A stretch of 64,000 bases of DNA. It comes from Streptococcus suis YS56 (GTDB lineage Bacteria; Bacillota; Bacilli; Lactobacillales; Streptococcaceae). The notes beneath the pieces are model-generated. The model was not told where the DNA came from, ran no database searches, and saw only the letters and a list, made by a program, of their open reading frames with translations. Location of the stretch: NCBI RefSeq assembly GCF_000440115.1, contig NZ_ALMY01000029.1, positions 25,338-89,337 on the forward strand, written 5' to 3'. How positions within the stretch are numbered: the stretch's first letter is position 1; every line of letters begins with the position of its first letter. Below, piece after piece: positions 1 to 64,000 of this stretch. The position numbers were made by a program, and so were the translations under genes.

Positions 1-153
1 GAAGGGATTGTCAATACCTTCTCAGGCTACGGGGAAATCTATGTGCAAAGCTTGAATATTGAAACCTTTGCACAAGTTATCGGCAATCATATCGTTGGCA
101 CAGGTGGTGATGGTGGTGGCGGTACTACGTCTCTGCTTGATGCGATTTTTTAA
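1..153 (+). CDS. C-terminal end of AIM24/TIGR00266-like protein (5' partial)
   Basis: The window opens inside a gene; frame 1 is open for 50 codons and stops with TAA at 151-153. The tail contains a segment reading IYVQSLNIETFAQVIG followed by a glycine-rich stretch (GTGGDGGGG) and ends SLLDAIF. A 'tyrosine-x-Q-(S/T)-x-N' segment followed by a Gly-rich tail is what I recall from the AIM24/TIGR00266 family, whose members form a beta-sandwich of unclear function. The start and most of the protein lie outside the window, so the family name rests on about 50 residues. A strong terminator follows directly. Confidence 0.5.
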   Translation, partial: EGIVNTFSGYGEIYVQSLNIETFAQVIGNHIVGTGGDGGGGTTSLLDAIF

Positions 154-158
154 GATGG

Positions 159-181
159 AACCAGCTTCGGCTGGTTTTTTA
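159..181 (+). terminator. Intrinsic terminator of the AIM24-like gene
   Basis: AACCAGC-TTC-GGCTGGTT stem-loop followed by a T run, 6 bp after the stop codon. Confidence 0.85.
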
Positions 182-193
182 TATGCCTGATGT

Positions 194-224
194 TACCACT
201 TACCCTTTCATTTTTACCACTTAC
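194..224 (+). promoter_or_regulatory. Direct repeat TACCACTTAC x2, 21-bp period, candidate LytTR site
   Basis: TACCACTTAC occurs at 194-203 and again, exactly, at 215-224, so the two copies lie on the same DNA face two helical turns apart. LytTR regulators such as ComE and AgrA bind pairs of 9-10 bp direct repeats with this spacing. The site sits about 30 bp upstream of the promoter of a LytTR gene, which suggests autoregulation. The binding itself is inferred. Confidence 0.6.
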
Positions 225-253
225 TGAAATGCCCTTGTAATTGTGGTTGGAAT

Positions 254-262
254 TGGTATAAT
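254..262 (+). promoter_or_regulatory. Extended -10 promoter for the LytTR gene
   Basis: TGGTATAAT (extended -10; TATAAT at 257-262). No good -35 lies at normal distance, which fits a promoter that needs an activator bound at the upstream repeat. The start codon follows 24 bp later behind AAGGAGGGAG. Confidence 0.7.
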
Positions 263-286
263 AGACCTATCAAAAAGGAGGGAGCT

Positions 287-733
287 ATGAAAGTTAGGAT
301 TGAATTTGATGACAGCTTGGATCAGGTTGAAGTGGTCATCCGAGCCAGTCAGTTAGGGCCAGAAGTAGAAGCGATTCAGCGGGCTCTGCAACAGGTTAGC
401 CGTCCCTCGCTTGTTTTTTACAAGGGGAGCAGCGAGTATTTTCTTTCATTGGGTGACATACTTTTCTTTGAAACGGACGGAACCAAGATTTTTGCTCATA
501 CAGGCGATGATGCCTACGAGGTTAAGATGAAACTCTATGAACTTGAGGAGTATTTGCCCATCTACTTTTGTCGGGTAGCTAAGTCAACTATTGTCAATAG
601 CAAGGTAGTCTATTCGCTAGATAAGTCCTTCTCGGGCACCAGTCGGATTTCCTTCTACAAGACTCACAAGGAAGTTCACGTGTCGCGACATTATTACCAT
701 TTATTAAAAGAAAAGTTACAGGAAATGAGGTAG
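287..733 (+). CDS. LytTR-domain DNA-binding regulator
   Basis: A 148-residue transcription factor. Residues about 45-148 form a LytTR (LytR/AlgR-type) DNA-binding domain, seen in the segments SLGDILFFETDGTKIF and FCRVAKSTIVNSKVV and in the C-terminal HVSRHYYHLLKEKL helix. The first 40 residues are a short alpha/beta segment and there is no receiver domain, so this is a stand-alone LytTR protein rather than a classical response regulator. The start has a strong AAGGAGG site. A membrane protein begins 4 bp after the stop, the usual arrangement in which a LytTR protein is co-transcribed with a membrane partner that may hold it inactive. The paired upstream repeats suggest autocontrol. The signal and targets are unknown. 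Confidence 0.88.
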   Translation: MKVRIEFDDSLDQVEVVIRASQLGPEVEAIQRALQQVSRPSLVFYKGSSEYFLSLGDILFFETDGTKIFAHTGDDAYEVKMKLYELEEYLPIYFCRVAKSTIVNSKVVYSLDKSFSGTSRISFYKTHKEVHVSRHYYHLLKEKLQEMR

Positions 734-737
734 GAAG

Positions 738-1403
738 ATGAAAAAATATGGTTTAGGAATTGCTTTGCTGGTCTTGGCAGGCTTGGTCTTGTTTCAAGAC
801 TACTTGCCGGCTATTGAGCTTCCTCTTTGGAAATTAGTATTGGTAGTCGGTTGGAGTTATCTTCTCCTAAAGGCAATAATTAGAAGACAGTTAGTTACAA
901 GCTTTGTGTGGGGAACTTTGGTCTTTATTATTTTGAACAATCACTTTGACTGGGTGGACATTGATACCTGGACAGTAATTCTGGGATCGATACTAGCTTG
1001 TGCAGGATTGAAGTTACTGATAAAACCTAGGAGGAACAGGGATATGATTGATACAAAAAGTTTTGGAACAGGGGTGATTGGCGACAAGGGGCGGGAAACA
1101 GCTTTTGGCTCTTCAACTCGCTATATTCACGACGATAATTTTCTCCATGATAGTGTGGAAGTAGCCTTCGGCTCTAGTACAGTTTACTTTGATCAGGCGG
1201 TTATTTTAGGCGATAAGGCTGAATTCCATATCGATGCTGCCTTCTCAAATGTTACACTCTATCTGCCGGCCAACTGGCGAGCAGTGGTGGAACTGGACAG
1301 TGCTATGTCAACAACCAATAACTATGCGACTGAGCAGGGAGAAAAGGCCCTCCTTGTTACAGGTGACCTAGCCTTCTCAAACCTAACGATTTATTCTGCA
1401 TAA
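738..1403 (+). CDS. LiaF-like membrane protein
   Basis: A 221-residue protein whose first ~100 residues carry three or four short hydrophobic segments. A charged linker follows, then a soluble C-terminal beta-rich region (residues about 115-221) with repeated 'FGSS/FSN-x-T-x-YL' elements: TAFGSSTRYI, VAFGSSTVYF, AAFSNVTLYL and LAFSNLTIYS. That repeat pattern is typical of the LiaF C-terminal / DUF2154 beta-helix. In LiaFSR systems LiaF restrains the cell-envelope stress response. This protein has no adjacent LiaS or LiaR; it pairs with the LytTR gene 4 bp upstream, so I infer it is the membrane partner of that regulator. RBS GAGGTAGGAAG. Confidence 0.78.
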   Translation: MKKYGLGIALLVLAGLVLFQDYLPAIELPLWKLVLVVGWSYLLLKAIIRRQLVTSFVWGTLVFIILNNHFDWVDIDTWTVILGSILACAGLKLLIKPRRNRDMIDTKSFGTGVIGDKGRETAFGSSTRYIHDDNFLHDSVEVAFGSSTVYFDQAVILGDKAEFHIDAAFSNVTLYLPANWRAVVELDSAMSTTNNYATEQGEKALLVTGDLAFSNLTIYSA

Positions 1404-1488
1404 AGTGGCAAGAGGAAAGTCTATCCAGGCTCCTCTGCAGAATAAAAAGTCGGAATATTCTGGAAATTAAATAAAGAAAGGGATTATC

Positions 1489-2769
1489 ATGAAAAAGATT
1501 TTGAAAAATGCGACTTACCTATGGGTACTGACTGCGGATATGCTGTCCAATTTTGGTGATGTGGTCTATTATCTGGCCTTGATGAACTATGTCTTGCTGG
1601 TGCCCAACAGCCGTCTGGCGCTGGCGATCGTGACCTTCTCAGAAATCTTTCCTAGCTTTATGGGGCTCTTTACGGGCTATCTGGCAGATAAGACGATCAA
1701 CAAAATCAGCACTATTAAGTTGACCCTCCTCTTTCGCGTTGTACTCTATCTCATCCTCGGTTTCTGCATGGGCTTTGAGCCAGCCCTCTGGATTGTCGTG
1801 GTGGCTGCAACTTTCAATGTCTTTGCAGACTTCGCTGGCTTCTATGAAAACGGCCTCTATACACCTCTGGGATTGCGCGTAGCGCCCAAAGAAGAGCGGG
1901 AGCAGTACTCGGCCTTTCGCCAGACCGTTACCAGTCTCCTCAACATCGCCTTTCAGGCCCTCTCTGCCCTCTTGGTCGGCCTCCTCTCCTACCAAAACCT
2001 CGCCTTTCTCAACGCTGGCACCTTTTTGGCTGCTCTCCTCATCATGCAGCTGCTAACGCCGGCCTTTCGCAAACTCCTGACGGAGCAGCCTTTGAAAATA
2101 GCAGAGCAGCCGAGCCAGCCCGAGCAGGCAGCCAAGGGTCCAGGCATTCTAGCTTCTTTCAAGCAAGCAATCGTGGAGCTTCGCAAGATTCCCGAGTTCC
2201 GTCTGGTCCTGATTACCAGCCCCATTATCAACGCCTGCGGAGCGATTCTCTATCCTATTCTTGTCCTGCTGATTAGCGAAGACCCAGCCCTCGTTTTCCT
2301 CAATGTTGAAACAACCCTTGCCCTGACCATTCTGATTTTCTTTGTCGGCAACATCTTGGGCTCGACCTTGGTCTTTACTCTCTTCAAAAAGACCAGCATG
2401 GTGACGCTTGAAGTGGCTGCCACTTTCTCTCTACTGGGAGTATTTGTCGGAATGTTGCTTCACCAACTGCCAATTATTTTCTTCTTCCTTACTACAATGG
2501 GAATTAGTTCTGGAGCTAGTGGCCCTAAGTTTAACGCTAAGTTTGTCAACTCCATGCCAGAGGAGCAGCTGGCAACTATCGGCGGAGCGGTATCGACCTA
2601 TTTTATGCTAGGTCAAGCTTTTACTCGACTACTGGTATCAGGTCTGGTCTTAGTATTGACTGTCAATCAGATTAGCGGACTTTTCCTAGCGGCAACTGGC
2701 TTGTTGGTCCTCTATGTCCTCTACTGGCTGGCACGGAATCAAAAAACACCTCAAAATCAGTCTGCGTAG
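1489..2769 (+). CDS. MFS transporter
   Basis: A 426-residue integral membrane protein with about 12 hydrophobic segments and a charged central loop near residues 195-220, the usual two-times-six layout of a major facilitator superfamily transporter. An early DMLSNFGDVVYYLALMNYV segment resembles the first helix of macrolide or multidrug efflux-type MFS proteins. The substrate cannot be told from sequence. It has its own RBS (AAAGGGATTATC) 85 bp after the LiaF-like gene and may be part of that operon, with export of envelope-active compounds a reasonable guess. A terminator stem overlaps its stop codon. The central part is more GC-rich than the flanks. Confidence 0.85.
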   Translation: MKKILKNATYLWVLTADMLSNFGDVVYYLALMNYVLLVPNSRLALAIVTFSEIFPSFMGLFTGYLADKTINKISTIKLTLLFRVVLYLILGFCMGFEPALWIVVVAATFNVFADFAGFYENGLYTPLGLRVAPKEEREQYSAFRQTVTSLLNIAFQALSALLVGLLSYQNLAFLNAGTFLAALLIMQLLTPAFRKLLTEQPLKIAEQPSQPEQAAKGPGILASFKQAIVELRKIPEFRLVLITSPIINACGAILYPILVLLISEDPALVFLNVETTLALTILIFFVGNILGSTLVFTLFKKTSMVTLEVAATFSLLGVFVGMLLHQLPIIFFFLTTMGISSGASGPKFNAKFVNSMPEEQLATIGGAVSTYFMLGQAFTRLLVSGLVLVLTVNQISGLFLAATGLLVLYVLYWLARNQKTPQNQSA

Positions 2770-2779
2770 GCTGATTTTT
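2754..2779 (+). terminator. Terminator overlapping the MFS stop codon
   Basis: AAATCAG at 2754-2760 pairs with CTGATTT at 2771-2777, followed by T residues; the stop codon TAG (2767-2769) lies in the hairpin. Confidence 0.7.
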
Positions 2780-2800
2780 CTATCTTCTTATGCTTATCTA

Positions 2801-2809
2801 TGCTATAAT
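2801..2809 (+). promoter_or_regulatory. Promoter for gltX
   Basis: Extended -10 TGCTATAAT (TATAAT at 2804-2809), 138 bp before the gltX start. The intervening DNA is a repeat element, so the transcript would carry the whole element as its 5' leader. Confidence 0.6.
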
Positions 2810-2821
2810 GTTCTTGATTGC

Positions 2822-2923
2822 TACTCTTCGAAAATCAAATTCAGACGTCGTTGACTTGACTTGATGAACTTCAGTTCTATCTTCGTCTGCATCGCCTAGT
2901 CTGATTTCGATTTTCATTGAGTA
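2822..2923 (+). repeat. ~102-bp element with imperfect terminal inverted repeats (RUP/MITE-like)
   Basis: The left end TACTCTTCGAAAATC, continuing to CAGAC at 2842-2846, is matched in reverse complement by the right end (TACTCAATGAAAATC, continuing to CAGAC). This gives roughly 25-bp imperfect terminal inverted repeats around a short core with no ORF. 'ACTCTTCGAAAATC' and 'GATTTTCATTGAGTAT' ends are, from memory, common in streptococcal intergenic repeats. It lies between a promoter and gltX. Confidence 0.65.
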
Positions 2924-2946
2924 TGAAAATTTTACAGGAGAGAAAC

Positions 2947-4401
2947 ATGACTAAACCAATTCGTGTGCGTTACGCACCAAGTCCGACAGGACTGTTGCAT
3001 ATCGGAAATGCCCGTACAGCATTGTTCAACTATCTTTTTGCCCGTCATCACGGCGGTACTTTCCTTATTCGTATCGAAGACACAGACCGCAAACGCCATG
3101 TGGAAGACGGCGAGCGTTCTCAGCTAGAAAACCTGCGTTGGTTGGGTATTGACTGGGATGAGAGTCCAGAAACTCATGAGCAATACCGTCAATCAGAGCG
3201 TTTGGATATTTACCAAAAGTATGTTGATCAACTTTTGGCAGAAGGTAAGGCCTACAAATCTTACGTGACAGAAGAAGAATTGGCGGCGGAGCGTGAGCGT
3301 CAGGAAGCTGCGGGTGAAACTCCTCGCTACATCAACGAATACCTTGGTATGTCTGAAGATGAAAAAGCAACCTACGTTGCAGAGCGTGAGGCAGCTGGCA
3401 TTGTCCCAACTGTTCGCTTGGCTGTCAATGAAACTGGCATCTACAAGTGGAATGACATGGTTAAGGGCGAAATCGAGTTTGAAGGGGGCAACATCGGTGG
3501 CGACTGGGTTATCCAGAAACGCGATGGCTATCCAACCTACAACTTTGCCGTTGTGGTGGATGATCATCTCATGGAAATCTCGCACGTTATTCGTGGGGAT
3601 GACCACATTGCCAATACACCCAAGCAGCTTATGGTCTATGAGGCATTGGGCTGGGAAGCACCAGAATTTGCCCACATGACCTTGATTATCAACTCTGCTA
3701 CGGGTAAAAAGTTGTCCAAACGTGACACCAATACTCTGGCCTTTATCGAAGATTACCGCAAAAAAGGCTACTTGCCAGAAGCTGTTTTCAACTTTATCAC
3801 GCTTTTGGGTTGGACACCTGGTGGCGAGGAAGAAATCTTCTCCAAAGAGGAGATTATCCAACTCTTTGACGAAAAACGCCTCAGCAAGTCACCAGCTTCC
3901 TTTGATCCGAAAAAGTTGGCTTGGATGGGCAATGAGTACATCAAAAAAGCTGATTTGGAGACCATTTTCAACCTTGCCAAACCATTCTTGGAAGAAGCTG
4001 GTCGTTTGACAGACAAGGCAGAAAAATTAGTGGAACTTTACAAACCACAAATGTCATCTGCGGATGAAATTGTTGGTTTGACAGACCTTTTCTTCTCTGA
4101 TTTCCCAGAATTGACAGACGAGGAAAAAGAAGTCATGGCAGGCGAAACGGTACCGACTGTCCTCAATGCCCTCAAGGAAAAATTGGAAGCCATGACAGAC
4201 GAAGATTTCCAACCAGATAACATCTTCCCACAAATCAAGGCCGTTCAAAAAGAAACAGGCATCAAGGGCAAAAACCTCTTCATGCCTATCCGTATCGCCG
4301 TTTCAGGTGAAATGCACGGACCAGAGTTGCCAAATACCATTTACCTACTCGGCCGTGAAAAATCCATCCAGCATATTGATAATATGTTGAAGAGTTTGTA
4401 A
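2947..4401 (+). CDS. gltX: Glutamyl-tRNA synthetase
   Basis: Class I aminoacyl-tRNA synthetase, 484 residues, the usual bacterial GluRS length. It charges tRNA-Glu with glutamate in the cytoplasm and, in organisms lacking GlnRS, also tRNA-Gln. The N-terminus reads [19 protein letters not shown] with the HIGH-type motif HIGN, and the second signature KKLSKRD lies near residue 257. The C-terminal half is the helical anticodon-binding region. I chose the ATG at 2947 because it has an AGGAG site 7 bp upstream and gives the family N-terminus [15 protein letters not shown]. An upstream ATG at 2917 in the same frame lies inside the repeat element and lacks an RBS. A terminator follows. Confidence 0.97.
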
Positions 4402-4407
4402 GATAAA

Positions 4408-4440
4408 TAATCCCCGCTGTCCTGTGATAGCGGGGATTTT
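4408..4440. terminator. Bidirectional terminator between gltX and the merR-like gene
   Basis: AATCCCCGCT ... AGCGGGGATT with flanking A and T runs on both sides; serves gltX (+) and the convergent MerR-type gene, which ends at 4442 (-). Confidence 0.85.
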
Positions 4441-4441
4441 G

Positions 4442-4804
4442 CTAAAAGTTCTGTAATTTTTCCTCAATCTGCTGGAGTAGGTTTTCTAAATTTTCCCTCT
4501 GTTCTTGGAGCAGGAGGATTTGTTTTTCACGGTCGACAATTTCATCCAGTATGACCTGTTTGTTTTCTTCAAGCTGTTCGAGGCTACCGCATTTTGTGTC
4601 GTGAAGTTCTTTGATACGGATAATGGCTTTCACAGATAGGCCTAACTGGCGAAGTCCTAGGATATTTTCTAGGTTGTTGATTTCTTCTTCATTCCAGTAG
4701 TAGTTACCGTTAACCAGCTGAGGTTGTAGCAATCCTTGTTCGGTGTAGAAGCGAAGCGTATCACGTTTGATACCAAATTGTTGCATAACTTGTCCTGTTT
4801 TCAT
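4442..4804 (-). CDS. MerR-family transcriptional regulator
   Basis: A 120-residue regulator. Residues 1-70 form a MerR winged HTH (GQVMQQFGIKRDTLRFYTEQGLL, the 'RFYxxxGL' hallmark, then LRQLGLSVKAI). A coiled-coil dimer helix follows, rich in E, Q and L (residues about 75-118). No cysteine cluster marks it as a metal sensor; a lone Cys sits near residue 72. The start at 4804 has a GAGGAG site; the ORF extends upstream without RBS support. It is divergent from a small membrane protein whose promoter has the stretched 19-bp spacer typical of MerR targets, so that gene is its likely target. Confidence 0.88.
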   Translation of the reverse strand: MKTGQVMQQFGIKRDTLRFYTEQGLLQPQLVNGNYYWNEEEINNLENILGLRQLGLSVKAIIRIKELHDTKCGSLEQLEENKQVILDEIVDREKQILLLQEQRENLENLLQQIEEKLQNF

Positions 4805-4813
4805 AATCTCCTC

Positions 4814-4856
4814 TTGACAGTGCCTTACCCCCTCATGATACATTGATGGGGAAAGG
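4814..4856 (+). promoter_or_regulatory. MerR-type promoter with 19-bp spacer and dyad
   Basis: TTGACA at 4814-4819 and TACATT at 4839-4844 are separated by 19 bp, the over-long spacing that MerR proteins correct by twisting DNA. A dyad CCTTACCCC (4823-4831) ... GGGGAAAGG (4848-4856) spans the -10 box. It reads toward the small membrane protein at 4865. Confidence 0.65.
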
Positions 4857-4864
4857 AGTTCTAT

Positions 4865-5152
4865 ATGCTTATTCTTAAATGCTTGATTGTGCTTTATTTG
4901 GGGCTGTTGCCGCTATCTGCTTGGGTATATCGCAAGCAACTTCCCAGCTGGTTACTGGTTTTATATGCTTGCCCAGTATTGCTCAGTTTGTTGGGCTGGC
5001 AGACAGTTTGGGGATTTATTCTCGGTTTATTTTTGGCTTGCGGTGTGCGTGTCTTAGGTGGTCGCATTCTTTTTGGGAGAAACCATCTCAGTCACTTTTT
5101 ATCTCATGTTGTACTGAGTTTCATTCTCGCTCTTACCCTGTTCTTGTTCTAA
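4865..5152 (+). CDS. Small membrane protein, likely MerR target
   Basis: A 95-residue protein with about four hydrophobic segments (residues about 3-20, 26-44, 46-64 and 76-95) and a short basic loop (RVLGGRILFGRNHLSH). I do not recognise the family. It has an excellent RBS (AAGGAG, 7 bp spacing) and a MerR-type promoter directly upstream, so it is probably expressed on induction by the adjacent regulator. Its 3' end overlaps the 3' end of the convergent Nudix gene by 54 bp. Confidence 0.65.
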   Translation: MLILKCLIVLYLGLLPLSAWVYRKQLPSWLLVLYACPVLLSLLGWQTVWGFILGLFLACGVRVLGGRILFGRNHLSHFLSHVVLSFILALTLFLF

Positions 5153-5641
5153 AAACAAGCTCTCCACATAGTCCTTCTGTCTTGGGATAACCTGTTCATT
5201 TTCCAGGAACTCTTTCAACTTTTCTTGTGGGACCCAGATGTAGTTGCTGGTTTCTGCGGCTTGGAGTTGGATAGCAGATTTGTCCCAGTCGGTTTCAGCC
5301 CAGTAGCAGTGGAAGATACACTGGTCATCATGGGCAACAAAGTGTGTATGGTGGCGGAGTTGGGTCGCTGTCAGTTCAATGCCTGTTTCTTCGCGGACTT
5401 CGCGTAAAATGGCCTGCTCTGCTATTTCCCCAAACAAGGCCGAGCCTCCTGCTGTCGCTTCATAATAGTCAGGGTAGGAGGGCTTGGTGCTGTCGCGCTT
5501 CATGAAGAGGGTGCTGCCGTCGCGGTGGCGGATGATGCACTCGACGACCAGGTGGTAGAGACCATCGGGAATGGCTTCGCCGCGTGTGAGGGTATGGTCG
5601 GTCAGTTGGCCGTCGGCTGTGTAGGCGTTCCAAGTTTCCAT
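5099..5641 (-). CDS. Nudix hydrolase
   Basis: A 180-residue protein with a Nudix box near residues 68-90: GGSALFGE, then a REVREETGIEL core, giving the GX5EX7REUXEEXGU signature needed for Mg-dependent pyrophosphate hydrolysis. Upstream residues (GLYHLVVECIIRHRDG) fit a Nudix fold of the isopentenyl-diphosphate-isomerase-like/YfcD type. The substrate is not predictable. The start at 5641 is preceded by AAAGGAG at good distance; a longer reading frame upstream lacks an RBS. The C-terminus overlaps the convergent membrane-protein gene. Confidence 0.85.
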   Translation of the reverse strand: METWNAYTADGQLTDHTLTRGEAIPDGLYHLVVECIIRHRDGSTLFMKRDSTKPSYPDYYEATAGGSALFGEIAEQAILREVREETGIELTATQLRHHTHFVAHDDQCIFHCYWAETDWDKSAIQLQAAETSNYIWVPQEKLKEFLENEQVIPRQKDYVESLFLEQEQGKSENETQYNMR

Positions 5642-5745
5642 GTTTTGCTCCTTTTTAGATTGGTTATTCATTATAGCAAATCTGGAAGTGTTAGACAAGC
5701 ATCTTGCGGATGTTTGGACATCGCAAAAATTCAAGAATTATTGAG

Positions 5746-5773
5746 CTAAAAGCTGACTTCGGTCAGTTTTTTC
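5746..5773 (+). terminator. Hairpin with T run upstream of argG
   Basis: AAAAGCTGAC-TTC-GGTCAG followed by six T. No + strand gene ends just upstream, so it may shield argG from read-through. Confidence 0.6.
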
Positions 5774-5825
5774 TTTTGTTCCTTTTCAAATCAAGGTTGA
5801 AAATATACAAAAAATTTTTAAAAAT

Positions 5826-5867
5826 GTGTATAATTATGTTGCAAAAAGTATAAATATACACTATAAT
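5826..5867 (+). promoter_or_regulatory. argGH promoter with ArgR-like boxes
   Basis: TTGCAA (5839-5844), 17-bp spacer and TATAAT (5862-5867). Around it are AT-rich half-sites of ARG-box type: TGTATAATTATG at 5826-5837 and GTATAAATATACAC at 5848-5861. ArgR/AhrC repressors bind 18-bp imperfect palindromes with TNTGNATNWWNNATNCANA character. Overlap of the second box with the core promoter suggests repression by arginine. Confidence 0.65.
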
Positions 5868-5910
5868 AGTCACTAAGTTTTATAAAAAAACAATAGAAAT
5901 GAGAATGCTT

Positions 5911-7104
5911 ATGTCAAAAGAAAAATTAATCTTAGCTTATTCAGGTGGCCTTGATACTTCAGTTGCAATTGCTTGGTTGAAAAAAGACTATGATGTCATT
6001 GCGGTTTGTATGGATGTTGGAGAGGGTAAAGACCTCGACTTTATTCATGATAAGGCCTTGTCAATCGGTGCTATTGAGTCCCATGTATTGGATGTAAAAG
6101 AAGAATTCGCTCAAGAATATGTCCTACCTGCCTTACAAGCCCATGCCTATTATGAGCAAAAATATCCGCTGGTATCGGCTCTTAGTCGTCCCTTGATTTC
6201 TAAAAAGTTGGTGGAAATGGCTCATAAGACAGGAGCAACCACTATCGCCCACGGCTGTACTGGTAAGGGCAATGACCAGGTGCGGTTTGAGGTAGCCATT
6301 GCAGCCCTGGATCCAACTTTGAAAGTTGTAGCCCCTGTTCGGGAGTGGAAGTGGGCGCGTGAAGAGGAAATTATCTTCGCCAAGGAAAATGGTGTACCAG
6401 TCCCAGCTGACCTAGACAGTCCTTACTCAGTCGACCAAAACCTTTGGGGTCGTGCCAATGAGTGCGGAGTTTTAGAAAATCCATGGAATGAAGCGCCAGA
6501 AGATGCTTTTGGTATTACAACTGCACCAGAAAATGCACCAGATACTCCTGAGTATGTCGATATTGAGTTTAAAGCAGGGATTCCTGTTGCTGTAAATGGT
6601 GAAGAGTTAAGTCTGGCTAATCTCATTCAAAGACTCAATGTCATTGCTGGTAAGCATGGTGTGGGTCGGATTGACCACGTGGAAAATCGTTTAGTCGGAA
6701 TCAAGTCACGTGAAATTTATGAGTGTCCAGGAGCCATTACCCTTCTGACAGCCCACAAGGAAATTGAAGATTTGACCCTGGTGCGGGAAGTATCGCATTT
6801 CAAACCAATTGTCTCTAATGAGCTATCTAATCTCATTTACAATGGTTTGTGGTTCAACCCTGCAACTCAGGCATTGAAAGCTTATTTGCAAGCAACTCAA
6901 TCGGTCGTGAATGGTACAGCAAAAGTGAAATTGTATAAGGGGTCAGCCAAAGTAGTTGCTCGGAAATCTCCAAATTCCCTTTATGATGAAGATTTGGCAA
7001 CCTATACCAGTGCAGATACCTTTGATCAAGATGCAGCAGTTGGTTTCATCAAGCTTTGGGGATTACCAACCAAGGTCAATGCGGAAATTCATAAAAAGAG
7101 CTAG
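5911..7104 (+). CDS. argG: Argininosuccinate synthase
   Basis: A 397-residue enzyme that joins citrulline and aspartate using ATP to make argininosuccinate, the penultimate step of arginine synthesis. The PP-loop AYSGGLDTS lies at residues about 9-17. Other hallmarks are [14 protein letters not shown] (near 113) and [11 protein letters not shown]. Start: the ATG at 5911 gives the family N-terminus [13 protein letters not shown]; an in-frame ATG at 5899 would add four residues, and neither has a strong RBS. argH follows after 13 bp, forming a two-gene operon behind an ArgR-type promoter. Confidence 0.96.
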
Positions 7105-7117
7105 AAAGTAGGAGCTT

Positions 7118-8512
7118 ATGGAAGCAAAGAAATTATGGGGTGGTCGCTTTGAAGCCAGTCTTGAGGAATGGGTTGAAGAATTCGGAGCCTCCATTCGCTT
7201 TGACCAAAAATTGGCCAAGTATGATATTCAGGGGTCTTTAGCCCATGTCAAGATGCTTGGATCCACAGGGATTATCAAGCTTGAAGAAGCCCAGGCTATT
7301 CAAACTGGTCTGGAAGAATTGTTGGCAGACTACGAGGCTGGCAAGTTAGTGTTTGATATTCGAAACGAAGATATTCACATGAATATCGAAAGTCTATTGA
7401 CGGAGAAAATAGGTCCAGTTGCAGGCAAACTCCACACAGCTCGTTCTCGTAACGATCAAGTAGCGACCGATATGCACCTCTATCTGAAGGATACCCTCTT
7501 TCAAGTGGTAGACAAATTGACCAACCTACGTCAGGTTTTACTAGACCTTGCACAGGAGCATGTGGAAACAATCATGCCTGGCTATACCCATTTGCAACAT
7601 GCCCAACCTATCAGCTTTGCTCAGCACTTGTTGGCCTATTACAACATGTTCAGCCGAGACAGTGAGCGCTTTGCATTCAATATGTTGCATACAGATTTAT
7701 CCCCACTTGGTGCGGCGGCCTTGGCAGGGACGACCTTTCCGATTGACCGTCAGATGACCTCTGATTTGATGGGCTTTGCCCAGCCCTATAGTAATTCTCT
7801 TGATGCTGTGTCTGACCGTGATTTTATCCTGGAATTTCTGTCAAATGCCAGTATCCTCATGATGCACATGTCGCGTTTGTGTGAAGAAATCATCAACTGG
7901 TGTTCACATGAATACCAATTTGTCACCCTATCCGATACCTTTTCAACAGGTTCTTCCATCATGCCTCAGAAGAAAAATCCAGATATGGCTGAGCTGATTC
8001 GGGGGAAAACAGGTAGAGTTTATGGGAACTTAGTTGGCCTACTGACAGTCATGAAATCCCTGCCTTTAACCTATAATAAGGACTTGCAGGAAGACAAGGA
8101 AGGCATGTTTGATACGACAGAAACGATTTTAGTATCTATTGATATTTTGGCAGGGATGTTGCAATCGATGACGGTCCATAAGGAAAGGATGGCTCAATCG
8201 ACAGAGAAGGACTTTTCAAATGCAACTGAATTAGCGGATTACTTGGCTAGTAAAGGTTTGCCCTTCCGCCAAGCGCATGAGATTGTTGGAAAACTGGTCT
8301 TGGAATGTAGCAAGGCAGGCTATTATTTACAGGATGTTCCTTTGGAACGTTTTCAAGAGTTGTCGCCTGTCATTGGACCGGATATTTATACAGCTTTAGA
8401 ATCGGAAACAGCAGTTTCGCGCAGAAATTCGCTAGGTGGAACTGGATTTGAATCCATTCGTTGGCAAATTCAGCAAGCAAAAGCACAAATAATCGCTTCA
8501 AAAGGCCTCTAA
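7118..8512 (+). CDS. argH: Argininosuccinate lyase
   Basis: A 464-residue fumarase/aspartase-superfamily enzyme that splits argininosuccinate into arginine and fumarate. It shows the N-terminal LWGGRFE motif, [18 protein letters not shown] (conserved region 1), [10 protein letters not shown] with the catalytic His (region 2), and the superfamily signature [12 protein letters not shown] (region 3, flexible catalytic serine loop). Full length for the family. RBS TAGGAG upstream; co-transcribed with argG. Confidence 0.97.
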
Positions 8513-8524
8513 ACGGTATGTTTA

Positions 8525-8552
8525 TTGGCTTTTTTGAATTTTATGGTATAAT
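8525..8552 (+). promoter_or_regulatory. Promoter of rnpA-yidC-khpB
   Basis: TTGGCT (8525-8530), 16-bp spacer and extended -10 TGGTATAAT (TATAAT 8547-8552), directly upstream of rnpA. Confidence 0.65.
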
Positions 8553-8582
8553 AGAAGTAATTTTGAAAGATGGAGTGACGGT

Positions 8583-8942
8583 TTGAAGAAAAGCTATCGT
8601 GTCAAGCGTGAACGAGATTTTAATGACATTTTTACAAAAGGGAAAAATGTAGCCAATCGGAAGTTTGTTGTCTATCGATTGCCGAGAGAGCAGCATCACT
8701 TCCGGGTAGGTCTTTCTGTCAGTAAAAAATTGGGAAATGCTGTGATGCGAAATCGAATTAAACGAAGAATTCGCCATGTCTTACTTGAATGTCGCTCGGA
8801 CTTGGTTGCGGATGACTTCGTTATTATTGCTCGTAAAGGTGTAGAAGAGTTGTCCTATCAAGAAATCAAGCAAAACCTAATCCATGTTTTAAAACTAGCA
8901 AAACTCTACCAGGAAGGTGTTGTGATTGAAAAAGAAAATTAA
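8583..8942 (+). CDS. rnpA: Ribonuclease P protein component
   Basis: A 119-residue basic protein, the protein subunit of RNase P, which with the M1-type RNA trims tRNA 5' leaders. It shows the RNR motif region [15 protein letters not shown] (residues about 50-66), plus [11 protein letters not shown] at the N-terminus and FVIIARKG in the core. The start is TTG at 8583, supported by GGAG at 8572-8575. Its last 17 bp overlap the start of yidC, the conserved streptococcal order. Confidence 0.95.
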
Positions 8943-9738
8943 GTGGGCAGGTTTGCTCATTGCTTCTCTGTTTATTTTGACTGCTTGTGGTACCGGACCA
9001 GTAACCAGTCAATCAACAGAAGCTTGGGACCGATTGATTTATTGGTTTGCCAGCGTTATTCAATTTTTATCAATTAATGGTCAGATTGGAATCGGAATTA
9101 TTCTCTTTACGATTTTAATTCGAACCCTTCTGTTGCCCTTGTTCCAAATACAGATGAATTCCTCACGGAAGATGCAGGAGCTTCAACCTCAGCTGAAAAA
9201 GTTGCAAGCGGAGTATCCAGGAACGGATATGGAAAGTCGCCAGCAGCTCTATGAAGCAACGCAAGCTCTCTACAAAGAGAATGGCGTCAGCATGAGAGCG
9301 TCCATGATTCCGCTCTTTATTCAAATGCCAATCCTTTTGGCCCTCTTTCAAGCTCTGACACGTGTTGAAGCCTTGAAAGTAGGTCACTTCCTTTGGTTAA
9401 ATTTTGGGGAGCCGGATCCGTTCTTCATTTTGCCGATTCTGGCTGCAGTGTTTACATTCCTTAGCTCATGGTTGACCAATAAATCAGCAATTGAGAAGAA
9501 TATGGCTATGACAATTATGACCTATGTCATGCCTGTGATGATCTTTTTCTTTGCTGTGGCAGCTGCTAGTGGGGTGGCTTTGTATTGGACAGTGTCAAAT
9601 GCCTATCAGGTTGCTCAAACCTTGGTGTTCAATAATCCGTTTAAAATAATAGCAGAGCGTCAAGCGAAAATTGATGCGGAAAAAGAACGTCAGGCAAAAA
9701 TTCGACGGGCACAGAAAAAAGCACAGAAAAAGAAATAG
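8926..9738 (+). CDS. yidC: YidC/Oxa1-type membrane protein insertase (lipoprotein)
   Basis: A 270-residue membrane insertase that works alone or with SecYEG and SRP to place proteins in the membrane. The N-terminus is a lipoprotein signal with lipobox LTAC (Cys about residue 21). It then has about five hydrophobic segments and the conserved cytoplasmic region ([30 protein letters not shown]) with a buried Arg ([10 protein letters not shown]). The C-terminal tail is very basic ([11 protein letters not shown]), as in Oxa1-like homologues that touch the ribosome. The start is TTG at 8926 with AGGAAGG upstream. Streptococci usually have two paralogues; this one sits next to rnpA. Confidence 0.94.
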
Positions 9739-9758
9739 GAAAACTAGGAGAGAGAAAG

Positions 9759-10754
9759 ATGAAATTTACAGGAGATACAGTTGAAGAAGCGATTCAAAAT
9801 GGCTTGAATGAATTGAATATTCCTCGAAAGAAAGCTCACATTACAGTCATTGCAAGAGAGAAGAGAGGCTTCCTAGGTTTTGGTAAAAAACCTGCGACTG
9901 TTGATATCGATGTTATCAATGAAACAACCGTTGTAAAAGCTAATCAAAAGGCCGTTCGTGGCGTTCCAAGTGAGATCAATGAGCTCAATGAACCAGTAAA
10001 AAGTGTTTCAGAAGCTACGATTGATTTAGGTAAAGTTGTTGCGGCAGTGAAGGAATTTGAAAAATCTGGTCAAACGCTTGATGATGAAATTAAGGCTCAG
10101 ATTTTGAAAAATGAAAAAGAAGCGACAACGATTTTGGAAGAAACAGGTCGGATTGAAATTCTTTCCGATGAATTATTAGCTAGTGTAGCACCTGATCCAG
10201 TTGTACAAGAAGTAGGTTCAGAACCGGCTACTGAAGCAGTTGCCAAGGACGAATTTACAGACCTGGATATCAAAATTGAGCAACAATATGATATTGAAAC
10301 AGTTGTTGCAGAAGTAACAGCTTATGTCCAAGAAATTTTAGATGATATGGATGTTGAAGCCAGCATTGAAACGAGCCATAACCGCCGTACAATCAATATC
10401 CAAGTGGATACCAATGAACCAGGACGTGTCATCGGCTATCATGGTAAGGTCTTAAAAGCCTTGCAACTATTGGCTCAGAACTTCCTATACAACCGTTATG
10501 AGCGCAATTTCTACATCACTATCAATGTGAATGACTATGTAGAACACCGTGCAGAAGTGCTTCAAGGCTATGCACAAAAGTTGGCGGAGCGTGTCTTGGC
10601 TGAGCAAGAAGCCTACCATACAGACCCTATGTCAAGCAGTGAGCGTAAAATCATCCACCGTATCATTTCAAAAATGGACGGTCTGACAAGCTATTCAGAA
10701 GGTAGCGAACCAAACCGCTATGTCGTAGTGGATATTGAAGGAAATCGTGATTAA
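9759..10754 (+). CDS. khpB: KhpB/Jag RNA-binding protein
   Basis: A 331-residue protein with a Jag-N domain (residues 1-50, FTGDTVEEAIQNGLNELN then RGFLGFGKKPA), a long acidic low-complexity linker (about 60-180), a KH domain (IETSHNRRTINIQV, EPGRVIGYHGKVLKALQ, near 205-260) and an R3H domain (ERKIIHRIISKMDGLTSYSEG, 290-320). With KhpA it binds many RNAs and in pneumococcus affects cell division and elongation. It follows yidC by 20 bp in the conserved rnpA-yidC-jag operon. Confidence 0.95.
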   Translation: MKFTGDTVEEAIQNGLNELNIPRKKAHITVIAREKRGFLGFGKKPATVDIDVINETTVVKANQKAVRGVPSEINELNEPVKSVSEATIDLGKVVAAVKEFEKSGQTLDDEIKAQILKNEKEATTILEETGRIEILSDELLASVAPDPVVQEVGSEPATEAVAKDEFTDLDIKIEQQYDIETVVAEVTAYVQEILDDMDVEASIETSHNRRTINIQVDTNEPGRVIGYHGKVLKALQLLAQNFLYNRYERNFYITINVNDYVEHRAEVLQGYAQKLAERVLAEQEAYHTDPMSSSERKIIHRIISKMDGLTSYSEGSEPNRYVVVDIEGNRD

Positions 10755-10786
10755 AAAGAGGCTGAGCCTCAATACCATTAAGTTAA

Positions 10787-10823
10787 GGACCCTACTCCAA
10801 TATTTATTGGATAGGGTCTTTTT
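10787..10823 (+). terminator. Terminator of the rnpA-yidC-khpB operon
   Basis: GACCCTA...TCCAATA-TTTA-TTGGATAGGGTC followed by six T; a smaller GAGGCTGAGCCTC dyad lies just after the khpB stop. Confidence 0.85.
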
Positions 10824-11182
10824 TCAATAAAGTGATAGGCTAAAGTCAAAAAGGAGTTTTCCCAAGGTCCAGTCTATTCAAACAATTTTAGAATCTTGTA
10901 TCTCACAACTCTTCTTGTGTCGTTGAACCAGATAAAGATGTTGCCTGTTCCAGAATATCTTCCTTCCAACAAATGGTTTCCGCTATGCTTTCTTATTTTT
11001 AGTTATTGATTTGAAACAATCCCTCGGATTACTTGCCCAGTCAATGGACTGGGGAGATAAAAGAGTGGAACAAGTCACTTCTGCAAAATCAGGCAAGGGG
11101 AGTTCAAATAATGATGACACTATTTGAAGTTGGAAATAAGGAAACCAAGTAATCAACGATGGACGAAATGACTATCATTTGC
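10824..11182. other. Gene-free stretch, possibly decayed coding DNA
   Basis: About 360 bp without an intact gene. Short open fragments appear in shifted frames: one from about 10979 encodes a segment reading YAFLFLVIDLKQSLG, then LLAQSMDWGDKR, and ends in TGA near 11129. The mix of coding-like texture, frame breaks and a downstream terminator (11183-11219) suggests remains of a former gene. I could not identify the family. Confidence 0.35.
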
Positions 11183-11219
11183 TAGCCAGTTTCTTTGTGA
11201 TAGGGAGCTGGCTTTTTCT
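11183..11219 (+). terminator. Orphan intrinsic terminator
   Basis: AGCCAG ... CTGGCT stem followed by TTTTTC, with no intact gene upstream; probably belonged to a decayed gene. Confidence 0.55.
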
Positions 11220-11263
11220 TGTTCGTTTTTTACAAAAATTTTGGCTAGGTAGCCGATAATTTC

Positions 11264-11290
11264 TTGCATTTTCGGGGGGGTATATATAAT
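11264..11290 (+). promoter_or_regulatory. Promoter with a seven-G tract in the spacer
   Basis: TTGCAT (11264-11269) and TATAAT (11285-11290) are separated by 15 bp that include GGGGGGG at 11274-11280. Changes in G number would alter the -35/-10 spacing of the surface-protein gene that starts 77 bp downstream. Confidence 0.6.
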
Positions 11291-11366
11291 AATAGATGAA
11301 AATACCTGTCCACTAGAAAGGAGTAGACGGGATAGGTGAAACCAAACAATAAAGAGGGAGCAATAT

Positions 11367-14300
11367 ATGAAAAGAAAAAAGAAATACAAGTATGCCTATA
11401 AACGTCAGCGAAAATTGATGTTGTTGATGGGGGCTGCGACGATGGCTGTAGGTACGGTGACGATGGGGCAGGTCTTGTCTGTCCACGCAGAAGAGACTGG
11501 TCCAGAACCTATTGTTACCGAACTTAAGGATAGCTCTGTAGTGACCGAAGCACCAACTGTAGGTGAAGAAGGACAAACAGGTTCTGACCAGACCGAACCT
11601 CCAACTCCTGTAGAAGTTGCACCACAGACGGAAGTCGAGGCAGGTCTTTCTGAACTAGAGGGAGAGCAAGCTGGGGTGCCAACAGAGAGAAGTGTGCCAG
11701 AGGAAAGAACACTGATCATAGAAACTTCCGAACAAGCTGCTCCAATCATAGCGGATATTGCTGTGAATGCAGAGGATGAGCAGGAGTACAGGAAGGCGAA
11801 CGTCGGTCTGGAAATTACTTTCGAGCAAGTTGAGCAACCAGCAGTCGTTACTCATAAGCTAATCAATAAAGATAGTGGAGAGGCCTATGTTGAAACAGCA
11901 ACGATTGAGAAGCGTCCACATTATCGGTCTAATGGTGATTTTATTGGTACTGAAATTGATACAAGCATCCCAGAAACTACCCAAATAGCCTATGCTTATT
12001 TTAGAGAAGTACCTGCTGGAACCTATCGCCTGGAAATCGGTTTGACAGATTTGGAAAGCAAACCCTACGAATTGGCTGCGGCTAGTCTTGAGAAAATAAA
12101 CAATCTGTCAGATATTGTGATTAAACCTTATGCTGAAACGAATACGCAATTTGTAGAGCCAAATCTAGTAGAGGTTAAGGTTGATAAGACGACCGTGAAA
12201 AAAGGGGAAAATGTTGTTTATACCCTGATTTATGACAGCCTGCCGGAAGTTTCTTATGGGGTTATGCTACAAGACTTTTCTTATGGCTTTTTTGGTGCCG
12301 AGTATGATAAGTCGGGTAAAAAGACAGGACGTTCCATACTTCATATTGCAGAGAAGTTTTCTGAGGCTGGAGAGAAGAAGCTGGCATTTGATACCAGTTA
12401 TGGTTATTTCTCTACAAAAGATTGGAAGAAACAGGTAGAAATTAGTGAAGCCAATAGGAATAAGTTGGCCCAACTGATGCCGACAGTGACAGTCCTAGAT
12501 GAAGACTATAAGTACATTGAAATAACTTCCCTAACCCATATTGGTACCGACGGTAGCCGAAGTGAACTGGCTGCTCTTGACCCATCCTGGAGCCACTCCA
12601 TCAACGCTCTTCCCGATGATTCGGGGCGCTTTTATCACAATAGGGTCTTGCACAAGCTCCAAGTGGGAGATCAGTTGGTCTATAAGGTGAAAATAAGTCC
12701 CGAGTACTTGGCAGAGCTGAAAAAGAAAAAGAGTGAGCAGAGTTATACAGAAACGGTTTCTTTGGAATTCGATAGGGTGTTCAATGTACAAGCTTTAGGT
12801 GGTACTGCCTTTGAATTTGATGAAAGAGATAGTTTGTATCTCAGTACAGACCAGTGGGAAACAGGTGAGGTAGATTTGACCTTTACGGTCAAAGATTATA
12901 TGCATGGTTACCTGAACCTAAATCGTCTGGCTTCTGGAGCCTTTAATGAGTATTTCTTAGCTTTTGGAGGTTATTTATTCCAGATTGAGAATCCAGCCTA
13001 TAGCCTGCCAAATTTATTGGAGCTAAAAAAATCCGACAAGATTTATGTTGGTGAAAATGGTGCTATAAAAGTAAAAACTTCAAATTCTAGTCTAATCTCG
13101 TCTGGAACAACTCAGTTGGACTTTGATATTCGACCAACTTTGGGAGATTTTGGAAATTCATTTGACTACCATTTATCTGTGGAACAGGACTATTCCGATT
13201 CATCAAATCCTGTTGTGACAGGTTGGCTTACAGGTTCTCTGTTTGATTCTGTGACAGAAAACCATATTGGTAGCTATTCTTTAAAACGTGCGGAAATTTA
13301 TTTTGATGGCTGGAAAGAAGAGATTACCGATCTTCCAAATTGGACCTTGGAGATCAGTGGAGATAAGGTCTTCAAATCCAATTTCCTTCTATCAGGAGAG
13401 GAACGGACACAGATTGGTTCGATTGGGCGTAGTTGGGTATATGGATCATTAGGGCGGTTGCCAAAAGAGTTGCAAAACCGTCGTTTAGGTGTAAATAAAA
13501 TTCAATTCTATGACCGTCAAGGAAATAATCTACCGACAGTAAATGCTGATTGGGTCTTATCAGAATATGAATTGAGAGAGGGAGATCGTCTTTATTACTA
13601 CTTGCCTTCTACGGGAGAATTGACAGAATTAAAACCAGTCTTAGAAGATGGTCGTCGATTAGTGAAGGGAAGTAAGGACAGTAAGGGTCTCTATGTATTT
13701 GCGATGGCGCTAGAAGAAGATGGGGTTCAACCTACGGAGAATGCGGTTGGTACAACTAAGGTTCTATCTGGTCAAATTGAAGATGTTTATGTAAGCTTTT
13801 CAGAGGCAGATGTTAGTGCAGTAAGTAGTCTTCAAGTCGTTAAGGTAGAGGATGCTACTATTTTGGAAAAATTGCCTGATAGTTTCAAGCGTGAAGATGT
13901 GGATATGTTTGACATTAAGACACTTGATAAAGATGGTCAATTTGTCCAAATCCAGTCCAGTAAAGGTGCCTTTGTTACCCTACCTGTTTCACCAAATCGT
14001 AAGGTGACCAAGGTGATTTACTACTTACCACAAACAGGTGCAGTAGAAGAGTTGGAATACGAGTGGGATAAAACTTTCAATCTGGTATCTTTCAAAGTAA
14101 GCCATTTCTCTAACTATGCTATTGTCTATGAAGGAAATGATGAAAAGCCTCAACCAAGTGGCACAACTTCAGGAACAGGCAATAACACTAGTCCAGAAAC
14201 TGGTGAAGGTAGCACAAGTGCCGGTGATACGGCTTCAGTTTCTGGTAATAACACTAGCCCAGTTGGCTCAGTTGATAGCGTCTTAGTTGGTAGCCTAGGT

Positions 14301-14519
14301 AATGGTGGGCAATTGGATGCAAATAGGAGAGAGGAAGCGTCTGCTCAACCAACTAATGCTACAGTTGAACAAACCAACCATGTTGATTCAAAAGTTACAA
14401 GAGCCAGAAAGGTGAATGCTTTGCCAAATACAGCTGCACAGACAGGCGTAGTAGCGACTGTGTTGGGATTGGCTTTGGCAACACTGGCGTCATTTGTACA
14501 GAAAAAAAGAGAAGAGTAA
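11367..14519 (+). CDS. Large cell-wall-anchored surface protein, LPNTA-type sorting signal
   Basis: A 1050-residue secreted protein. The N-terminus is a basic stretch, a hydrophobic segment and a VHAEE cleavage site near residue 42. Residues about 43-140 are acidic and Pro/Thr-rich. The body is beta-rich, with no family I can name. Two related segments, each with YYLPxTGxxxEL (about 749-765 and 890-905), the second followed by VSHFSNYAIVYE, resemble domains common in streptococcal surface proteins. A spacer with two NNTSP copies precedes a C-terminal sorting signal: ALPNTAAQTG, a hydrophobic helix and a KKREE tail. The motif is LPNTA, not LPNTG. RBS AGGGAG. Expression may depend on the G tract in its promoter. 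Confidence 0.85.
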   Translation: MKRKKKYKYAYKRQRKLMLLMGAATMAVGTVTMGQVLSVHAEETGPEPIVTELKDSSVVTEAPTVGEEGQTGSDQTEPPTPVEVAPQTEVEAGLSELEGEQAGVPTERSVPEERTLIIETSEQAAPIIADIAVNAEDEQEYRKANVGLEITFEQVEQPAVVTHKLINKDSGEAYVETATIEKRPHYRSNGDFIGTEIDTSIPETTQIAYAYFREVPAGTYRLEIGLTDLESKPYELAAASLEKINNLSDIVIKPYAETNTQFVEPNLVEVKVDKTTVKKGENVVYTLIYDSLPEVSYGVMLQDFSYGFFGAEYDKSGKKTGRSILHIAEKFSEAGEKKLAFDTSYGYFSTKDWKKQVEISEANRNKLAQLMPTVTVLDEDYKYIEITSLTHIGTDGSRSELAALDPSWSHSINALPDDSGRFYHNRVLHKLQVGDQLVYKVKISPEYLAELKKKKSEQSYTETVSLEFDRVFNVQALGGTAFEFDERDSLYLSTDQWETGEVDLTFTVKDYMHGYLNLNRLASGAFNEYFLAFGGYLFQIENPAYSLPNLLELKKSDKIYVGENGAIKVKTSNSSLISSGTTQLDFDIRPTLGDFGNSFDYHLSVEQDYSDSSNPVVTGWLTGSLFDSVTENHIGSYSLKRAEIYFDGWKEEITDLPNWTLEISGDKVFKSNFLLSGEERTQIGSIGRSWVYGSLGRLPKELQNRRLGVNKIQFYDRQGNNLPTVNADWVLSEYELREGDRLYYYLPSTGELTELKPVLEDGRRLVKGSKDSKGLYVFAMALEEDGVQPTENAVGTTKVLSGQIEDVYVSFSEADVSAVSSLQVVKVEDATILEKLPDSFKREDVDMFDIKTLDKDGQFVQIQSSKGAFVTLPVSPNRKVTKVIYYLPQTGAVEELEYEWDKTFNLVSFKVSHFSNYAIVYEGNDEKPQPSGTTSGTGNNTSPETGEGSTSAGDTASVSGNNTSPVGSVDSVLVGSLGNGGQLDANRREEASAQPTNATVEQTNHVDSKVTRARKVNALPNTAAQTGVVATVLGLALATLASFVQKKREE

Positions 14520-14584
14520 GTGCTTGAGATGCTTACAAGAGACTTAGATTTAATTTGGGGATTAAAAAATAATTATGAAGTAGC

Positions 14585-14613
14585 TTGACAAAACCCCAGA
14601 ATTTATATAAAAT
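14585..14613 (+). promoter_or_regulatory. rpmH promoter
   Basis: TTGACA (14585-14590), 17-bp spacer, TAAAAT (14608-14613); a strong housekeeping promoter 75 bp before rpmH. Confidence 0.8.
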
Positions 14614-14687
14614 AGTTTGGTATGTTTAGTAACTGATCAAAACTAGCCGGCTAAACGAGTACAAGAATCTAAGAGGAGGTATTCATC

Positions 14688-14825
14688 GTGAAACGTACTT
14701 TTCAACCAAGTAAAATCCGTCGCGCACGCAAACACGGTTTCCGTAGCCGTATGGCAACTAAAAACGGCCGTCGCGTGTTAGCAGCTCGTCGCCGTAAGGG
14801 ACGTAAAGTTCTTACAGTAGCATAA
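14688..14825 (+). CDS. rpmH: 50S ribosomal protein L34
   Basis: A 45-residue, highly basic ribosomal protein. The sequence starts [17 protein letters not shown] and ends GRKVLTVA, with the conserved [15 protein letters not shown] core. The start is GTG at 14688 with a strong AGGAGG site 8 bp upstream. Monocistronic, with its own promoter and a strong terminator. Confidence 0.97.
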
Positions 14826-14830
14826 GAATA

Positions 14831-14875
14831 CAACGAAAACCAGCAGAAACTCGAGTCTGCTGGTTTTTTCGTTGG
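14831..14875 (+). terminator. rpmH terminator
   Basis: Long stem CAACGAAAACCAGCAGA ... TCTGCTGGTTTTTTCGTTG; the T run sits within the 3' arm. Confidence 0.9.
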
Positions 14876-14894
14876 AAAAGAATGGCTTGAAATA

Positions 14895-14903
14895 TGGTAC
14901 AAT
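14895..14903 (+). promoter_or_regulatory. Extended -10 promoter 6 bp before the tatD ATG
   Basis: TGGTACAAT (TACAAT at 14898-14903). The expected start point is at or next to the A of the ATG at 14910, and there is no Shine-Dalgarno sequence, so the mRNA would be leaderless. Confidence 0.55.
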
Positions 14904-14909
14904 AGAACC

Positions 14910-15692
14910 ATGATACAGATATTTGATACACACACCCACCTCAACGTAGAGCAGTTTGACGGTCGGGTCCAAGAAGAATTAGACTTTGCCAAGGAAATGG
15001 GGGTCACCCTCCACAATGTGGTCGGTTTTGACCGAGCAACCATTGACAAGGCTATGGAACTGGCTGACCAGCATCCTGAAATTTATCTGACACTGGGCTG
15101 GCATCCGACAGAGGCTGGTTCTTATGATGACGAAGTGGAGAAATTTCTTCTCCAAGCTCTCCAACACCCTAAAGTAATTGCCCTGGGGGAGATTGGGCTG
15201 GACTACTACTGGATGACGGCTGATAAGGAAACCCAGGCACGCGTCTTTAAACGTCAGATGGAGTTGGCTAAACAGTTGGATTTACCCTTTGTGGTTCATA
15301 CTCGCGATGCTTTGGAAGATACTTACCAGATCATCAAGGAAGTCGGCATCGGTCCGCGTGGAGGGATCATGCATTCCTTCTCTGGCACGTTGGAGGAGGC
15401 TCAAGCCTTCATGGATTTGGGTATGCACATTTCCTTCTCGGGAGTCGTGACCTTCAAAAAAGCCGTCGAACTTCAGGAAGCGGCGCAAGCATTGCCCCTA
15501 GAAAAAATCCTGGTCGAGACGGATGCGCCCTACCTGGCCCCAGTTCCTAAGCGTGGTCGGGAAAATCGCACCGGGTACACCAGATATGTGGTGGAAATGC
15601 TGGCCCAGCTTCGCAACCAGTCGGTCGAAGAAGTGGCGAAAGCGACCTACGAGAATGCAAGGAGCTTGTTCAGAATTGACTCAGAAAATTAA
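14910..15692 (+). CDS. tatD: TatD-family metal-dependent hydrolase/DNase
   Basis: A 260-residue TIM-barrel amidohydrolase-like enzyme of the TatD/YcfH family, with 3'-5' exonuclease activity in studied members. Metal-binding motifs: FDTHTHLN at residues 5-12, GEIGLDYY near 91-98, VVHTRDA (His near 130), MHSFSG (near 154) and ETDAPYLAP (near 204). The start at 14910 gives MIQIFDTHTHLN. No RBS precedes it, but a -10 box lies 6 bp upstream. The gene overlaps rnmV by 17 bp, the usual tatD-rnmV-ksgA order, here interrupted before ksgA. Confidence 0.92.
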   Translation: MIQIFDTHTHLNVEQFDGRVQEELDFAKEMGVTLHNVVGFDRATIDKAMELADQHPEIYLTLGWHPTEAGSYDDEVEKFLLQALQHPKVIALGEIGLDYYWMTADKETQARVFKRQMELAKQLDLPFVVHTRDALEDTYQIIKEVGIGPRGGIMHSFSGTLEEAQAFMDLGMHISFSGVVTFKKAVELQEAAQALPLEKILVETDAPYLAPVPKRGRENRTGYTRYVVEMLAQLRNQSVEEVAKATYENARSLFRIDSEN

Positions 15693-16245
15693 GATACAGG
15701 AAGTCCTCGTTGTTGAGGGAAAAGACGATACAGCAAACCTAAAACGATTTTACGAGGTGGATACCTACGAAACCAGAGGCTCTGCCATATCAGACGATGA
15801 CTTGGAACGCATTGAGAAACTCCATGACCTGCGTGGCGTTATTGTCTTTACTGACCCAGACTACAATGGAGAGCGGATTCGGAAGATGATTATGCGGGCC
15901 ATTCCCACGGTCAAACACGCCTTTTTACAGCGGGACGAGGCCAGACCCAAGTCCAAAACAAAAGGGCGGTCCTTGGGCATTGAGCACGCCAGCTTTGAGG
16001 ACTTGGAAAAAGCCCTCGCAGGCGTGCGTGGTTACTACGATGATGAACATAACTTTGACATCACCAAGTCAGATTTAATGCGCCTAGGCTTGCTTATGGG
16101 TGGCGACAGTCGCAAGCGGAGGGAGCATCTGGGAGAACAGCTCCGCATCGGCTACTGCAACGGCAAGCAGTTGCTCAAACGCTTGGAACTGTTTGGGATA
16201 AGTCTGGCGGAAGTGGAGGAGGCAACGGAGAGCTATCATGGATAG
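15676..16245 (+). CDS. rnmV: Ribonuclease M5
   Basis: A 189-residue Toprim-fold nuclease that matures 5S rRNA from its precursor in low-GC Gram-positives. The N-terminal Toprim domain has VVEGKDD (residues about 10-16, catalytic Glu) and the DPDYNGERIR motif (DxD, near 56-65). A C-terminal region recognises the L18-5S complex. The TTG at 15676 gives the expected N-terminus MTQKIKIQEVLVVEGKDD and has AAGGAG 11 bp upstream. The frame stays open further upstream inside tatD, but that is not the start. It overlaps tatD upstream and the next ORF by 8 bp. Confidence 0.93.
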   Translation: MTQKIKIQEVLVVEGKDDTANLKRFYEVDTYETRGSAISDDDLERIEKLHDLRGVIVFTDPDYNGERIRKMIMRAIPTVKHAFLQRDEARPKSKTKGRSLGIEHASFEDLEKALAGVRGYYDDEHNFDITKSDLMRLGLLMGGDSRKRREHLGEQLRIGYCNGKQLLKRLELFGISLAEVEEATESYHG

Positions 16246-16606
16246 GGTCTACGCTGTTAAGTGCTTGGTTAAAAACGAGTTTGAACCTTCTTATGAAGAT
16301 TATTCATCTTATGAAGAAGTGATCTACTTGCTGCCGGCTAATGTCCTTGTTTGGGAGGATGAGCAGGTTGATAAGAACAAGCTAGCGGACCACTTGCGTA
16401 AATCAGTTGAAGATGGTTATGTCAATGCGGATGGGATTTGGAAGCAGAGCCGTTTGTTTCATATTGCCGGTGTGCAAGAAATGGACGACAGGGTAGAGTT
16501 TGATGGCCCAGCCGTGGAAGTTTATCGCTGGTTTTACAATTTTGACCGTCCAGTTACTGAGGAAGAATTTTTGAATCTCTATTATTTTGATGATTTGGGG
16601 AGGTAA
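16238..16606 (+). CDS. Hypothetical protein coupled to rnmV
   Basis: A 122-residue acidic soluble protein (many Asp/Glu, several aromatics: YEDYSSYEEVIYLLPA, GPAVEVYRWFYNFDRP). No signal peptide or membrane segment. I do not recognise the family; it may be a DUF in the ~120-residue single-domain class. Its ATG overlaps the rnmV stop by 8 bp, implying translational coupling. It lies at the left edge of the accessory islet that separates rnmV from ksgA and is followed by a terminator. Confidence 0.65.
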   Translation: MDRVYAVKCLVKNEFEPSYEDYSSYEEVIYLLPANVLVWEDEQVDKNKLADHLRKSVEDGYVNADGIWKQSRLFHIAGVQEMDDRVEFDGPAVEVYRWFYNFDRPVTEEEFLNLYYFDDLGR

Positions 16607-16615
16607 ACAATCTAG

Positions 16616-16646
16616 GGCGGAAATATTACTATTTCTGCTTTTTTGA
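16616..16646 (+). terminator. Terminator at the start of the accessory islet
   Basis: GCGGAAATA-TTAC-TATTTCTGC followed by six T. Confidence 0.75.
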
Positions 16647-16650
16647 AGAT

Positions 16651-16679
16651 TGCTACTGACATCTATTCGTGTTACAATA
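16651..16679 (+). promoter_or_regulatory. Promoter of the first toxin-antitoxin pair
   Basis: TTGCTA (16651-16656), 17-bp spacer, TACAAT (16674-16679) with an extended TG; AGGAGGTG follows before the TTG start. Confidence 0.7.
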
Positions 16680-16703
16680 TAGAAAACTAGGAGGTGAACT
16701 AGG

Positions 16704-16991
16704 TTGCTAACTATAAAGAAAGATGCCCAAGTGAATTTCAAAACGGATTCCAGACTTTTGGAAAAAGCCAAGGAAGTATTTGCTATGAACAAGCTGGATT
16801 TAACAGCTGGGTTTAACCTCTTCTTGCAAAATATTGCTGTAAAAAATGAGTTGCCAATTCTGACAGAAGAAGAGTTGGAAAGAGAAGAGTTGTTTTTACA
16901 ACTTCAAAAGGAAATTCAAGAAAACCAACAGGCGATTGAGGCAGGTCGCGGGATCAGCCTAGAAAGTGTCAAAGAGAAGTATGGAATTTGA
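16704..16991 (+). CDS. RelB/DinJ-family antitoxin
   Basis: A 95-residue protein. Residues 1-50 form a ribbon-helix-helix N-terminus of RelB/DinJ type (AQVNFKTDSRLLEKAKEVF, then LDLTAGFNLFLQNIA). The C-terminal half is charged and extended, as expected for the part that wraps the toxin. The start is TTG at 16704 with a near-perfect AGGAGGTG site. It overlaps the downstream toxin gene by 11 bp. It should bind and neutralise the toxin and repress the operon together with it. Confidence 0.85.
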   Translation: MLTIKKDAQVNFKTDSRLLEKAKEVFAMNKLDLTAGFNLFLQNIAVKNELPILTEEELEREELFLQLQKEIQENQQAIEAGRGISLESVKEKYGI

Positions 16992-17310
16992 GTCATATTC
17001 AGTGATACTTGCTCCTGCAGTGGAGCAGGAATTGGCAGAGATTTATGCCTATTTCTCGGAACAGTTCTCAGAAGAAATTGCCAAAAGACGAATTGGGATG
17101 ATTGTTGAAGCTTTGGAGAGTTTGCAAATTTTTCCTGAACGTGGTTTTAACGCCGATAACCGTTTTGGTAAGCAGATAGACCCGCCACATCTAACCCGAG
17201 GTTACGTTATTGGAAAAGACTACATCGCCCTCTATCGCGTAGTGAAAAATGAAGTTCGAGTTGGTCACCTTCTTGCGACCAAGAGTGATTATGTCAAGTT
17301 GTTGAAGTGA
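16981..17310 (+). CDS. RelE/ParE-superfamily toxin
   Basis: A 109-residue protein with the RelE/ParE fold: N-terminal beta strand (YSVILAPAVEQELAEIYAYF), two helices, an FPERGF turn near residue 58, and C-terminal strands with DYIALYRVVKNEVRVGHLLAT and the ending DYVKLLK. In this superfamily, members either cut mRNA on the ribosome or poison gyrase; sequence alone does not decide which. Start: ATG at 16981 overlapping the antitoxin end; a GTG at 16966 in the same frame is less likely. A 31-codon near-copy of its C-terminus is found at 18369-18461. Confidence 0.85.
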   Translation: MEFESYSVILAPAVEQELAEIYAYFSEQFSEEIAKRRIGMIVEALESLQIFPERGFNADNRFGKQIDPPHLTRGYVIGKDYIALYRVVKNEVRVGHLLATKSDYVKLLK

Positions 17311-17316
17311 GAGAGT

Positions 17317-17772
17317 ATGAGTAGGACAGAACAAGTCATCCTAACCAATATGTGTATGATTACAGACGGTCAGCAGGTATTGGTCCAGGATAGGAAGTCT
17401 GAAAAGTGGCCTGGAGTGACTTTTCCAGGTGGTCATGTCGAACGTGGAGAGAGTATTATTTCCTCCGTCATTCGTGAAATCAGGGAAGAAACGGGCTTGA
17501 CGGTGTCCAATATCGAACTCTGTGGCATTCAAAACTGGACGGACCCTACTGACCACTATCGTTATCTAGTATTTTGCTACAAAACCAGTCAGTTTTCAGG
17601 CTCTATCCAATCTTCAGATGAGGGCAAGGTCTTCTGGATTGACCGTGAGGATTTGAAGAATGTTCAGTTGGCAGATGGTTTTGAAACCATACTAGAAATC
17701 TTTGAACAGCCACAGCTGACGGAGAATTTTTACTGGTTTGAAGATGGCGAGTGGAAGGTGGAGAATCGCTAA
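17317..17772 (+). CDS. Nudix hydrolase (MutT/8-oxo-dGTPase-like)
   Basis: A 151-residue protein with a full Nudix box: GGHVERGESIISSVIREIREETGL near residues 38-61 (written as GX5EX7REUXEEXGU, with Glu residues intact). The N-terminus (VILTNMCMITDGQQVLVQDR) and the WPGVTFPGGHVE lead-in match the MutT/MutX-like group acting on (oxidised) nucleotides. It begins 6 bp after the toxin gene, so it is read from the same transcript, and ends with a terminator that overlaps the promoter of the next module. Confidence 0.87.
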   Translation: MSRTEQVILTNMCMITDGQQVLVQDRKSEKWPGVTFPGGHVERGESIISSVIREIREETGLTVSNIELCGIQNWTDPTDHYRYLVFCYKTSQFSGSIQSSDEGKVFWIDREDLKNVQLADGFETILEIFEQPQLTENFYWFEDGEWKVENR

Positions 17773-17818
17773 AGAGTTGTACAATAAGTTTGACAACTCT
17801 TTTTTTCTGTGCTATAGT
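17773..17818 (+). promoter_or_regulatory. Overlapping Nudix terminator and yefM promoter with TGTACA motif
   Basis: AAGAGTTGT ... ACAACTCTTTTTTT forms a terminator for the upstream Nudix gene. Inside it lies TTGACA (17790-17795), which with TATAGT (17813-17818) makes a 17-bp-spaced promoter for the YefM/YoeB pair. TTGTACAA at 17777-17784 contains TGTACA, the core of YefM-YoeB operators as I recall from E. coli. Confidence 0.7.
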
Positions 17819-17847
17819 GAGGCTAGAATTGATAAGAGGTGTAGCTT

Positions 17848-18108
17848 ATGGAAGCCATTATGTATTCCCATTTTCGAAATCACTTAAAGGACTATATGAA
17901 AAAGGTCAATGACGAGTTTGAGCCTTTGGTTGTGGTTAATAAAAATCCAGAGGAAGATATTGTTGTACTCTCAAAGAGTGAGTGGGATAGCTTACAAGAA
18001 ACCCTTGCTGTTGCCCGGAACACTTATCTGTCTCAAAAAGTTTTGCGTGGTATGGCTCAAGTTAAAGCAGGACAAACCCAAGAACGAAACTTGATAGAGG
18101 CGGACTAA
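17848..18108 (+). CDS. yefM: YefM/Phd-family antitoxin
   Basis: An 86-residue antitoxin of the Phd/YefM fold: MEAIMYSHFRNHLKDYMKKV at the N-terminus, VVVNKNPEEDIVVLSKSEWDSL in the DNA-binding domain, and a charged flexible C-terminus that should occlude the toxin active site. RBS AAGAGGTG. The toxin ATG begins 1 bp after its stop codon, the normal YefM-YoeB layout. It probably represses its own promoter with YoeB as co-repressor. Confidence 0.9.
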   Translation: MEAIMYSHFRNHLKDYMKKVNDEFEPLVVVNKNPEEDIVVLSKSEWDSLQETLAVARNTYLSQKVLRGMAQVKAGQTQERNLIEAD

Positions 18109-18109
18109 T

Positions 18110-18367
18110 ATGGGAATCCATTTTACAGACGACGCCTGGGAAGACTATCTTTATTGGCAAGGTCAGGATAAGAAAACACTGAAGAGAATCAATAATATTA
18201 TCAAGGATATGCAACGACACCCGTTTGAAGGAATTGCTAAGCCAGAACATTTGAAGTATGACTATCAAGGTGCCTGGTCAAGAAGGATTGATGCGGAAAA
18301 TCGGCTGATATACATGGTAGAAGCAGATAAGTTGTATATCCTGTCTTTAAAGGATCATTATAAGTAA
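18110..18367 (+). CDS. yoeB: YoeB/Txe-family mRNA interferase toxin
   Basis: An 85-residue toxin with the YoeB fold: AWEDYLYWQGQDKKTLKRIN near the N-terminus, HPFEGIAKPEHLKYDYQGAWSRRI in the middle, and DHYK at the C-terminus. The catalytic set known from YoeB is represented by the Glu of AKPE, Arg of SRRID and the terminal His-Tyr. YoeB cuts mRNA on the ribosome at the A site. Length and motifs are intact, so it should be functional. Confidence 0.92.
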   Translation: MGIHFTDDAWEDYLYWQGQDKKTLKRINNIIKDMQRHPFEGIAKPEHLKYDYQGAWSRRIDAENRLIYMVEADKLYILSLKDHYK

Positions 18368-18368
18368 A

Positions 18369-18461
18369 GATCGGAATGCCCTTTATCGTGTGGTGAACAA
18401 CGAAGTTCGTGTCGGTCATCTCTTTGTGACTAAGAGTGACTATGTGAAGTTGTTGAAGTGA
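18369..18461 (+). pseudogene. C-terminal remnant of a RelE-type toxin gene
   Basis: Directly after yoeB, 30 sense codons read DRNALYRVVNNEVRVGHLFV then TKSDYVKLLK and stop. This closely matches the last 30 residues of the toxin at 16981-17310 (IALYRVVKNEVRVGHLLAT, KSDYVKLLK). There is no start codon or RBS. It is the tail of a second, otherwise deleted copy, which means the locus went through duplication or recombination that left the YefM/YoeB pair between two RelE-type 3' ends. Confidence 0.85.
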
Positions 18462-18528
18462 GGGGGAGAGATGTCGACGATTACATACATAATTTAATAA
18501 AACGAACCTAAATAGGAGGATGCTACTA

Positions 18529-19695
18529 ATGAATTTCGTTAAGAGAGAAATTTTACCAGTTGGTCAAGGTGCTTTTTATTTAGAAACTTTGAGATTGAGA
18601 GGAAACGAATATAGAGTTATATATGATTGTGGTTCAGCTACTGATGTAACTTATGTGGAGACTCAAATAAAATCTAACTTAAATAAAGGAGAGACAATTC
18701 ACGCTGTATTTATATCTCATCTAGATGATGACCATGTGAATGGTTTGAAATTTTTATTAGACTATTGTCGCGTTAAGAATCTATTCTTTCCTTTAATAAC
18801 CAATCGAGCAAAGCAATTTTATAGGTTAAGAAACCTCATAAATCCTCAATCTCAATTTTTAACTCAATTTATAAATAGTGATGGGAATAGTATTCGAGAG
18901 TTAGAGGGGGGCATAGAGGTACAATTACATCCAATTTCTGAAGATGCAAATAGTGAAAATAGAGCAATAGAAGTATCTCAAGTAATACTTGGTAGTAATC
19001 ACGGAACATTTGAATGGATTTATCTTCCGCATAATTTTCGCGAGGATATGAGAAAACAAATCCTGGATGCAGAGCTAAAAAGATTGAATCTAAGCATGAG
19101 TATTTTAGATTCAAAGGGAGAAGTTGACTTACAAAAATTAATAGATTTATGGCAGCTAGGAACAAATACAGATAGATCTGCGCTAAAAAAAGCTTATTAT
19201 AAAGTTCCTGGAAGTTTAAATGTAAATTCAATGACGTTATATTCGGGAACAAGAGATAGTTCTTATTTTAGGTGTTGCTATAGACCTTATTGTAGGTACA
19301 ATTGGAAATGTTTGATTTATCCGATAAATGAAAGAAGTTTAGCTCTCAATGGTTGTCTTTATACAGGTGACTATGAAGCTGGTAAATACAGTAAGAATAA
19401 AAATAAGTGGGTCAGTTGTAAACAAAAATGGAATTCTATTGAAGTTGTTTATTCTAAGTATTTTAGAAATATAAGCCTTGTTCAAATCCCTCATCACGGA
19501 TCAAAATATAATTATAATGAGGGGTTTAGAAAGAAAATGAATCACGCAACTTACTTTGTATCAGCCGGAAAAAATAACAGATATCGGCATCCACACAAAG
19601 AAGTTGTAATTGATTTAATTTTAAATCAAAAATGTTTTAACATTATAACTGAGGACCCTAATTCAAAAATGATTTATTATTGCACTTGGTTATAA
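18529..19695 (+). CDS. ComEC-like MBL-fold metallohydrolase (accessory)
   Basis: A 388-residue soluble protein with metallo-beta-lactamase-fold motifs of the ComEC/Rec2-like branch: IYDCG near residue 28, [10 protein letters not shown] near 65-74 (metal ligands), LYTGDYEAG near 280, and [14 protein letters not shown] near 320. No signal peptide and no membrane channel domain, so it is not ComEC itself. A Cys-rich patch ([13 protein letters not shown], near 247-259) may bind zinc. The DNA is clearly more AT-rich than the flanking rnmV and ksgA genes. Start: ATG at 18529 with AGGAGG; an ATG three codons upstream overlaps that RBS spacing. It is the last gene of the islet. Substrate unknown; a defence or nucleic-acid-hydrolysis role is a guess from family and setting. 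Confidence 0.75.
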
Positions 19696-19717
19696 ATGTA
19701 GTATAGAAAGAACACAC

Positions 19718-20590
19718 ATGAGAATCGCAGACAAAAACGTTACTCGTGCCGTCCTTGAACGCCACGGGTTTACCTTTAAGAAATCCTTCGGTCAGAACTT
19801 TTTGACCGATACCAATATTTTGCAGAAGATTGTGGACACGGCAGAGATTGACCAAGATGTCAATGTCATCGAGATTGGACCCGGCATCGGGGCCTTGACC
19901 GAGTTTTTGGCGGAAAATGCTGCCGAGGTCATGGCTTTTGAGATTGACGACCGCCTGATTCCGATTTTGGCGGACACCTTGGGTCGCTTTGATAATGTGA
20001 CTGTGGTCAACCAAGACATCTTGAAGAGCGACCTACAGACCCAGATTCAGAATTTCAAAAATCCTGACCTGCCTATCAAGGTCGTGGCCAATCTGCCTTA
20101 CTACATCACCACCCCAATCCTCATGCACCTGATTGAGAGCAAGATTCCCTTCAGCGAGTTCGTGGTCATGATGCAGCGGGAGGTGGCTGACCGCATTTCT
20201 GCCGAGCCCAACACCAAGGCCTACGGCAGCCTGTCCATTGCGGTCCAGTACTACATGACTGCCAAGGTGGCCTTTATCGTGCCTCGCACCGTCTTTGTGC
20301 CTGCACCAAACGTGGACTCCGCCATTCTCAAAATGGTCCGCCGCGAGCAACCCCTGGTGAGCGTCAAGGACGAAGATTTCTTCTTCCGGGTGTCCAAGGC
20401 TAGCTTTGTGCACCGCCGCAAGACCCTGTGGAACAACCTGACCAACCATTTCGGCAAGTCCGAAGAAGTCAAGGACAAGCTGACGCAGGCACTTGGCATG
20501 GCAGAGCTGGAAGCCAGTGTCCGTGGAGAAGCACTTTCCATGGCTGACTTCGCGCGTTTGTCTGACAGCCTTCAGGAAGTTGGCTTATAA
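19718..20590 (+). CDS. rsmA: 16S rRNA (A1518/A1519) dimethyltransferase
   Basis: A 290-residue SAM-dependent methyltransferase (KsgA/RsmA) that dimethylates two adjacent adenines in helix 45 of 16S rRNA late in 30S assembly. Motifs: GQNFLTD near the N-terminus, [15 protein letters not shown] (motif I), [10 protein letters not shown] (motif IV, NLPY) and FVHRRKT in the C-terminal domain. Loss gives kasugamycin resistance. The gene has higher GC than the preceding accessory gene and an indifferent RBS. In streptococci it usually follows rnmV directly. Confidence 0.97.
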
Positions 20591-20596
20591 AAAAGA

Positions 20597-20632
20597 ATTG
20601 ATTGTGGATAAATCTGCAATCAATCTTTATTT
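20597..20632 (+). terminator. Terminator of rsmA
   Basis: ATTGATTG (20597-20604) pairs with CAATCAAT (20617-20624), followed by CTTTATTTT. Confidence 0.65.
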
Positions 20633-20664
20633 TCCCTAAAACAATTTTCTATCTATCTTGTTCG

Positions 20665-20776
20665 TTGACAGTGGGGAGAAAGCTTGCTATACTGAAATGT
20701 GACTAACTTTTGAAAAATATTGTCTGCAAATTGGCAGAATATTTACAAAAACAAGAGAGGGTTTCCCTCTTTTTTT
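20665..20776 (+). ncRNA. Strong promoter with structured leader ending in a terminator (attenuator or small RNA)
   Basis: TTGACA (20665-20670), 17-bp spacer and an extended -10 with TATACT (20688-20693). Transcription from about 20700 makes a first hairpin (AAATATTGTCTGC pairing with GCAGAATATTT, 20715-20744) and then AGAGGG-TTT-CCCTCT with seven T (20756-20776), a textbook terminator. The next gene starts only 15 bp later. Either a ~77-nt RNA is the product or the terminator attenuates the membrane-protein genes. Confidence 0.6.
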
Positions 20777-20790
20777 ATGAAGGTATCCTT

Positions 20791-22521
20791 ATGTTCAAAA
20801 ACATGTTAAAAAAGCATCCCCATCTAGTTGCTCTTGGCCTATTTGTGGGCTTTTCTTTATTATTATTGGTTCCCCACTTGCTAACTAAGGGCATGGTGAC
20901 AGGTGCGGACTTGATTTTCCACTACAATCGTTTCTATGATGCAGCTATGCAGATGAAGGAGGGAAATTTCTCCTATATTATCAGTTTGTATGGCTATCAG
21001 CAGTCTGGACGGATTGTCAATGCTCTCTACGGGCCATACTTTGCCTATCTACAGGGAGTTTTGGTGCTCTTGAGTGGGACCTGGTTCCGCTATCAGATTT
21101 TGTCCAATCTTCTTTTGGGCACTCTGAGTGCGACCTCCCTCTATCTCCTCATGCGTGAGATCAAGGTCAAATATGCTCATTCCATTCTCTTGTCCATGTT
21201 CTTTGTAACGACCTACTCCATCCAGTATTGGTGGGCAACTCAAGGATTTACCAGCTGGGGAGTGGCCCTCTTTCCACTTTGTTTGATTCCAGCGGTTCGT
21301 TTCCTACAGACTAAAAAAGTACCGATATTCCTCATGGCAGGAGCGGTAGGGCTCATGTTGCAGGTTCATATGCTATCGACCTTGTTCTTGGTCATTGCCT
21401 ATGGTGTTCTCTTCCTGATTGGTTGGTGGAAATCAGACCAAAAAATGAAGATTATTGGGCAAGTAGCCCTTTCGGTAGGCATTTTCTTGCTTCTGACCAT
21501 CAATATCTGGCTGCCTCTTATTTATATCAACGCGACCAACACCTTGGTGCCACCGTTTGTTAATAAGAAATTTGTCCTCAATACCGTAACCTGGCTCAAA
21601 ACAGCTTTCTTGTACTATCCCTATCCATTGCCAATTTTCTTTGGAATCTATCTCTATTTCTTGGTGAAAAATTGGAAGAAACAATCGCTGGTTCTGGGTG
21701 GTCTTGCTCTGACCTACGCAGTGTTTTTGCTCTTGTCAACCAACCTCTTCCCTTGGCAATTGTTTGCAGGGAAAGGAATTACACTTGTCGAATTGATTCA
21801 ATTTCCCTTCCGCTTTTTCCTCTACGCCAATGCTCTTTTACTGGCAGTCGTAGGAGTCCAGGTGTCTGGCTTGTCCGACAAACTGCAGAAAATCTTTTCA
21901 GGAGTGGTCCTTGCCTCCTTGCTTGTTTCGGTCGGTTTCCTCTGGAATGAAAGTTTTAAGGAAATCAACGGGCATTACTATAGCGATACCTTCCTGCAAA
22001 AACGAATTCATACGACCTTGTACGGTACAACGGAAGAGTTACGAGCTTCTTTCCATTCTAAAGACTTGGGCGAATTTATCCACATTGCTCAGAAATCAAC
22101 GCCAGACTACGTACCAGACTTGTCAGATAGCACAGGTCACATTACCAATGAAGAGTCGGATAATACCTACTTTACCTATCGTGACCAAGTGATTTTACCA
22201 AATCAAGACTTTACCAAAGAAGTTGATGGTGATCAGCTGGTGGTAACTTGGACGGCGTCTGAAGCAGAAGAAACAGCTGTGCCAATCATTGTCTACCAAG
22301 ATAGTCAGCTGGTTTTGAATGACCAGGTCTTGAATAGAGAAGGGATGGAGCTTTCTACTATCGGTGTACCAACAGTTACCAGCAAAAAAGGGCAGAATAC
22401 CCTTATCCTATCCTACAAGCAACAGTGGTGGATATGGCCAGTTATCATTATCAGTTTGACTGGATGGCTACTCTGGTTGATTTACTATGTCTTTGCCTAC
22501 CGAAAATCAAATCTTTCCTAA
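20791..22521 (+). CDS. Large polytopic membrane protein (PTPS-related/YfhO-like)
   Basis: A 576-residue protein with about 11-12 membrane segments followed by a C-terminal extracytoplasmic part (about 410-545) and a last membrane helix (WWIWPVIIISLTGWLLWLIY). The early extracytoplasmic loop (GADLIFHYNRFYDAAMQMKEG) and overall layout resemble the '6-pyruvoyl-tetrahydropterin-synthase related' membrane family and YfhO-type glycosyltransferase-like proteins, which work on envelope polymers. The start at 20791 follows an AAGGT site; the frame stays open through the upstream leader from a TTG at 20710. It is followed 12 bp later by an LtaS-like gene, suggesting joint action on a cell-surface polymer. 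Confidence 0.7.
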   Translation: MFKNMLKKHPHLVALGLFVGFSLLLLVPHLLTKGMVTGADLIFHYNRFYDAAMQMKEGNFSYIISLYGYQQSGRIVNALYGPYFAYLQGVLVLLSGTWFRYQILSNLLLGTLSATSLYLLMREIKVKYAHSILLSMFFVTTYSIQYWWATQGFTSWGVALFPLCLIPAVRFLQTKKVPIFLMAGAVGLMLQVHMLSTLFLVIAYGVLFLIGWWKSDQKMKIIGQVALSVGIFLLLTINIWLPLIYINATNTLVPPFVNKKFVLNTVTWLKTAFLYYPYPLPIFFGIYLYFLVKNWKKQSLVLGGLALTYAVFLLLSTNLFPWQLFAGKGITLVELIQFPFRFFLYANALLLAVVGVQVSGLSDKLQKIFSGVVLASLLVSVGFLWNESFKEINGHYYSDTFLQKRIHTTLYGTTEELRASFHSKDLGEFIHIAQKSTPDYVPDLSDSTGHITNEESDNTYFTYRDQVILPNQDFTKEVDGDQLVVTWTASEAEETAVPIIVYQDSQLVLNDQVLNREGMELSTIGVPTVTSKKGQNTLILSYKQQWWIWPVIIISLTGWLLWLIYYVFAYRKSNLS

Positions 22522-22533
22522 GAGAGAAATGTT

Positions 22534-24978
22534 ATGAAACAAATCAATCCCAAGGCATGCAAGCAATTCATTCTGGTCATGGTCATGACTGTTTTGCTGG
22601 CGATGGGACGGGCCCTCTTGCTAAGCGGTGTATCTTTTCCGCTCTGGTTTGTCCCTCTGACCTTACTTGCCTATCTTATTTTTACCTTTTATGTATTGGT
22701 CTTGCTTAATAAATATGAGAAGTTTGTAAAGACCAAAACCTTTGCCAAGTATGTCGGCTATTTTCTAGGTTTTCTATATCTTGTCAATCTGGTTTATCGG
22801 CTCAATGCCAAGAAGTATCAACTCTGGAATATTTTCCGTAATAATCTCTTTCAGTTTGAACTTCTATTGATGTTGCTTCTTCCAGTATTGCTGGCATTTT
22901 TGTGGCGGAAGAATGCAGGAATCAGAGAAAAATTAAGCAAGTGGTCGGCCAGTCATCTGGTGCCAGATAGCTACTTGCTCTTGACCAGCTTACTTTCTCT
23001 CAGTCCGTTGGCTATTTCTTACTGGAAAGATAGCCATTATGAGAGTTTGGTTGAAAATGGCTCCTATTTGGAATTCTTTAGTCAGACACCCTTGTTTGCC
23101 CCTATTCATTTTATAGGGACCTACATTTTTCTTCGCTATCTTCATAAGGCATTTGTAGAGTTTAAGGCCAATCGGACCAATGTTCACAGTATGCTCTTTA
23201 TCAGCTTGGCACTGGCTACGCTATCGCATATTAGTTATCAGGCTTCTATGGCTGGGGGAACGGGCTCATATTTCACACGCCACCTCTTTCCAGGAGCTAT
23301 TGTCTTCCAGATTGCCTGCCTCTTTTTCCTCAATGTCATCATTAGCTTGGTTATCAACCGTCAAATCTTATCGGTTGCCGTGATTGCTAGTCTAAATGTC
23401 ATTTTGGTTACGGCCAATTTTCTCAAATTCCGCTACCGTTCGGAGCCAATGACCCCCAACGATTTCAAATGGATTGGAAACATGGGGATGATTCTCAGCT
23501 TTATCAGTCTGCGGGTTGTCTTGATATCGCTTGTGTTCTTGGTCATTCTAGTCTTTGTTTACAGGCGAATTCATAAGAAGTACTTCCAAGGACAGATTGT
23601 CAAATCCATCTGGAAAAGGCTGGCAGGAATTTCAGTCATCGTATCCTTGATTTTAGGAATGGGCTGGGCAATTCGCAATGAAAAAGACCATAAGATTGCT
23701 GGCTGGATTCCTATTCTTTCTCAGGTTAATAACTGGCGTAACGTGGACTGGAAGGGATATGCTTTTGTAGCTCGTTATCGCACTCTTTCATTCCTCTGGT
23801 TGCAGCAACTCAGCAAGACTAGTATGGAAATGCCTGAGAATTACTCTGAGAAGACCATGAAGGCTATTGTGAAGAAATATACCGCTCTGGCCGAGGAAAT
23901 CAATGCGGAACGGACAGGTCAATTGACTGACCAGACGGTTATCTACATTCTTAGTGAGAGTTTGGCTGACCCGCGTCGGATTCCAGGCGTTACCCTTAGT
24001 CAAAATGTCCTTCCAAATATTGAGTACATCATGAGTCAGACTACCAGTGGCTTGATGAAGAGTGACCACTATGGCGGTGGTACGGCTAATATCGAGTTTC
24101 AGGTCTACAGTGGTTTGCCCTTCTACAATTACAACTCGTCCATTTCGTCCGTCTATCTGGATGTGGCGCCGAATATGAAGAAGTTGCCAAGTATCAGTGA
24201 CCTCTATCCAGCAGATAATCGTATCGCCATCCACCCCTATTACGACACCAGTTATAATCGTAATTCAATCTATAAGCAGTTGGGGATTGAGCAGTTTTAC
24301 ACCCTGAATAGTGCCGCTTATCCTCTGACAGTGACGGCTGAAGATTATCAGGGGAATTTTGTCAGTGATAAAAAGACCTATGACTTGATTTTGGAGCAGG
24401 TTCGTTCTACAGACAATAAATTTGTGTCTGCCATTACCATGCAGAACCATGTGCAGTGGAATTCTCTAGAGCCTGCAGGTATAACAGCTTCGGGTGAGGG
24501 CTTCACGGCTGAGGAAAATGAAAACTTGACCAGCTATGTTCGCCTCCTATCCTTTACGGATCAGGCAACAAGGGATTTTCTAGACCAGCTTAAGACCTTG
24601 GATAAGAAAGTGACAGTTGTTTTTTACGGTGACCACCTACCAGGTTTGTATCCAGAGTCTGCTTTCGTGACGGATCCAAGTGCGCAGTACAAGACAGATT
24701 ATTTCGTGTGGAGTAATTTTGAAACAGAAGACTACCATTATGATTTGGTCAATTCTAGCGACATGAATGCACTGATGCTGGAGACGACCAATAACAAGGT
24801 CAGTCCTTACTATGCTCTCTTGACAGAAGTGCTCCACAAGGACCGTGTAGGGCAGGCTGAACGGGATGCAACAGTCGCAGAAGAACTCAAACTGGTCCAA
24901 TATGACCTATCCACAGGAAAAGGCTACCTTTTGAAATACAAAGACTTTTTCAAAGTAGCGACTGAAACAACAGAATAA
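22534..24978 (+). CDS. LTA-synthase-family membrane sulfatase-fold protein
   Basis: An 814-residue protein. The first ~430 residues hold about ten or more membrane segments, a longer membrane part than classic LtaS with five. The C-terminal extracytoplasmic domain has alkaline-phosphatase/sulfatase-fold hallmarks of the LtaS family: VIYILSESLADP near 470 (metal site), FQVYSGLPFYNYN (the Thr nucleophile region of LtaS is represented by GGGTANIEFQVYSG), ITMQNHVQW near 640 and VVFYGDHLPG near 697. LtaS-type enzymes transfer glycerol-phosphate or other phospho-alcohols from lipids to polymers. Co-transcribed with the preceding membrane protein. Confidence 0.82.
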   Translation: MKQINPKACKQFILVMVMTVLLAMGRALLLSGVSFPLWFVPLTLLAYLIFTFYVLVLLNKYEKFVKTKTFAKYVGYFLGFLYLVNLVYRLNAKKYQLWNIFRNNLFQFELLLMLLLPVLLAFLWRKNAGIREKLSKWSASHLVPDSYLLLTSLLSLSPLAISYWKDSHYESLVENGSYLEFFSQTPLFAPIHFIGTYIFLRYLHKAFVEFKANRTNVHSMLFISLALATLSHISYQASMAGGTGSYFTRHLFPGAIVFQIACLFFLNVIISLVINRQILSVAVIASLNVILVTANFLKFRYRSEPMTPNDFKWIGNMGMILSFISLRVVLISLVFLVILVFVYRRIHKKYFQGQIVKSIWKRLAGISVIVSLILGMGWAIRNEKDHKIAGWIPILSQVNNWRNVDWKGYAFVARYRTLSFLWLQQLSKTSMEMPENYSEKTMKAIVKKYTALAEEINAERTGQLTDQTVIYILSESLADPRRIPGVTLSQNVLPNIEYIMSQTTSGLMKSDHYGGGTANIEFQVYSGLPFYNYNSSISSVYLDVAPNMKKLPSISDLYPADNRIAIHPYYDTSYNRNSIYKQLGIEQFYTLNSAAYPLTVTAEDYQGNFVSDKKTYDLILEQVRSTDNKFVSAITMQNHVQWNSLEPAGITASGEGFTAEENENLTSYVRLLSFTDQATRDFLDQLKTLDKKVTVVFYGDHLPGLYPESAFVTDPSAQYKTDYFVWSNFETEDYHYDLVNSSDMNALMLETTNNKVSPYYALLTEVLHKDRVGQAERDATVAEELKLVQYDLSTGKGYLLKYKDFFKVATETTE

Positions 24979-24984
24979 AACTAG

Positions 24985-25016
24985 GACCAAGTCAGATAGC
25001 TGGCTTGGTTTGTTTT
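24985..25016 (+). terminator. Terminator of the LtaS-like operon
   Basis: ACCAAGTCAG ... CTGGCTTGGT followed by TTGTTTT, 6 bp after the stop codon. Confidence 0.8.
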
Positions 25017-25047
25017 ATGTGAAAAATCGCACAAAGATAGGAAGACG

Positions 25048-25056
25048 TGGTATAAT
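25048..25056 (+). promoter_or_regulatory. Promoter of the rgg-like gene
   Basis: Extended -10 TGGTATAAT (TATAAT 25051-25056), about 50 bp before the start codon. No clear -35. Confidence 0.55.
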
Positions 25057-25104
25057 AATTATGTTTACAAATGATTTTTTAATCGTGAGTGTAGAGGTAA
25101 AGAT

Positions 25105-25971
25105 ATGAATCGTTTTGGTAGGACATTAAAATTGATACGAGAGGGGAAGGGGAAGAGTCTGGCGGAGGTCGCCAAGGGACATATTTCGACTTCTCAACTT
25201 TCTCGGTTTGAAAATGGGGAATCCGACATTACTGTTAGTAAATTATTTGGTGTGTTGGCAGAAATGAATGTGGATGTGGACGAATTTGTGTATGCTAGTC
25301 AGGATTTCAAAAAAGATGAGCTGACTAGCATTTTGGAACAAATCAAAGAATCACTATATATTGGAAATGTAGCGAAATTAAAACAATTGTTGTCAGAACA
25401 AATGAGAAAATCTCAGGGGGGAGAACGGGAGGAGTTTCATCGGTTGAATGCTATTTTAATCGCTTATAAACTGAGAAACTTAGATAAGACAATAGTTGTT
25501 TCGAAAGAAGATACAGCCTTTTTAACGGATTACTTATTTCGAGTTGAGAATTGGAGCTACTATGAAATCTTACTATTTGCGAATACGATTGACAAATTGG
25601 GTCATCAAACAATGATGCTTTTTTGTAGAGAGTTACTTCATCGTACACAGTTTTACCGTGAAATGAAACAACATCGATTGGTAGTTTCTCAAATTTTACT
25701 TAGTGCCTATCTCGTCAGCGTTCAACATAAGGAGCTTACCGATGCAGTCTTTCTTGAAAAGACCATCAAAAGTCTGTTTTTCGATGAAACGGAAATTTTT
25801 GAACGGATTTTGTTTAAATTTGGTAAGGCTTTTTATGATTATCGAAAGACAGGAAGTGCCAATGCTATCTTAGAGATGAGAAAGTGTATCGAACTTTTAC
25901 GAGCTGTTGATAGTCAAAATATAGCGGATTGGTATGAAACGATACTTGAAAAAATAGTGAACGAGAAATAG
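25105..25971 (+). CDS. Rgg/GadR/MutR-family transcriptional regulator
   Basis: A 288-residue protein with an N-terminal XRE helix-turn-helix (residues 5-60: LIREGKGKSLAEVAKGHIS, TSQLSRFENGESDITVSKLF) and a C-terminal all-helical repeat region (about 70-285) as in Rgg proteins, which sense short secreted peptides or act without them. No SHP-like or other peptide ORF is convincing in the 126 bp upstream. An ABC exporter pair begins 104 bp downstream on the same strand with its own TATAAT, so that pair is the likely regulated target. The gene is AT-rich, like many accessory streptococcal regulators. Confidence 0.88.
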   Translation: MNRFGRTLKLIREGKGKSLAEVAKGHISTSQLSRFENGESDITVSKLFGVLAEMNVDVDEFVYASQDFKKDELTSILEQIKESLYIGNVAKLKQLLSEQMRKSQGGEREEFHRLNAILIAYKLRNLDKTIVVSKEDTAFLTDYLFRVENWSYYEILLFANTIDKLGHQTMMLFCRELLHRTQFYREMKQHRLVVSQILLSAYLVSVQHKELTDAVFLEKTIKSLFFDETEIFERILFKFGKAFYDYRKTGSANAILEMRKCIELLRAVDSQNIADWYETILEKIVNEK

Positions 25972-26013
25972 TTGCATATAGGGGACGTATGGAAACAGCT
26001 CGAATTCGTATTC

Positions 26014-26019
26014 TATAAT
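26014..26019 (+). promoter_or_regulatory. -10 box for the ABC exporter pair
   Basis: TATAAT at 26014-26019 in the rgg-ABC gap; no convincing -35, which would suit an activator such as the upstream Rgg protein. Confidence 0.45.
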
Positions 26020-26074
26020 GTAGATGAAAGTGACCAAATGTTTGCTTAGAAATCTATCAAACGGTGGAGGAGAA

Positions 26075-27652
26075 ATGAAAAAGAGGAATTTTTGGCTAAC
26101 CTTATCTTGTATTTTTGCAGTATCCCTGCTCAATGTTGGTTTTCTGTACCAATATCGCTATATTATTGATGCTATTGCGGCTGGAGATAGACAGGCCTTT
26201 GTGTCTTATTTTGTGCTGATGGGCATAACTGTCCTTGTCATGTTGGTCTTTGAATACATTCGCCAGATTGCCAACGTCACCTATCTCAATCAAGTAGGTT
26301 TCCAATTGCAGGCGACCTTTATTGGAAAAATTTTTGATTTGCCTTTTAGAGAGTTCGTTGAGCAGGGGGCAGGGGCCTATATTTCCCAGCTCAATAATGA
26401 TTTGGAGACGGTGAAAGAAGATTATTACGATGCCTTCTTTACTATTTTTCAAGGTGTTTGTACCTTTGGCATTGCCAGTTTGGCCCTTCTTAGCTTGGAT
26501 GGTCTGACTGCTATTTTCTTGATTCTGATTTCATTCTTGCCAGTTGTGATTCCCTATTTGTTTAAAAAGCGGAGAAGGCTCAATCAGGAGGCGATTTCGG
26601 ACAGTCAGCAGGTCTATAATACAAGGGTTTCAGATGTCTTTCTAGGTTATTTGCAAGTGAAAAATAGCCGCCAAAGACAGCAGGTTTTAGATGGGCTGAG
26701 CGATCGCTATCAAGCAGTCAACGATAAGGTCAATCAAGCCACTCGAACGACAGTAACCATGCGGCTCTTAGTCGGTTTCGTCTTTTATCTGACCACTCTT
26801 TCGATTATCTTTATCGGTGGTTTTCAGGTCTTTTCTGGGGCCTTGACCATCGGTGGCTTGACAGCTATTCTGACCATTTCAGAGCAGTTGGTGGATCCCA
26901 TTAACAGCATTGCGGCAGCTTTTTTGGATAGGCATGCCGTTAAGGAATTGAAGCAAGAGTTTGAGTTATCTACTTTGGGGCAAGAAACGAAGGGGCAGGA
27001 ACTAACTTCAGCTTTCCAGAGCATGCAACTGGTCAAGGCTAGTTATGCTATCGGAGCGAAGCAGGTATTTGAAGACCTGACCGTGAGGTTTGAACGTGGC
27101 AAGAAGTATTTAATTCTTGGGGAAAGTGGTTCTGGCAAATCTTCCTTGGCTCTTATTTTGACCAAGAATAGCCAGCTGCAGGCAGGGGATATTTACTTTG
27201 ATAAAACCTCTCTTTCAGACTTGTCCTACCAAGCTATTCAAGACAAGATTGCCTATCTGCCACAAGAGGGAGCCCTTTTCCATGATACGGTTCTCTACAA
27301 CTTGACCATGGGACAGGAGGTTTCAGAAGATAGGATGATGTCCCTCATTAAGACCATGAACCTTGACAGTCGTTTCCCAAGTTATGCTTCTTTGAGCGAG
27401 GAAATTAGTGATGATAGCGGACTGTCTGGCGGTCAAAAGCAACGCCTGCTCTTGATTCGTGCCTTGTTGCAAGATAAGGACATCTTGTTGCTGGATGAAA
27501 GTCTGTCTGCCTTGGATCAGGAAACCTATGCAGTGATTGAAGATTACCTCATCTCACTAGCTGATAAGACGCTTATTCATATTTCCCACCGTGTGTCCGA
27601 TGATGTCCTTTCTCGTTATGATGGGGTGGTACGGATTGGGGAGAGCAATTAA
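26075..27652 (+). CDS. ABC exporter subunit 1 (fused membrane and ATPase domains)
   Basis: A 525-residue half-transporter. Residues about 1-300 carry five or six membrane segments of the type I exporter fold. The C-terminal ATPase has Walker A GESGSGKSS (near 349), the Q-loop YLPQEGALFHD, signature LSGGQKQRL (near 450) and Walker B ILLLDESLSALD, with the H-loop reading HISHR. The site is thus Asp-Glu, catalytically normal. Start: ATG at 26075 with GGAGGAG; an upstream ATG at 26024 lacks an RBS. The second subunit follows closely, so this is a heterodimeric exporter, perhaps for a peptide or toxic compound under Rgg control. Confidence 0.88.
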   Translation: MKKRNFWLTLSCIFAVSLLNVGFLYQYRYIIDAIAAGDRQAFVSYFVLMGITVLVMLVFEYIRQIANVTYLNQVGFQLQATFIGKIFDLPFREFVEQGAGAYISQLNNDLETVKEDYYDAFFTIFQGVCTFGIASLALLSLDGLTAIFLILISFLPVVIPYLFKKRRRLNQEAISDSQQVYNTRVSDVFLGYLQVKNSRQRQQVLDGLSDRYQAVNDKVNQATRTTVTMRLLVGFVFYLTTLSIIFIGGFQVFSGALTIGGLTAILTISEQLVDPINSIAAAFLDRHAVKELKQEFELSTLGQETKGQELTSAFQSMQLVKASYAIGAKQVFEDLTVRFERGKKYLILGESGSGKSSLALILTKNSQLQAGDIYFDKTSLSDLSYQAIQDKIAYLPQEGALFHDTVLYNLTMGQEVSEDRMMSLIKTMNLDSRFPSYASLSEEISDDSGLSGGQKQRLLLIRALLQDKDILLLDESLSALDQETYAVIEDYLISLADKTLIHISHRVSDDVLSRYDGVVRIGESN

Positions 27653-27685
27653 TTCTTGTCAGATTGTTCCTATCTAGGAGGAGTT

Positions 27686-29278
27686 ATGAAAAAAATCATC
27701 TATCAATTGCGGTTTGTTATTGCCATTCAGTTGGTTTTCCATATCTTATATAGTTTGACCAATGTCGTATTGCCCGAGTTAAATAAGTATCTTTTTGACC
27801 ATATTTTTCAGATGGGCTGGACAGGGCTTGTCTGGCTCTTGTTGGCCTACGCTTTGACCATCATTACCAATTCAGTCTTTCAGTACATTTCTCAGGTTTA
27901 TGAGTGGAAGGTGTCTCAGGGCTTCTATGTCAATGCTAAAAAAGGCCTGGCAAACCGCTTGTTATCACAGCCTTTATCCAAATTTTCAGAGAAGAATGTT
28001 TCTGCCTATTTGTCCATTTTTGATAACGATTTGGAAACCATTGAGGAGAGTTATCTGAGTCCTCTCATGGACATTATCCGTTCTAGCTTGAGCATGCTCA
28101 TCTATGCGGCATCCCTCTTTCTCTTTGTTCATCCCCTGGTTGCGGTTGGGATTATTCTGTCGTCTGCCTTGGCGGTTTTCATTCCCAAGTGGATTTCTGG
28201 TCCTCTTTCTCAGCGGCAGCGGGCATTTTTACAGAGTTTGGAAAGTTATTTTCAGGTGGTGACTGACCTCTTTTCTGCTAAGAACCGTGTTAATACCGAA
28301 ACTTTCGGCTCCATCAGCCATGTCCACCATCGGTCAGTAGAAGAAAGTGAGCAAGCCCGTTTTCGCTTTGGGCAATTCAAAACCCTGGCCAATGTTGTCA
28401 ATGGATTTTCCATGTTTTTGGTGCAATTAACAGCTTTTGGCTTGGTCGGCTACCTCTTGCTGCAAAAAGAGTTGACCATCGGTGCTGCCATTGCGACTTT
28501 TAGCTATGTTGAAAATTTCATCTATCCTATGAAATACATCCTCTTGGATGTCAATTATATCCATTCGACCAAGGAAACGGTTGCCAACCTAGAAGACTAT
28601 CTTGCTGGTCCGGTCTTGCCTGAGCAAGTGCCAAGCTATCCCAATATGACAGCCTTGGAAGTGAAAGATGTAGCTTATCATGTGGGAGAATTAGCGGTCA
28701 CCGATTTTTCCTATCGGTTTGACAAGGGGAAAAAGTATGCCATCATTGGTCCGTCAGCCAGCGGAAAATCCACTTTTCTACGAGTGTTGGCAGGAGAACT
28801 AGCTCTGGACAAGGGAAGTGTTTCCTATCTGGAACATGATGTTTTGCATGAAATGGAAGCGGCTACCGCCTTCTATCTCAGCCAGTTTGAGCATCTTTAC
28901 CATACCGATTTTGAAAACAATGTGTCTGTTTTTGGAACCTATGAGAAGGGAAGAGATGTCATGCTTGGCTTGTTAAGGAGCTTGCCAACGAGTTTACAGG
29001 ACACCTTGCGTACAACAACAGACCCCAGTCTCTTGAGTGGTGGCGAGAAAAATGTCCTGTGTCTGCTCCGTGCCCTGATGAGTGGCAAGGACATCTTACT
29101 CTTGGATGAACCGACCGCCCATTTAGACCCTGCCCTGACCAAGCAGGTCTTGACCCACCTCTTGCAGTTGGAGGACAAACTCATCATCACCATCTTGCAT
29201 GAATCAGACCCAGCTATCCTAGATATGTTTGACATAGTCTTGGAAATGCGTGACGGGAAATTGAGTGAGAAGATATAA
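27686..29278 (+). CDS. ABC exporter subunit 2 (fused membrane and ATPase domains)
   Basis: A 530-residue partner with six membrane segments and an ATPase domain: Walker A GPSASGKST (near 356), signature LLSGGEKNVL (near 449) and Walker B ILLLDEPTAHLD. The signature and Walker motifs are intact, and the switch is ILHE with His. The D-loop region and Q-loop (FYLSQFEHLYH) differ from subunit 1, which is typical for asymmetric heterodimers. Start at 27686 has AGGAGGAG; the frame extends upstream to 27656 without one. A hairpin terminator follows. Confidence 0.88.
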   Translation: MKKIIYQLRFVIAIQLVFHILYSLTNVVLPELNKYLFDHIFQMGWTGLVWLLLAYALTIITNSVFQYISQVYEWKVSQGFYVNAKKGLANRLLSQPLSKFSEKNVSAYLSIFDNDLETIEESYLSPLMDIIRSSLSMLIYAASLFLFVHPLVAVGIILSSALAVFIPKWISGPLSQRQRAFLQSLESYFQVVTDLFSAKNRVNTETFGSISHVHHRSVEESEQARFRFGQFKTLANVVNGFSMFLVQLTAFGLVGYLLLQKELTIGAAIATFSYVENFIYPMKYILLDVNYIHSTKETVANLEDYLAGPVLPEQVPSYPNMTALEVKDVAYHVGELAVTDFSYRFDKGKKYAIIGPSASGKSTFLRVLAGELALDKGSVSYLEHDVLHEMEAATAFYLSQFEHLYHTDFENNVSVFGTYEKGRDVMLGLLRSLPTSLQDTLRTTTDPSLLSGGEKNVLCLLRALMSGKDILLLDEPTAHLDPALTKQVLTHLLQLEDKLIITILHESDPAILDMFDIVLEMRDGKLSEKI

Positions 29279-29283
29279 AAATG

Positions 29284-29318
29284 ACCCCAAGCCATCAACT
29301 TTGACTTGGGGGTATTTA
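29284..29318 (+). terminator. Terminator of the ABC exporter operon (copy 1 of a repeated hairpin)
   Basis: ACCCCAAGCC ... GACTTGGGGG. The sequence is a near-copy of the hairpin at 30046-30074, on the other side of the toxin-antitoxin pair. Confidence 0.65.
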
Positions 29319-29327
29319 GCGAATATC

Positions 29328-29356
29328 TTGACCAACTTCTGAAAAAGGGGTAAACT
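29328..29356 (+). promoter_or_regulatory. Promoter of the third toxin-antitoxin pair
   Basis: TTGACC (29328-29333), 17-bp spacer, TAAACT (29351-29356), 38 bp before the start codon. Confidence 0.65.
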
Positions 29357-29393
29357 GTATGTACAAAATGTCTATACAAAGGAGTTGAGAATA

Positions 29394-29687
29394 ATGGGAG
29401 CAACACAACAGGTAAACTTTAGGGCAGATTCATTTTATTATCAGCAGACAAAGGAGCTATTAGCAGGAGAAAGCATGACAGTTTCAGATGTGCTGAATGC
29501 GACCTTGAGAAAAATTGCGACAGGTACTATTGATGCCCAAGAATTTGTTACAAAAGACGATAGGGAGGATAGCAACAAGATTGCTTTTGAAGAGTTAAAG
29601 AAAGAAATCTTGTTAGGGCATCAGGATATTCTAGCAGGTAAGACAAGTTCTCTCGTGGCTGTCAGAGAGGAATTTGGCCTTGACTGA
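29394..29687 (+). CDS. RelB/DinJ-like antitoxin
   Basis: A 97-residue protein with a ribbon-helix-helix-type N-terminus (QQVNFRADSFYYQQTKELL, then MTVSDVLNATLRKIA), resembling the antitoxin at 16704 in layout. The rest is charged and likely unfolded without toxin. ATG at 29394 with GGAG 9 bp upstream; an in-frame TTG at 29385 is too close to the RBS. It overlaps the toxin gene by 14 bp. Confidence 0.8.
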   Translation: MGATQQVNFRADSFYYQQTKELLAGESMTVSDVLNATLRKIATGTIDAQEFVTKDDREDSNKIAFEELKKEILLGHQDILAGKTSSLVAVREEFGLD

Positions 29688-30015
29688 TAAGAAAAAATAT
29701 GAGCTTGTTATTTCTGATAGAGCCAAACAGGATTTGCAGGCTATATATGATTACATCCTGATCAATTTTTACAGCCAACAAGCAGCGGATAGCAAAATTG
29801 ATTTGATATTGACGGCTTTGGAAATGTTAGAGCTATTCCCTGAAGTCTGTCCCTTGGTATCTAGCAGAGGATTTGGCAACCTAACTGCCGATGGAAAGTC
29901 CTACCGCTATATGCCGATAGAACATTATCTCGTTTTTTATTTCATAGAGGGCTATCAGGTTTTTGTAGCCCGTATCTTGCATTCAAAGCAAAACTGGATA
30001 ACATTACTTAAATGA
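29674..30015 (+). CDS. RelE/ParE-superfamily toxin
   Basis: A 113-residue protein with the ParE/RelE layout: ELVISDRAKQDLQAIYDYIL, a long helix pair, LELFPEVCPL turn, YRYMPIEHYLVFYFI strands and the ending ILHSKQNWITLLK. Related in plan to the toxin at 16981 but clearly diverged. The start is a TTG at 29674 (a second TTG at 29680 is possible) behind AGAGAGG, so translation is probably coupled to the antitoxin. Confidence 0.8.
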   Translation: MALTDKKKYELVISDRAKQDLQAIYDYILINFYSQQAADSKIDLILTALEMLELFPEVCPLVSSRGFGNLTADGKSYRYMPIEHYLVFYFIEGYQVFVARILHSKQNWITLLK

Positions 30016-30045
30016 TTTGAAGCCAAATAACTTGCATAAAGTATC

Positions 30046-30078
30046 ACCCCAAGCTAGTAATTCTGACTTGGGGTTCTT
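30046..30078 (+). terminator. Terminator of the third toxin-antitoxin pair (copy 2 of the repeated hairpin)
   Basis: ACCCCAAGCT ... GACTTGGGG followed by TTCTTC. Confidence 0.7.
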
Positions 30079-30086
30079 CATTTATC

Positions 30087-30186
30087 GTCATTTAGTTTAT
30101 CTTTTATTACGTCGTTAACTCACCTTGCCTAACTCCAGTTATGCCTGCGGCTCGTTGCCTAGTACTAAAAGTAAACTAAAAGACTA
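30087..30186. repeat. ~100-bp MITE-like element with terminal inverted repeats
   Basis: The left end TTTAGTTTATCTTTTATTAC (30091-30110) reappears in reverse complement at the right end as GTACTAAAAGTAAACTAAA (30162-30180), with one base gap and one mismatch. The core contains the words CTCACCTTGCC and GCCTGCGGCTC. The same ends and core words occur in the element after tsf (58105-58317), so this is a dispersed family. No ORF. Confidence 0.7.
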
Positions 30187-30192
30187 TATCAT

Positions 30193-30273
30193 GCGGAGGA
30201 AGGGATTTGAACCCTCACACCCGATGGGCACATGCGCCTGAAGCATGCGTGTCTGCCGTTCCACCACCTCCGC
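30193..30273 (-). tRNA. tRNA-Leu (anticodon CAG)
   Basis: Read on the minus strand, acceptor arms GCGGAGG and CCTCCGC pair perfectly; the T-arm is GAGGGTTCAAATCCCTTC; the anticodon arm CATGC-TTCAGGC-GCATG gives anticodon CAG. A long variable arm (GCCCATCGGGTG region) marks a class II tRNA. CCA is not encoded. The gene stands alone between a repeat element and AT-rich DNA. Confidence 0.93.
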
Positions 30274-30311
30274 TTGCTTTTTATTATACTATTTTTACAT
30301 TGAAATGACTA

Positions 30312-30605
30312 GAGTAAAGTGTAAAATCTCAGAGTCTGAGTAAAAGACCATCCTACTTCATAAGGTTAGTGTCAACATCTCAGCGCAGTGGTTGATTGCT
30401 CCAACAATCAGATTGATTGTTGGAGGTAGGAGATAAGATTTGCAAAGCAAATCTCAGCAGTTCGTGTTTTACACTCCAAATCTAACCATTACGACTGTTG
30501 CGAACAAAGTTCGCCTTATCTCCAACCTCAAACTGTCTCCCAGACAGTTTGAGCTGTGCGGGGGTGGGACTGAAACAGTCTGGGAATAGACTGTTTCAGC
30601 TCAAC
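30312..30605. repeat. Intergenic stretch packed with inverted repeats
   Basis: No ORF. Inverted repeats seen: AGTGTAAAA (30318-30326) with TTTTACACT (30467-30475); CCAACAATC...GATTGTTGG (30401-30423); AAACTGTCT...AGACAGTTT (30530-30550); and CTGAAACAGTCT...AGACTGTTTCAG (30570-30599, 12-bp perfect arms). This looks like one or two nested small repeat elements rather than a gene. Confidence 0.55.
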
Positions 30606-30683
30606 AACTTGAAACGTGAAATGGGTGACACACTCTTTTATTAAGGTTCGAGTTCTTTCCTGCTCCTTTTTTCCTAGGAAATT

Positions 30684-30692
30684 TGGTATAAT
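30684..30692 (+). promoter_or_regulatory. Promoter of the rsgA operon
   Basis: Extended -10 TGGTATAAT (TATAAT 30687-30692), 30 bp before the rsgA start. Confidence 0.6.
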
Positions 30693-30721
30693 AGGAACAA
30701 GTACACACAAAGGAGTCTTCA

Positions 30722-31597
30722 TTGCAAGGAAGAATTATCAAGGCCTTGGCTGGTTTTTACTATGTCGAGGCGGATGGACAGATTTATCAAACCAGAGCCA
30801 GAGGAAATTTTCGTAAGAAGGGACAAACGCCCTATGTGGGTGATTTTGTGGACTTTTCTGCGGAGGAAAATTCAGAAGGCTATATATTAAAGATTCATGA
30901 GCGGAAAAATAGTCTGGTTCGCCCTCCTATCGTCAATATCGATCAGGCGGTGGTTATCATGTCGGCCAAGGAACCTGATTTTAATGCCAATCTACTGGAT
31001 CGTTTCCTAGTTCTCCTTGAACAGAAGGATATGGATCCCATTATCTATATCTCTAAGATGGACTTGGTGGAAGATTGGGCGGAGATGGATGCCTTCAAGA
31101 CTATCTATGAGAAAATTGGCTATCCATTTGTCTATAGTTTGGAGGAATTGACACCATTATTGCAGGATAAGGTGACGGTCTTTATGGGGCAGACAGGGGT
31201 TGGTAAGTCGACTCTTCTCAATCGGATTGCACCAGAATTAGCCTTGGAAACAGGGGCGATTTCAGATAGTCTGGGGCGGGGTCGCCATACCACTCGTGCG
31301 GTCAGTTTCTACAATGTCTTCGGTGGGAAAATTGCGGATACGCCAGGTTTTTCATCCCTAGACTATGAAGTCAAGGAGGCAGAGGCTCTGACAGATTGTT
31401 TCCCAGAAATTGCGGAAGCCAGCCAGGACTGCAAATTTAGGACCTGTACCCATACCCATGAGCCGGATTGTGCGGTCAAGGAAGCTGTTGCCAGCTCTGC
31501 CATTTCCCAAAGTCGCTTTGACAATTACCTGCAGTTCTTGAGCGAGATCCAGAACCTGCGGGAAACCTATACCAAAGTTAGTAAAAAATTCAAATAG
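30722..31597 (+). CDS. rsgA: Ribosome small-subunit-dependent GTPase A
   Basis: A 291-residue circularly permuted GTPase that checks late 30S maturation. An N-terminal OB fold (residues 1-65) is followed by the G4 motif SKMDL (near 113-117), G1 GQTGVGKST (near 157-165), G3 DTPGF (near 205) and a C-terminal zinc-binding [14 protein letters not shown]. Start is TTG at 30722 with AAAGGAG. It heads the rsgA-rpe-thiN-rmuC-yhaM cluster. Confidence 0.95.
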
Positions 31598-31611
31598 AAA
31601 GTTGGTGCCCT

Positions 31612-32271
31612 ATGTCACACTATAAGATTGCACCGTCCATTTTGGCGGCAGATTATGCGAATTTTGAAAGTGAGCTCAAGCGTCTGGAAGATGCGGGAGT
31701 GGACTACGTCCATATCGATGTCATGGACGGTCACTTTGTGCCAAATATCAGTTTTGGAGCGGATGTGGTAGCTGCCATGCGTCCGCATAGTAAGCTGGTC
31801 TTTGACTGTCACCTCATGGTGTCCAATCCTGAAAACCATATTGAGACCTTTGCCCGTGCAGGTGCAGATATCTTGACCATTCATGCGGAGGCGACCGTTC
31901 ATCTGCATGGAACCTTGCAAAAAATCCGTGCTGCTGGCATGAAGGTTGGGGTGGTCATCAATCCGGGAACACCGCTTGTGACTATTGAGCCAGTGCTGAA
32001 CTTGGTGGATCAGGTCCTTCTGATGACAGTCAACCCAGGTTTTGGTGGACAAGCCTATATTCCAGAAGTGGCTGAGAAGATTGCGGATTTGGTTAAATTG
32101 CGTGAGGCCAAGGGCTTGAACTTTGACATCGAAGTGGACGGCGGGATTGACGACAAGACCATTCATTCAGCCAAAAATGCGGGTGCCAATGTCTTTGTGG
32201 CTGGTTCCTACCTCTTCAAAGGAGACTTGGATGCCAACGTTGCCAAACTGAGAGCAGCCCTCAATGATTAA
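31612..32271 (+). CDS. rpe: Ribulose-phosphate 3-epimerase
   Basis: A 219-residue TIM-barrel enzyme interconverting ribulose-5-P and xylulose-5-P in the pentose phosphate pathway. Hallmarks: PSILAADYANFESEL, HIDVMDGHFVPN (metal-binding His/Asp), VFDCHLMVSNP, MTVNPGFGGQ and EVDGGID with catalytic Asp. Full length. It ends overlapping thiN by 8 bp. Confidence 0.97.
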   Translation: MSHYKIAPSILAADYANFESELKRLEDAGVDYVHIDVMDGHFVPNISFGADVVAAMRPHSKLVFDCHLMVSNPENHIETFARAGADILTIHAEATVHLHGTLQKIRAAGMKVGVVINPGTPLVTIEPVLNLVDQVLLMTVNPGFGGQAYIPEVAEKIADLVKLREAKGLNFDIEVDGGIDDKTIHSAKNAGANVFVAGSYLFKGDLDANVAKLRAALND

Positions 32272-32896
32272 GATTGCTGTCATTGCAGGCGGTTCCTTTG
32301 ACTGCCTTCCTGAGCCTGCCGACCTCTATGTGGGGGTAGATGCAGGCTCTCTTCGTCTTCTGGACCACTCCCTGCCTCTTGACTGGGCTATCGGTGATTT
32401 TGACTCGGTGACCTCTGAGGAGTTGGGGCAGATAAGGGAGATGGCAGAGTGGTTTCTGCGAGCTCCTGTTGAAAAAGATGATACAGATTTGGAGCTGGCT
32501 TTAAAGGAAATCTTCAAGGCCTATCCGCAGGCCCAGGTTCGCATATATGGAGCTTTGGGTGGCCGCATGGACCACATGATGGCCAATCTCTTTCTGGCTG
32601 CAGAGCCTGACTTGGCTGCCTTTATGGAGCAGATCGAATTGGTGGACAGTCAGAACATCGTCCGATTTCGACCTGCAGGTCAGCACCGTTTGTCACCGAT
32701 TGCTGGTATGAAGTACATTTCCTTTATGCCGTCGGACCAGAGTCGCCTGACCATTCGTCATGCCAAGTACCCGCTGGATGCCAGCAATTATTTTTTCAAA
32801 AAATGCTATTCCTCTAACGAATTTATAGATAGAGATATAGACATTCAACTGGATCAGGGCTACGTGGTCCTGATCTACAGTAAGGACAAGGATTAG
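32264..32896 (+). CDS. thiN: Thiamine pyrophosphokinase
   Basis: A 210-residue enzyme transferring pyrophosphate from ATP to thiamine to make TPP. N-terminal domain has VGVDAGSLRLL and AIGDFDSVT; VEKDDTDLELAL is the conserved active-site stretch (near 71-82), then YGALGGRMDHMMANL. The C-terminal beta domain binds thiamine. Start overlaps rpe, stop abuts rmuC (ATG follows directly). Confidence 0.94.
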   Translation: MIKIAVIAGGSFDCLPEPADLYVGVDAGSLRLLDHSLPLDWAIGDFDSVTSEELGQIREMAEWFLRAPVEKDDTDLELALKEIFKAYPQAQVRIYGALGGRMDHMMANLFLAAEPDLAAFMEQIELVDSQNIVRFRPAGQHRLSPIAGMKYISFMPSDQSRLTIRHAKYPLDASNYFFKKCYSSNEFIDRDIDIQLDQGYVVLIYSKDKD

Positions 32897-34135
32897 ATGG
32901 ATATTGTATTACTTATTTTGCTGATACTGGTCTTGCTTGCCTTGGTTTTTCTTTATGGAAAATGGCAGAGCTTGACCCTGCTTTTGCAAGATCAAGCCGA
33001 AGATACAGCAGACAACTTGTCTGACCAGCTCAGCTATCAACTAGAAAACGCAACTCTCAAACAGCAGCAGGCCATTCATCAGGAGGTGGAAAGACTCCGC
33101 ACGGAGCTTTACCAACAGCTAACTGACATTCGCCAAGAGCTGAGTAAGAGCCACCTGGAAACGCGAGATGCTACCGACCGCCGTTTGCAGGCCATTCAGG
33201 AGTCAAATGAAAAACGCCTGGAAGAAATGCGGCAGACGGTTGAGGAAAAGCTGGAGAAAACCCTGCAAACCCGCCTACAAGCCTCCTTTGAAACGGTGTC
33301 CAAGCAGTTGGAATCGGTCAATCGTGGTCTGGGTGAAATGCAGACGGTGGCGCGTGATGTGGGCAGTCTTAACAAGGTTCTGTCTGGTACCAAAACCCGT
33401 GGCATCATGGGTGAGTTGCAGCTGGGACAGATTATCGAGGATATTTTAACACCTAGCCAATATGAGCGAGAGTTTGCCACGGTTTCAGGCTCTAGTGAGC
33501 GTGTGGAGTATGCGGTCAAGCTACCAGGACGGACCGAGGGAGACTATATCTATCTGCCGATTGACTCCAAGTTTCCGCTGGCGGATTACTACCGCTTGGA
33601 AGATGCTTATGAAAGTGGGGATAAGGACCAGATTGACCTCCATCGCAAAAATCTCTTGGCGGCTATCAAGCGCTTTGCCAAGGACATTCAGAGCAAGTAC
33701 CTCAATCCGCCTGAAACCACCAACTTTGGTGTCTTGTTCTTGCCGACCGAAGGGCTGTATTCAGAAGTGGTCCGCAATCCGATTTTCTTTGATGAGCTTC
33801 GCCGTCAGGAAAATATCGTAGTAGCAGGACCGACCACCCTGTCTGCCTTGCTCAATTCCCTCTCCGTCGGCTTTAAGACCCTCAACATTCAACGGTCGGC
33901 CGATGATATTTCCAAAGTCTTGGGCAATGTCAAGCTGGAATTTGGCAAGTTTTCTGACCTCTTGCTTAAGGCTCAGAAACAACTCAATCAAGCCAGCAGC
34001 AATATTGACAAACTCCTAACAACTCGCACCAACGCTATCGAGCGTAGTCTTCGTACCATTGACCTGTACGAAGATGACCAAACCAAGGGACTGCTTGGCC
34101 TGTCCCCATTAGATGAGGAAGACAATGAAAATTAA
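32897..34135 (+). CDS. rmuC: RmuC-family DNA recombination protein
   Basis: A 412-residue protein with an N-terminal membrane helix (residues 2-23), a long coiled coil (about 30-150) and the RmuC domain (about 155-375: KTRGIMGELQLGQIIEDIL, PIDSKFPLADYYRL, GVLFLPTEGLYSEV, ILVVAGPTTLSALLN-like segment). RmuC limits inversions at short repeats in E. coli; the core resembles a restriction-nuclease fold. It begins immediately at the thiN stop and overlaps yhaM by 11 bp. Confidence 0.92.
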   Translation: MDIVLLILLILVLLALVFLYGKWQSLTLLLQDQAEDTADNLSDQLSYQLENATLKQQQAIHQEVERLRTELYQQLTDIRQELSKSHLETRDATDRRLQAIQESNEKRLEEMRQTVEEKLEKTLQTRLQASFETVSKQLESVNRGLGEMQTVARDVGSLNKVLSGTKTRGIMGELQLGQIIEDILTPSQYEREFATVSGSSERVEYAVKLPGRTEGDYIYLPIDSKFPLADYYRLEDAYESGDKDQIDLHRKNLLAAIKRFAKDIQSKYLNPPETTNFGVLFLPTEGLYSEVVRNPIFFDELRRQENIVVAGPTTLSALLNSLSVGFKTLNIQRSADDISKVLGNVKLEFGKFSDLLLKAQKQLNQASSNIDKLLTTRTNAIERSLRTIDLYEDDQTKGLLGLSPLDEEDNEN

Positions 34136-35066
34136 CCAAATGAAAAAAGATGAATTCTTCGAAGGATTCTATCTCATCAAGAATGCAGATGTCCGTCAAA
34201 CACGAGCTGGCAAAGACTACCTTGCTCTGACCTTCCAGGATGATACGGGTGAGATTGAAGGCAAGGTCTGGGATGCCCAACCAGGGAAAATCAAGGATTT
34301 TACTGCTGGGACAGTTGTTCACGTGCAGGGACGCCGTGAGGTTTATAACAATACCCCGCAAGTCAATCAATTGATTCTCCGTTTGCCAAAAGCTGGCGAA
34401 CCAAACGACCCTGCTGATTTCAAGGAAAAGCCACCTGTGGATGTTAAGGACACCAAGGACTATCTGAGTCAGATGATTTTCCGTATTGAAAATGCCACTT
34501 GGCAGCGGATTGTCCGTGCTCTTTACAGCAAGTACGACAAGGAGTTTTATTCCTATCCAGCTGCCAAGACCAATCACCATGCCTTCTATTCAGGCTTGTC
34601 CTTCCATACGGCGACCATGGTTCGTTTGGCTGATAAAATTGGTGACATCTATCCCCAGCTCAATAAGAGCCTGCTCTTTGCAGGGATTATGCTCCACGAC
34701 CTAGCCAAGGTGATTGAGCTGACGGGTCCTGATAACACAGGCTACACTGTCCGTGGCAATCTGATTGGGCACATTTCCTTGATTGATGAAGAGATTACCA
34801 AGGTCTTGATGGAATTGGGCATCGATGACAGTCTTGAGGAAGTGACTGTTCTGCGTCACGTTATCCTCAGCCACCACGGCCTCTTGGAATATGGTAGCCC
34901 TGTCCGTCCGCAGATTATGGAGGCGGAAATCCTCCACATGATTGACAATATCGATGCGGAAATGATGATGATGCTATCGACCTTGGACAAGGTCGGCCCA
35001 GGCGAGATGACCAATCGTATCTTTGCCATGGACAACCGTGCCTTCTATAAGCCCAACATCGACTGA
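34125..35066 (+). CDS. yhaM: 3'-5' exoribonuclease YhaM
   Basis: A 313-residue nuclease with an N-terminal OB fold (residues 1-90: FYLIKNADVRQTRAGKDYLA, GEIEGKVWDA) and an HD domain (about 150-290): HHAFYSGLSFHTATM, AGIMLHDLAK and LSHHGLLEYGSP supply the HD metal ligands. YhaM trims mRNA 3' ends by a few nucleotides in streptococci. ATG at 34125 with GAGGAAG; the stop overlaps the next start (TGATG). Confidence 0.93.
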   Translation: MKINQMKKDEFFEGFYLIKNADVRQTRAGKDYLALTFQDDTGEIEGKVWDAQPGKIKDFTAGTVVHVQGRREVYNNTPQVNQLILRLPKAGEPNDPADFKEKPPVDVKDTKDYLSQMIFRIENATWQRIVRALYSKYDKEFYSYPAAKTNHHAFYSGLSFHTATMVRLADKIGDIYPQLNKSLLFAGIMLHDLAKVIELTGPDNTGYTVRGNLIGHISLIDEEITKVLMELGIDDSLEEVTVLRHVILSHHGLLEYGSPVRPQIMEAEILHMIDNIDAEMMMMLSTLDKVGPGEMTNRIFAMDNRAFYKPNID

Positions 35067-35944
35067 TGGTAGTTAGGATAGTGTCTCGACAGCCCCTCAC
35101 TAAAGGCTGGTCCACGGACCAAAAGTACAAGGTCCAGCTAGAAGATGGTCGTTTTGGTCTGTTGAGAATAGCAGAGCGGCCAGCCTATGAGGCTAAGCGA
35201 TTAGAGTATCAGTTAGTTGAAAACCTGTTTGGTCTAGGTTTGCCTGTGGCAGAGCCACTAAGTTTTTGGGCGGATGACTTGTCAGTCTACACCCTCTATG
35301 AATGGGTGGAGGGTCAGGACATGAATGAAGTGGTTTCCAGCCTGTCTGAGTCAGTCTTATATGATTTGGGCTGCCAGTCAGGGCAGTTCTTACGAACCTT
35401 ACATGCACTGCCGATTGATCAAGGTCAGCGAGACTGGAATAGCTTTTATCAGGACAAGATTGACAGCAAACTAGAAGCCTATCAAGCAGCCAGCCATTCC
35501 TATCCAAATGGTCAAGCCATGATAGACTTTGTCCACGCCAACCGTCACTTGCTTGAAGGACGACCGATTGCCTACCATCATGGTGATTTTCATACAGGGA
35601 ATTTTCTACTGGGAAGAGATGGAAAACTAAAAATCTTAGACTTTGATCGCTACGATATAGGAGACCCCTGGGAAGAATTCAACCGTTCGATTTTCACGGC
35701 TGATTTGTCGCCAGCCTTTGCGCGTGGTCAGTTGGATGCCTACTTTGAAGGCGCTATTCCAGAGGAATTTTGGAGACTCATGGCTCTTTATGTAACAGTA
35801 AATAGTCTAGGCGCTCTTTCTTGGGCAGAGCGCGTAGATCCCCTACAAATCCCCTTGATGCAGGAACAGGCGGCCACCATCTCAGAATGGTATGCGGACT
35901 TTACTCGCTGGATTCCAACGTGGTATCTACAAGTTTATAGCTAA
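35066..35944 (+). CDS. APH-family small-molecule kinase
   Basis: A 292-residue aminoglycoside-phosphotransferase/choline-kinase-fold protein. The nucleotide-binding lobe is residues 1-100 (YKVQLEDGRFGLLRI; LYEWVEGQDM hinge). The catalytic loop is AYHHGDFHTGNFLL with Asp near residue 174, and the metal-binding ILDFDRYDIGDPWEEF near 191-206. Such genes are often annotated as resistance kinases, but this one overlaps yhaM by one base in a housekeeping operon, so a metabolic or repair substrate is more likely. Substrate unknown. Confidence 0.82.
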   Translation: MVVRIVSRQPLTKGWSTDQKYKVQLEDGRFGLLRIAERPAYEAKRLEYQLVENLFGLGLPVAEPLSFWADDLSVYTLYEWVEGQDMNEVVSSLSESVLYDLGCQSGQFLRTLHALPIDQGQRDWNSFYQDKIDSKLEAYQAASHSYPNGQAMIDFVHANRHLLEGRPIAYHHGDFHTGNFLLGRDGKLKILDFDRYDIGDPWEEFNRSIFTADLSPAFARGQLDAYFEGAIPEEFWRLMALYVTVNSLGALSWAERVDPLQIPLMQEQAATISEWYADFTRWIPTWYLQVYS

Positions 35945-35949
35945 ATACG

Positions 35950-35988
35950 AAAAAGCGAACTTTTTCAAGAAAAAAAGGTTCGCTTTTT
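35950..35988 (+). terminator. Terminator of the rsgA-to-APH operon
   Basis: AAAAAGCGAAC ... GTTCGCTTTTT with a pyrimidine-rich tail. Confidence 0.85.
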
Positions 35989-35998
35989 GTGTTTTTAT

Positions 35999-36008
35999 GT
36001 GCTATAAT
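35999..36008 (+). promoter_or_regulatory. purR promoter
   Basis: Extended -10 TGTGCTATAAT (TATAAT 36003-36008), 27 bp before purR. Confidence 0.6.
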
Positions 36009-36034
36009 AGGAAAAAGCCAAAAAGGAGAACAAT

Positions 36035-36847
36035 ATGAAATTAAGAAGAAGTGAGCGTATGGTTGTCATTTCCAATTACCTCATCAACCACCCTTATGAA
36101 TTAACTAGTTTGAATACCTTTGCGGAAAAGTATGAATCTGCCAAGTCATCTATCTCAGAGGATATTGCCATCATTAAAAAGGCTTTTGAGGAAAGCTCTA
36201 TCGGGCATATTGAAACCATTACTGGTGCCAGTGGAGGAGTTGTTTTTACTCCATCGATCTCTAAGGCAGAGTCTATCGAGATCGCACAATCCCTTCGTGA
36301 CCAAATGGCTGAAAGCAACCGTATCTTGCCAGGTGGCTATATCTACTCGTCTGATTTGTTATCTACCCCACATATTTTGAAAAATGTTGGTCGCATTATT
36401 GCCAATGCCTTCAAAGAAGAAAAAATCGATGCGGTCATGACGGTTGCGACTAAGGGTGTTCCGTTGGCCAATGCCGTTGCCAATGTCCTTAATGTTCCCT
36501 TTGTCATTGTGCGTCGTGATTTGAAAATCACAGAAGGTTCAACCGTTTCTGTCAACTATGTGTCAGGATCTAGCGACCGTATTGAAAAGATGTTCCTGTC
36601 TAAGCGTAGTTTGAAGGCAGGAAGCCGTGTCTTGATCGTCGATGACTTCTTGAAAAATGGTGGTACCATCAATGGTATGATTAGCCTCTTATCTGAGTTT
36701 GACTCAACATTGGTAGGCGTTGCTGTCTTTGCAGAAAACCAAAAAGGTGACCGCAACGTAGCTAACTACAAATCCCTGCTAGCTGTGACAGACATCAATG
36801 TCAAAGACAATAAGGTCGATGTGGAATTGGGAAATATTTTTGACTAG
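36035..36847 (+). CDS. purR: Pur operon regulator PurR
   Basis: A 270-residue regulator with an N-terminal winged helix (residues 1-75: RRSERMVVISNYLINHPYEL, YESAKSSISEDIAII) and a C-terminal phosphoribosyltransferase-fold domain with the PRPP loop VLIVDDFLKNGGTINGM (near 202-218). In streptococci it binds PurBox sequences and activates or represses purine genes in response to PRPP. It has its own promoter and terminator. Confidence 0.95.
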   Translation: MKLRRSERMVVISNYLINHPYELTSLNTFAEKYESAKSSISEDIAIIKKAFEESSIGHIETITGASGGVVFTPSISKAESIEIAQSLRDQMAESNRILPGGYIYSSDLLSTPHILKNVGRIIANAFKEEKIDAVMTVATKGVPLANAVANVLNVPFVIVRRDLKITEGSTVSVNYVSGSSDRIEKMFLSKRSLKAGSRVLIVDDFLKNGGTINGMISLLSEFDSTLVGVAVFAENQKGDRNVANYKSLLAVTDINVKDNKVDVELGNIFD

Positions 36848-36855
36848 TATGAATG

Positions 36856-36877
36856 CCTCTCTAATGAGAGGTTTTTT
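36856..36877 (+). terminator. purR terminator
   Basis: CCTCTC-TAAT-GAGAGG followed by six T. Confidence 0.85.
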
Positions 36878-36940
36878 GGTATTTGTCTGCTAGGACTTAA
36901 GCTGATATAATAAGTATAGATTGAATTCTGAGAGGTTGAT

Positions 36941-37810
36941 ATGAGAGTTTTACTAGCAACAAGATTAAAAAATAGAAGAAGAGAGTTGGGTTGGTCACAG
37001 AAGGAGTTGGCAGAAGGGGTCTGCGATCAAGGGCAGATTAGCCGCATCGAGAAGGGAACCTATATGCCTGGTGCAGACTTGCTTCATGCCCTTGCTAAAA
37101 AACTCCAAGTCAGAATGGACTATTTTTTTGACGAAGAGGAAAGCGAAATTGTCTCTGACCTGAAACACTTTAGAAAACTTGCCAAAAACTGCCTTATCCA
37201 AAGAGATTATGAGACCTTAGGTTTTCTATATGAAAGGGAAAAGGGCACCCTATCTCATCTGACCTTTCCAGACCAAGTTTATTTGGAATGGGTGGAGACT
37301 GTTTTAGCAGAGAATTTGGAAGCTAGGCGAGAATACGCTATTCAGAAATTGAGGGAGCTACTGGAACGAGTCGGGGAGAATAGGAGAGGCTATCTCTATC
37401 TATACAATAGTTTATTGATTCTATTGATTCGAGATGAGAAGAATGCTGAGGCAGAGCAATTCTATAATGAGGTAATTGAAAAGATTGATAAAAATAAGTT
37501 GGATTTATTGGTAGATATAGATGCTTACTTCAGTATCCAGTCCAACTATATCCGTTATCTATGGTTAACAAATCAGCTAGATAAGGGAATTGAGCTGGTT
37601 ACAGCCTGCATTGAGGAATTCAAGTCAACCTACCCTATTCATTTCTTGGCAGATTTTTATTGTGACTTAGGAAATGTGACAGAAGACTTTGCGGATAAGA
37701 AACTGGTCAAAGAACGCTATGAACGCTCACGCCTTCTTTATCAGTTAGCAGGTATTGATGGTATTGCTCTGAAAATAGAAAAATACCTCAAAGAAACCGA
37801 TGCAGATTGA
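36941..37810 (+). CDS. XRE-TPR regulator of PlcR/TprA (RRNPP) type
   Basis: A 289-residue regulator. The N-terminal HTH (residues 5-60) reads RLKNRRRELGWSQKELAEGV, then CDQGQISRIEKGTYMPGADL, and YFFDEEESE closes the domain, a pattern typical of PlcR, TprA and related RRNPP proteins. Residues about 75-285 are helical repeats of TPR type, the peptide-sensing part of the family. A 40-codon secreted-peptide ORF lies 131 bp downstream, followed by a peptide export operon. I infer a peptide-sensing switch that controls that operon. Its own terminator separates it from the operon. Confidence 0.85.
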   Translation: MRVLLATRLKNRRRELGWSQKELAEGVCDQGQISRIEKGTYMPGADLLHALAKKLQVRMDYFFDEEESEIVSDLKHFRKLAKNCLIQRDYETLGFLYEREKGTLSHLTFPDQVYLEWVETVLAENLEARREYAIQKLRELLERVGENRRGYLYLYNSLLILLIRDEKNAEAEQFYNEVIEKIDKNKLDLLVDIDAYFSIQSNYIRYLWLTNQLDKGIELVTACIEEFKSTYPIHFLADFYCDLGNVTEDFADKKLVKERYERSRLLYQLAGIDGIALKIEKYLKETDAD

Positions 37811-37838
37811 GCTTGCTCCAAGGGAGCAGGCTTTTTTT
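37811..37838 (+). terminator. Terminator of the XRE-TPR regulator
   Basis: GCTTGCTCC-AAG-GGAGCAGGC followed by seven T. Confidence 0.88.
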
Positions 37839-37889
37839 ACACCAAAAATATAACAATAATAAAATAAATTAAAAAAATATTAAAAAACA

Positions 37890-37920
37890 TTGACAACAAG
37901 TAACGAAACAGTTATACTGT
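37890..37920 (+). promoter_or_regulatory. Promoter of the peptide-export operon with palindrome over the -10
   Basis: TTGACA (37890-37895), 17-bp spacer and TATACT (37913-37918), a near-consensus promoter. ACAGT-TAT-ACTGT (37908-37920) is a perfect 5-3-5 palindrome covering the -10, a natural place for a repressor of XRE type to bind. Confidence 0.75.
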
Positions 37921-37941
37921 AGAAAAGAAAGGGGTTACAAA

Positions 37942-38064
37942 ATGAAAAGAATAGTTAAGAGTGTTTTGGTGGTGGGTTTACTAGCGGTTATTTTAATTAG
38001 AGTTCCACAATTGCCGAGAGTTTTTGGTGTAGATAGAGAAGACATATATATCTATACAAAATAG
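37942..38064 (+). CDS. 40-residue putative secreted signalling peptide
   Basis: A 40-codon ORF with RBS AAAGGGG and ATG at 37942. The peptide starts KRIVKSVLVVGLLAVILI (basic N-end then hydrophobic core), continues RVPQLPRVF and ends GVDREDIYIYTK. Basic start, membrane-crossing core and a short polar C-end is the layout of Phr/PapR/PhrA propeptides, whose C-terminal 5-10 residues are the signal. It is the first gene after a strong promoter and directly follows an RRNPP-type regulator. Alternatives are a leader peptide or a tiny membrane protein. The mature signal is not predictable. Confidence 0.65.
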   Translation: MKRIVKSVLVVGLLAVILIRVPQLPRVFGVDREDIYIYTK

Positions 38065-38080
38065 TTAAGGTGGAGTATAT

Positions 38081-40300
38081 ATGTTTAAAAAATATGCTTG
38101 CACTTTGCAACATGACCAGTCGGATTGTGCAGCAGCTGTTGTCTCTACTGTATTATTGACCTATAAAAAAGAACTTTCAATAATGAAAATTCGGGAAATT
38201 ATTGGAACAGATATGTACGGAACGACAGTTCATGGAATTGTTTCTGGTCTTGAAAAGTTAAATTTTACCGTAAAGGCAGTTCGAGTATCCTTAGATGAAT
38301 TAACTGGAGATATTAGCTTTCCAGCTATACTACAAATACGGAATAGTCTGGGGCAGAATCATTTTATAGTGATTCATAAGATAAAGAAAGATGGTAACTA
38401 TTTGGTAGCTGATCCAGTAAAAGGACTGGATATGCTCTCAATTACAGAACTTGAGGAAGTTTATCAAGGAATAGCCATTTTCATGGTTCCAAATAGCGAG
38501 TTTGAAAAAGGAAACATGAAAGGCAAAGGACTATTTGACTTATTTTCGGCTCTGATATTAACACAGAAAGGACTTGTGGGAACAATCATCTTAGCATCAT
38601 TCTTGCTAAGTGTCGTTGGTATTTTGTCTAGTCTTTTTTCCAAAGTTATTATGGATGAGATTATTCCTTTTGGATTAAAGAACAGTTTATACTTATTCTT
38701 GATTGTTTTTGGCATCGTTTCATTAGTGCAGAGTCTCTTATCTGCTTTTAGGCAACATATTTTGCTATTTCTATCAAGAAAAATTGATATTCCTGTGCTC
38801 CTGGGCTATTATGACCATATTATTCACCTACCTTATAGTTTTTTCGGTAGCAGAAGGGTGGGTGATGTCTTGACACGGTTTCAAGATGCCATGACGATAA
38901 AGAATGTTTTTACATCGGTTTCTATTTCGTTAGTTATGGATATTAGCCTATCACTGATAAGTGCCTTTGTTTTATGGCACCTCAACTCCACTTTATTTCT
39001 AATATTAGTTATGATGGTGATTGCGAATATCGTGTTAATTTATTGCTTCAAGAAACCTTATAAGAAGATTAATAATGAGCAGATGGAAGCAAATTCTATG
39101 CTTAATTCGCAATTGATAGAATCGATTCGTAACATAGATACCATAAAATCACAGCATGATGAGCGACAACGTTTGGATAAACTGGAAGAGAATTTTGTTC
39201 ACACCTTAGAAATTGGCTATAAAGAAGGTGTTTTACAAAATGTTCAATCTACAATTTCTTCTATAGCCGGAACTCTAGGGAATTTGATTTTTATGGGAAT
39301 AGGTGCTTTATTTATTATTGATAACAAGATGACAATTGGTGATCTTCTTGTTTTTCAGACCTTGAGTCAGTATTTTACTGAGCCTGTTCAGAATTTGGTT
39401 GGTCTCCAACTTACTTTTCAGGAAGTTCAGGTTGCTGTTAGCCGACTTCAAGAATTGATGGATGTTGAGCGCGAAGATAGTCAAGTGGGGAATAGTATCC
39501 ATAATTTTTCGCTATTGGAAGATATTGCTTTCAAAAATGTTACCTTTGCATATGGGTCTAGACCCCCTATTATTCGCGATTTTAGTTTGACTATCAACCA
39601 AGGTGAAAAAATCGCTTTTGTAGGTGAAAGCGGAGCAGGAAAGAGTACTCTTGTACGACTTCTTCTTCATTTCATTCAGCCTATTGAAGGTCAAATAAAG
39701 TTTGGTGAGTATGACTTAGGGGATTTAGATTATGGAGAATTACGGAAAAAAATAGCTTATATCCCTCAAACAGTCGAGCTCTTTTCAGGGACTATAATTG
39801 ATAATTTAAAGATAGGAAATCCAGAAGCTAGCTATGAGGATATGATACGTGTATGCCGCATAGTAGGGATTCATGACACAATTCAAAAATTACAAAACCG
39901 ATATGGTTCTTTTGTTGAAGAAGGTGGTCAGAATTTCTCAGGAGGAGAAAAACAACGTCTTGCTATTGCTCGTGCTCTTCTTAGTAAGGCAGATCTTTAT
40001 ATTTTTGATGAAGCGACCTCCAATCTTGATTCCTTTAGTGAACAGATTATCCAAAATTTAATATTTGAAAAAATTATTGGCAAGACGACAGTTGTAGTGG
40101 CCCACAGATTATCAACGATTCTACGTTGTGATAAAATCTGTTTTTTGGAAGACGGGAAAATTGTAGAATATGGGACGCATGATGAGTTGATGAAGTTGAG
40201 AGGTCGCTATGCAACAATGGTTGGCTTACAAAGCATTCAGCTAGATAAGCAAGAAAAAGTAGTTTCTACTAGCTGGGCAGAAGAGGTAGTATATGAGTAA
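38081..40300 (+). CDS. Peptidase-containing ABC transporter (C39 family)
   Basis: A 739-residue transporter of the ComA/BlpA/LagD class that removes double-glycine leaders and exports the peptide. The N-terminal C39 peptidase (residues 1-140) has the Q-x-D-C block LQHDQSDCAAAV with the catalytic Cys near residue 14, NHFIVIHKI with the His near 95, and ADPVKG with the Asp near 112. The membrane domain spans about 155-440. The ATPase domain shows Walker A GESGAGKST (near 514), signature NFSGGEKQRLA and Walker B LYIFDEATSNLD. All motifs are intact. RBS AAGGTGGAG. It overlaps the next ORF by 8 bp. Confidence 0.94.
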   Translation: MFKKYACTLQHDQSDCAAAVVSTVLLTYKKELSIMKIREIIGTDMYGTTVHGIVSGLEKLNFTVKAVRVSLDELTGDISFPAILQIRNSLGQNHFIVIHKIKKDGNYLVADPVKGLDMLSITELEEVYQGIAIFMVPNSEFEKGNMKGKGLFDLFSALILTQKGLVGTIILASFLLSVVGILSSLFSKVIMDEIIPFGLKNSLYLFLIVFGIVSLVQSLLSAFRQHILLFLSRKIDIPVLLGYYDHIIHLPYSFFGSRRVGDVLTRFQDAMTIKNVFTSVSISLVMDISLSLISAFVLWHLNSTLFLILVMMVIANIVLIYCFKKPYKKINNEQMEANSMLNSQLIESIRNIDTIKSQHDERQRLDKLEENFVHTLEIGYKEGVLQNVQSTISSIAGTLGNLIFMGIGALFIIDNKMTIGDLLVFQTLSQYFTEPVQNLVGLQLTFQEVQVAVSRLQELMDVEREDSQVGNSIHNFSLLEDIAFKNVTFAYGSRPPIIRDFSLTINQGEKIAFVGESGAGKSTLVRLLLHFIQPIEGQIKFGEYDLGDLDYGELRKKIAYIPQTVELFSGTIIDNLKIGNPEASYEDMIRVCRIVGIHDTIQKLQNRYGSFVEEGGQNFSGGEKQRLAIARALLSKADLYIFDEATSNLDSFSEQIIQNLIFEKIIGKTTVVVAHRLSTILRCDKICFLEDGKIVEYGTHDELMKLRGRYATMVGLQSIQLDKQEKVVSTSWAEEVVYE

Positions 40301-40760
40301 GTTAGAAGTATTAGAAAATAAGAAATTAGTTTTAAAAAAAGTGATTTGTAAGAAGCTAAGTAGCCTTCAGTTTGAAAACTTGGAGCAAGAAATAGATAAG
40401 TTTTATCAGCACCTACAATTACTGAAAGTACAAATGTTTGGCCCATTGATTGTAAAAAATAGTGGAACTATTCTTCATGAAGATGGGACTATTACCGTAG
40501 ACTATGATTTGTATGTCCAAGCTCATGATTTTCGCCAGTATGATAAGTTTTATACTGTTTATGAAGAAATTGTTTGTCCACATTGTGTCTATGTACGATT
40601 TGAAGATAGTCCAGAGTATTTGCAATATGCATATTCTAAACTAGATTTACATTTCTATGAAAATGAGTTGGAAACAAATGGCACTATTTACACCGTTTAT
40701 GTCAATACAAATAATGAAACCATGACGGTGGATATTTTTAGACCGATTATTAGCTTATGA
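40293..40760 (+). CDS. Hypothetical protein coupled to the C39 transporter (DUF5085/GyrI-like?)
   Basis: A 155-residue soluble protein. The N-terminal ~45 residues are helical and charged; the rest alternates beta and helix, with LIVKNSGTILHEDGTITVDYD, then CPHCVYVRFEDSPEYLQYAY, then GTIYTVYVNTN near the end. The plan (short helix, then a SOUL/GyrI-like effector-binding fold) and position next to a bacteriocin transporter remind me of DUF5085 proteins, but I am not certain. Two cysteines (CPHC) could bind metal. It overlaps the transporter by 8 bp and the HlyD-like gene by 4 bp, so all three are translationally coupled. Confidence 0.7.
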   Translation: MSKLEVLENKKLVLKKVICKKLSSLQFENLEQEIDKFYQHLQLLKVQMFGPLIVKNSGTILHEDGTITVDYDLYVQAHDFRQYDKFYTVYEEIVCPHCVYVRFEDSPEYLQYAYSKLDLHFYENELETNGTIYTVYVNTNNETMTVDIFRPIISL

Positions 40761-42160
40761 AACTATATAACAAATCTGAACTTCGTTATTCTAGAATCTT
40801 TTTCGATAAGCGTCCTCCAGCCTACGCGTTTATCCTAATCTTTAGTACACTAGCTACCTTGATTATAGCTTTTGCAGTATCTGCCTATTTGCCTAAAAAT
40901 TATATAGTCAAAGCTAGAGGGACTTCCGTGATAACAGGAACAGAGTATGTATCTGCTCTGAGCAATGGAAAGATTGTGACGCTTCATAAAAAGGAAGGGG
41001 ATAGTGTAAAAGCTGGTGAGATTATTCTTTCTTTATCTAGTGGACAAGAAGGACTTCAGACTGAATCTTTAACTAAACAATTGGACAAGCTCAAAGCTAA
41101 AGAGAGTCTCTTTCAAAAGTATGAACAGTCTCTGAATGAAAAAGTTAATTATATGGCAAATTCAGGTGAAGAGCAGGAGTATTACGGGAAAGTCGAATAT
41201 TATCTATCTCAACTTAGCTCAGAAAACTATAATGATGGTAGTCAATATGCTAAGTTGCAGGAAGAGTACACTAAGTTGAATAAATTAGTGGCGGAGAAAA
41301 GTCAATTAGAAACGGACTTGTCTAGTTACCAATCACAACTTGCTAATCTAGAGGCAGAATTAGCAACTCTCTCCGTTCAAGAGACAGCAGAAACGACTTT
41401 CGATAGTGAGACCAGTTCATCATCCGCTGACACTTCACCTAATAACATTCAGTTGGAGCAGCTAAATACAAAAATATCAGAAGTCAAAACAAAAATTGAA
41501 ACGACTACTTCTTCTATACAAGGAAAGGGGACGGAAATAGAGTCCCTACAGTCTAGTATTAGGGAGATGGAGCGTTCTTACAACGACCCTACTTCTCAAG
41601 CTTACAACACTTATGCTCAGTTAATCAGTGAGTTAGGTACAGCAAGGGCAGCCAATAATAAAAGTATAACAGAGTTAGAAGCCAACTTAGGGATTTCCAC
41701 AGGTCAGGATAGAGGGCTAACTGTTTCTGCCTCTAGTGATGGAACCTTACATTATGTTACTCCGCTAAAGCAAGGTATGTCTGTCCAACAAAACCAGACT
41801 ATTGCTGAAATTGCTGGTAGTGATAGAGAAGCCTATATAGAAGCTTTTGTTCTTGCGACAGATATTTCCCGTGTTACTGTTGGTGCAGAGGTAGACATAG
41901 CTATCACGGGTGTAAACAGTCAGAAATTTGGTACCTTAAAAGGTGCTGTAACTCAGATCGACTCTGGAACGATTACTCAGGAAACTCAAAATGGTAATGT
42001 TAGTCTTTACAAAGTAGTTGTTGCTCTTGAAGAATTAACTCTACAAAAAGATGAAGAAATTGTAGTTTTACAAAAAGATATGCCAGTGGAGGCTCGTATC
42101 GTTTATGATAAAGAAACCTATTTGGATTGGATTCTAGAATTGTTGAGTTTTAAACAATAA
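40757..42160 (+). CDS. HlyD/BlpB-type bacteriocin secretion accessory protein
   Basis: A 467-residue membrane fusion protein. One membrane helix (residues about 25-47), then a lipoyl-like half (GKIVTLHKKEGDSVKAGEIIL, near 72-92), a long coiled coil (about 100-300, rich in Q, E, S, L), the second lipoyl half (SDGTLHYVTPLKQGMSV, near 325-341) and a beta-barrel C-end. This is the partner that C39 exporters such as ComA-ComB and BlpA-BlpB need. Its start overlaps the upstream ORF (ATGA). Confidence 0.92.
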   Translation: MKLYNKSELRYSRIFFDKRPPAYAFILIFSTLATLIIAFAVSAYLPKNYIVKARGTSVITGTEYVSALSNGKIVTLHKKEGDSVKAGEIILSLSSGQEGLQTESLTKQLDKLKAKESLFQKYEQSLNEKVNYMANSGEEQEYYGKVEYYLSQLSSENYNDGSQYAKLQEEYTKLNKLVAEKSQLETDLSSYQSQLANLEAELATLSVQETAETTFDSETSSSSADTSPNNIQLEQLNTKISEVKTKIETTTSSIQGKGTEIESLQSSIREMERSYNDPTSQAYNTYAQLISELGTARAANNKSITELEANLGISTGQDRGLTVSASSDGTLHYVTPLKQGMSVQQNQTIAEIAGSDREAYIEAFVLATDISRVTVGAEVDIAITGVNSQKFGTLKGAVTQIDSGTITQETQNGNVSLYKVVVALEELTLQKDEEIVVLQKDMPVEARIVYDKETYLDWILELLSFKQ

Positions 42161-42255
42161 TGGTTTTACATCTTTACAGTAGATAAATCCCAACAGTGTG
42201 GATGAAAGGTCCTTCTGCTATCTAGGTAAAGAATGAGAAACGTTGATTATATCCA

Positions 42256-42275
42256 GTTAGAGGATTGTGTCTAAC
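42256..42275 (+). promoter_or_regulatory. Hairpin upstream of the GG-peptide gene
   Basis: GTTAGA-GGATTGTG-TCTAAC, 24 bp before the start codon, in a 139-bp gap. Could stabilise a processed mRNA carrying the peptide gene; no T run, so not a terminator. Confidence 0.4.
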
Positions 42276-42299
42276 CATGATTTTTAAAGGAGAATTTTT

Positions 42300-42611
42300 A
42301 TGGAATTAGTAATGCCGAATAACTATGTAGTTCTTGAAGAAGAAGAAATGATGTATCTTGACGGGGGTGATTGGAATAATTTCAGAAAAAATATTCAGGG
42401 TCTGTGGGCAAGAACTACTGCCTTGAGATTTGCGTTAAGAGAGTCGGGATTGACCAATTATGCTGGTCAAGTAATTGTAGCAAGCTACCCTATTTTAATG
42501 GCTAAAGTTGCCTCAATTTCTACTACAGTTCTTGCGATAACTGGAATAGCTGGGTTGGTAGCAGCTGTTGGATTGGGGGCGGCACTTTACGGCTGGCGTC
42601 TGTTTTATTGA
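42300..42611 (+). CDS. Double-glycine-leader peptide, putative bacteriocin precursor
   Basis: A 103-residue precursor. The leader MELVMPNNYVVLEEEEMMYL ends DGG at residues 21-23, a classical GG leader for the C39 transporter encoded upstream. The predicted mature part is 80 residues, with a polar N-half (DWNNFRKNIQGLWART, ESGLTNYAGQ) and a long hydrophobic C-half (VASISTTVLAITGIAGLVAA, then VGLGAALYGWRLFY) containing Gly/Ala helix-packing patterns. By count it has seven Lys/Arg and two Asp/Glu. There are no Cys residues, so it is not a lantibiotic or pediocin-type peptide. I do not recognise the mature sequence; leader features resemble streptococcal class II peptides. RBS AAAGGAG. Confidence 0.85.
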   Translation: MELVMPNNYVVLEEEEMMYLDGGDWNNFRKNIQGLWARTTALRFALRESGLTNYAGQVIVASYPILMAKVASISTTVLAITGIAGLVAAVGLGAALYGWRLFY

Positions 42612-42631
42612 TGATTGTAAATTAGAAAGTT

Positions 42632-42660
42632 TAGCGAGGGTAGACAAATGTTTAGCCTCG
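42632..42660 (+). terminator. Weak terminator-like hairpin after the GG-peptide gene
   Basis: AGCGAGG ... CCTCGTT stem followed by ATTG; the T run is poor, so partial read-through into the membrane genes is expected. Confidence 0.4.
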
Positions 42661-42705
42661 TTATTGCTCATAATGATATCAAACATTTAGAATGGAATTA
42701 AGAAG

Positions 42706-43650
42706 ATGAAACTATGGCATTATTTCGTGCTATTAGTAGGAGTACTGATACTCTCTCTTGTTTGTATTCCGCCGATTTTTATCGGCAGATATGGGGACGG
42801 TTTGTTATTATTTACCCTAGTGTTTTTTCTAGTTGGTACGCCAATCTTTTTATTTATCAACCAACTCATTTCTACCTTATCTTTTATGCTGGCCTCATTG
42901 TTGACAAATCAGAAGATTATTTATAGCTATTTCTGCAACTATTTATCTTTTAATAATGTACATATCCCTTGTTTCTTGTTCTTACAATTTTTCGGTCTTT
43001 CTCCTGCCATTTATTTAGAAGACAGAGGTTCTACGAAATACAGGAGATATTTTCAAGTTTATACAACCATATTTTTTACTTTTCAGTTCTTCTTATTTAT
43101 TTTAGGTATCCATCTTCTAGATTTTAGGGGAAGTTTACTCCCGTTACTTCCATATTCCCTCCTAACTTTCTTTCACACTGGATTTTTTTTGAAGGAGTAT
43201 CGAAATTTCTATCGGTACAAATCAAGAATTTTGACAGCTTTAGTCAGAAAAGAAGATAAAATTCATCTGAAAGAATTTCGGTATGAAAGCGTTCTTGGTA
43301 ACAAGGACTTGGTTTATCAGTTGCTTTGTTACCTGATTTTGATAAAAAGTAGGTTGAACAGGGAAGAAATTGAAGCGATAGAAAGTTTGGAAAAGTCTTA
43401 TTTTGAAAACATAGAAAATAGTAGGGAACACTATAGTTTCTTAGATACCATCAAGATAAATCTATACATGCAGAGGGAAAATAAGGAAGAATATAGGATT
43501 TATAAAAAGATATTGGATTCGTGGACTGGGGATCGTCCGTATTATTATTTGCTGGTAGATGAAATATATAGGAACATCGAACTTGAGAATAAGTTGGATC
43601 TATCCTTGGCTATTTCGGAGATTCCAATTATCTTGGATGTATTGAAATGA
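42706..43650 (+). CDS. Unknown membrane protein of the peptide locus
   Basis: A 314-residue protein with about five or six membrane segments in the first ~165 residues and a soluble, helix-rich C-terminal half (about 165-314). No HExxH or CaaX-protease (EExxxR) motif is visible, so it is not an Abi-type immunity protease. I do not recognise the family. Position right after the GG peptide makes immunity or peptide handling plausible. It overlaps nothing; RBS AAGAAG. Confidence 0.65.
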   Translation: MKLWHYFVLLVGVLILSLVCIPPIFIGRYGDGLLLFTLVFFLVGTPIFLFINQLISTLSFMLASLLTNQKIIYSYFCNYLSFNNVHIPCFLFLQFFGLSPAIYLEDRGSTKYRRYFQVYTTIFFTFQFFLFILGIHLLDFRGSLLPLLPYSLLTFFHTGFFLKEYRNFYRYKSRILTALVRKEDKIHLKEFRYESVLGNKDLVYQLLCYLILIKSRLNREEIEAIESLEKSYFENIENSREHYSFLDTIKINLYMQRENKEEYRIYKKILDSWTGDRPYYYLLVDEIYRNIELENKLDLSLAISEIPIILDVLK

Positions 43651-43698
43651 GAATTGCTTTTCTATCCAGGCTCTTCCACGTTGTGAGGTAATGAAACG

Positions 43699-43824
43699 GT
43701 GAAAATTGAAAAAATCTTGGTACTTGTCTTTTTTGGCTGTCTACTAATCTCATCCATCACATTTTTAGCTTATGATCATGTTGGCGAAGAGGTAAAACAA
43801 TGGATGATAGGAATAGGGCAGTAA
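43699..43824 (+). CDS. 41-residue single-span membrane peptide
   Basis: A GTG-started small ORF with GAGG upstream. The product has a hydrophobic span (KILVLVFFGCLLISSITFLA) and a short polar tail (YDHVGEEVKQWMIGIGQ). The next gene starts 1 bp after its stop codon, which supports translation. It has no GG leader. It could be an immunity peptide, a regulator of the neighbouring membrane protein, or a second peptide signal. Confidence 0.5.
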   Translation: MKIEKILVLVFFGCLLISSITFLAYDHVGEEVKQWMIGIGQ

Positions 43825-43825
43825 G

Positions 43826-44572
43826 ATGATTCAAAAAATAACTATTCTACAAATTCTGTTGATCGTTCTGATACTTATTTTAGGAGCTTTTTCTACTCTG
43901 CCGTTGGAACTATCAGACTTAGTCTTTGCTGGTCTGACTTTTGTATATATCCTGTCAACAGTACCGATTTATTACACAAAATCGAAACAGCTCCGCCTGT
44001 TGCTGATGGTCAATTCCCTCCTCCTTCTGGGCTTGTGTCTTAGTTTTAGGGAATTGCCTTTCTATCTAAGATTAGGAATCGTGTTTTCAGTCGGTGTATT
44101 GCAGTGCCTGCTTAGTTTCTTCTTAGCTAAGGAATCGTCCAGCGATTTACAAGAAGAATGGAGATATGTTCAGGCTTTTGAATCAAAAATAGATAAAAAT
44201 CGTTCCTTATCAAGCCTGACAAAAATCAGTTATGGGCTTATGCTAGTCAGTCTCTTTGTTCAGAGTTTTGTCCCAACCTTGTTCTTGTTTTTTCTATTGG
44301 TTGTGAAATATCTAGTTGACTGCTACGCAAGGATTAAACTGGTTAAGCTAGTTAGAGGGAGCCTGCTACTTAACTACTTGGTTGGCTTGATTTTTCTGGA
44401 ACAGTTGGTATATATAGGCTTATTTTGTCTGCTATGGACGGGCTCTCATTTGACTCTGTATGTAGGGGTTCTTGTTTTTTCCAATTTCCTGATTCCCTTA
44501 TTAAAACAGAGGGAATACAGGCTAAGTAAGCAACTCATTGCTGGTAAAGGACAAGATTCTCTAGATTCATGA
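43826..44572 (+). CDS. Unknown polytopic membrane protein of the peptide locus
   Basis: A 248-residue protein with about six to eight hydrophobic segments and one charged cytoplasmic loop (residues about 105-130, LAKESSSDLQEEWRYVQAF). No motif of a known immunity, protease or transporter family. Its first codons abut the small ORF upstream, so it belongs to the same transcript. Candidate immunity or accessory protein. Confidence 0.6.
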   Translation: MIQKITILQILLIVLILILGAFSTLPLELSDLVFAGLTFVYILSTVPIYYTKSKQLRLLLMVNSLLLLGLCLSFRELPFYLRLGIVFSVGVLQCLLSFFLAKESSSDLQEEWRYVQAFESKIDKNRSLSSLTKISYGLMLVSLFVQSFVPTLFLFFLLVVKYLVDCYARIKLVKLVRGSLLLNYLVGLIFLEQLVYIGLFCLLWTGSHLTLYVGVLVFSNFLIPLLKQREYRLSKQLIAGKGQDSLDS

Positions 44573-44606
44573 TGCGACAATTTAGACTCTTGTTCTTGGA
44601 GGTGCT

Positions 44607-44774
44607 ATGGCAAAAATAAAATTAAGTAAAAAAATAGGTTACGTGATTCTAGCTCTGATATTACTAGCAGCCTTTATCTACCGACTAGGCTTGTCCGATA
44701 TCGGAAGGCTTGAATTGGTGATTTACGTCGTATTTTTCAACCTTGCCCTTGTGCAAGTATTAAAAAAGAAATAA
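44607..44774 (+). CDS. 55-residue membrane protein
   Basis: A small ORF with a strong GGAGG site. The product has two hydrophobic stretches (IGYVILALILLAAFIYRL and VIYVVFFNLALVQVL) flanked by Lys residues. It lies between larger membrane genes of the locus with short gaps. Small two-span proteins of this size are common bacteriocin immunity proteins, but that is inference. Confidence 0.55.
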   Translation: MAKIKLSKKIGYVILALILLAAFIYRLGLSDIGRLELVIYVVFFNLALVQVLKKK

Positions 44775-44795
44775 GAATAAGTAGGAGGAAAATCC

Positions 44796-45047
44796 ATGCC
44801 ACTTCATTTAAGCCTTGTTACTCTTTCTCTGAATTTGATCCTTATCCACCAGCTCTATCTCCTTTACAAGAAAAAGGAAAAGTTGAATGCTACAGTTGCT
44901 TTTCTGGTCTGCTTACTTGTAACGGTTATGCCTAATGCAGAAGATTTCAATGCGATTATTGGCTTGATTACAGGAACTCTGGTTATCGTTTATTTGGGAA
45001 GTTTTGTCTATTCCAGATTGGCTCCTAAGAGAAGAACTGCTAAATAG
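44796..45047 (+). CDS. Small membrane protein, 83 residues
   Basis: AGGAGG site and ATG at 44796. The product has two or three membrane segments (LSLVTLSLNLILIHQLYLLY; ATVAFLVCLLVTVMP; GLITGTLVIVYLGSFVY) and basic patches (KKKEK, APKRRTAK). Family unknown. It is the last gene of the peptide locus, followed by a bidirectional terminator. Confidence 0.6.
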   Translation: MPLHLSLVTLSLNLILIHQLYLLYKKKEKLNATVAFLVCLLVTVMPNAEDFNAIIGLITGTLVIVYLGSFVYSRLAPKRRTAK

Positions 45048-45062
45048 ATATTACTGACATAT

Positions 45063-45101
45063 AAAAACTCACTATTCCAACTGCTGAAATAGTGAGTTTT
45101 T
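45063..45101. terminator. Bidirectional terminator closing the peptide locus
   Basis: AAAAACTCACTATT ... AATAGTGAGTTTTT, A and T runs on both sides, between convergent genes. Confidence 0.9.
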
Positions 45102-45102
45102 C

Positions 45103-45966
45103 TTACTTTCTCAACACCTTCTCAAAACTCTCTGACCATGCTTCTACGCTGATTTCTTCGAGTGTCAGCGGGTGGGTCAGGCTGAGTTTTTGGGCGTGGA
45201 GCATGAGGCGGGGGGCTGCGACTCGACTGTAAAGAGGGTCACCGATTAAGGCATGGCCATGATGAGCCAAATGCACCCGAATCTGATGGGTTCGCCCTGT
45301 TTGGAGACGACAAGAGACCAAGCTACTTTTGCCAAGGGTCTTCAAGAGGCGGACCTGGGTAAGAGCAGTCTGTCCCTTACGGTTATCGACCACCCGCTTT
45401 CTGCGGTCGTGTCGGTCCCGTCCGATTTTATCGGTAATAGTCCAATCTGTCTTTCTTAGCTGTCCTTGGCAGAGGGCCAGGTAGTCACGGTAGATGACCT
45501 TGTCCTCCAAAAGCCGATTGAGAATGGGCAGGATAAAAGGATTTTTGGCAAAGAGAATGGCTCCGCTGGTTTCCATATCCAGCCTGTGGACCACATAGCA
45601 GGTCTGACCGACATAGGCAGATACATGGTTGAGCAGGGCGATTTCCGTCGGCTCATTGCCGTGGGTTTTCATGCCTTCGGGCTTGTTGACGATAATCAAA
45701 TGCTCATCTTGATAGAGTTCCTCCACCAAGTCTGCCTGTCCCAGAGGAATGCTTTTTTCAGGATAATCTTCCTGGTCAAAGGTCAATTCCAGCAGGTCAC
45801 CTGCAGCAATCGGACTCTGCCAGTTTATCAGCTCTCCGTTGACACGGACATGCTTCTTGGTACGGAGGAAGTGGCGGATTTTTCTAGGAATAAGAAAATA
45901 ATCTTCCAAGACTTCCTTGACAGTCAGTTGTGGAAAGGCTTGGGGAATGCGAATATCAATTTTCAT
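45103..45966 (-). CDS. RluA-family pseudouridine synthase
   Basis: A 287-residue enzyme. The N-terminal S4 RNA-binding domain covers residues about 10-80 (KIRHFLRTKKHVRVNGELIN). The catalytic domain has YVVHRLDMETSG with the active-site Asp near residue 128, the RVVDNRKGQ region and QTGRTHQIRVHLAHHGHALIGDPLY. It isomerises uridine in rRNA; the exact site is not predictable from sequence. Start chosen at 45966, just after the stop of the upstream gene; an in-frame ATG at 46005 would overlap that gene by 38 bp and adds an untypical N-terminus. Confidence 0.9.
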   Translation of the reverse strand: MKIDIRIPQAFPQLTVKEVLEDYFLIPRKIRHFLRTKKHVRVNGELINWQSPIAAGDLLELTFDQEDYPEKSIPLGQADLVEELYQDEHLIIVNKPEGMKTHGNEPTEIALLNHVSAYVGQTCYVVHRLDMETSGAILFAKNPFILPILNRLLEDKVIYRDYLALCQGQLRKTDWTITDKIGRDRHDRRKRVVDNRKGQTALTQVRLLKTLGKSSLVSCRLQTGRTHQIRVHLAHHGHALIGDPLYSRVAAPRLMLHAQKLSLTHPLTLEEISVEAWSESFEKVLRK

Positions 45967-45967
45967 C

Positions 45968-46936
45968 TTATAGGCTTGTTGAGTGCTTGGGTTGCACTTT
46001 TTCATTTGGATTGAGGTAGTTCATGGCATTGTTGACTGCGGTTGGGGCTTCGCCCAGTCCAGTCGCAATCAGGTCAACCTTGCCTTCGTAGAAGCAACAG
46101 TCACCGATAGCATAGATGCCAGGGACAGAGGTTTCTTGCTTGCTGTTGACCACGATGCGGTGGCGATTGAGTTCCAATCCCCATTCTTTCAGCGTACCGA
46201 CAGATGATTTGAAACCGTAGTTGACAAAGAGGTGGTCGAAAGACAGGTTGAGCTTTTCCTCGCTCTTAACCTTGTCAAAATCAATGGCAGAGGCTCTGCC
46301 ATTTTCCCCAGAAAGCCCTTTAGGGACAAATGGTGTGTGAATGGTGACGCTGGACTGCTTGAGCTCTTCCACGCTGTGTTCGAGAGCACGGAAGTTGTCG
46401 CGACGGTGGACGATGTGAGTGGTCTTGGCGATTTTTTCAAAGGCCAGGGACCAATCGACCGCAGAGTCACCGCCACCCAAGACGACGATGTCCTTGTCGG
46501 CATACTGCTGGATATTAGACACGTGGTAGTGGACGTTATCAAAGCTGTCAGCACCATCAATCTCCAGCGGGCGCGGCTTGAAGGCACCGCCACCCATAGC
46601 GATTATCAAGGTCTTGGTCTGGTGGCTGCCCTTGGTGGTCGTCAGGGTAATAACTTCTCCTGGCTCAATAGCAGTCAGGGTTTCATTGAGGCAGAATGTG
46701 GTGTCAAATGGAGCCAGTTGGGCGAGGAGGTTGTCGGTCAACTCCTGTCCTGTCAGGCTTGGAAAGGCCGGAATGTCCAAAATGGCCTTCTCAGGATAAA
46801 GAATGGCAGGTTGGCCACCCAGTTGGGGAAGGGAGTCAATGATTTTGACCTTAGCTTGACGGAGGTGGGCGTAGAAGGCAGCGAAGAGACCGACTGGTCC
46901 GCCACCGATGATGGTAATGTCATATACTTGTGTCAT
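45968..46936 (-). CDS. Ferredoxin--NADP+ reductase (thioredoxin-reductase-like type)
   Basis: A 322-residue flavoprotein. FAD-binding GGGPVGLFAAFYA lies near residues 11-23 and the NADP-binding VVLGGGDSAVDWSL near 154-167. The CxxC of true thioredoxin reductase is absent, and the C-terminal IYAIGDC and ATGLGEAPTAVNNAMNY fit the YumC-type ferredoxin/flavodoxin-NADP reductases of Firmicutes. It supplies reduced ferredoxin or flavodoxin. It is divergent from pbp2A, and co-transcribed with the pseudouridine synthase gene. Confidence 0.9.
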   Translation of the reverse strand: MTQVYDITIIGGGPVGLFAAFYAHLRQAKVKIIDSLPQLGGQPAILYPEKAILDIPAFPSLTGQELTDNLLAQLAPFDTTFCLNETLTAIEPGEVITLTTTKGSHQTKTLIIAMGGGAFKPRPLEIDGADSFDNVHYHVSNIQQYADKDIVVLGGGDSAVDWSLAFEKIAKTTHIVHRRDNFRALEHSVEELKQSSVTIHTPFVPKGLSGENGRASAIDFDKVKSEEKLNLSFDHLFVNYGFKSSVGTLKEWGLELNRHRIVVNSKQETSVPGIYAIGDCCFYEGKVDLIATGLGEAPTAVNNAMNYLNPNEKVQPKHSTSL

Positions 46937-47052
46937 GGGAATCCTCTTCTTTGTTCAGAATGACCCTATTTTATCATATTTTTGGAAAAAATTCCCTGTC
47001 TGTTGTCACAAGTTATCGCAGGCTTTTTTCTGCTAGTTTTTACGAAATGGTG

Positions 47053-47058
47053 TATAAT
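47053..47058 (+). promoter_or_regulatory. -10 box of pbp2A
   Basis: TATAAT at 47053-47058, 31 bp before the pbp2A ATG; no clear -35. Confidence 0.5.
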
Positions 47059-47088
47059 GGTACAAAATTCACTAGAAAGAGGTAAAGT

Positions 47089-49302
47089 ATGGACGATTTG
47101 CAACATCAGCCGATTGAAGTTCCAGAAGATTTCCAAATTGATCATGAAGACCTACCTAGCCGTCGCCGCAGGGGAAATCGTGGCTCTGTTGATAAACCAA
47201 AGAAAAAATCACGTATTCCGGAGCCGATTCGTAAATTTTGGCGGCGTTACCAACTGACTAAAATTTTAATCATTTTAATGGTCCTGACAGTTCTTACAGT
47301 AGGTGGCTATCTATTTTTCCTTGCAAAGACAGCTAATGTTGGTGATTTACAGCAGGCGCTAAAAGCCACAACGATTATTTATGATAAAGATGGTGCGGAA
47401 GCTGGGACATTGTCAGGTCAGAAGGGGACCTATGTAGAGCTGGATGCTGTCTCCGATAATTTAGAGAATGCCGTCATCGCTACAGAAGATCGGAGCTTCT
47501 ACAAAAATTCAGGCATTAATTACCAGCGTACAATTTTGGCTGCCTTGACGTTAGGTCGATCTGGAGGTGGTTCAACTATTACCCAGCAATTGGCAAAAAA
47601 TGCCTTTCTAACTCAGGATCAGACCATCAGTCGAAAGGCTCGAGAATTCTTTTTGGCTCTGGAAATCAATAAAAAGTACAGCAAGCAAGAAATTTTGACC
47701 ATGTATCTCAATAACGCCTATTTTGGGAATGGTGTTTGGGGAGTGGAAGATGCAAGCCAAAAGTACTTCGGTATTCCAGCCAGCGATCTTACTCTTGAGC
47801 AAGCGGCCGTCATTGCAGGTATGCTCAAGGGACCTGAGATTTATAATCCTTATTATTCCCTAGAAAATGCAGTTAATCGTCGGGATACAGTCCTGCAAAA
47901 CATGGTCAATGCTGGTTATATTGATCAGGCGACTGCAGATGCAGGTTTCCAAGTAGACCTAGCCAGTCAGCTTTCAGATACCTATACAGGGAAACAAAGC
48001 AATTATTCCTATCCATCCTATTTTGATGCTGTGATTGCTGAGGCGATTGAGCGATACGGACTGAAAGAATCAGACATTATTAATAACGGCTATAGGATTT
48101 ACACAGAGATGGATCAAAATTCTCAAGCCAGTATGCAGGTGATTTTTGATGATGAGACCATGTTCCCGACATCAAGTTTTGATGGTACCCATGCTCAGGC
48201 TGCCAGCGTAGCTCTTGATCCGACGACTGGTGGAGTTCGTGCCTTGGTTGGTCGAGTTAACAGTTCAGAGGATGCGGTCTTTCGGACCTTCAACTTTGCG
48301 ACACAAGCCAAGCGCAGTCCTGGTTCAACAATCAAGCCTCTTGTTGCCTATGCTCCAGCAGTAGCGGCGGGCTGGTCGATTGATATGGCTCTGGATAACC
48401 ATACAGAAACCTACGGCGATTACACCTTGCATAACTATGATTATTCGACTTCTGATACCATTCCAATGTATCAAGCTTTGGCTCTCTCTTACAATTTACC
48501 AGTAGCTTATATAGTGAACACCTTGGGGATTGACAAAGCCTTCGAGTATGGACAAAAGTTTGGACTTGATATGGAAAATGTCGAGAAAGTTTTGGGTGTT
48601 TCAATTGGTTCTGGAGTGGAGACTAATCCTCTGCAAATGGCCCAGGCCTACGCTACTTTTGCGAATAAGGGTGTGATGAAGGATGCCCACCTCATCACTC
48701 GTATTGAAACAGCTAGTGGAAAGGTTTTAGCAGAGCATCGAGAAACAAGTACCAAGGTGATTGACCGCTCTGTCGCAGATAAGATGACAGCAATGATGCT
48801 TGGAACCTATACCAATGGTACGGGAGTGACAGCAGATGCGGCCAATTATTATATTGCTGGGAAAACAGGAACAACTGAAACGAGTTTTGATGTCAATCTT
48901 GTCAATGATCAGTGGCATATTGCCTACACACCTGATTTGGTCATCAGTCAGTGGGTTGGTTTTGAGCAGACAGATGAAAATCATTATATAGATAGCAGTA
49001 GCTACTGGATGGCTCCATCGGTCTTCCAGACTGTAGCCAATTCAATCTTGCCATATACTGCAGGAACTCAGTTCGAAGTAGAAAATGCCTATGCACAAAA
49101 TGGTATTGTAGAAGTAGCTCCAGATGAAGCTGCGCAAACTGAATCAAGCCTTGGTCAAGAACAGGTACAAGAAATTTCAGATCAGGCGAGAAACTTGATT
49201 GAGCAAACCAAACAAAATCTAATCGATGCCCAGTTACCAGAACGAGCAAAAACCTTGTGGGATAACATCACGTCTTGGTTTGGAGAGTTGTCAAATCCAT
49301 AA
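47089..49302 (+). CDS. pbp2A: Penicillin-binding protein 2A (bifunctional class A)
   Basis: A 737-residue peptidoglycan synthase. Cytoplasmic basic N-tail, one membrane helix (near 62-83), a glycosyltransferase domain (near 100-270: ATEDRSFYKNSGIN, GGSTITQQLAKNAFL, NNAYFGNGVWGVEDA) and a transpeptidase domain with active-site Ser in SPGSTIKPL (near 409), SYN (near 466) and KTGTTE (near 590). The C-terminus is a short Gln/Glu-rich tail. It makes and cross-links septal and peripheral wall. Followed by rpmG-secE-nusG in streptococcal order. Confidence 0.95.
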   Translation: MDDLQHQPIEVPEDFQIDHEDLPSRRRRGNRGSVDKPKKKSRIPEPIRKFWRRYQLTKILIILMVLTVLTVGGYLFFLAKTANVGDLQQALKATTIIYDKDGAEAGTLSGQKGTYVELDAVSDNLENAVIATEDRSFYKNSGINYQRTILAALTLGRSGGGSTITQQLAKNAFLTQDQTISRKAREFFLALEINKKYSKQEILTMYLNNAYFGNGVWGVEDASQKYFGIPASDLTLEQAAVIAGMLKGPEIYNPYYSLENAVNRRDTVLQNMVNAGYIDQATADAGFQVDLASQLSDTYTGKQSNYSYPSYFDAVIAEAIERYGLKESDIINNGYRIYTEMDQNSQASMQVIFDDETMFPTSSFDGTHAQAASVALDPTTGGVRALVGRVNSSEDAVFRTFNFATQAKRSPGSTIKPLVAYAPAVAAGWSIDMALDNHTETYGDYTLHNYDYSTSDTIPMYQALALSYNLPVAYIVNTLGIDKAFEYGQKFGLDMENVEKVLGVSIGSGVETNPLQMAQAYATFANKGVMKDAHLITRIETASGKVLAEHRETSTKVIDRSVADKMTAMMLGTYTNGTGVTADAANYYIAGKTGTTETSFDVNLVNDQWHIAYTPDLVISQWVGFEQTDENHYIDSSSYWMAPSVFQTVANSILPYTAGTQFEVENAYAQNGIVEVAPDEAAQTESSLGQEQVQEISDQARNLIEQTKQNLIDAQLPERAKTLWDNITSWFGELSNP

Positions 49303-49335
49303 AAACATGGTAGAATGAAAAAGATGGAGGGCTTT

Positions 49336-49488
49336 ATGGCACTAAAAAAAGCAAGCCTAGCCTGTACTGTTTGTGGTTCTCGAAACTATTCAATCAGCCT
49401 TTCGAGCAATCCCAAGCCAACACGGTTAGAAGTAAATAAATTTTGTAAACACTGTGGACAATACACTGTTCACAAGGAAACCAGATAG
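49336..49488 (+). CDS. rpmG: 50S ribosomal protein L33
   Basis: A 50-residue protein with two CxxC pairs (CTVCGSRNY and [14 protein letters not shown]), so it is the zinc-binding, C+ form of L33. ATG at 49336 behind GGAGG. Sits between pbp2A and secE, the usual streptococcal context; other paralogues outside this window are likely. Confidence 0.95.
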
Positions 49489-49497
49489 GAGTCACGC

Positions 49498-49674
49498 ATG
49501 AAATTTATCAAAGACATTATCCGCATTTTAAAAGATACGTCTTGGCCAACTCGTAAGCAGAGCTGGACGGATTTCGTGTCTGTAGTGGAATATACTGCCT
49601 TTTTCGTAGCGGTGGTTTACCTCTTTGACTTGATTTTGTCACGAGGAATCATGAGCTTGATCAATCTTTTCTAG
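49498..49674 (+). CDS. secE: Preprotein translocase subunit SecE
   Basis: A 58-residue single-span protein with the conserved DTSWPTRKQSWTDF motif (residues 13-26) and one membrane helix (AFFVAVVYLFDLIL). Part of the SecYEG channel. ATG at 49498; GGAG lies 7 bp upstream, across the rpmG stop. Confidence 0.96.
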   Translation: MKFIKDIIRILKDTSWPTRKQSWTDFVSVVEYTAFFVAVVYLFDLILSRGIMSLINLF

Positions 49675-49681
49675 AAAATAC

Positions 49682-49711
49682 TTGCCATTTGTAAAATGGA
49701 AGTGATATAAT
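49682..49711 (+). promoter_or_regulatory. Candidate nusG promoter directly upstream of a hairpin
   Basis: TTGCCA (49682-49687), 18-bp spacer, TATAAT (49706-49711). The expected start near 49718 is followed at once by the terminator hairpin at 49722-49743. Confidence 0.6.
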
Positions 49712-49721
49712 AAGGAAAAGC

Positions 49722-49743
49722 GAAAGCCTTCGGGCTTTTTTTA
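49722..49743 (+). terminator. Hairpin-T run between secE and nusG
   Basis: GAAAGCC-TTCG-GGCTTTTTTT, 48 bp after secE; it can end the secE transcript and lies in the nusG leader. Confidence 0.75.
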
Positions 49744-49783
49744 GCGTCTAAAAATTCCGTGTTTCCAAAGAAAGGAAGTAACA

Positions 49784-50323
49784 ATGTACGATAGTTTTGA
49801 TAAAGGCTGGTTTGTTTTACAGACCTACTCAGGATATGAAAATAAAGTGAAGGAAAACTTGCTCCAACGTGCCCACACTTATAACATGTTGGAAAACATC
49901 CTTCGTGTAGAAATTCCAACTCAGACTGTTCAGGTTGAAAAGAACGGTGAGGTCAAGGAAGTAGAAGAAAACCGTTTCCCTGGTTATGTTTTGGTTGAGA
50001 TGGTTATGACCGATGAAGCTTGGTTTGTGGTTCGTAACACGCCAAACGTTACAGGTTTCGTGGGTTCACACGGTAACCGTTCAAAACCAACTCCACTTTT
50101 GGAAGAAGAAATTCGTCAAATCTTGGTGTCTATGGGGCAAACCGTTCAAGAATTTGATATTGATGTCAAAGTTGGAGATGTTGTGCGGATTATCGAAGGT
50201 GCCTTCTCTGGTTACGAAGGAAAGGTGGCAGAGATTGACAACAACAAGGTGAAGATGGTTATCTCTATGTTTGGTAATGATACCATTGCTGAAGTTAATT
50301 TGAACCAGATTGCTGAGTTGTAA
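49784..50323 (+). CDS. nusG: Transcription termination/antitermination protein NusG
   Basis: A 179-residue protein. The NGN domain (residues 1-115) begins WFVLQTYSGYENKVKENL and contains NRFPGYVLVEM and VRNTPNVTGFVGS. The C-terminal KOW domain (about 125-175) has VRIIEGAFSGYEGKVAEID. It binds RNA polymerase and, in Firmicutes, affects pausing and Rho. Strong AAAGGAAG site; in most streptococci it follows secE, as here, but with an intervening terminator. Confidence 0.97.
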   Translation: MYDSFDKGWFVLQTYSGYENKVKENLLQRAHTYNMLENILRVEIPTQTVQVEKNGEVKEVEENRFPGYVLVEMVMTDEAWFVVRNTPNVTGFVGSHGNRSKPTPLLEEEIRQILVSMGQTVQEFDIDVKVGDVVRIIEGAFSGYEGKVAEIDNNKVKMVISMFGNDTIAEVNLNQIAEL

Positions 50324-50332
50324 TAAGTTGTT

Positions 50333-50359
50333 AAAGCGCAGGGAAACCTGTGCTTTTTC
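50333..50359 (+). terminator. nusG terminator
   Basis: AAAGCGCAGG-GAAA-CCTGTGCTTTTTC. Confidence 0.85.
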
Positions 50360-50387
50360 TTGTTTTTGAGGCTAACTCAAAAAAAAC

Positions 50388-50429
50388 TTGCCAAAGATTT
50401 AAAAATTTTATAGAATTAGGTATACCTAA
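50388..50429 (+). promoter_or_regulatory. sspA-like promoter with perfect palindrome at the start point
   Basis: TTGCCA (50388-50393), 17-bp spacer, TAGAAT (50411-50416). TTAGGTATACCTAA (50416-50429), a perfect 14-bp palindrome, covers the expected start at about 50423. The half-site TTAGG...CCTAA is that of DtxR/MntR-type metal-dependent repressors. Confidence 0.65.
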
Positions 50430-50465
50430 CTTATAAATTAATTAATCTTAAAAAACGGAGGTTTT

Positions 50466-53400
50466 ATGAAACAGAAGTGGTCTCAGATTGAGAATAAACA
50501 ACGCTTTAGTATCAAGAAGTTAAGTGTCGGTGTGGCATCGGTATCAATAGGATTTTTTATCACAGGTATTCCGATGGTTCAAGCAGATACTAGTGGAGAA
50601 GGATTGGAGTCTACGGTTGCGGTCGCAACGGATATGGATAGTAGGCCAGATTCTGTGGCAGAGAAAAAAGAAGATGGACCATTATCAGATGAGCCAGTTA
50701 ACACGGATCAGGTGGATGAACCAGTTGCTGAAGAGGGAGTGGTCGAAGAAGTTGTAGACACAGAGGCAGATGAAGAGCCGGGTCTTTCCGTAGATCGAGC
50801 TGCGACCGAGATAAAAACTACAGCTGGTAAGACAACAGATGAGTCAAGGGAAAAAGAAGACATTAGCGGAAAAGAAGCTAGTGCTCCTCAAACAAGCCCG
50901 CAGGGATCACAGCTTGAGCCAGAAGAGGTGACAAGAGGGCGCTATATTTTACAATTTTCCGACGAGAACCGAAATCTTGTATTGGATAAATTAAAGAAAA
51001 TTGATGGCGTTAAAATTGTTCATGAGTATAAGGAGGTTTTAACGGGAGCATCTGTAGAGGTGGGGAAAGAAAGTTTGTCTGATGTGAAGGCAATTACCGA
51101 ATTAACCTCTTTAGAAGAGAGTCGCCGTATCAGACCGACTCTTCATACTGCTAAACAGCTGGTTGGTGCCTTAAAAGCAAGTTCTAAATATCAGACAGAT
51201 GGTCGCGGAATGGTGATTGCAGTCATTGACTCTGGTTTGGATATTAAGCACAAAGACATGAGGTTGGATGAAGGTGTCGTCCCTAAAATCAAGGAAATTA
51301 CTCCATCTACGACAGGGACATACACACTGAAAGTTCCCCATGGCTATAATTATGTATCTGGTAACGATAATCTTTACGATGATACCCACGAACCACATGG
51401 TATGCACATAGCAGGAACTCTGGCTGGAAATGCAACAGACGAAGAAGTTGCGTCTAAAAAGGGAGTTGATGGGATTGCTCCCAACGCACAACTGCTAGTC
51501 TACAAGATTTTTTCAAATGACCCTAAAAATTATAAAGCTGAGACGGAGGATGCTGCCTATGCTGCCATTGAAGATGCTATCAAACACGGGGCAGATGTCA
51601 TCAGCTTGAGTGTTGGTTATTATGATAGTGGGCTGCCAGGGAATGCTTACTACACGATTGCTAAGAGGGCAGCAGAAAAGGGGATTATCATTACAGCAGC
51701 TATTGGTAATGCTGGCGCCTCCTCTTCAGACACCTCCTTTGACCTGCATACAAATAATGCCTTGGGAGCTGTGGATACGGCAACAACAGTTGGCGTAGCA
51801 GCGACTCCTGCAGTTATCGCGGTTGGATCGGCGAGAAATACCCATCTTGTTCAACGCGAATTTATGCTGAATGGGCAGTCTTTTGGCTACTATCCTATTG
51901 GCTATACAACGCTTACAGAGGGAAAATATGAATTTGTAGATGCTGGAAATGGTCATTGGGAAGAAGTGCAGGGGCTTGATTTGGCTGGTAAAGTCGCGGT
52001 TATCAAAAAAGATAAGTTTGACTTGAAAGATGCTGTTCGTAATTTGAAATTCAAGGATGTTGCTGGAATTATTGTGATAAATACTGATCAGGGATGGAAC
52101 AAGGATTATTATAGGACCCATCAGTTATTGGTAGATGATAAGACTTTGCTTTCCTACTCCTCTATCTGGGGCATCAGTCTTAGTGGGGAAGATGGAAGGC
52201 GATTATTAGAAGTTGCCAACCAATCGCAAGGGAACACTGGTTTGGTCCTCAGACCTACAATTGGAATGAAGAAGTTGATTGAAGTACCGACTGTCTCAGG
52301 CTTTTCTAGTTGGGGACCTACGGTCAACTTAGAATTGAAGCCAGAAATTGTAGCACCAGGAGAGGATGTTTATGCAACCTTGAATGACAATCGTTATGGC
52401 TCCATGTCAGGGACTTCGATGGCTTCGCCAATTGTGGCGGGGGCCAGTGCACTTTTATTGCCACGGATTCGCCAAATGACACCTCCAGAAGGCATGACTA
52501 GGATGGATTTGCTGAGAATCATTTTGATGAATACTGCTACCCCTTTGGTTGATGTTCTAGATTCATCTGGGCATGCTTTGGAAAATTCTCCTAGACAACA
52601 AGGTGCTGGTCTGTTGCAGATTGATAGTGCCTTTGAAACAGATGTGATTCTTCACCACCGTCTAAAAGGAGGGGTGGAATTAAAAGAAATAGGGCGTGAG
52701 ACAGAATTTGAGGTAACCTTGGAAAATCTAGGAAACCAACAAAGAAGCTTTGCTATTTCAGCTGGGAAAGTATTGACTAGTCAAGATGTTCCTGTTGATA
52801 GAATAGGACGTTCTGGAAAAGTAGTTAAAGAGATTCATGCGGCAGAAATCAAGGGCTCAAGTATTCATCTTTCTGAGCAATCCATTCAACTGGGTCCGAA
52901 AGAGAAGAAAATCATTCGCCTAAGATTGGATGCAGGAGAAGCGAAAGACCAGTTTGCAGAAGGGTATATTTACTTCAAATCATTGACGGAAGGGCAGTCT
53001 GACATCAGCATTCCTTATTTTGGCTTTGTGGGTGACTGGTCAAAAGAAAGGATTGTCGATGCACCGGCTTGGGAAACTGGTTCTAAATTGAAACTGACCT
53101 CAGTTTTATCTAGCTATAAACACAATAAGTCTGGGCGCTATATTGAACTTGGGCGTGAAAAGATTCAAGATAATCAATCACCTATAAATCCAGAAGATAT
53201 TGCAATTCAAAACCAACATTCAGATAGCCAAACAGGGAATGCCTTTGTTCGATTTGCGCTACTGAGGGATATTACCAACTATGATTTGGATATTGTAAAA
53301 GAAGCTACAGAAGATGCTCCTGTTTTGAGGCGGATTGATACAGGAACTATGCTGTCTCGTGTTCGCTATGTAGATTATTTTGAAAGTCTTTCGGAGTATT

Positions 53401-55544
53401 CCAAGCTTCGTACTCCGATAGAATTGCACCGTTGGGATGGGAAAGTGTACGATGCAAGCAAGGATGAAAATATACCAGCACCGGAAGGACAATATTTCTT
53501 TAGATTGCGGGTAAAAAATAAAGAAAATGGGGCCTATCAGTATACCTATCTGCCAGTCAAAATCGATAATCAAAAGCCAGAAATTGTCGCGATTGATACC
53601 AATCGTCTAACCAGCCATAGAGAACTGGTCGTCACAGCCAAGGATAATAATAAAGTTTGGGAGGTTCGAGCGAATCTAAATGGAGAAGATCTTCTTGTTG
53701 AAAAGGTTGTAGATGCTGCAGGTCAACTACATTACCATCTCAAAGAAGTGGAACTGCCACTCGATGCTAAAAATCATCTCCGTGTTGAGGTGATGGATAT
53801 AGCGGGTAATGTGATTGCTGTTGAAAAAGATTTAGTGGCGCCTGTAATCCAGTTTAAAAATTTGGAAGATTTGATGGCAATTCGCAGTAAGAAAACTGTG
53901 GAAATTAAAGCGAACGTCTCAGCGCAAGTTTCCGATGTGCAGGCCAACTTGGACGCTCAGGCTGTGAATTACTCTCTGGAGAATGGTCAACTATCCCTCC
54001 AGATACCAGGGCAATCAGATGGACGCCATAGTTTTGAACTAATCTTGAAAGATAAGGATGGCAGCCTTATTTACACTAAAACCTTGAATTATTTGGTGGA
54101 TAATGAAAAGCCGATGATTGATCTTGATATTGAAAAAGATGAAGAGGATGAAGAGGTTATCCAGATTGGTAAAAACGGACGCTTTACATTGAAGGGGAAA
54201 GTGAGTGATAATATTAGTCTTCCTAAGGACATCAAACTTTACTATTCCAATCTAGACATTGGTAAGGGAGAGCTGAAAATCATAGATGTAAAAGAAGACG
54301 GTAGTTTTGAGCAAGACTTCTTTAAATCTGATTTTCCTAGAGCCATCATGTTAACTGCGGTAGATGGGAAGGGTAATAAATTAAAGGACCTTCGTATCAA
54401 TACAAGTCCAGAGAGTCTGGATGAGGAGGAGGAAACAGAAGTTCCGATTACTGTCAATAACTGGTTGATTGACCCGATTCGTTTCAATAAAGAAAGTCTT
54501 GGTCGTGAGCTAGATAGTGAGTTGGTCGACTTCAAAAAGCAAGAAGATGGGACTTATCTATTTACATTTGAAATAGAAACAGAAACCGAACAAGCTCATT
54601 CTGTGCGCATCAATGGTGGCGAAAAACGCTATTTTGAGGATGGCAAGTTGACCTATCCAGTTACCCTGATTGAAGAAGGAAATGTTGTGGATATAAGTGT
54701 GTACAATGAGGCAGATGAGTTGACTTACACGAAGAAATATCAGATGTTGGTTGATACAGAAAATCCTGTTTTACAGCTGGAAAATGAGGTGTTACCATTG
54801 GAAAGACAGGTAGTAGATAGTGAAGAAGATGAAGACGAGGGAAATCAGTATGCAGGAGTCCTCCTAGCAGATGCTGATGGGCACTTGACACTTACCGGAA
54901 GCGCCAAGGATAATGGAATTTATTGGTCCTTGAAGATCAACGAAGATTTTGTAGCTCGAGGAGGCTTCTGGAGGCAGTATGGAAATAATGAAAAAGCCTT
55001 TCGCTATGAGCTACATAGTCTGAAAGACGGGGATACAGTCAAACTTGATTTGAGTGACAGTTTTGGAAATACTCTTGTGAAGAAATATAAGGTACGGTTA
55101 AATGACAAGGAGGTATCTGAGCAGGTTCCTGAAAAAGACCTTCATGTGGAGCAATCAGATAAGAATCAAACCCCTAGCATTCCTATTCCGAAATCGGAAG
55201 TGCAGGTACCAATGCCAAAAGAAGAGGATTCACTTGCTCCGCAAACAGAATCCACTGAAATCGCGCTGTTAACTGGCGATACAAGAGAAGATGGTGTGGA
55301 GCATTTGGGGAGACTTACAAAACATGAGGAGGCATTAGGAATTTCTGACGAGAGAATAGAAGTGTCCGTACCTCACAGAGCATTCTTTGAAAGAAGCGGA
55401 AGAGGAGAGACAGGTGCACTAGCGGCGGATACTAGTGGGAAACTGCCTCAAACTGGGGATAGCCTTGGAAGTGTCTTTATAAGCGCCTTGTTAGGTCTAT
55501 TTGGTGGAGCTATGGCCCTCGGAAATCTGAAACGAAAAGAATAG
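50466..55544 (+). CDS. sspA: Wall-anchored subtilisin-like surface protease, SspA-like
   Basis: A 1692-residue pre-pro-protease. YSIRK-like signal (RFSIKKLSVGVASVSIGFF, near 12-30), acidic pro-region (about 45-150), inhibitor-like propeptide (150-215) and an S8 domain: Asp255 (VIAVIDSGLD), His311 (HGMHIAGTLAG) and Ser651 (SGTSMASPIVAGA). A protease-associated insert (about 490-600) interrupts the domain. Fn3-like and Ig-like repeats follow to ~1560, then a Pro/Glu spacer and sorting signal LPQTG with a hydrophobic tail ending LKRKE. Length equals that I recall for S. suis SspA, a virulence-linked protease; this match is from memory. Related to C5a-peptidase/PrtS cell-envelope proteases. Own promoter with metal-repressor-type palindrome. 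Confidence 0.9.
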   Translation: MKQKWSQIENKQRFSIKKLSVGVASVSIGFFITGIPMVQADTSGEGLESTVAVATDMDSRPDSVAEKKEDGPLSDEPVNTDQVDEPVAEEGVVEEVVDTEADEEPGLSVDRAATEIKTTAGKTTDESREKEDISGKEASAPQTSPQGSQLEPEEVTRGRYILQFSDENRNLVLDKLKKIDGVKIVHEYKEVLTGASVEVGKESLSDVKAITELTSLEESRRIRPTLHTAKQLVGALKASSKYQTDGRGMVIAVIDSGLDIKHKDMRLDEGVVPKIKEITPSTTGTYTLKVPHGYNYVSGNDNLYDDTHEPHGMHIAGTLAGNATDEEVASKKGVDGIAPNAQLLVYKIFSNDPKNYKAETEDAAYAAIEDAIKHGADVISLSVGYYDSGLPGNAYYTIAKRAAEKGIIITAAIGNAGASSSDTSFDLHTNNALGAVDTATTVGVAATPAVIAVGSARNTHLVQREFMLNGQSFGYYPIGYTTLTEGKYEFVDAGNGHWEEVQGLDLAGKVAVIKKDKFDLKDAVRNLKFKDVAGIIVINTDQGWNKDYYRTHQLLVDDKTLLSYSSIWGISLSGEDGRRLLEVANQSQGNTGLVLRPTIGMKKLIEVPTVSGFSSWGPTVNLELKPEIVAPGEDVYATLNDNRYGSMSGTSMASPIVAGASALLLPRIRQMTPPEGMTRMDLLRIILMNTATPLVDVLDSSGHALENSPRQQGAGLLQIDSAFETDVILHHRLKGGVELKEIGRETEFEVTLENLGNQQRSFAISAGKVLTSQDVPVDRIGRSGKVVKEIHAAEIKGSSIHLSEQSIQLGPKEKKIIRLRLDAGEAKDQFAEGYIYFKSLTEGQSDISIPYFGFVGDWSKERIVDAPAWETGSKLKLTSVLSSYKHNKSGRYIELGREKIQDNQSPINPEDIAIQNQHSDSQTGNAFVRFALLRDITNYDLDIVKEATEDAPVLRRIDTGTMLSRVRYVDYFESLSEYSKLRTPIELHRWDGKVYDASKDENIPAPEGQYFFRLRVKNKENGAYQYTYLPVKIDNQKPEIVAIDTNRLTSHRELVVTAKDNNKVWEVRANLNGEDLLVEKVVDAAGQLHYHLKEVELPLDAKNHLRVEVMDIAGNVIAVEKDLVAPVIQFKNLEDLMAIRSKKTVEIKANVSAQVSDVQANLDAQAVNYSLENGQLSLQIPGQSDGRHSFELILKDKDGSLIYTKTLNYLVDNEKPMIDLDIEKDEEDEEVIQIGKNGRFTLKGKVSDNISLPKDIKLYYSNLDIGKGELKIIDVKEDGSFEQDFFKSDFPRAIMLTAVDGKGNKLKDLRINTSPESLDEEEETEVPITVNNWLIDPIRFNKESLGRELDSELVDFKKQEDGTYLFTFEIETETEQAHSVRINGGEKRYFEDGKLTYPVTLIEEGNVVDISVYNEADELTYTKKYQMLVDTENPVLQLENEVLPLERQVVDSEEDEDEGNQYAGVLLADADGHLTLTGSAKDNGIYWSLKINEDFVARGGFWRQYGNNEKAFRYELHSLKDGDTVKLDLSDSFGNTLVKKYKVRLNDKEVSEQVPEKDLHVEQSDKNQTPSIPIPKSEVQVPMPKEEDSLAPQTESTEIALLTGDTREDGVEHLGRLTKHEEALGISDERIEVSVPHRAFFERSGRGETGALAADTSGKLPQTGDSLGSVFISALLGLFGGAMALGNLKRKE

Positions 55545-55545
55545 C

Positions 55546-55576
55546 AAAAAACCTAGGAAGATTCCTAGGTTTTTTC
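55546..55576 (+). terminator. sspA-like gene terminator
   Basis: AAAAAACCTAGGAA-GA-TTCCTAGGTTTTTT. The stem has A and T runs on both sides, so it could also work on the minus strand after tRNA-Cys. Confidence 0.9.
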
Positions 55577-55586
55577 GAATATTAAA

Positions 55587-55657
55587 AGGCGGTAGACGGA
55601 TTTGAACCGACGATCAAGCTTTTGCAGAGCCGTGCCTTACCACTTGGCTATACCGCC
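55587..55657 (-). tRNA. tRNA-Cys (anticodon GCA)
   Basis: On the minus strand GGCGGTA pairs with TACCGCC; D-arm AGCCAAGTGGTAAGGC; anticodon loop CTGCAAA gives GCA; T-arm GTCGGTTCGAATCCGTC. 71 nt, discriminator base T, CCA not encoded. The anticodon stem has one weak pair (C-T at its base). Confidence 0.93.
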
Positions 55658-55892
55658 ATAACAAAGAATATTGTATCTTAAATCCTGGAAATGGTCAAGT
55701 GGAAAAATAAAGATTTAGAGATAATCTAGTTCGAATTTGAAAATTCTCTTGCCGTGCCGAGCTGATTGAGGAGAAGTTGGTGATGCGTGGAGAGGTTATT
55801 TGTTTGAGGAGGGGAACTATTTTGAATAGGGGGAAGGGGAGAATTTGATGGCAGATTTTGGCAGATTTTCATGAATTTCTCTGCTATTTTAC

Positions 55893-55921
55893 TTGAAAAT
55901 ATACAGGTATTCTGATATACT
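55893..55921 (+). promoter_or_regulatory. rpsB promoter
   Basis: TTGAAA (55893-55898), 17-bp spacer with TG, TATACT (55916-55921). The preceding 230 bp after tRNA-Cys hold no gene I can support. Confidence 0.75.
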
Positions 55922-55927
55922 AATAGA

Positions 55928-56037
55928 GTTGCTGTGCAACAAATACTCATCTCGAACCAATTGTGGTCTTGTTGCCGAAAGGTTGGGCTGCAAGTCGAAG
56001 TTCGGGAGAGGAGAAAAAACAAAAAGGAGAAATACTC
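55928..56037 (+). ncRNA. Structured 5' leader of rpsB
   Basis: About 110 nt of leader with a GTTGC-TGT-GCAAC hairpin (55929-55941) and a long-range pairing of CTCGAAC (55951-55957) with GTTCGGGAG (55999-56007) around an internal GC-rich loop. In other bacteria S2 represses its own mRNA through a leader RNA; a similar role here is inference. Confidence 0.5.
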
Positions 56038-56814
56038 ATGGCAGTAATTTCAATGAAACAACTTCTTGAGGCTGGTGTACACTTCGGTCACCAAACTCGT
56101 CGCTGGAATCCTAAGATGGCTAAATACATCTTCACAGAGCGTAACGGTATCCACGTTATCGACTTGCAACAAACTGTAAAATTGGCTGACCAAGCTTACG
56201 AATTCATCCGTGACGCTGCAGCAAACGACGCAGTTATCTTGTTCGTAGGTACTAAAAAACAAGCTGCTGAAGCTGTTAAAGACGAAGCTATCCGCGCTGG
56301 TCAATACTTCATCAACCACCGTTGGTTGGGTGGAACTCTTACAAACTGGGGTACAATCCAAAAACGTATCGCTCGTTTGAAAGAAATCAACCGCATGGAA
56401 GAAGATGGAACTTTCGACGTGCTTCCTAAGAAAGAAGTAGCATTGTTGAACAAACAACGTGCTCGTCTTGAAAAATTCTTGGGCGGTATCGCTGACATGC
56501 CACGCATTCCAGACGTAATGTTCGTTGTTGACCCACACAAAGAGCAAATCGCTGTTAAAGAAGCTAAAAAATTGGGTATCCCAGTTGTAGCGATGGTTGA
56601 CACAAACACAGATCCAGATGATATCGATGTAATCATCCCAGCTAACGATGACGCTATCCGCGCTGTTAAATTGATCACAGCTAAAATGGCTGACGCTATC
56701 ATCGAAGGTAACCAAGGTGAAGATAGCGTAGCAGCAGTTGAAGCTGAATTGGCGGCTGAGCCAGCATCTACAGAATCAATCGAAGAATTGGTTGAAGTAG
56801 TAGAAGGTAAATAA
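56038..56814 (+). CDS. rpsB: 30S ribosomal protein S2
   Basis: A 258-residue protein with the S2 signature segments [30 protein letters not shown] and [20 protein letters not shown]. It ends in an acidic tail ([20 protein letters not shown]). Codon use is strongly biased, as in highly expressed genes. ATG at 56038 with AAAAGGAG; the frame is open upstream but without an RBS. Confidence 0.97.
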
Positions 56815-57032
56815 TCTAAGTAACGAGGACGTTAAGAAAAGCGTTAGATTTTAGAAAATGGACGCAGCAGTTTGAGAACTGCAAGGAGATTTGTAAATCC
56901 TAGCTTTTTAGTCCGAGTACAATTAAGTAACGAAGGCGATTTAAAATCTATAGGATTTTAGCTCGTGTACAATTTCAAACATCAAAAAAACAATCCTAGA
57001 GGGGCAGGGCTGAGCCCGCTCCCTCTATTTTT
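56815..57032 (+). other. rpsB-tsf spacer with direct repeats and a terminator
   Basis: AAGTAACGA occurs at 56818 and 56925 (107 bp apart). TTTTAGTCCGAGTACAATT (56906-56924) is nearly repeated at 56957-56975 as TTTTAGCTCGTGTACAATT. The segment ends in TAGAGGGGCAGGGC-TGA-GCCCGCTCCCTCTA with a T run (56997-57032), a strong terminator 27 bp before tsf, so tsf expression depends on read-through or another promoter. Confidence 0.7.
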
Positions 57033-57058
57033 ATAAAAAACAAACAAGGAGAATAGAC

Positions 57059-58099
57059 ATGGCAGAAATTACAGCAGCTCTCGTTAAAGAATTGCGTGAA
57101 AAATCAGGTGCTGGCGTTATGGACGCGAAAAAAGCATTGGTTGAAGTAGAAGGCGATATCGAAAAAGCGATCGAATTGCTTCGTGAAAAAGGTATGGCTA
57201 AGGCAGCTAAGAAAGCTGACCGTGTAGCAGCTGAAGGTTTGACAGGTGTTTACGTTGATGGTAACGTAGCAGCAGTTGTTGAAGTTAACGCTGAAACAGA
57301 CTTCGTTGCGAAAAATGCTCAATTCGTTGAATTGGTAAACACTACTGCTAAAGTAATTGCAGAAGGTAAACCAGCTGACAACGAAGCAGCTCTTAAATTG
57401 GTTATGCCTTCAGGTGAAACGCTTGAAGAAGCATACGTAAACGCAACTGCAACAATCGGTGAGAAAATCTCATTCCGTCGCTTTGCTTTGGTTGAAAAAA
57501 CAGATGCTCAAGCATTTGGTGCATACCAACACAACGGCGGCCGTATCGGTGTTATCTCAGTTATCGACGGTGGAGATGAGACTCTTGCAAAACAAATCTC
57601 AATGCACATCGCTGCGATGAAACCAACTGTTCTTTCTTACACTGAATTGGATGAGCAATTCGTTAAAGATGAGTTGGCACAAATCAACCACAAGATCGAA
57701 CAAGACAACGAAAGCCGTGCAATGGTTGACAAACCAGCATTGCCATTGTTGAAGTACGGTTCAAAAGCTCAATTAACTGACGAAGTGATTGCAGCAGCTG
57801 AAGAAGCTATCAAAGCGGAATTGGCAGCAGAAGGCAAACCAGAAAAAATCTGGGATAAAATCATCCCAGGTAAAATGGACCGCTTCATGCTTGACAATAC
57901 TCAAGTTGACCAAGCTTACACACTTCTTGCACAAGTTTACATCATGGACGACAGCAAAACAGTTGAAGCTTACTTGAACTCAGTGAACGCTTCAGTTGTA
58001 GAATTTGCTCGTTTCGAAGTAGGTGAAGGTATCGAGAAAGCTTCAAACGACTTCGAAGCAGAAGTTGCAGCTACGATGGCAGCAGCTCTTGGTAAATAA
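57059..58099 (+). CDS. tsf: Elongation factor Ts
   Basis: A 346-residue nucleotide exchange factor for EF-Tu. The N-terminal UBA-like domain reads [40 protein letters not shown]. The conserved ETDFVAKN lies near residue 80, and [20 protein letters not shown] follow. Strong codon bias. RBS AAGGAG. It normally follows rpsB in one operon. Confidence 0.97.
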
Positions 58100-58104
58100 T
58101 TGGT

Positions 58105-58317
58105 AGTCTTCATTTTATCTTTTATTACTTCGACGAGCGAGGAAACGTTGTTTCCATATTTCCAACTTCAAATACTCCACTGGAGTATTTGAACTCGCCT
58201 TGCCGTACTTCAGTACAGCCTACGGCTCTTTTGAGGCGAACGTGGTTCGTACTATCTCCAGCCTTCAAAGGTTTCCCAAACCTTTGAAGCGAGTACTAAA
58301 AGCAAACTGAAAGACTA
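58105..58317. repeat. Second, longer copy of the MITE-like element (after tsf)
   Basis: Left end AGTCTTCATTTTATC... ATTAC (58105-58128) matches in reverse complement the right end GTACTAAAAGCAAACTGAAA, continuing to GACTACT (58293-58319). Core words ACTCGCCTTGCC and GCCTACGGCTC match the element at 30087-30186. It also contains hairpins AAATACTCC...GGAGTATTT and CTTCAAAGGTTT...AAACCTTTGAAG. Confidence 0.7.
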
Positions 58318-58566
58318 CTCGACAACTCAAGAACTTCCGAAAGGGGGTTCTTTTTGTATTGAGGGTATTACTTCACGAATATGACTTACTTCGCAAGTTC
58401 GATCTCCAATCTTATACATGTACAAGCTGTACGGCTCTTTTGAGGCGAACTTGGTTCGCACTATCTCCAGCCTTCAAAGGTTCCCCAAACCTTTGAAGCG
58501 AGTACTAAAAGCAAACTGAAAGACTACTCGACAACTCAAGAACTTCCGAAAGGAGGTTCTTTTTTT
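58221..58566. repeat. ~135-bp direct duplication carrying a terminator
   Basis: The stretch 58221-58355 is repeated at 58430-58566 with about four substitutions. Each copy holds the CTTCAAAGG...CCTTTGAAG hairpin, the right end of the MITE-like element, and a terminator AAGAACTTCCGAAAGG(G/A)GGTTCTTTTT. The 74 bp between the copies differ. Confidence 0.85.
58327..58355 (+). terminator. tsf terminator, copy 1
   Basis: AAGAAC-TTCCGAAAGGGG-GTTCTTTTT; an identical-type second copy is at 58537-58566. Confidence 0.75.
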
Positions 58567-58657
58567 GATAAATCGGTCTTAGGGCGGATGTCGGCTATGT
58601 TTGATTTGGTTATACTAGTATCAATCCTAAATATTTTTCATAATCTCCTTAAAAAGC

Positions 58658-58682
58658 ACCGGCCACAAGGTCGGTGCTTTTT
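58658..58682. terminator. Terminator downstream of the broken GNAT gene
   Basis: AAAGCACCG-GCCACAAGG-CGGTGCTTTTT, just past the minus-strand gene end, flanked by A and T runs so it can work in both directions. Confidence 0.75.
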
Positions 58683-58691
58683 GCTAGCTTT

Positions 58692-59387
58692 CTAAAATAT
58701 AAGTATATCCCAGCTAGGCTTGTTTGGATGTCGGAATTGGTCAGCCAAGCGCATGGCGATAGGATCGCAGTCATCAGCCTCAAAGCTAATTTGCTCATAT
58801 TGTTCAAATAGGGAGCCAATAACTGCTTGGATGAAGGAATCAAAGCTTTGTACATCTTTTCCGCATACGTAGGCAATTTCATTGTTTTCTACGAAGGCCC
58901 AGTTTTCTGAGTCTGTATAAACTAGTTCAGGTAAATCCTTTTCGAATTCTTCTTGACTGGCAGTCCAAGGGTTGATGTCTTGATGAACTGTCTGATAGTG
59001 GTCAAAGAATCGCTGGCTAGCTCTTTGGTAGAGTGCGGTGCCTTTGCGAGCTGTGATGAGGTTGGTGGTGCCTGTCTGACTGAGATAGTCTTGTTTGGTC
59101 ACTTGGAACTCGTAACATTTCCGTTTGCAGACAAAGCCAGCTGCGGTGAGGAAATGGATTCTTTCCTACTCTGCAGAGGAGAGCATAACCTGAAGAGTTT
59201 TTCTGTCTAAGGAAGTCTGTAGGGACTGGAAGAGCTGCTCTGCTATGGTACAATCGAAATCAACTAAATCCAGTCGCAGATAGGTATTGGTCTGGTGGTA
59301 GGGATTTTGGTAGCTGTGAATCTTGCCTACTGGTCTTCCTTGATAAGAGACGTGGAAGGTGTTGGCTTGGTAGGAAATGTCTAGCAT
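58692..59387 (-). pseudogene. GNAT-type N-acetyltransferase gene broken by an in-frame stop
   Basis: One continuous minus-strand frame of 231 codons is cut by a single TAG at 59166-59168. Before it lies a 73-residue N-terminus (starts LDISYQANTFHVSYQGRPVG, ends VMLSSAE); after it the frame continues ERIHFLTAAGFVCKRKCYEF and on to a 136-residue open part ending KPSWDILIF. The 'FLTAAGF' segment and two-part layout fit a GNAT acetyltransferase with an N-terminal extension. No RBS supports re-initiation at the later ATG (59102). Its start overlaps the stop of the thioredoxin-like gene (TAATG), so both shared an operon. Confidence 0.75.
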
Positions 59388-59725
59388 TAGTCTTGTATAA
59401 AAGCTACAATTTCTTCTTCCGTCATGCTGGAGTCGCAGCGGACTTGGACCCCAGTCGATTTAGCGACCAAAAGACCAGGAACTGTAGGGACTTGGTAGTG
59501 GTCGCGGAGGGCCTGGAGTTCTGGACTGATTTGGCTGGAGTCGAGGAAGTGGACGGTCACTTGCTTGTCTTGGGCGACCTTATGGAGTTTTGGCGCAAAG
59601 CGGTTGCAGTAAGGGCAGGTTGCTCGTCCGATGAAAAGGATACCTCCGTCTTTGGCAGTTAGGAGGCCCTGTGCCTGCTCCACGGTTACGCTAGTAAAAT
59701 CTTGAATGTAATCTTGGAAGTTCAT
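59387..59725 (-). CDS. Thioredoxin-like protein
   Basis: A 112-residue single-domain thioredoxin-fold protein with ATCPYCNRFAP (CPYC at about 39-42) and the cis-Pro segment VPTVPGLLV. This is a glutaredoxin-like active site rather than the CGPC of TrxA. Similar short streptococcal proteins are often named 'bacteriocin transport accessory protein', but there is no such locus next door. Start at 59725 with AAAGGAG; an in-frame upstream ATG at 59776 lacks an RBS. Confidence 0.85.
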   Translation of the reverse strand: MNFQDYIQDFTSVTVEQAQGLLTAKDGGILFIGRATCPYCNRFAPKLHKVAQDKQVTVHFLDSSQISPELQALRDHYQVPTVPGLLVAKSTGVQVRCDSSMTEEEIVAFIQD

Positions 59726-59830
59726 AATGTTCTCCTTTTTTTCTTTTATTATAGAAAAAAACAGAGCAGATTTCAAAATTCTGCTACGGAAGGGACTGGG
59801 CTTTTGCTTTCAAAATTCGTCATTTTAGGG

Positions 59831-59853
59831 TATAATGGTCAAAGATAGTCAAA
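59831..59853 (+). promoter_or_regulatory. ctsR-clpC promoter with CtsR box
   Basis: TATAAT (59831-59836) followed at once by GGTCAAA-GAT-AGTCAAA (59837-59853), the heptad direct repeat with 3-bp spacing recognised by CtsR. A repressor here would block the start point, giving heat-shock autoregulation. Confidence 0.9.
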
Positions 59854-59868
59854 GAAAGAGGCGATACT

Positions 59869-60327
59869 ATGGCGATGAAGAATACATCAGATTATATCGA
59901 AGAGCATATCAAAGCCATCTTGGACCAGGTTAATGTGGCAGAGCTGCGTCGGAGTGAATTGGCCAGTCGGTTTGAAGTGGTGCCAAGTCAGATTAACTAC
60001 GTGATAAAAACCCGTTTTACAGCCAGCCGTGGTTATATTGTTGAGAGTAAGCGTGGTGGCGGTGGCTACATCCGCATTGGACGGATTACCTTTTCGGACA
60101 AGCACGAATTGGTTCATGATTTATTGAACAATATGGGCGAGCAGTTGTCTGCGACGGTCTATGCGGATATTCTACAGCTCCTTTTTGATGAAGGTTTGAT
60201 GACAGAACGAGAAGGCAATCTCTTTTTGTCCACAGGCTCTGATGAAATATTAGGAAAAGATGCAAGTAGCATTAGGGCCCGTATGATGCGCCAGATATTA
60301 CGGCGTTTAGATAGGAAAGAGGATTAA
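59869..60327 (+). CDS. ctsR: Class III stress-gene repressor CtsR
   Basis: A 152-residue dimeric repressor with a winged HTH (residues 1-70; DYIEEHIKAIL, RSELASRFEVVPSQINYVI) and the conserved glycine wing VESKRGGGGYIRIGRI (near 55-70), which is the heat-sensing element. The C-terminal helical domain is bound by McsB/ClpC in other species. The next gene, clpC, starts 3 bp later. An upstream CtsR box shows autoregulation. Confidence 0.95.
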   Translation: MAMKNTSDYIEEHIKAILDQVNVAELRRSELASRFEVVPSQINYVIKTRFTASRGYIVESKRGGGGYIRIGRITFSDKHELVHDLLNNMGEQLSATVYADILQLLFDEGLMTEREGNLFLSTGSDEILGKDASSIRARMMRQILRRLDRKED

Positions 60328-60330
60328 TAC

Positions 60331-62781
60331 ATGAAAATTTCAACTGGTTTACAAAGAGTATTTGAAGATGCTCAGTTGGTCGCCCAACGTTATGCCTGTG
60401 ATTACTTGGAAACCTGGCATGTTCTTTTGTCTTTCGTTATCAATCATGATACCGTTGCGGGAGCTGTCTTGGCAGAATATCCTGTTTCGATTTCGGATTA
60501 TGAACATGCGACTTTTGTTGTGACAGATAAGGTTTACCGCGAAGAGTTGGATAGTTTCCGTATCTTGCCTTCTTCAAAACGTTTGGATGAAACGGCTAGT
60601 TTGGCCAAGAAAATTGCTGGAGTTGTCAAGGCCAAGGAGTTAGGTACAGAACATTTGTTCATGGCTATGCTCTTGGATAAACGTTCAACAGCTAGTCAGA
60701 TTTTGGACAAGGTTGGTTTTCATTTTGAAGACTCAGATGATAAGATCCGTTTCTTGGATTTGCGTAAAAATTTGGAAGCCCGTGCAGGATTTACTAAGGA
60801 AGACTTAAAAGCAATCCGTAGTGTGATGAAGGGTGGGAAATCCAAGGCTACGAATATGGGACAGATGATGGGCATGCCTCCAGCTCCACAGACTGGTGGA
60901 TTAGAGGACTATACTCGTGATTTGACCGCTTTGGCCCGTGAAGGCAAGATGGAGCCAGTTATTGGTCGTGATGCAGAAATCTCGCGGATGATTCAAATTT
61001 TATCTCGTAAAACCAAGAATAATCCTGTCTTGGTTGGGGATGCGGGTGTTGGTAAAACAGCACTTGCCTTGGGTCTGGCTCAGCGTGTGGCAGCTGGGGA
61101 TGTCCCTGTCAGTTTGGCTAAGATGCGGGTTTTGGAACTTGACTTGATGAATGTGATTGCAGGGACCCGTTTTCGTGGTGATTTCGAAGAGCGGATGAAT
61201 AATATCATCAACGACATTGAGGAAGATGGTCAAGTCATCCTTTTCATCGATGAGTTGCATACGATTATGGGTTCTGGGTCTGGGATTGATTCAACCCTGG
61301 ATGCGGCCAATATTCTCAAACCAGCTCTGGCTCGTGGTACCCTACGTACAGTTGGTGCGACGACTCAAGATGAGTACCAAAAACATATTGAGAAAGACGC
61401 AGCCTTGGTACGCCGTTTTGCCAAAGTAACCATTGAAGAGCCGACGGTGGAAGATAGCATAACGATTTTAACTGGTTTAAAAGGAACTTTTGAGAAATAC
61501 CACAGGGTCCGTATTGGACAAGCAGCTGTAGAGACTGCCGTGACCTACGCTAAGCGGTATTTGACCAGCAAAAACCTGCCAGATTCAGCCATTGACTTGC
61601 TGGATGAAGCCAGTGCAACTGTTCAAAATCGTGTGAAAGGGCAAGCTGAGGAAACAGGTCTGACAAGCATAGACAAGGCCTTGATGGCTAAAAAGTACAA
61701 GACCGTCAGCAAGCTCTTGCTTGAAGCGAAAGAAACAACGAAAGCTAGTCAAAACTATGACTTAGAAGTGACGGAAGAAGATATTTTAGAAACCCTTAGC
61801 CGCTTGTCAGGTATCCCAGTAGCCAAGCTTAGCCAATCAGATACTAAGAAGTATCTGAATCTGGAAGCAGAACTGCATAAACGTGTCATCGGGCAGGAAG
61901 AAGCCATTTCTGCAGTCAGCAGGGCCATTCGTCGGAATCAGTCAGGGATTCGTACAGGTCGCAGACCAATTGGCTCCTTTATGTTCTTAGGACCAACTGG
62001 TGTCGGGAAGACAGAGCTTGCTAAAGCCTTGGCAGAGGTTCTCTTTGATGACGAATCTGCTCTTATCCGTTTTGATATGTCTGAATACATGGAGAAATTC
62101 GCAGCCAGCCGTTTAAACGGTGCCCCTCCGGGTTATGTGGGCTATGAAGAGGGTGGCGAATTGACAGAAAAAGTTCGTAACAAACCTTATTCTGTTCTTC
62201 TTTTTGATGAGGTTGAAAAGGCTCATCCAGATATTTTCAATGTTCTCTTGCAGGTCTTGGATGATGGTGTTCTGACGGACAGTAAGGGACGTAAGGTTGA
62301 TTTCTCAAATACCATTATTATCATGACGTCAAACCTGGGAGCAACAGCCCTTCGGGATGATAAGACCGTTGGTTTTGGTGCCCTTGATTTGTCTAAGGAC
62401 CACAAGGAAGTGGAGAAACGCATTTTTGAGGAATTGAAAAAAGCCTATCGTCCAGAATTTATCAACCGTATTGACGAGAAAGTTGTCTTCCATAGCTTGA
62501 CGGAAACTCATATGCAGGATGTTGTCAAGGTCATGGTTAAACCGTTGTTAGCTGTAACAGCTGAGAAAGGAATTAACCTTAAACTGCAACCGTCAGCCCT
62601 TAAGTTATTGGCTAAACAAGGTTATGACCCAGAAATGGGAGCTCGTCCTCTTCGTAGACTCTTGCAGACCAAATTGGAAGACCCATTGGCAGAAATGTTG
62701 CTCCGTGGTGACTTGTCTGCTGGTTCGACCTTGAAGGTTGGGGTCAAGGGCGAAGAACTCAAATTTGATGTGGTCAAATAG
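60331..62781 (+). CDS. clpC: ATP-dependent Clp protease ATP-binding subunit ClpC
   Basis: An 816-residue Hsp100 unfoldase. N-domain (1-145) has the two Clp-N repeats; D1 (about 190-430) shows Walker A GDAGVGKTA and Walker B ILFIDELH; the M-domain (about 440-500) is short; D2 (about 510-800) has GPTGVGKTE and VLLFDEVEKAHPD. A ClpP-binding loop should lie near 'FDEEGGELTEKVR'-type residues (VGYEEGGELTEKVRNKPYS). It works with ClpP in protein quality control. Co-transcribed with ctsR. Confidence 0.96.
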   Translation: MKISTGLQRVFEDAQLVAQRYACDYLETWHVLLSFVINHDTVAGAVLAEYPVSISDYEHATFVVTDKVYREELDSFRILPSSKRLDETASLAKKIAGVVKAKELGTEHLFMAMLLDKRSTASQILDKVGFHFEDSDDKIRFLDLRKNLEARAGFTKEDLKAIRSVMKGGKSKATNMGQMMGMPPAPQTGGLEDYTRDLTALAREGKMEPVIGRDAEISRMIQILSRKTKNNPVLVGDAGVGKTALALGLAQRVAAGDVPVSLAKMRVLELDLMNVIAGTRFRGDFEERMNNIINDIEEDGQVILFIDELHTIMGSGSGIDSTLDAANILKPALARGTLRTVGATTQDEYQKHIEKDAALVRRFAKVTIEEPTVEDSITILTGLKGTFEKYHRVRIGQAAVETAVTYAKRYLTSKNLPDSAIDLLDEASATVQNRVKGQAEETGLTSIDKALMAKKYKTVSKLLLEAKETTKASQNYDLEVTEEDILETLSRLSGIPVAKLSQSDTKKYLNLEAELHKRVIGQEEAISAVSRAIRRNQSGIRTGRRPIGSFMFLGPTGVGKTELAKALAEVLFDDESALIRFDMSEYMEKFAASRLNGAPPGYVGYEEGGELTEKVRNKPYSVLLFDEVEKAHPDIFNVLLQVLDDGVLTDSKGRKVDFSNTIIIMTSNLGATALRDDKTVGFGALDLSKDHKEVEKRIFEELKKAYRPEFINRIDEKVVFHSLTETHMQDVVKVMVKPLLAVTAEKGINLKLQPSALKLLAKQGYDPEMGARPLRRLLQTKLEDPLAEMLLRGDLSAGSTLKVGVKGEELKFDVVK

Positions 62782-62789
62782 GAGGAAGA

Positions 62790-63036
62790 ATGGTAGAACT
62801 AAGACCGCTTTTGGAAGAAGAGCGTGAGGAATTTATCCGACGCAATCAAGTGGTTTTTCGAGAAGCTTTGAAGGAAGAAATGCCAGAGGGGGAAGAGGTA
62901 ATTAGCCGTGAGGAGATATTGGAAAGCCTGCTTGCCCCCTAAGGCTCAAGCCTTTCAGGTCTACTGGGAGACTGACTTGGTAGGCGGTGTCGTTGTGCAG
63001 ATTGATTCAGCAACCAAGCGCAACTCCTTGGATTGA
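62790..63036 (+). pseudogene. Truncated, frameshifted GNAT acetyltransferase remnant
   Basis: ATG at 62790 (RBS AGGAGGAAG) opens MVELRPLLEEEREEFIRRNQ and runs 50 codons to a TAA at 62940-62942. Shifting by one base in the C run at 62935-62939 continues KAQAFQVYWETDLVGGVVVQ up to SATKRNSLD and then stops at about 63034-63036. The continuous meaning across the shift suggests a one-base insertion in a poly-C tract. The protein then ends where a GNAT core should begin, so the 3' part is also missing. Confidence 0.75.
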
Positions 63037-63481
63037 GCAATTGTTGACGTTTTCCAATCCTGAGCGGGATCCACGTGGCAGGATAATGACGCTTGCTCAC
63101 TTGACCAGTCAGGTCTTGGACTTAGTCAAGCCAGGTCCAGATGGACGGGAGCCTATTATTATTGATGTGGATTTTAAAACATCGCAGTGCTTCTATGAAG
63201 GTCGAGCCTTGACGGCAGAGGATTTTGCCTTTGACCATTACGAGATTGTCACGACCTCCATTCAACGGATCCAGGGACGGATGAAGTGGAATCCTACTTT
63301 TCTAAATTTATTGTGTCAACCATTTAATATCTATACTGCAACGGAGTTGGTGAACGTCATTTCACCAGACAAAAAGATTGTCCACAATAATTTTTTGTCC
63401 AAATATGGAGAATTTGTTGAGGAAGTTGGGGAAGAGCGGTGGTCCAAACGCAAACCGCGAAGGTCTTACCCTAGTTTGTGA
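63026..63481 (+). pseudogene. NrtR/Nudix-type gene lacking its N-terminus
   Basis: An open frame that becomes protein-like at WIEQLLTFSNPERDPRGRIM and continues to SKYGEFVEEVGEERWS and a KRKPRRSYPSL end. The NPERDPRGR block belongs to Nudix/NrtR-family proteins (ADP-ribose-binding N-domain), and the C-part (VDFKTSQCFYEGRALTAEDF) looks like the NrtR winged-helix region. The Nudix N-terminus is absent; the frame upstream to an ATG at 62987 is only the shifted GNAT DNA. The two remnants meet at about 63020-63040, suggesting one deletion fused two genes. Confidence 0.65.
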
Positions 63482-63780
63482 AATGAAAAAAGTCAACTCC
63501 TGATGGAATTGACACAAAGTTATCATACAGAATAGAACGGTTGTTACAAACTTAGGATGGTTTGAGGGAGTCTGGTAAAAACTTGATGACCTGAAACAGC
63601 TCCTGAGTTTTTCGTTTTCAAGCAATGTTTTGGAACTTTCATTTGGAACTTTTTGAACTAAAACGGTAAATTCTCAAAGTAAGTATAAAACAATCAAAAA
63701 ACACGCCAAACACATGAAGAAAATTTTGTTTTCGGAAAACATACTTTCATATTTTATATAGTTTTTTAGCAAAAATTTAT
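63482..63780. other. AT-rich gene-free stretch
   Basis: No intact gene seen. TAAAACAATCAAAAAA (63686-63701) and a following CCAAACAC recur at 63903-63919 and 63931, so the two intergenic stretches share a short duplicated motif. Confidence 0.4.
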
Positions 63781-63888
63781 GCTATAATTAGTCTGAATTT
63801 GAGGAATTATTCATGACTAAATGTAAAAACTATGAAAATAAATTGAAAAAATGCATGTATCAAGAAAATGGTTACATGCATTTTCTTC
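63781..63888 (+). ncRNA. Candidate small RNA or leader with 30-codon ORF and strong hairpin
   Basis: Extended -10 TGCTATAAT (TATAAT 63783-63788). An ORF with GAGG upstream runs from ATG 63813 to TAA 63903-63905 (starts MTKCKNYENKLKKCMYQENG, 30 residues). Inside it AAAATGCATGTA (63849-63860) pairs perfectly with TACATGCATTTT (63873-63884), followed by CTTC. The ORF and the hairpin overlap, so either a peptide or a structured RNA may be the product. Confidence 0.45.
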
Positions 63889-63922
63889 ATGCGTACGACG
63901 TGTAAAACAATCAAAAAAATGC

Positions 63923-63951
63923 TTGCACTTTCCAAACACTTATGCTATACT
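63923..63951 (+). promoter_or_regulatory. Strong promoter for a gene beyond the window
   Basis: TTGCAC (63923-63928), 17-bp spacer with TG, TATACT (63946-63951). The leader contains CCCTCCCC and ends in a run of at least eight G at the window edge (63993-64000). Confidence 0.7.
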
Positions 63952-64000
63952 AAATTTGCAAGTTATGAAATCACCCTCCCCTCGATATTTAAGGGGGGGG

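Follow-up and report, generated by a model that had tools for sequence, protein, structure and literature searches.

The rtg locus of Streptococcus pneumoniae was described in 2020 (PMC7018657); its components include RtgR/RtgS, RtgAB, rtgX, RtgG and RtgC. In that source, the leader of the peptide RtgG is defined by Y-15, L-12, M-7, L-4, P-18 and a motif at -22 to -18, rtgX appears once, as a 'GyrI-like hypothetical protein', and the function of the rtg peptides is left undetermined by the authors. Neither BlpAB nor RtgAB is efficient at secreting the substrates of the other exporter (PMC7018657). In a second pneumococcal system, TprA/PhrA, the last seven residues of a short precursor are the signal (PMC5436883).

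Here we analyse an 8-kb island of Streptococcus suis YS56, contained in a stretch of 64,000 nucleotides of contig NZ_ALMY01000029.1 (the window). We read it as an rtg-type locus with a different controller, and its exporter, leader type and cargo class are therefore known ones. The island combines an rtg-type GG-peptide exporter with a PlcR-type regulator and a peptide ORF, and we predict, as its probable function, quorum-controlled, bacteriocin-like secretion with stored immunity. Among the titles and abstract openings that we searched, mostly of open literature, we found no rtg-type locus outside S. pneumoniae and none under a PlcR-type regulator.

Layout and edges of the island

The block (36941-45047, forward strand; Table 1) runs from a regulator and a 40-codon ORF through a C39 ABC transporter, a 155-aa protein and an HlyD-type protein to a GG precursor and, last, five small or membrane proteins. 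The original prediction described it as a self-contained secreted-peptide locus with a built-in signalling peptide. All of the parts listed there, including the promoter, the overlaps and the GG precursor, lie where it placed them. Both edges were also recovered, the left one as a hairpin-T site and the right one as an inverted repeat that is visible in the sequence and absent from the scanner output. The reading as a locus for peptide export that carries its own putative signal stands. 'Self-contained' is too strong, because the exporter and importer of the 40-mer lie outside the block, and the rtg-type nature of the locus had been missed.

Over the whole window, neither promoter-like sites (32 versus 26.9 expected, sd 5.2) nor terminator-like sites (8 versus 5.3 expected, sd 2.6) are more frequent than chance; similar promoter hexamer pairs, read by eye, stand at the same place in relatives. 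The order from regulator to HlyD is conserved at 92-98% in genomes G252 and G256, and the remainder of the block at 74-95% in G256, with G252 holding other GG genes there. The block thus exceeds a chance association.

Table 1. Features of the S. suis YS56 island, in window positions.
Feature	Position	Strand	Basis or remark
Hairpin-T site, left island edge, 3' of purR	36855..36872	+	Site scan; comparison with empty sites in relatives
PlcR-type RRNPP regulator, HTH + TPR, 289 aa	36941..37810	+	HTH_3 and PDB sequence match to PlcR
Hairpin-T site between regulator and peptide ORF	37809..37833	+	Site scan
Promoter-like site TTGACA-17-TATACT, 5' of 40-mer	37890..37918	+	11/12 matches
40-codon peptide ORF, candidate pheromone precursor, ends DIYIYTK	37942..38064	+	Hydrophobic stretch; same-position ORFs in relatives
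C39 peptidase-containing ABC transporter, RtgA type	38081..40300	+	Profile matches; genome comparison
X, stand-alone protein of predicted GyrI-like fold, 155 aa, RtgX type	40293..40760	+	Overlaps both neighbours
HlyD-type accessory protein, RtgB type	40757..42160	+	HlyD_3 match
GG precursor, 103 aa: 23-aa rtg-type leader (42300-42368) + 80-aa core	42300..42611	+	
314-aa membrane protein, likely cognate immunity for window core	42706..43650	+	Family tracks same core type
41-aa ORF, truncated version of a 60-61 aa partner that belongs to another core type	43699..43824	+	
248-aa multi-span membrane protein, putative orphan partner of CxxICAALAMSPGT-type core	43826..44572	+	
55-aa membrane protein	44607..44774	+	Kept in G256, G255, G250
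83-aa membrane protein, putative orphan partner of WSASVLGNN core	44796..45047	+	Kept in G255, G250
Inverted repeat containing runs of T and of A, right island edge, common to convergent RluD-like gene	45065..45101		Read in sequence; absent from scanner output

Exporter, leader and regulator

The exporter scores 556 bits with TIGR01193, above the cut-off of 523.85, and matches Peptidase_C39 (E = 3.4e-28). Broad conservation as a core locus, an outcome weighed in the original prediction, was not seen: this exporter type occurs in nine of 284 Streptococcus genomes (E ≤ 1e-150, 79-100% identity), and no island is found at the window site in seven of the 21 relatives examined. An intact X, the 155-aa protein, is present in the same nine of 284 genomes. 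Exporter, X and HlyD protein occur together in all nine Streptococcus loci and in nine of the 12 other loci holding X.

The window exporter is 80% identical to one that lies beside an RtgR/RtgS pair in genome G220. There, the peptide next to the exporter ends in AIIFPWGWPI, the RtgS type A sequence as tabulated in PMC13361665, and over its final 106 residues the Rgg-type gene is 95% identical to the fragment rtgR' in G158 (Rgg_C E = 1.1e-4, under the cut-off). This RtgR matches ComR and other regulators, not PlcR. We assign the window exporter to the RtgA type, tied to S. pneumoniae rtg through G220 and an S. pneumoniae X protein at 57% rather than through S. pneumoniae rtgA itself; G158 is without the exporter.

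X, at first described as an unknown protein, is the GyrI-like rtgX, and its structure model has the predicted GyrI-like fold. The Pfam GyrI-like family PF06445 gives no match for the window X and matches one of 23 relatives (E = 5e-4), and DUF5085 (PF16895) matches four of the 23 X members. Source databases name the protein an AraC-type regulator, a reading that we rejected because the 155-aa model has no DNA-binding part. The HlyD-type protein matches HlyD_3 (E = 3e-15), with TIGR01000 and TIGR01843 below their cut-offs; its counterpart in G222 is two ORFs as read. In each of the nine Streptococcus species in which the exporter was found, X goes with it, and X is a candidate for the leader-reading part behind the unusual substrate choice of RtgAB.

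The window leader, MELVMPNNYVVLEEEEMMYLDGG, holds every residue named for RtgG (Y-15, L-12, M-7, L-4, P-18 and the conserved -22 to -18 end). A GG leader and a C39 exporter, as in class II bacteriocins, are both present. The precursor is the sole match of its kind in its own genome at E ≤ 0.01. It matches no Pfam family at E ≤ 1, NCBIfam gives only a chance-level SecD match (E = 0.033), and no relation of the core to a described bacteriocin was found in either collection. Its structure model is uninformative (pLDDT 48.4). A wide leader search returned 382 of 7988 scored proteins at E ≤ 0.001. Among the best 120 of these 382, the named ones belong to S. pneumoniae or Streptococcus, many as 'SPH_0224 family bacteriocin-like peptide', and they add no breadth. 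A match to a described bacteriocin with the same gene set had been envisaged at the outset; a similar gene set does exist, in rtg, but the rtg peptides are without proven activity.

The regulator matches HTH_3 in Pfam (E = 3.2e-13) and, in a PDB sequence search, PlcR (2qfc; E = 1.7e-10 over residues 6-263); at E ≤ 1 that search gave neither an Rgg nor a ComR chain. Neither RNPP_C nor Rgg_C is listed for it in the profile search; its relative in locus L067 matches RNPP_C (E = 3.8e-5, under the cut-off). From these matches we class it as PlcR-type, not Rgg. Rgg/SHP control of the window locus was rejected, because the regulator matches PlcR without an Rgg chain or Rgg_C. A relative of the window regulator adjoins eight of the nine Streptococcus exporters.

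Residues 4-22 of the 40-mer are hydrophobic, and it has no tryptophan, hence no WxW pheromone motif. Relatives carry ORFs of the same build between regulator and exporter, and this position is conserved beside PlcR-type regulators. One such peptide (G222) ends in GVDVGKAD, near the pneumococcal PhrA heptapeptide LDVGKAD, and matches PhrA_Strep at E = 3e-5, below its cut-off; the window 40-mer has no match to PhrA_Strep (NF040904) and fits no peptide family in the profile searches. In one comparison, with G252/G256, codon 12 differs silently, and the three substitutions that alter the peptide all fall in codons 34-40. The proposal that the 40-mer is the signal gains support from the ORFs in relatives, the PhrA-like end and the confinement of amino-acid changes against the nearest relatives to the last seven codons, and we regard it as a likely pheromone precursor.

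Cores, partners and competing readings

In relatives, one near-invariant leader is joined to unlike cores. In all 35 gene pairs compared, on segments reaching about 300 bases past the start codon, DNA homology stops at the GG codons. Copied 3' ends of hlyD precede later GG genes. Core and downstream partner are concordant in 18 of 23 pairs, versus a mean of 9.5 after shuffling, with none of 20,000 shuffles as high; five of the 23 are discordant, and the counted loci are related to one another. A member of the 314-aa family stands behind one and the same core type in the window, L060 and L062; in L063 an inserted ORF separates the two. Relatives of the 314-aa protein also occur without this core type beside them: in L060 one lies two genes after a different core, and in L068 one lies upstream of such a core. 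Four of the five loci with a CxxICAALAMSPGT-type core have the 248-aa family behind it, and the 83-aa protein follows the WSASVLGNN core in L061, the one locus with that core. Partner families without their cores are found in the window, L062, L072 and L073.

The downstream proteins, originally listed as unknowns, look like core-specific partners, several of them orphan. The 314-aa protein is likely to be the immunity partner of the window core; the 41-, 248- and 83-aa proteins probably represent immunity functions retained after their own cargo cassettes were lost. The 41-aa ORF corresponds to the N-terminal part of a 60-61 aa membrane protein, cut short, and for this reason we rejected its reading as a PhrA-type peptide (weak match, E = 0.043). 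The block is incomplete in two relatives. G255 lacks all but the first codons of the 40-mer, together with the exporter, X, HlyD and about 62 N-terminal residues of the GG protein, and has kept the regulator, the promoter and all five partners; G250 has kept the 55- and 83-aa genes alone. The retention of partners in G255 could reflect a young deletion in which decay has not yet set in.

The GG peptides might instead be colonisation, biofilm or host-directed effectors, and the membrane proteins behind them would then be receptors or helpers, not immunity proteins. The rtg peptides are not known to kill, and 80 aa is long for a class II bacteriocin, the cores of which are usually shorter. Active RtgR/S aided co-colonisation without a proven bacteriocin (PMC7018657). 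We nevertheless consider such a role unlikely, because the core-specific partners, the coreless partner families and the loss of the producer genes from G255 are better suited to a toxin with its immunity.

The locus would serve signalling alone if the GG core acted as the signal between cells and the 40-mer were no more than a small membrane peptide. Some GG peptides are indeed pheromones (PMC7595303), and the 40-mer lacks a family; but the core is 80 aa long with a family-matched membrane protein behind it, no histidine kinase was seen by eye among the block's ORFs, and peptide ORFs keep their position beside PlcR-type regulators, so that we give this very little credence. It is also quite improbable that the island merely stores immunity or is decaying, its exporter and peptide unused in this strain. 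The shortened 41-aa ORF and the partial blocks of G255 and G250 would suit this, as would the disruption of rtgA in 59.1% of 318 pneumococcal loci (PMC7018657, Table 2), but the window has open reading frames for the regulator, the 40-mer, the exporter, X, HlyD and the GG precursor, and their overlaps are kept.

Proposed mechanism and comparison with known systems

Under quorum-controlled secretion with stored immunity, the 40-mer would be exported by a housekeeping route and cut to about its last seven residues, and the trimmed peptide, building up at high cell density, would be imported by an oligopeptide permease and bind the PlcR-type regulator. The promoter at 37890-37918 would then drive the operon through its last gene. 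Cleavage behind GG and export of the 80-aa core would fall to the C39 transporter with the HlyD protein, and the GyrI-like X would be their dedicated helper. The 314-aa protein would protect against the strain's own core, and the 41-, 248- and 83-aa proteins would be stored immunity. On this reading, bacteria may exchange weapon and trigger alike around a single exporter.

More speculatively, and on balance doubtful as a whole, the family may be a polymorphic toxin system built on the GG leader. Leader and preceding DNA would form a recombination joint for core swaps, orphan partners would be an immunity archive, and whole quorum-sensing modules of different families would be traded while the exporter stays constant. 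The third subunit of this exporter, the GyrI-like protein, would have been recruited to read the far end of the leader (-22 to -18). We know of no activity for any rtg-type peptide; the 2020 description gave these peptides no function, and family-matched partners together with a partners-only relative make the question directly testable.

For the stand-alone GyrI-like proteins CTR107, SbmC and CtaZ and the GyrI-like part of STM3175, those solved are reported with small-molecule ligands or gyrase, whereas X is tied to a peptide exporter. Polymorphic toxin systems have a constant N-terminal part, a variable C-terminal part and a partner behind, and they keep orphan partners. The window family has all of these too, but its constant part is only a 23-aa cleaved leader with the preceding DNA, and no toxin activity is known for it. 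The pneumococcal blp/BIR system differs from the window in its two-component control and its other leaders. The two have in common GG peptides, a C39 exporter, and cargo and immunity genes that vary from strain to strain (PMC7595303). In S. pneumoniae, TprA/PhrA and TprA2/PhrA2 likewise pair a PlcR-type regulator with a short precursor and control secreted-peptide genes, but these are lanthionine-peptide genes, not an rtg-type C39-GG exporter, and the regulator and peptide genes of these systems are opposed (PMC7595303), whereas those of the window locus share one direction.

With rtg itself the island shares the exporter type, the HlyD partner, the GyrI-like rtgX, a GG leader with P-18 and the Y/L/M/L residues, several membrane proteins, and cargo that differs between strains. 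Locus L068, beside a pspA-like gene of G158, also holds relatives of the 314-, 248- and 41-aa proteins. Unlike rtg, which has a divergent Rgg (RtgR) with a WxW peptide (RtgS), the island has neither of these and carries a PlcR-type regulator on the same strand as a signal-peptide-like 40-mer; it occupies another chromosomal site and has one GG gene only. One exporter type occurs under at least two regulator families.

Gene content and setting of the block

The window block is a real, complete and predicted quorum-controlled peptide-export island of the rtg type, with a differing regulator. All ORFs and overlaps of the original prediction, as well as its promoter-like site, were found in the window sequence. 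The regulator is an HTH and TPR protein of 289 aa. The C39 transporter scores above the curated TIGR01193 cut-off in a profile search, and its sequence carries the Cys and His-Asp motifs of a C39 peptidase as well as the ABC motifs. X, a GyrI-like protein of 155 aa, starts 8 bases ahead of the transporter gene end, and the 3' end of its gene shares 4 bases with the HlyD start. A single GG precursor lies 139 bases after HlyD, followed by proteins of 314, 41, 248, 55 and 83 aa (the partners); at E ≤ 0.01 the same genome yields no other GG gene of its kind. Judged from sequence, the GG peptide is likely a bacteriocin. What X does is the feature of the island that lends itself best to testing. GyrI-like X relatives also adjoin RRNPP-type regulators in Halolactibacillus and Streptohalobacillus (L028 and L029), with no exporter found near them.

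Coordinates of features in the window and compared loci, with ends of the peptide ORFs
Feature	Genome or locus	Coordinates	Peptide end
Island block	window	36941-45047	
Promoter-like site	window	37890-37918	
40-codon peptide ORF (40-mer)	window	37942-38064	
C39 transporter (exporter)	window	38081-40300	
X	window	40293-40760	
GG precursor	window	42300-42611	
Peptide ORF	G252, G256		GVDREEIFIYAK
Peptide ORF	G234		GIDTGVYYSSS
Peptide ORF	G109		GIDTGAYYSPS
Peptide ORF	G180		IGSDTIRTHIK
Peptide ORF	G222		SGVDVGKAD
51-aa hydrophobic ORF	L022	5897-6052	
Partners-only variant	L111 (G255:C28:36000-55500)	13400-14700	
HlyD gene reading as two ORFs	L063 (G222)	10369-11766	
X relative and regulator	L028	~8629-10462	
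X relative and regulator	L029	~8758-10474	

The region at the end of purR was inspected in 21 further genomes, hand-picked among relatives. The site is empty in seven, with purR and RluD-like genes adjacent and a stop-to-stop gap of 28-31 bases in six measured (somewhat larger in G253). The exporter occupies the site in three (G252, G256 and G180, the RluD end lying beyond the stretch for the latter two), part of the block in two (G250, with the 55- and 83-aa genes, and G255, with the regulator and all five partners) and other genes in five (G259, G258, G257, G064 and G263); in the remaining four (G261, G264, G265 and G222) the RluD-like gene is outside the stretch. At the sites of G259, G258 and G257 (L148, L149 and L150), the other gene sets include repeated related ORFs encoding proteins that start MKKTLLDASFEESLNLYDD and MKKTVWNASLEES; with such sets present, the site looks like an insertion hotspot.

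In G255, the promoter and first 40-mer codons run directly into the final portion of the GG gene. Lost in the deletion are the rest of the 40-mer, the exporter and the bulk of the GG gene, which leaves a natural partners-only variant. Because it joins the 40-mer start directly to the GG-gene end, regulator, promoter and partners remain in line. This arrangement would be as expected of a non-producer retaining immunity; the plain alternative is that the partners-only state is simply a young deletion.

Leader and core cassettes

The leader is near-invariant in 22 precursors (M1, E2, L3, V4, P6, Y9, E15, E16, M17, Y19 and G22 in 22/22), and their cores, which have little in common, form seven families and six single types by single linkage (our own count). 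Within ten loci, DNA homology between GG genes (88-100% identity) ends at +62 to +73 in 35/35 pairs, the GG codons being +64 to +69, and begins 10 to 300 bases upstream within a search limited to 300 bases. The copied stretch contains the HlyD 3' end in L060, L061, L062 and L063, and L070 has an HlyD 3' remnant upstream of its GG gene. The HlyD gene of G222 reads as two ORFs.

Particular partner genes follow particular core families. The list comprised 38 GG genes or core relatives. Core and next gene both belonged to families in 23 of them; the other 15 were excluded, with no gene within 900 bases or with a core or neighbour not in any family. Core and next-gene families were concordant in 18 of the 23 (shuffle mean 9.5; 0/20,000 shuffles as high), a descriptive figure because the loci are related. 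The 314-aa family lies directly after the window's core type in three loci and after an inserted ORF in a fourth, with relatives elsewhere too (L060 and L068). In 4/5 loci, the CxxICAALAMSPGT-type core is followed by a 248-aa family member; a 41-aa family member follows the FSIPRWPV core in L068, with a 35% relative in the corresponding position in L022, and an 83-aa family member follows the WSASVLGNN core in L061. None of these three cores occurs within the window block, where the 248-, 41- and 83-aa proteins stand as orphan partners.

Peptide ORF and regulator

An ORF of the same build as the 40-mer sits between regulator and exporter in G252, G256, G234, G109, G180 and G222. PMC5436883 gives the heptapeptides PhrA LDVGKAD and PhrA2 VDLGLAD. 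Relative to its counterparts in G252 and G256, the window's 40-mer differs silently at codon 12 and by an amino acid at each of codons 34, 36 and 39; as those two genomes are identical in that ORF, this counts as one comparison. Regulator changes are scattered, 9 of 16-18 within residues 201-289. The 51-aa ORF of L022 (Helcococcus), between a divergent RRNPP-type regulator and an rtg-type exporter, is a candidate pheromone.

A relative of the window regulator adjoins the exporter in eight of nine exporter loci; the ninth, G220, has an Rgg there and carries such a relative ~6 kb from its exporter. Same-strand regulators stand at 94-100% in G000, G252 and G256, 62% in G180 and 41-43% in G014, G109 and G234, and that of G222 is divergent at 32%. 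Compared with sequences of solved structures, the window's regulator, the one of the eight so compared, matches PlcR (2qfc, E 1.7e-10, residues 6-263), with no Rgg or ComR chain matching at E ≤ 1. A tree of 42 regulators clusters the window's with those of G255, G252, G256 and G180; the regulators of G109 and G234, together with 13 others, fall elsewhere, as does that of G222. Given its long branches and unsettled bootstrap, the tree is used solely for this close group and for how far it lies from the Rgg clade. In L112-L116 (G268, G159, G272, G102 and G014), an RtgR-type gene and a relative of the window regulator (~41%) are 1.4 to 9 kb apart, placing two peptide-sensing systems next to each other; in four of the five, the rtg-type exporter is absent within the stretch.

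Kinship with the rtg locus

The window locus is rtg-type. As described in PMC7018657, rtg comprises the Rgg regulator RtgR, the peptide RtgS, RtgAB as exporter, GG peptides whose signal sequences are highly conserved, rtgX (a 'GyrI-like hypothetical protein') and numerous membrane and hypothetical proteins; its Table 2 figure of 21.1% for rtgX equals rtgB intact plus disrupted (18.6 + 2.5). P-18, Y-15, L-12, M-7 and L-4, which that paper names for RtgG, are all present in the window leader, MELVMPNNYVVLEEEEMMYLDGG. The link to the pneumococcal locus rests on comparison with G220 and with a single S. pneumoniae X protein, which shares 57% identity with window X.

Among the genomes compared, G220 (L066) has a canonical rtg locus, with a transporter 80% identical to the window's. 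The last 106 residues of its Rgg-type gene product are 95% identical to the rtgR' fragment of G158, and it matches Rgg_C (E 1.1e-4) and TIGR01716 (0.012), both below their cut-offs. Its divergent peptide ends AIIFPWGWPI, the very sequence that PMC13361665 tabulates for RtgS type A. In the G158 locus (L068), adjoining a pspA-like gene, the 314-, 248- and 41-aa proteins have relatives, and GG genes with the same leader are present; this locus lacks an exporter. Among solved structures, G220 RtgR matches an unnamed regulator (9lth, 1.2e-10), Lmo0325 (1.1e-7) and ComR (1.6e-5 to 2.6e-4), PlcR being absent from its 33 matches. The window and G220 loci differ in their controllers, PlcR-type in the window, whereas the RtgR of G220 is Rgg-type.
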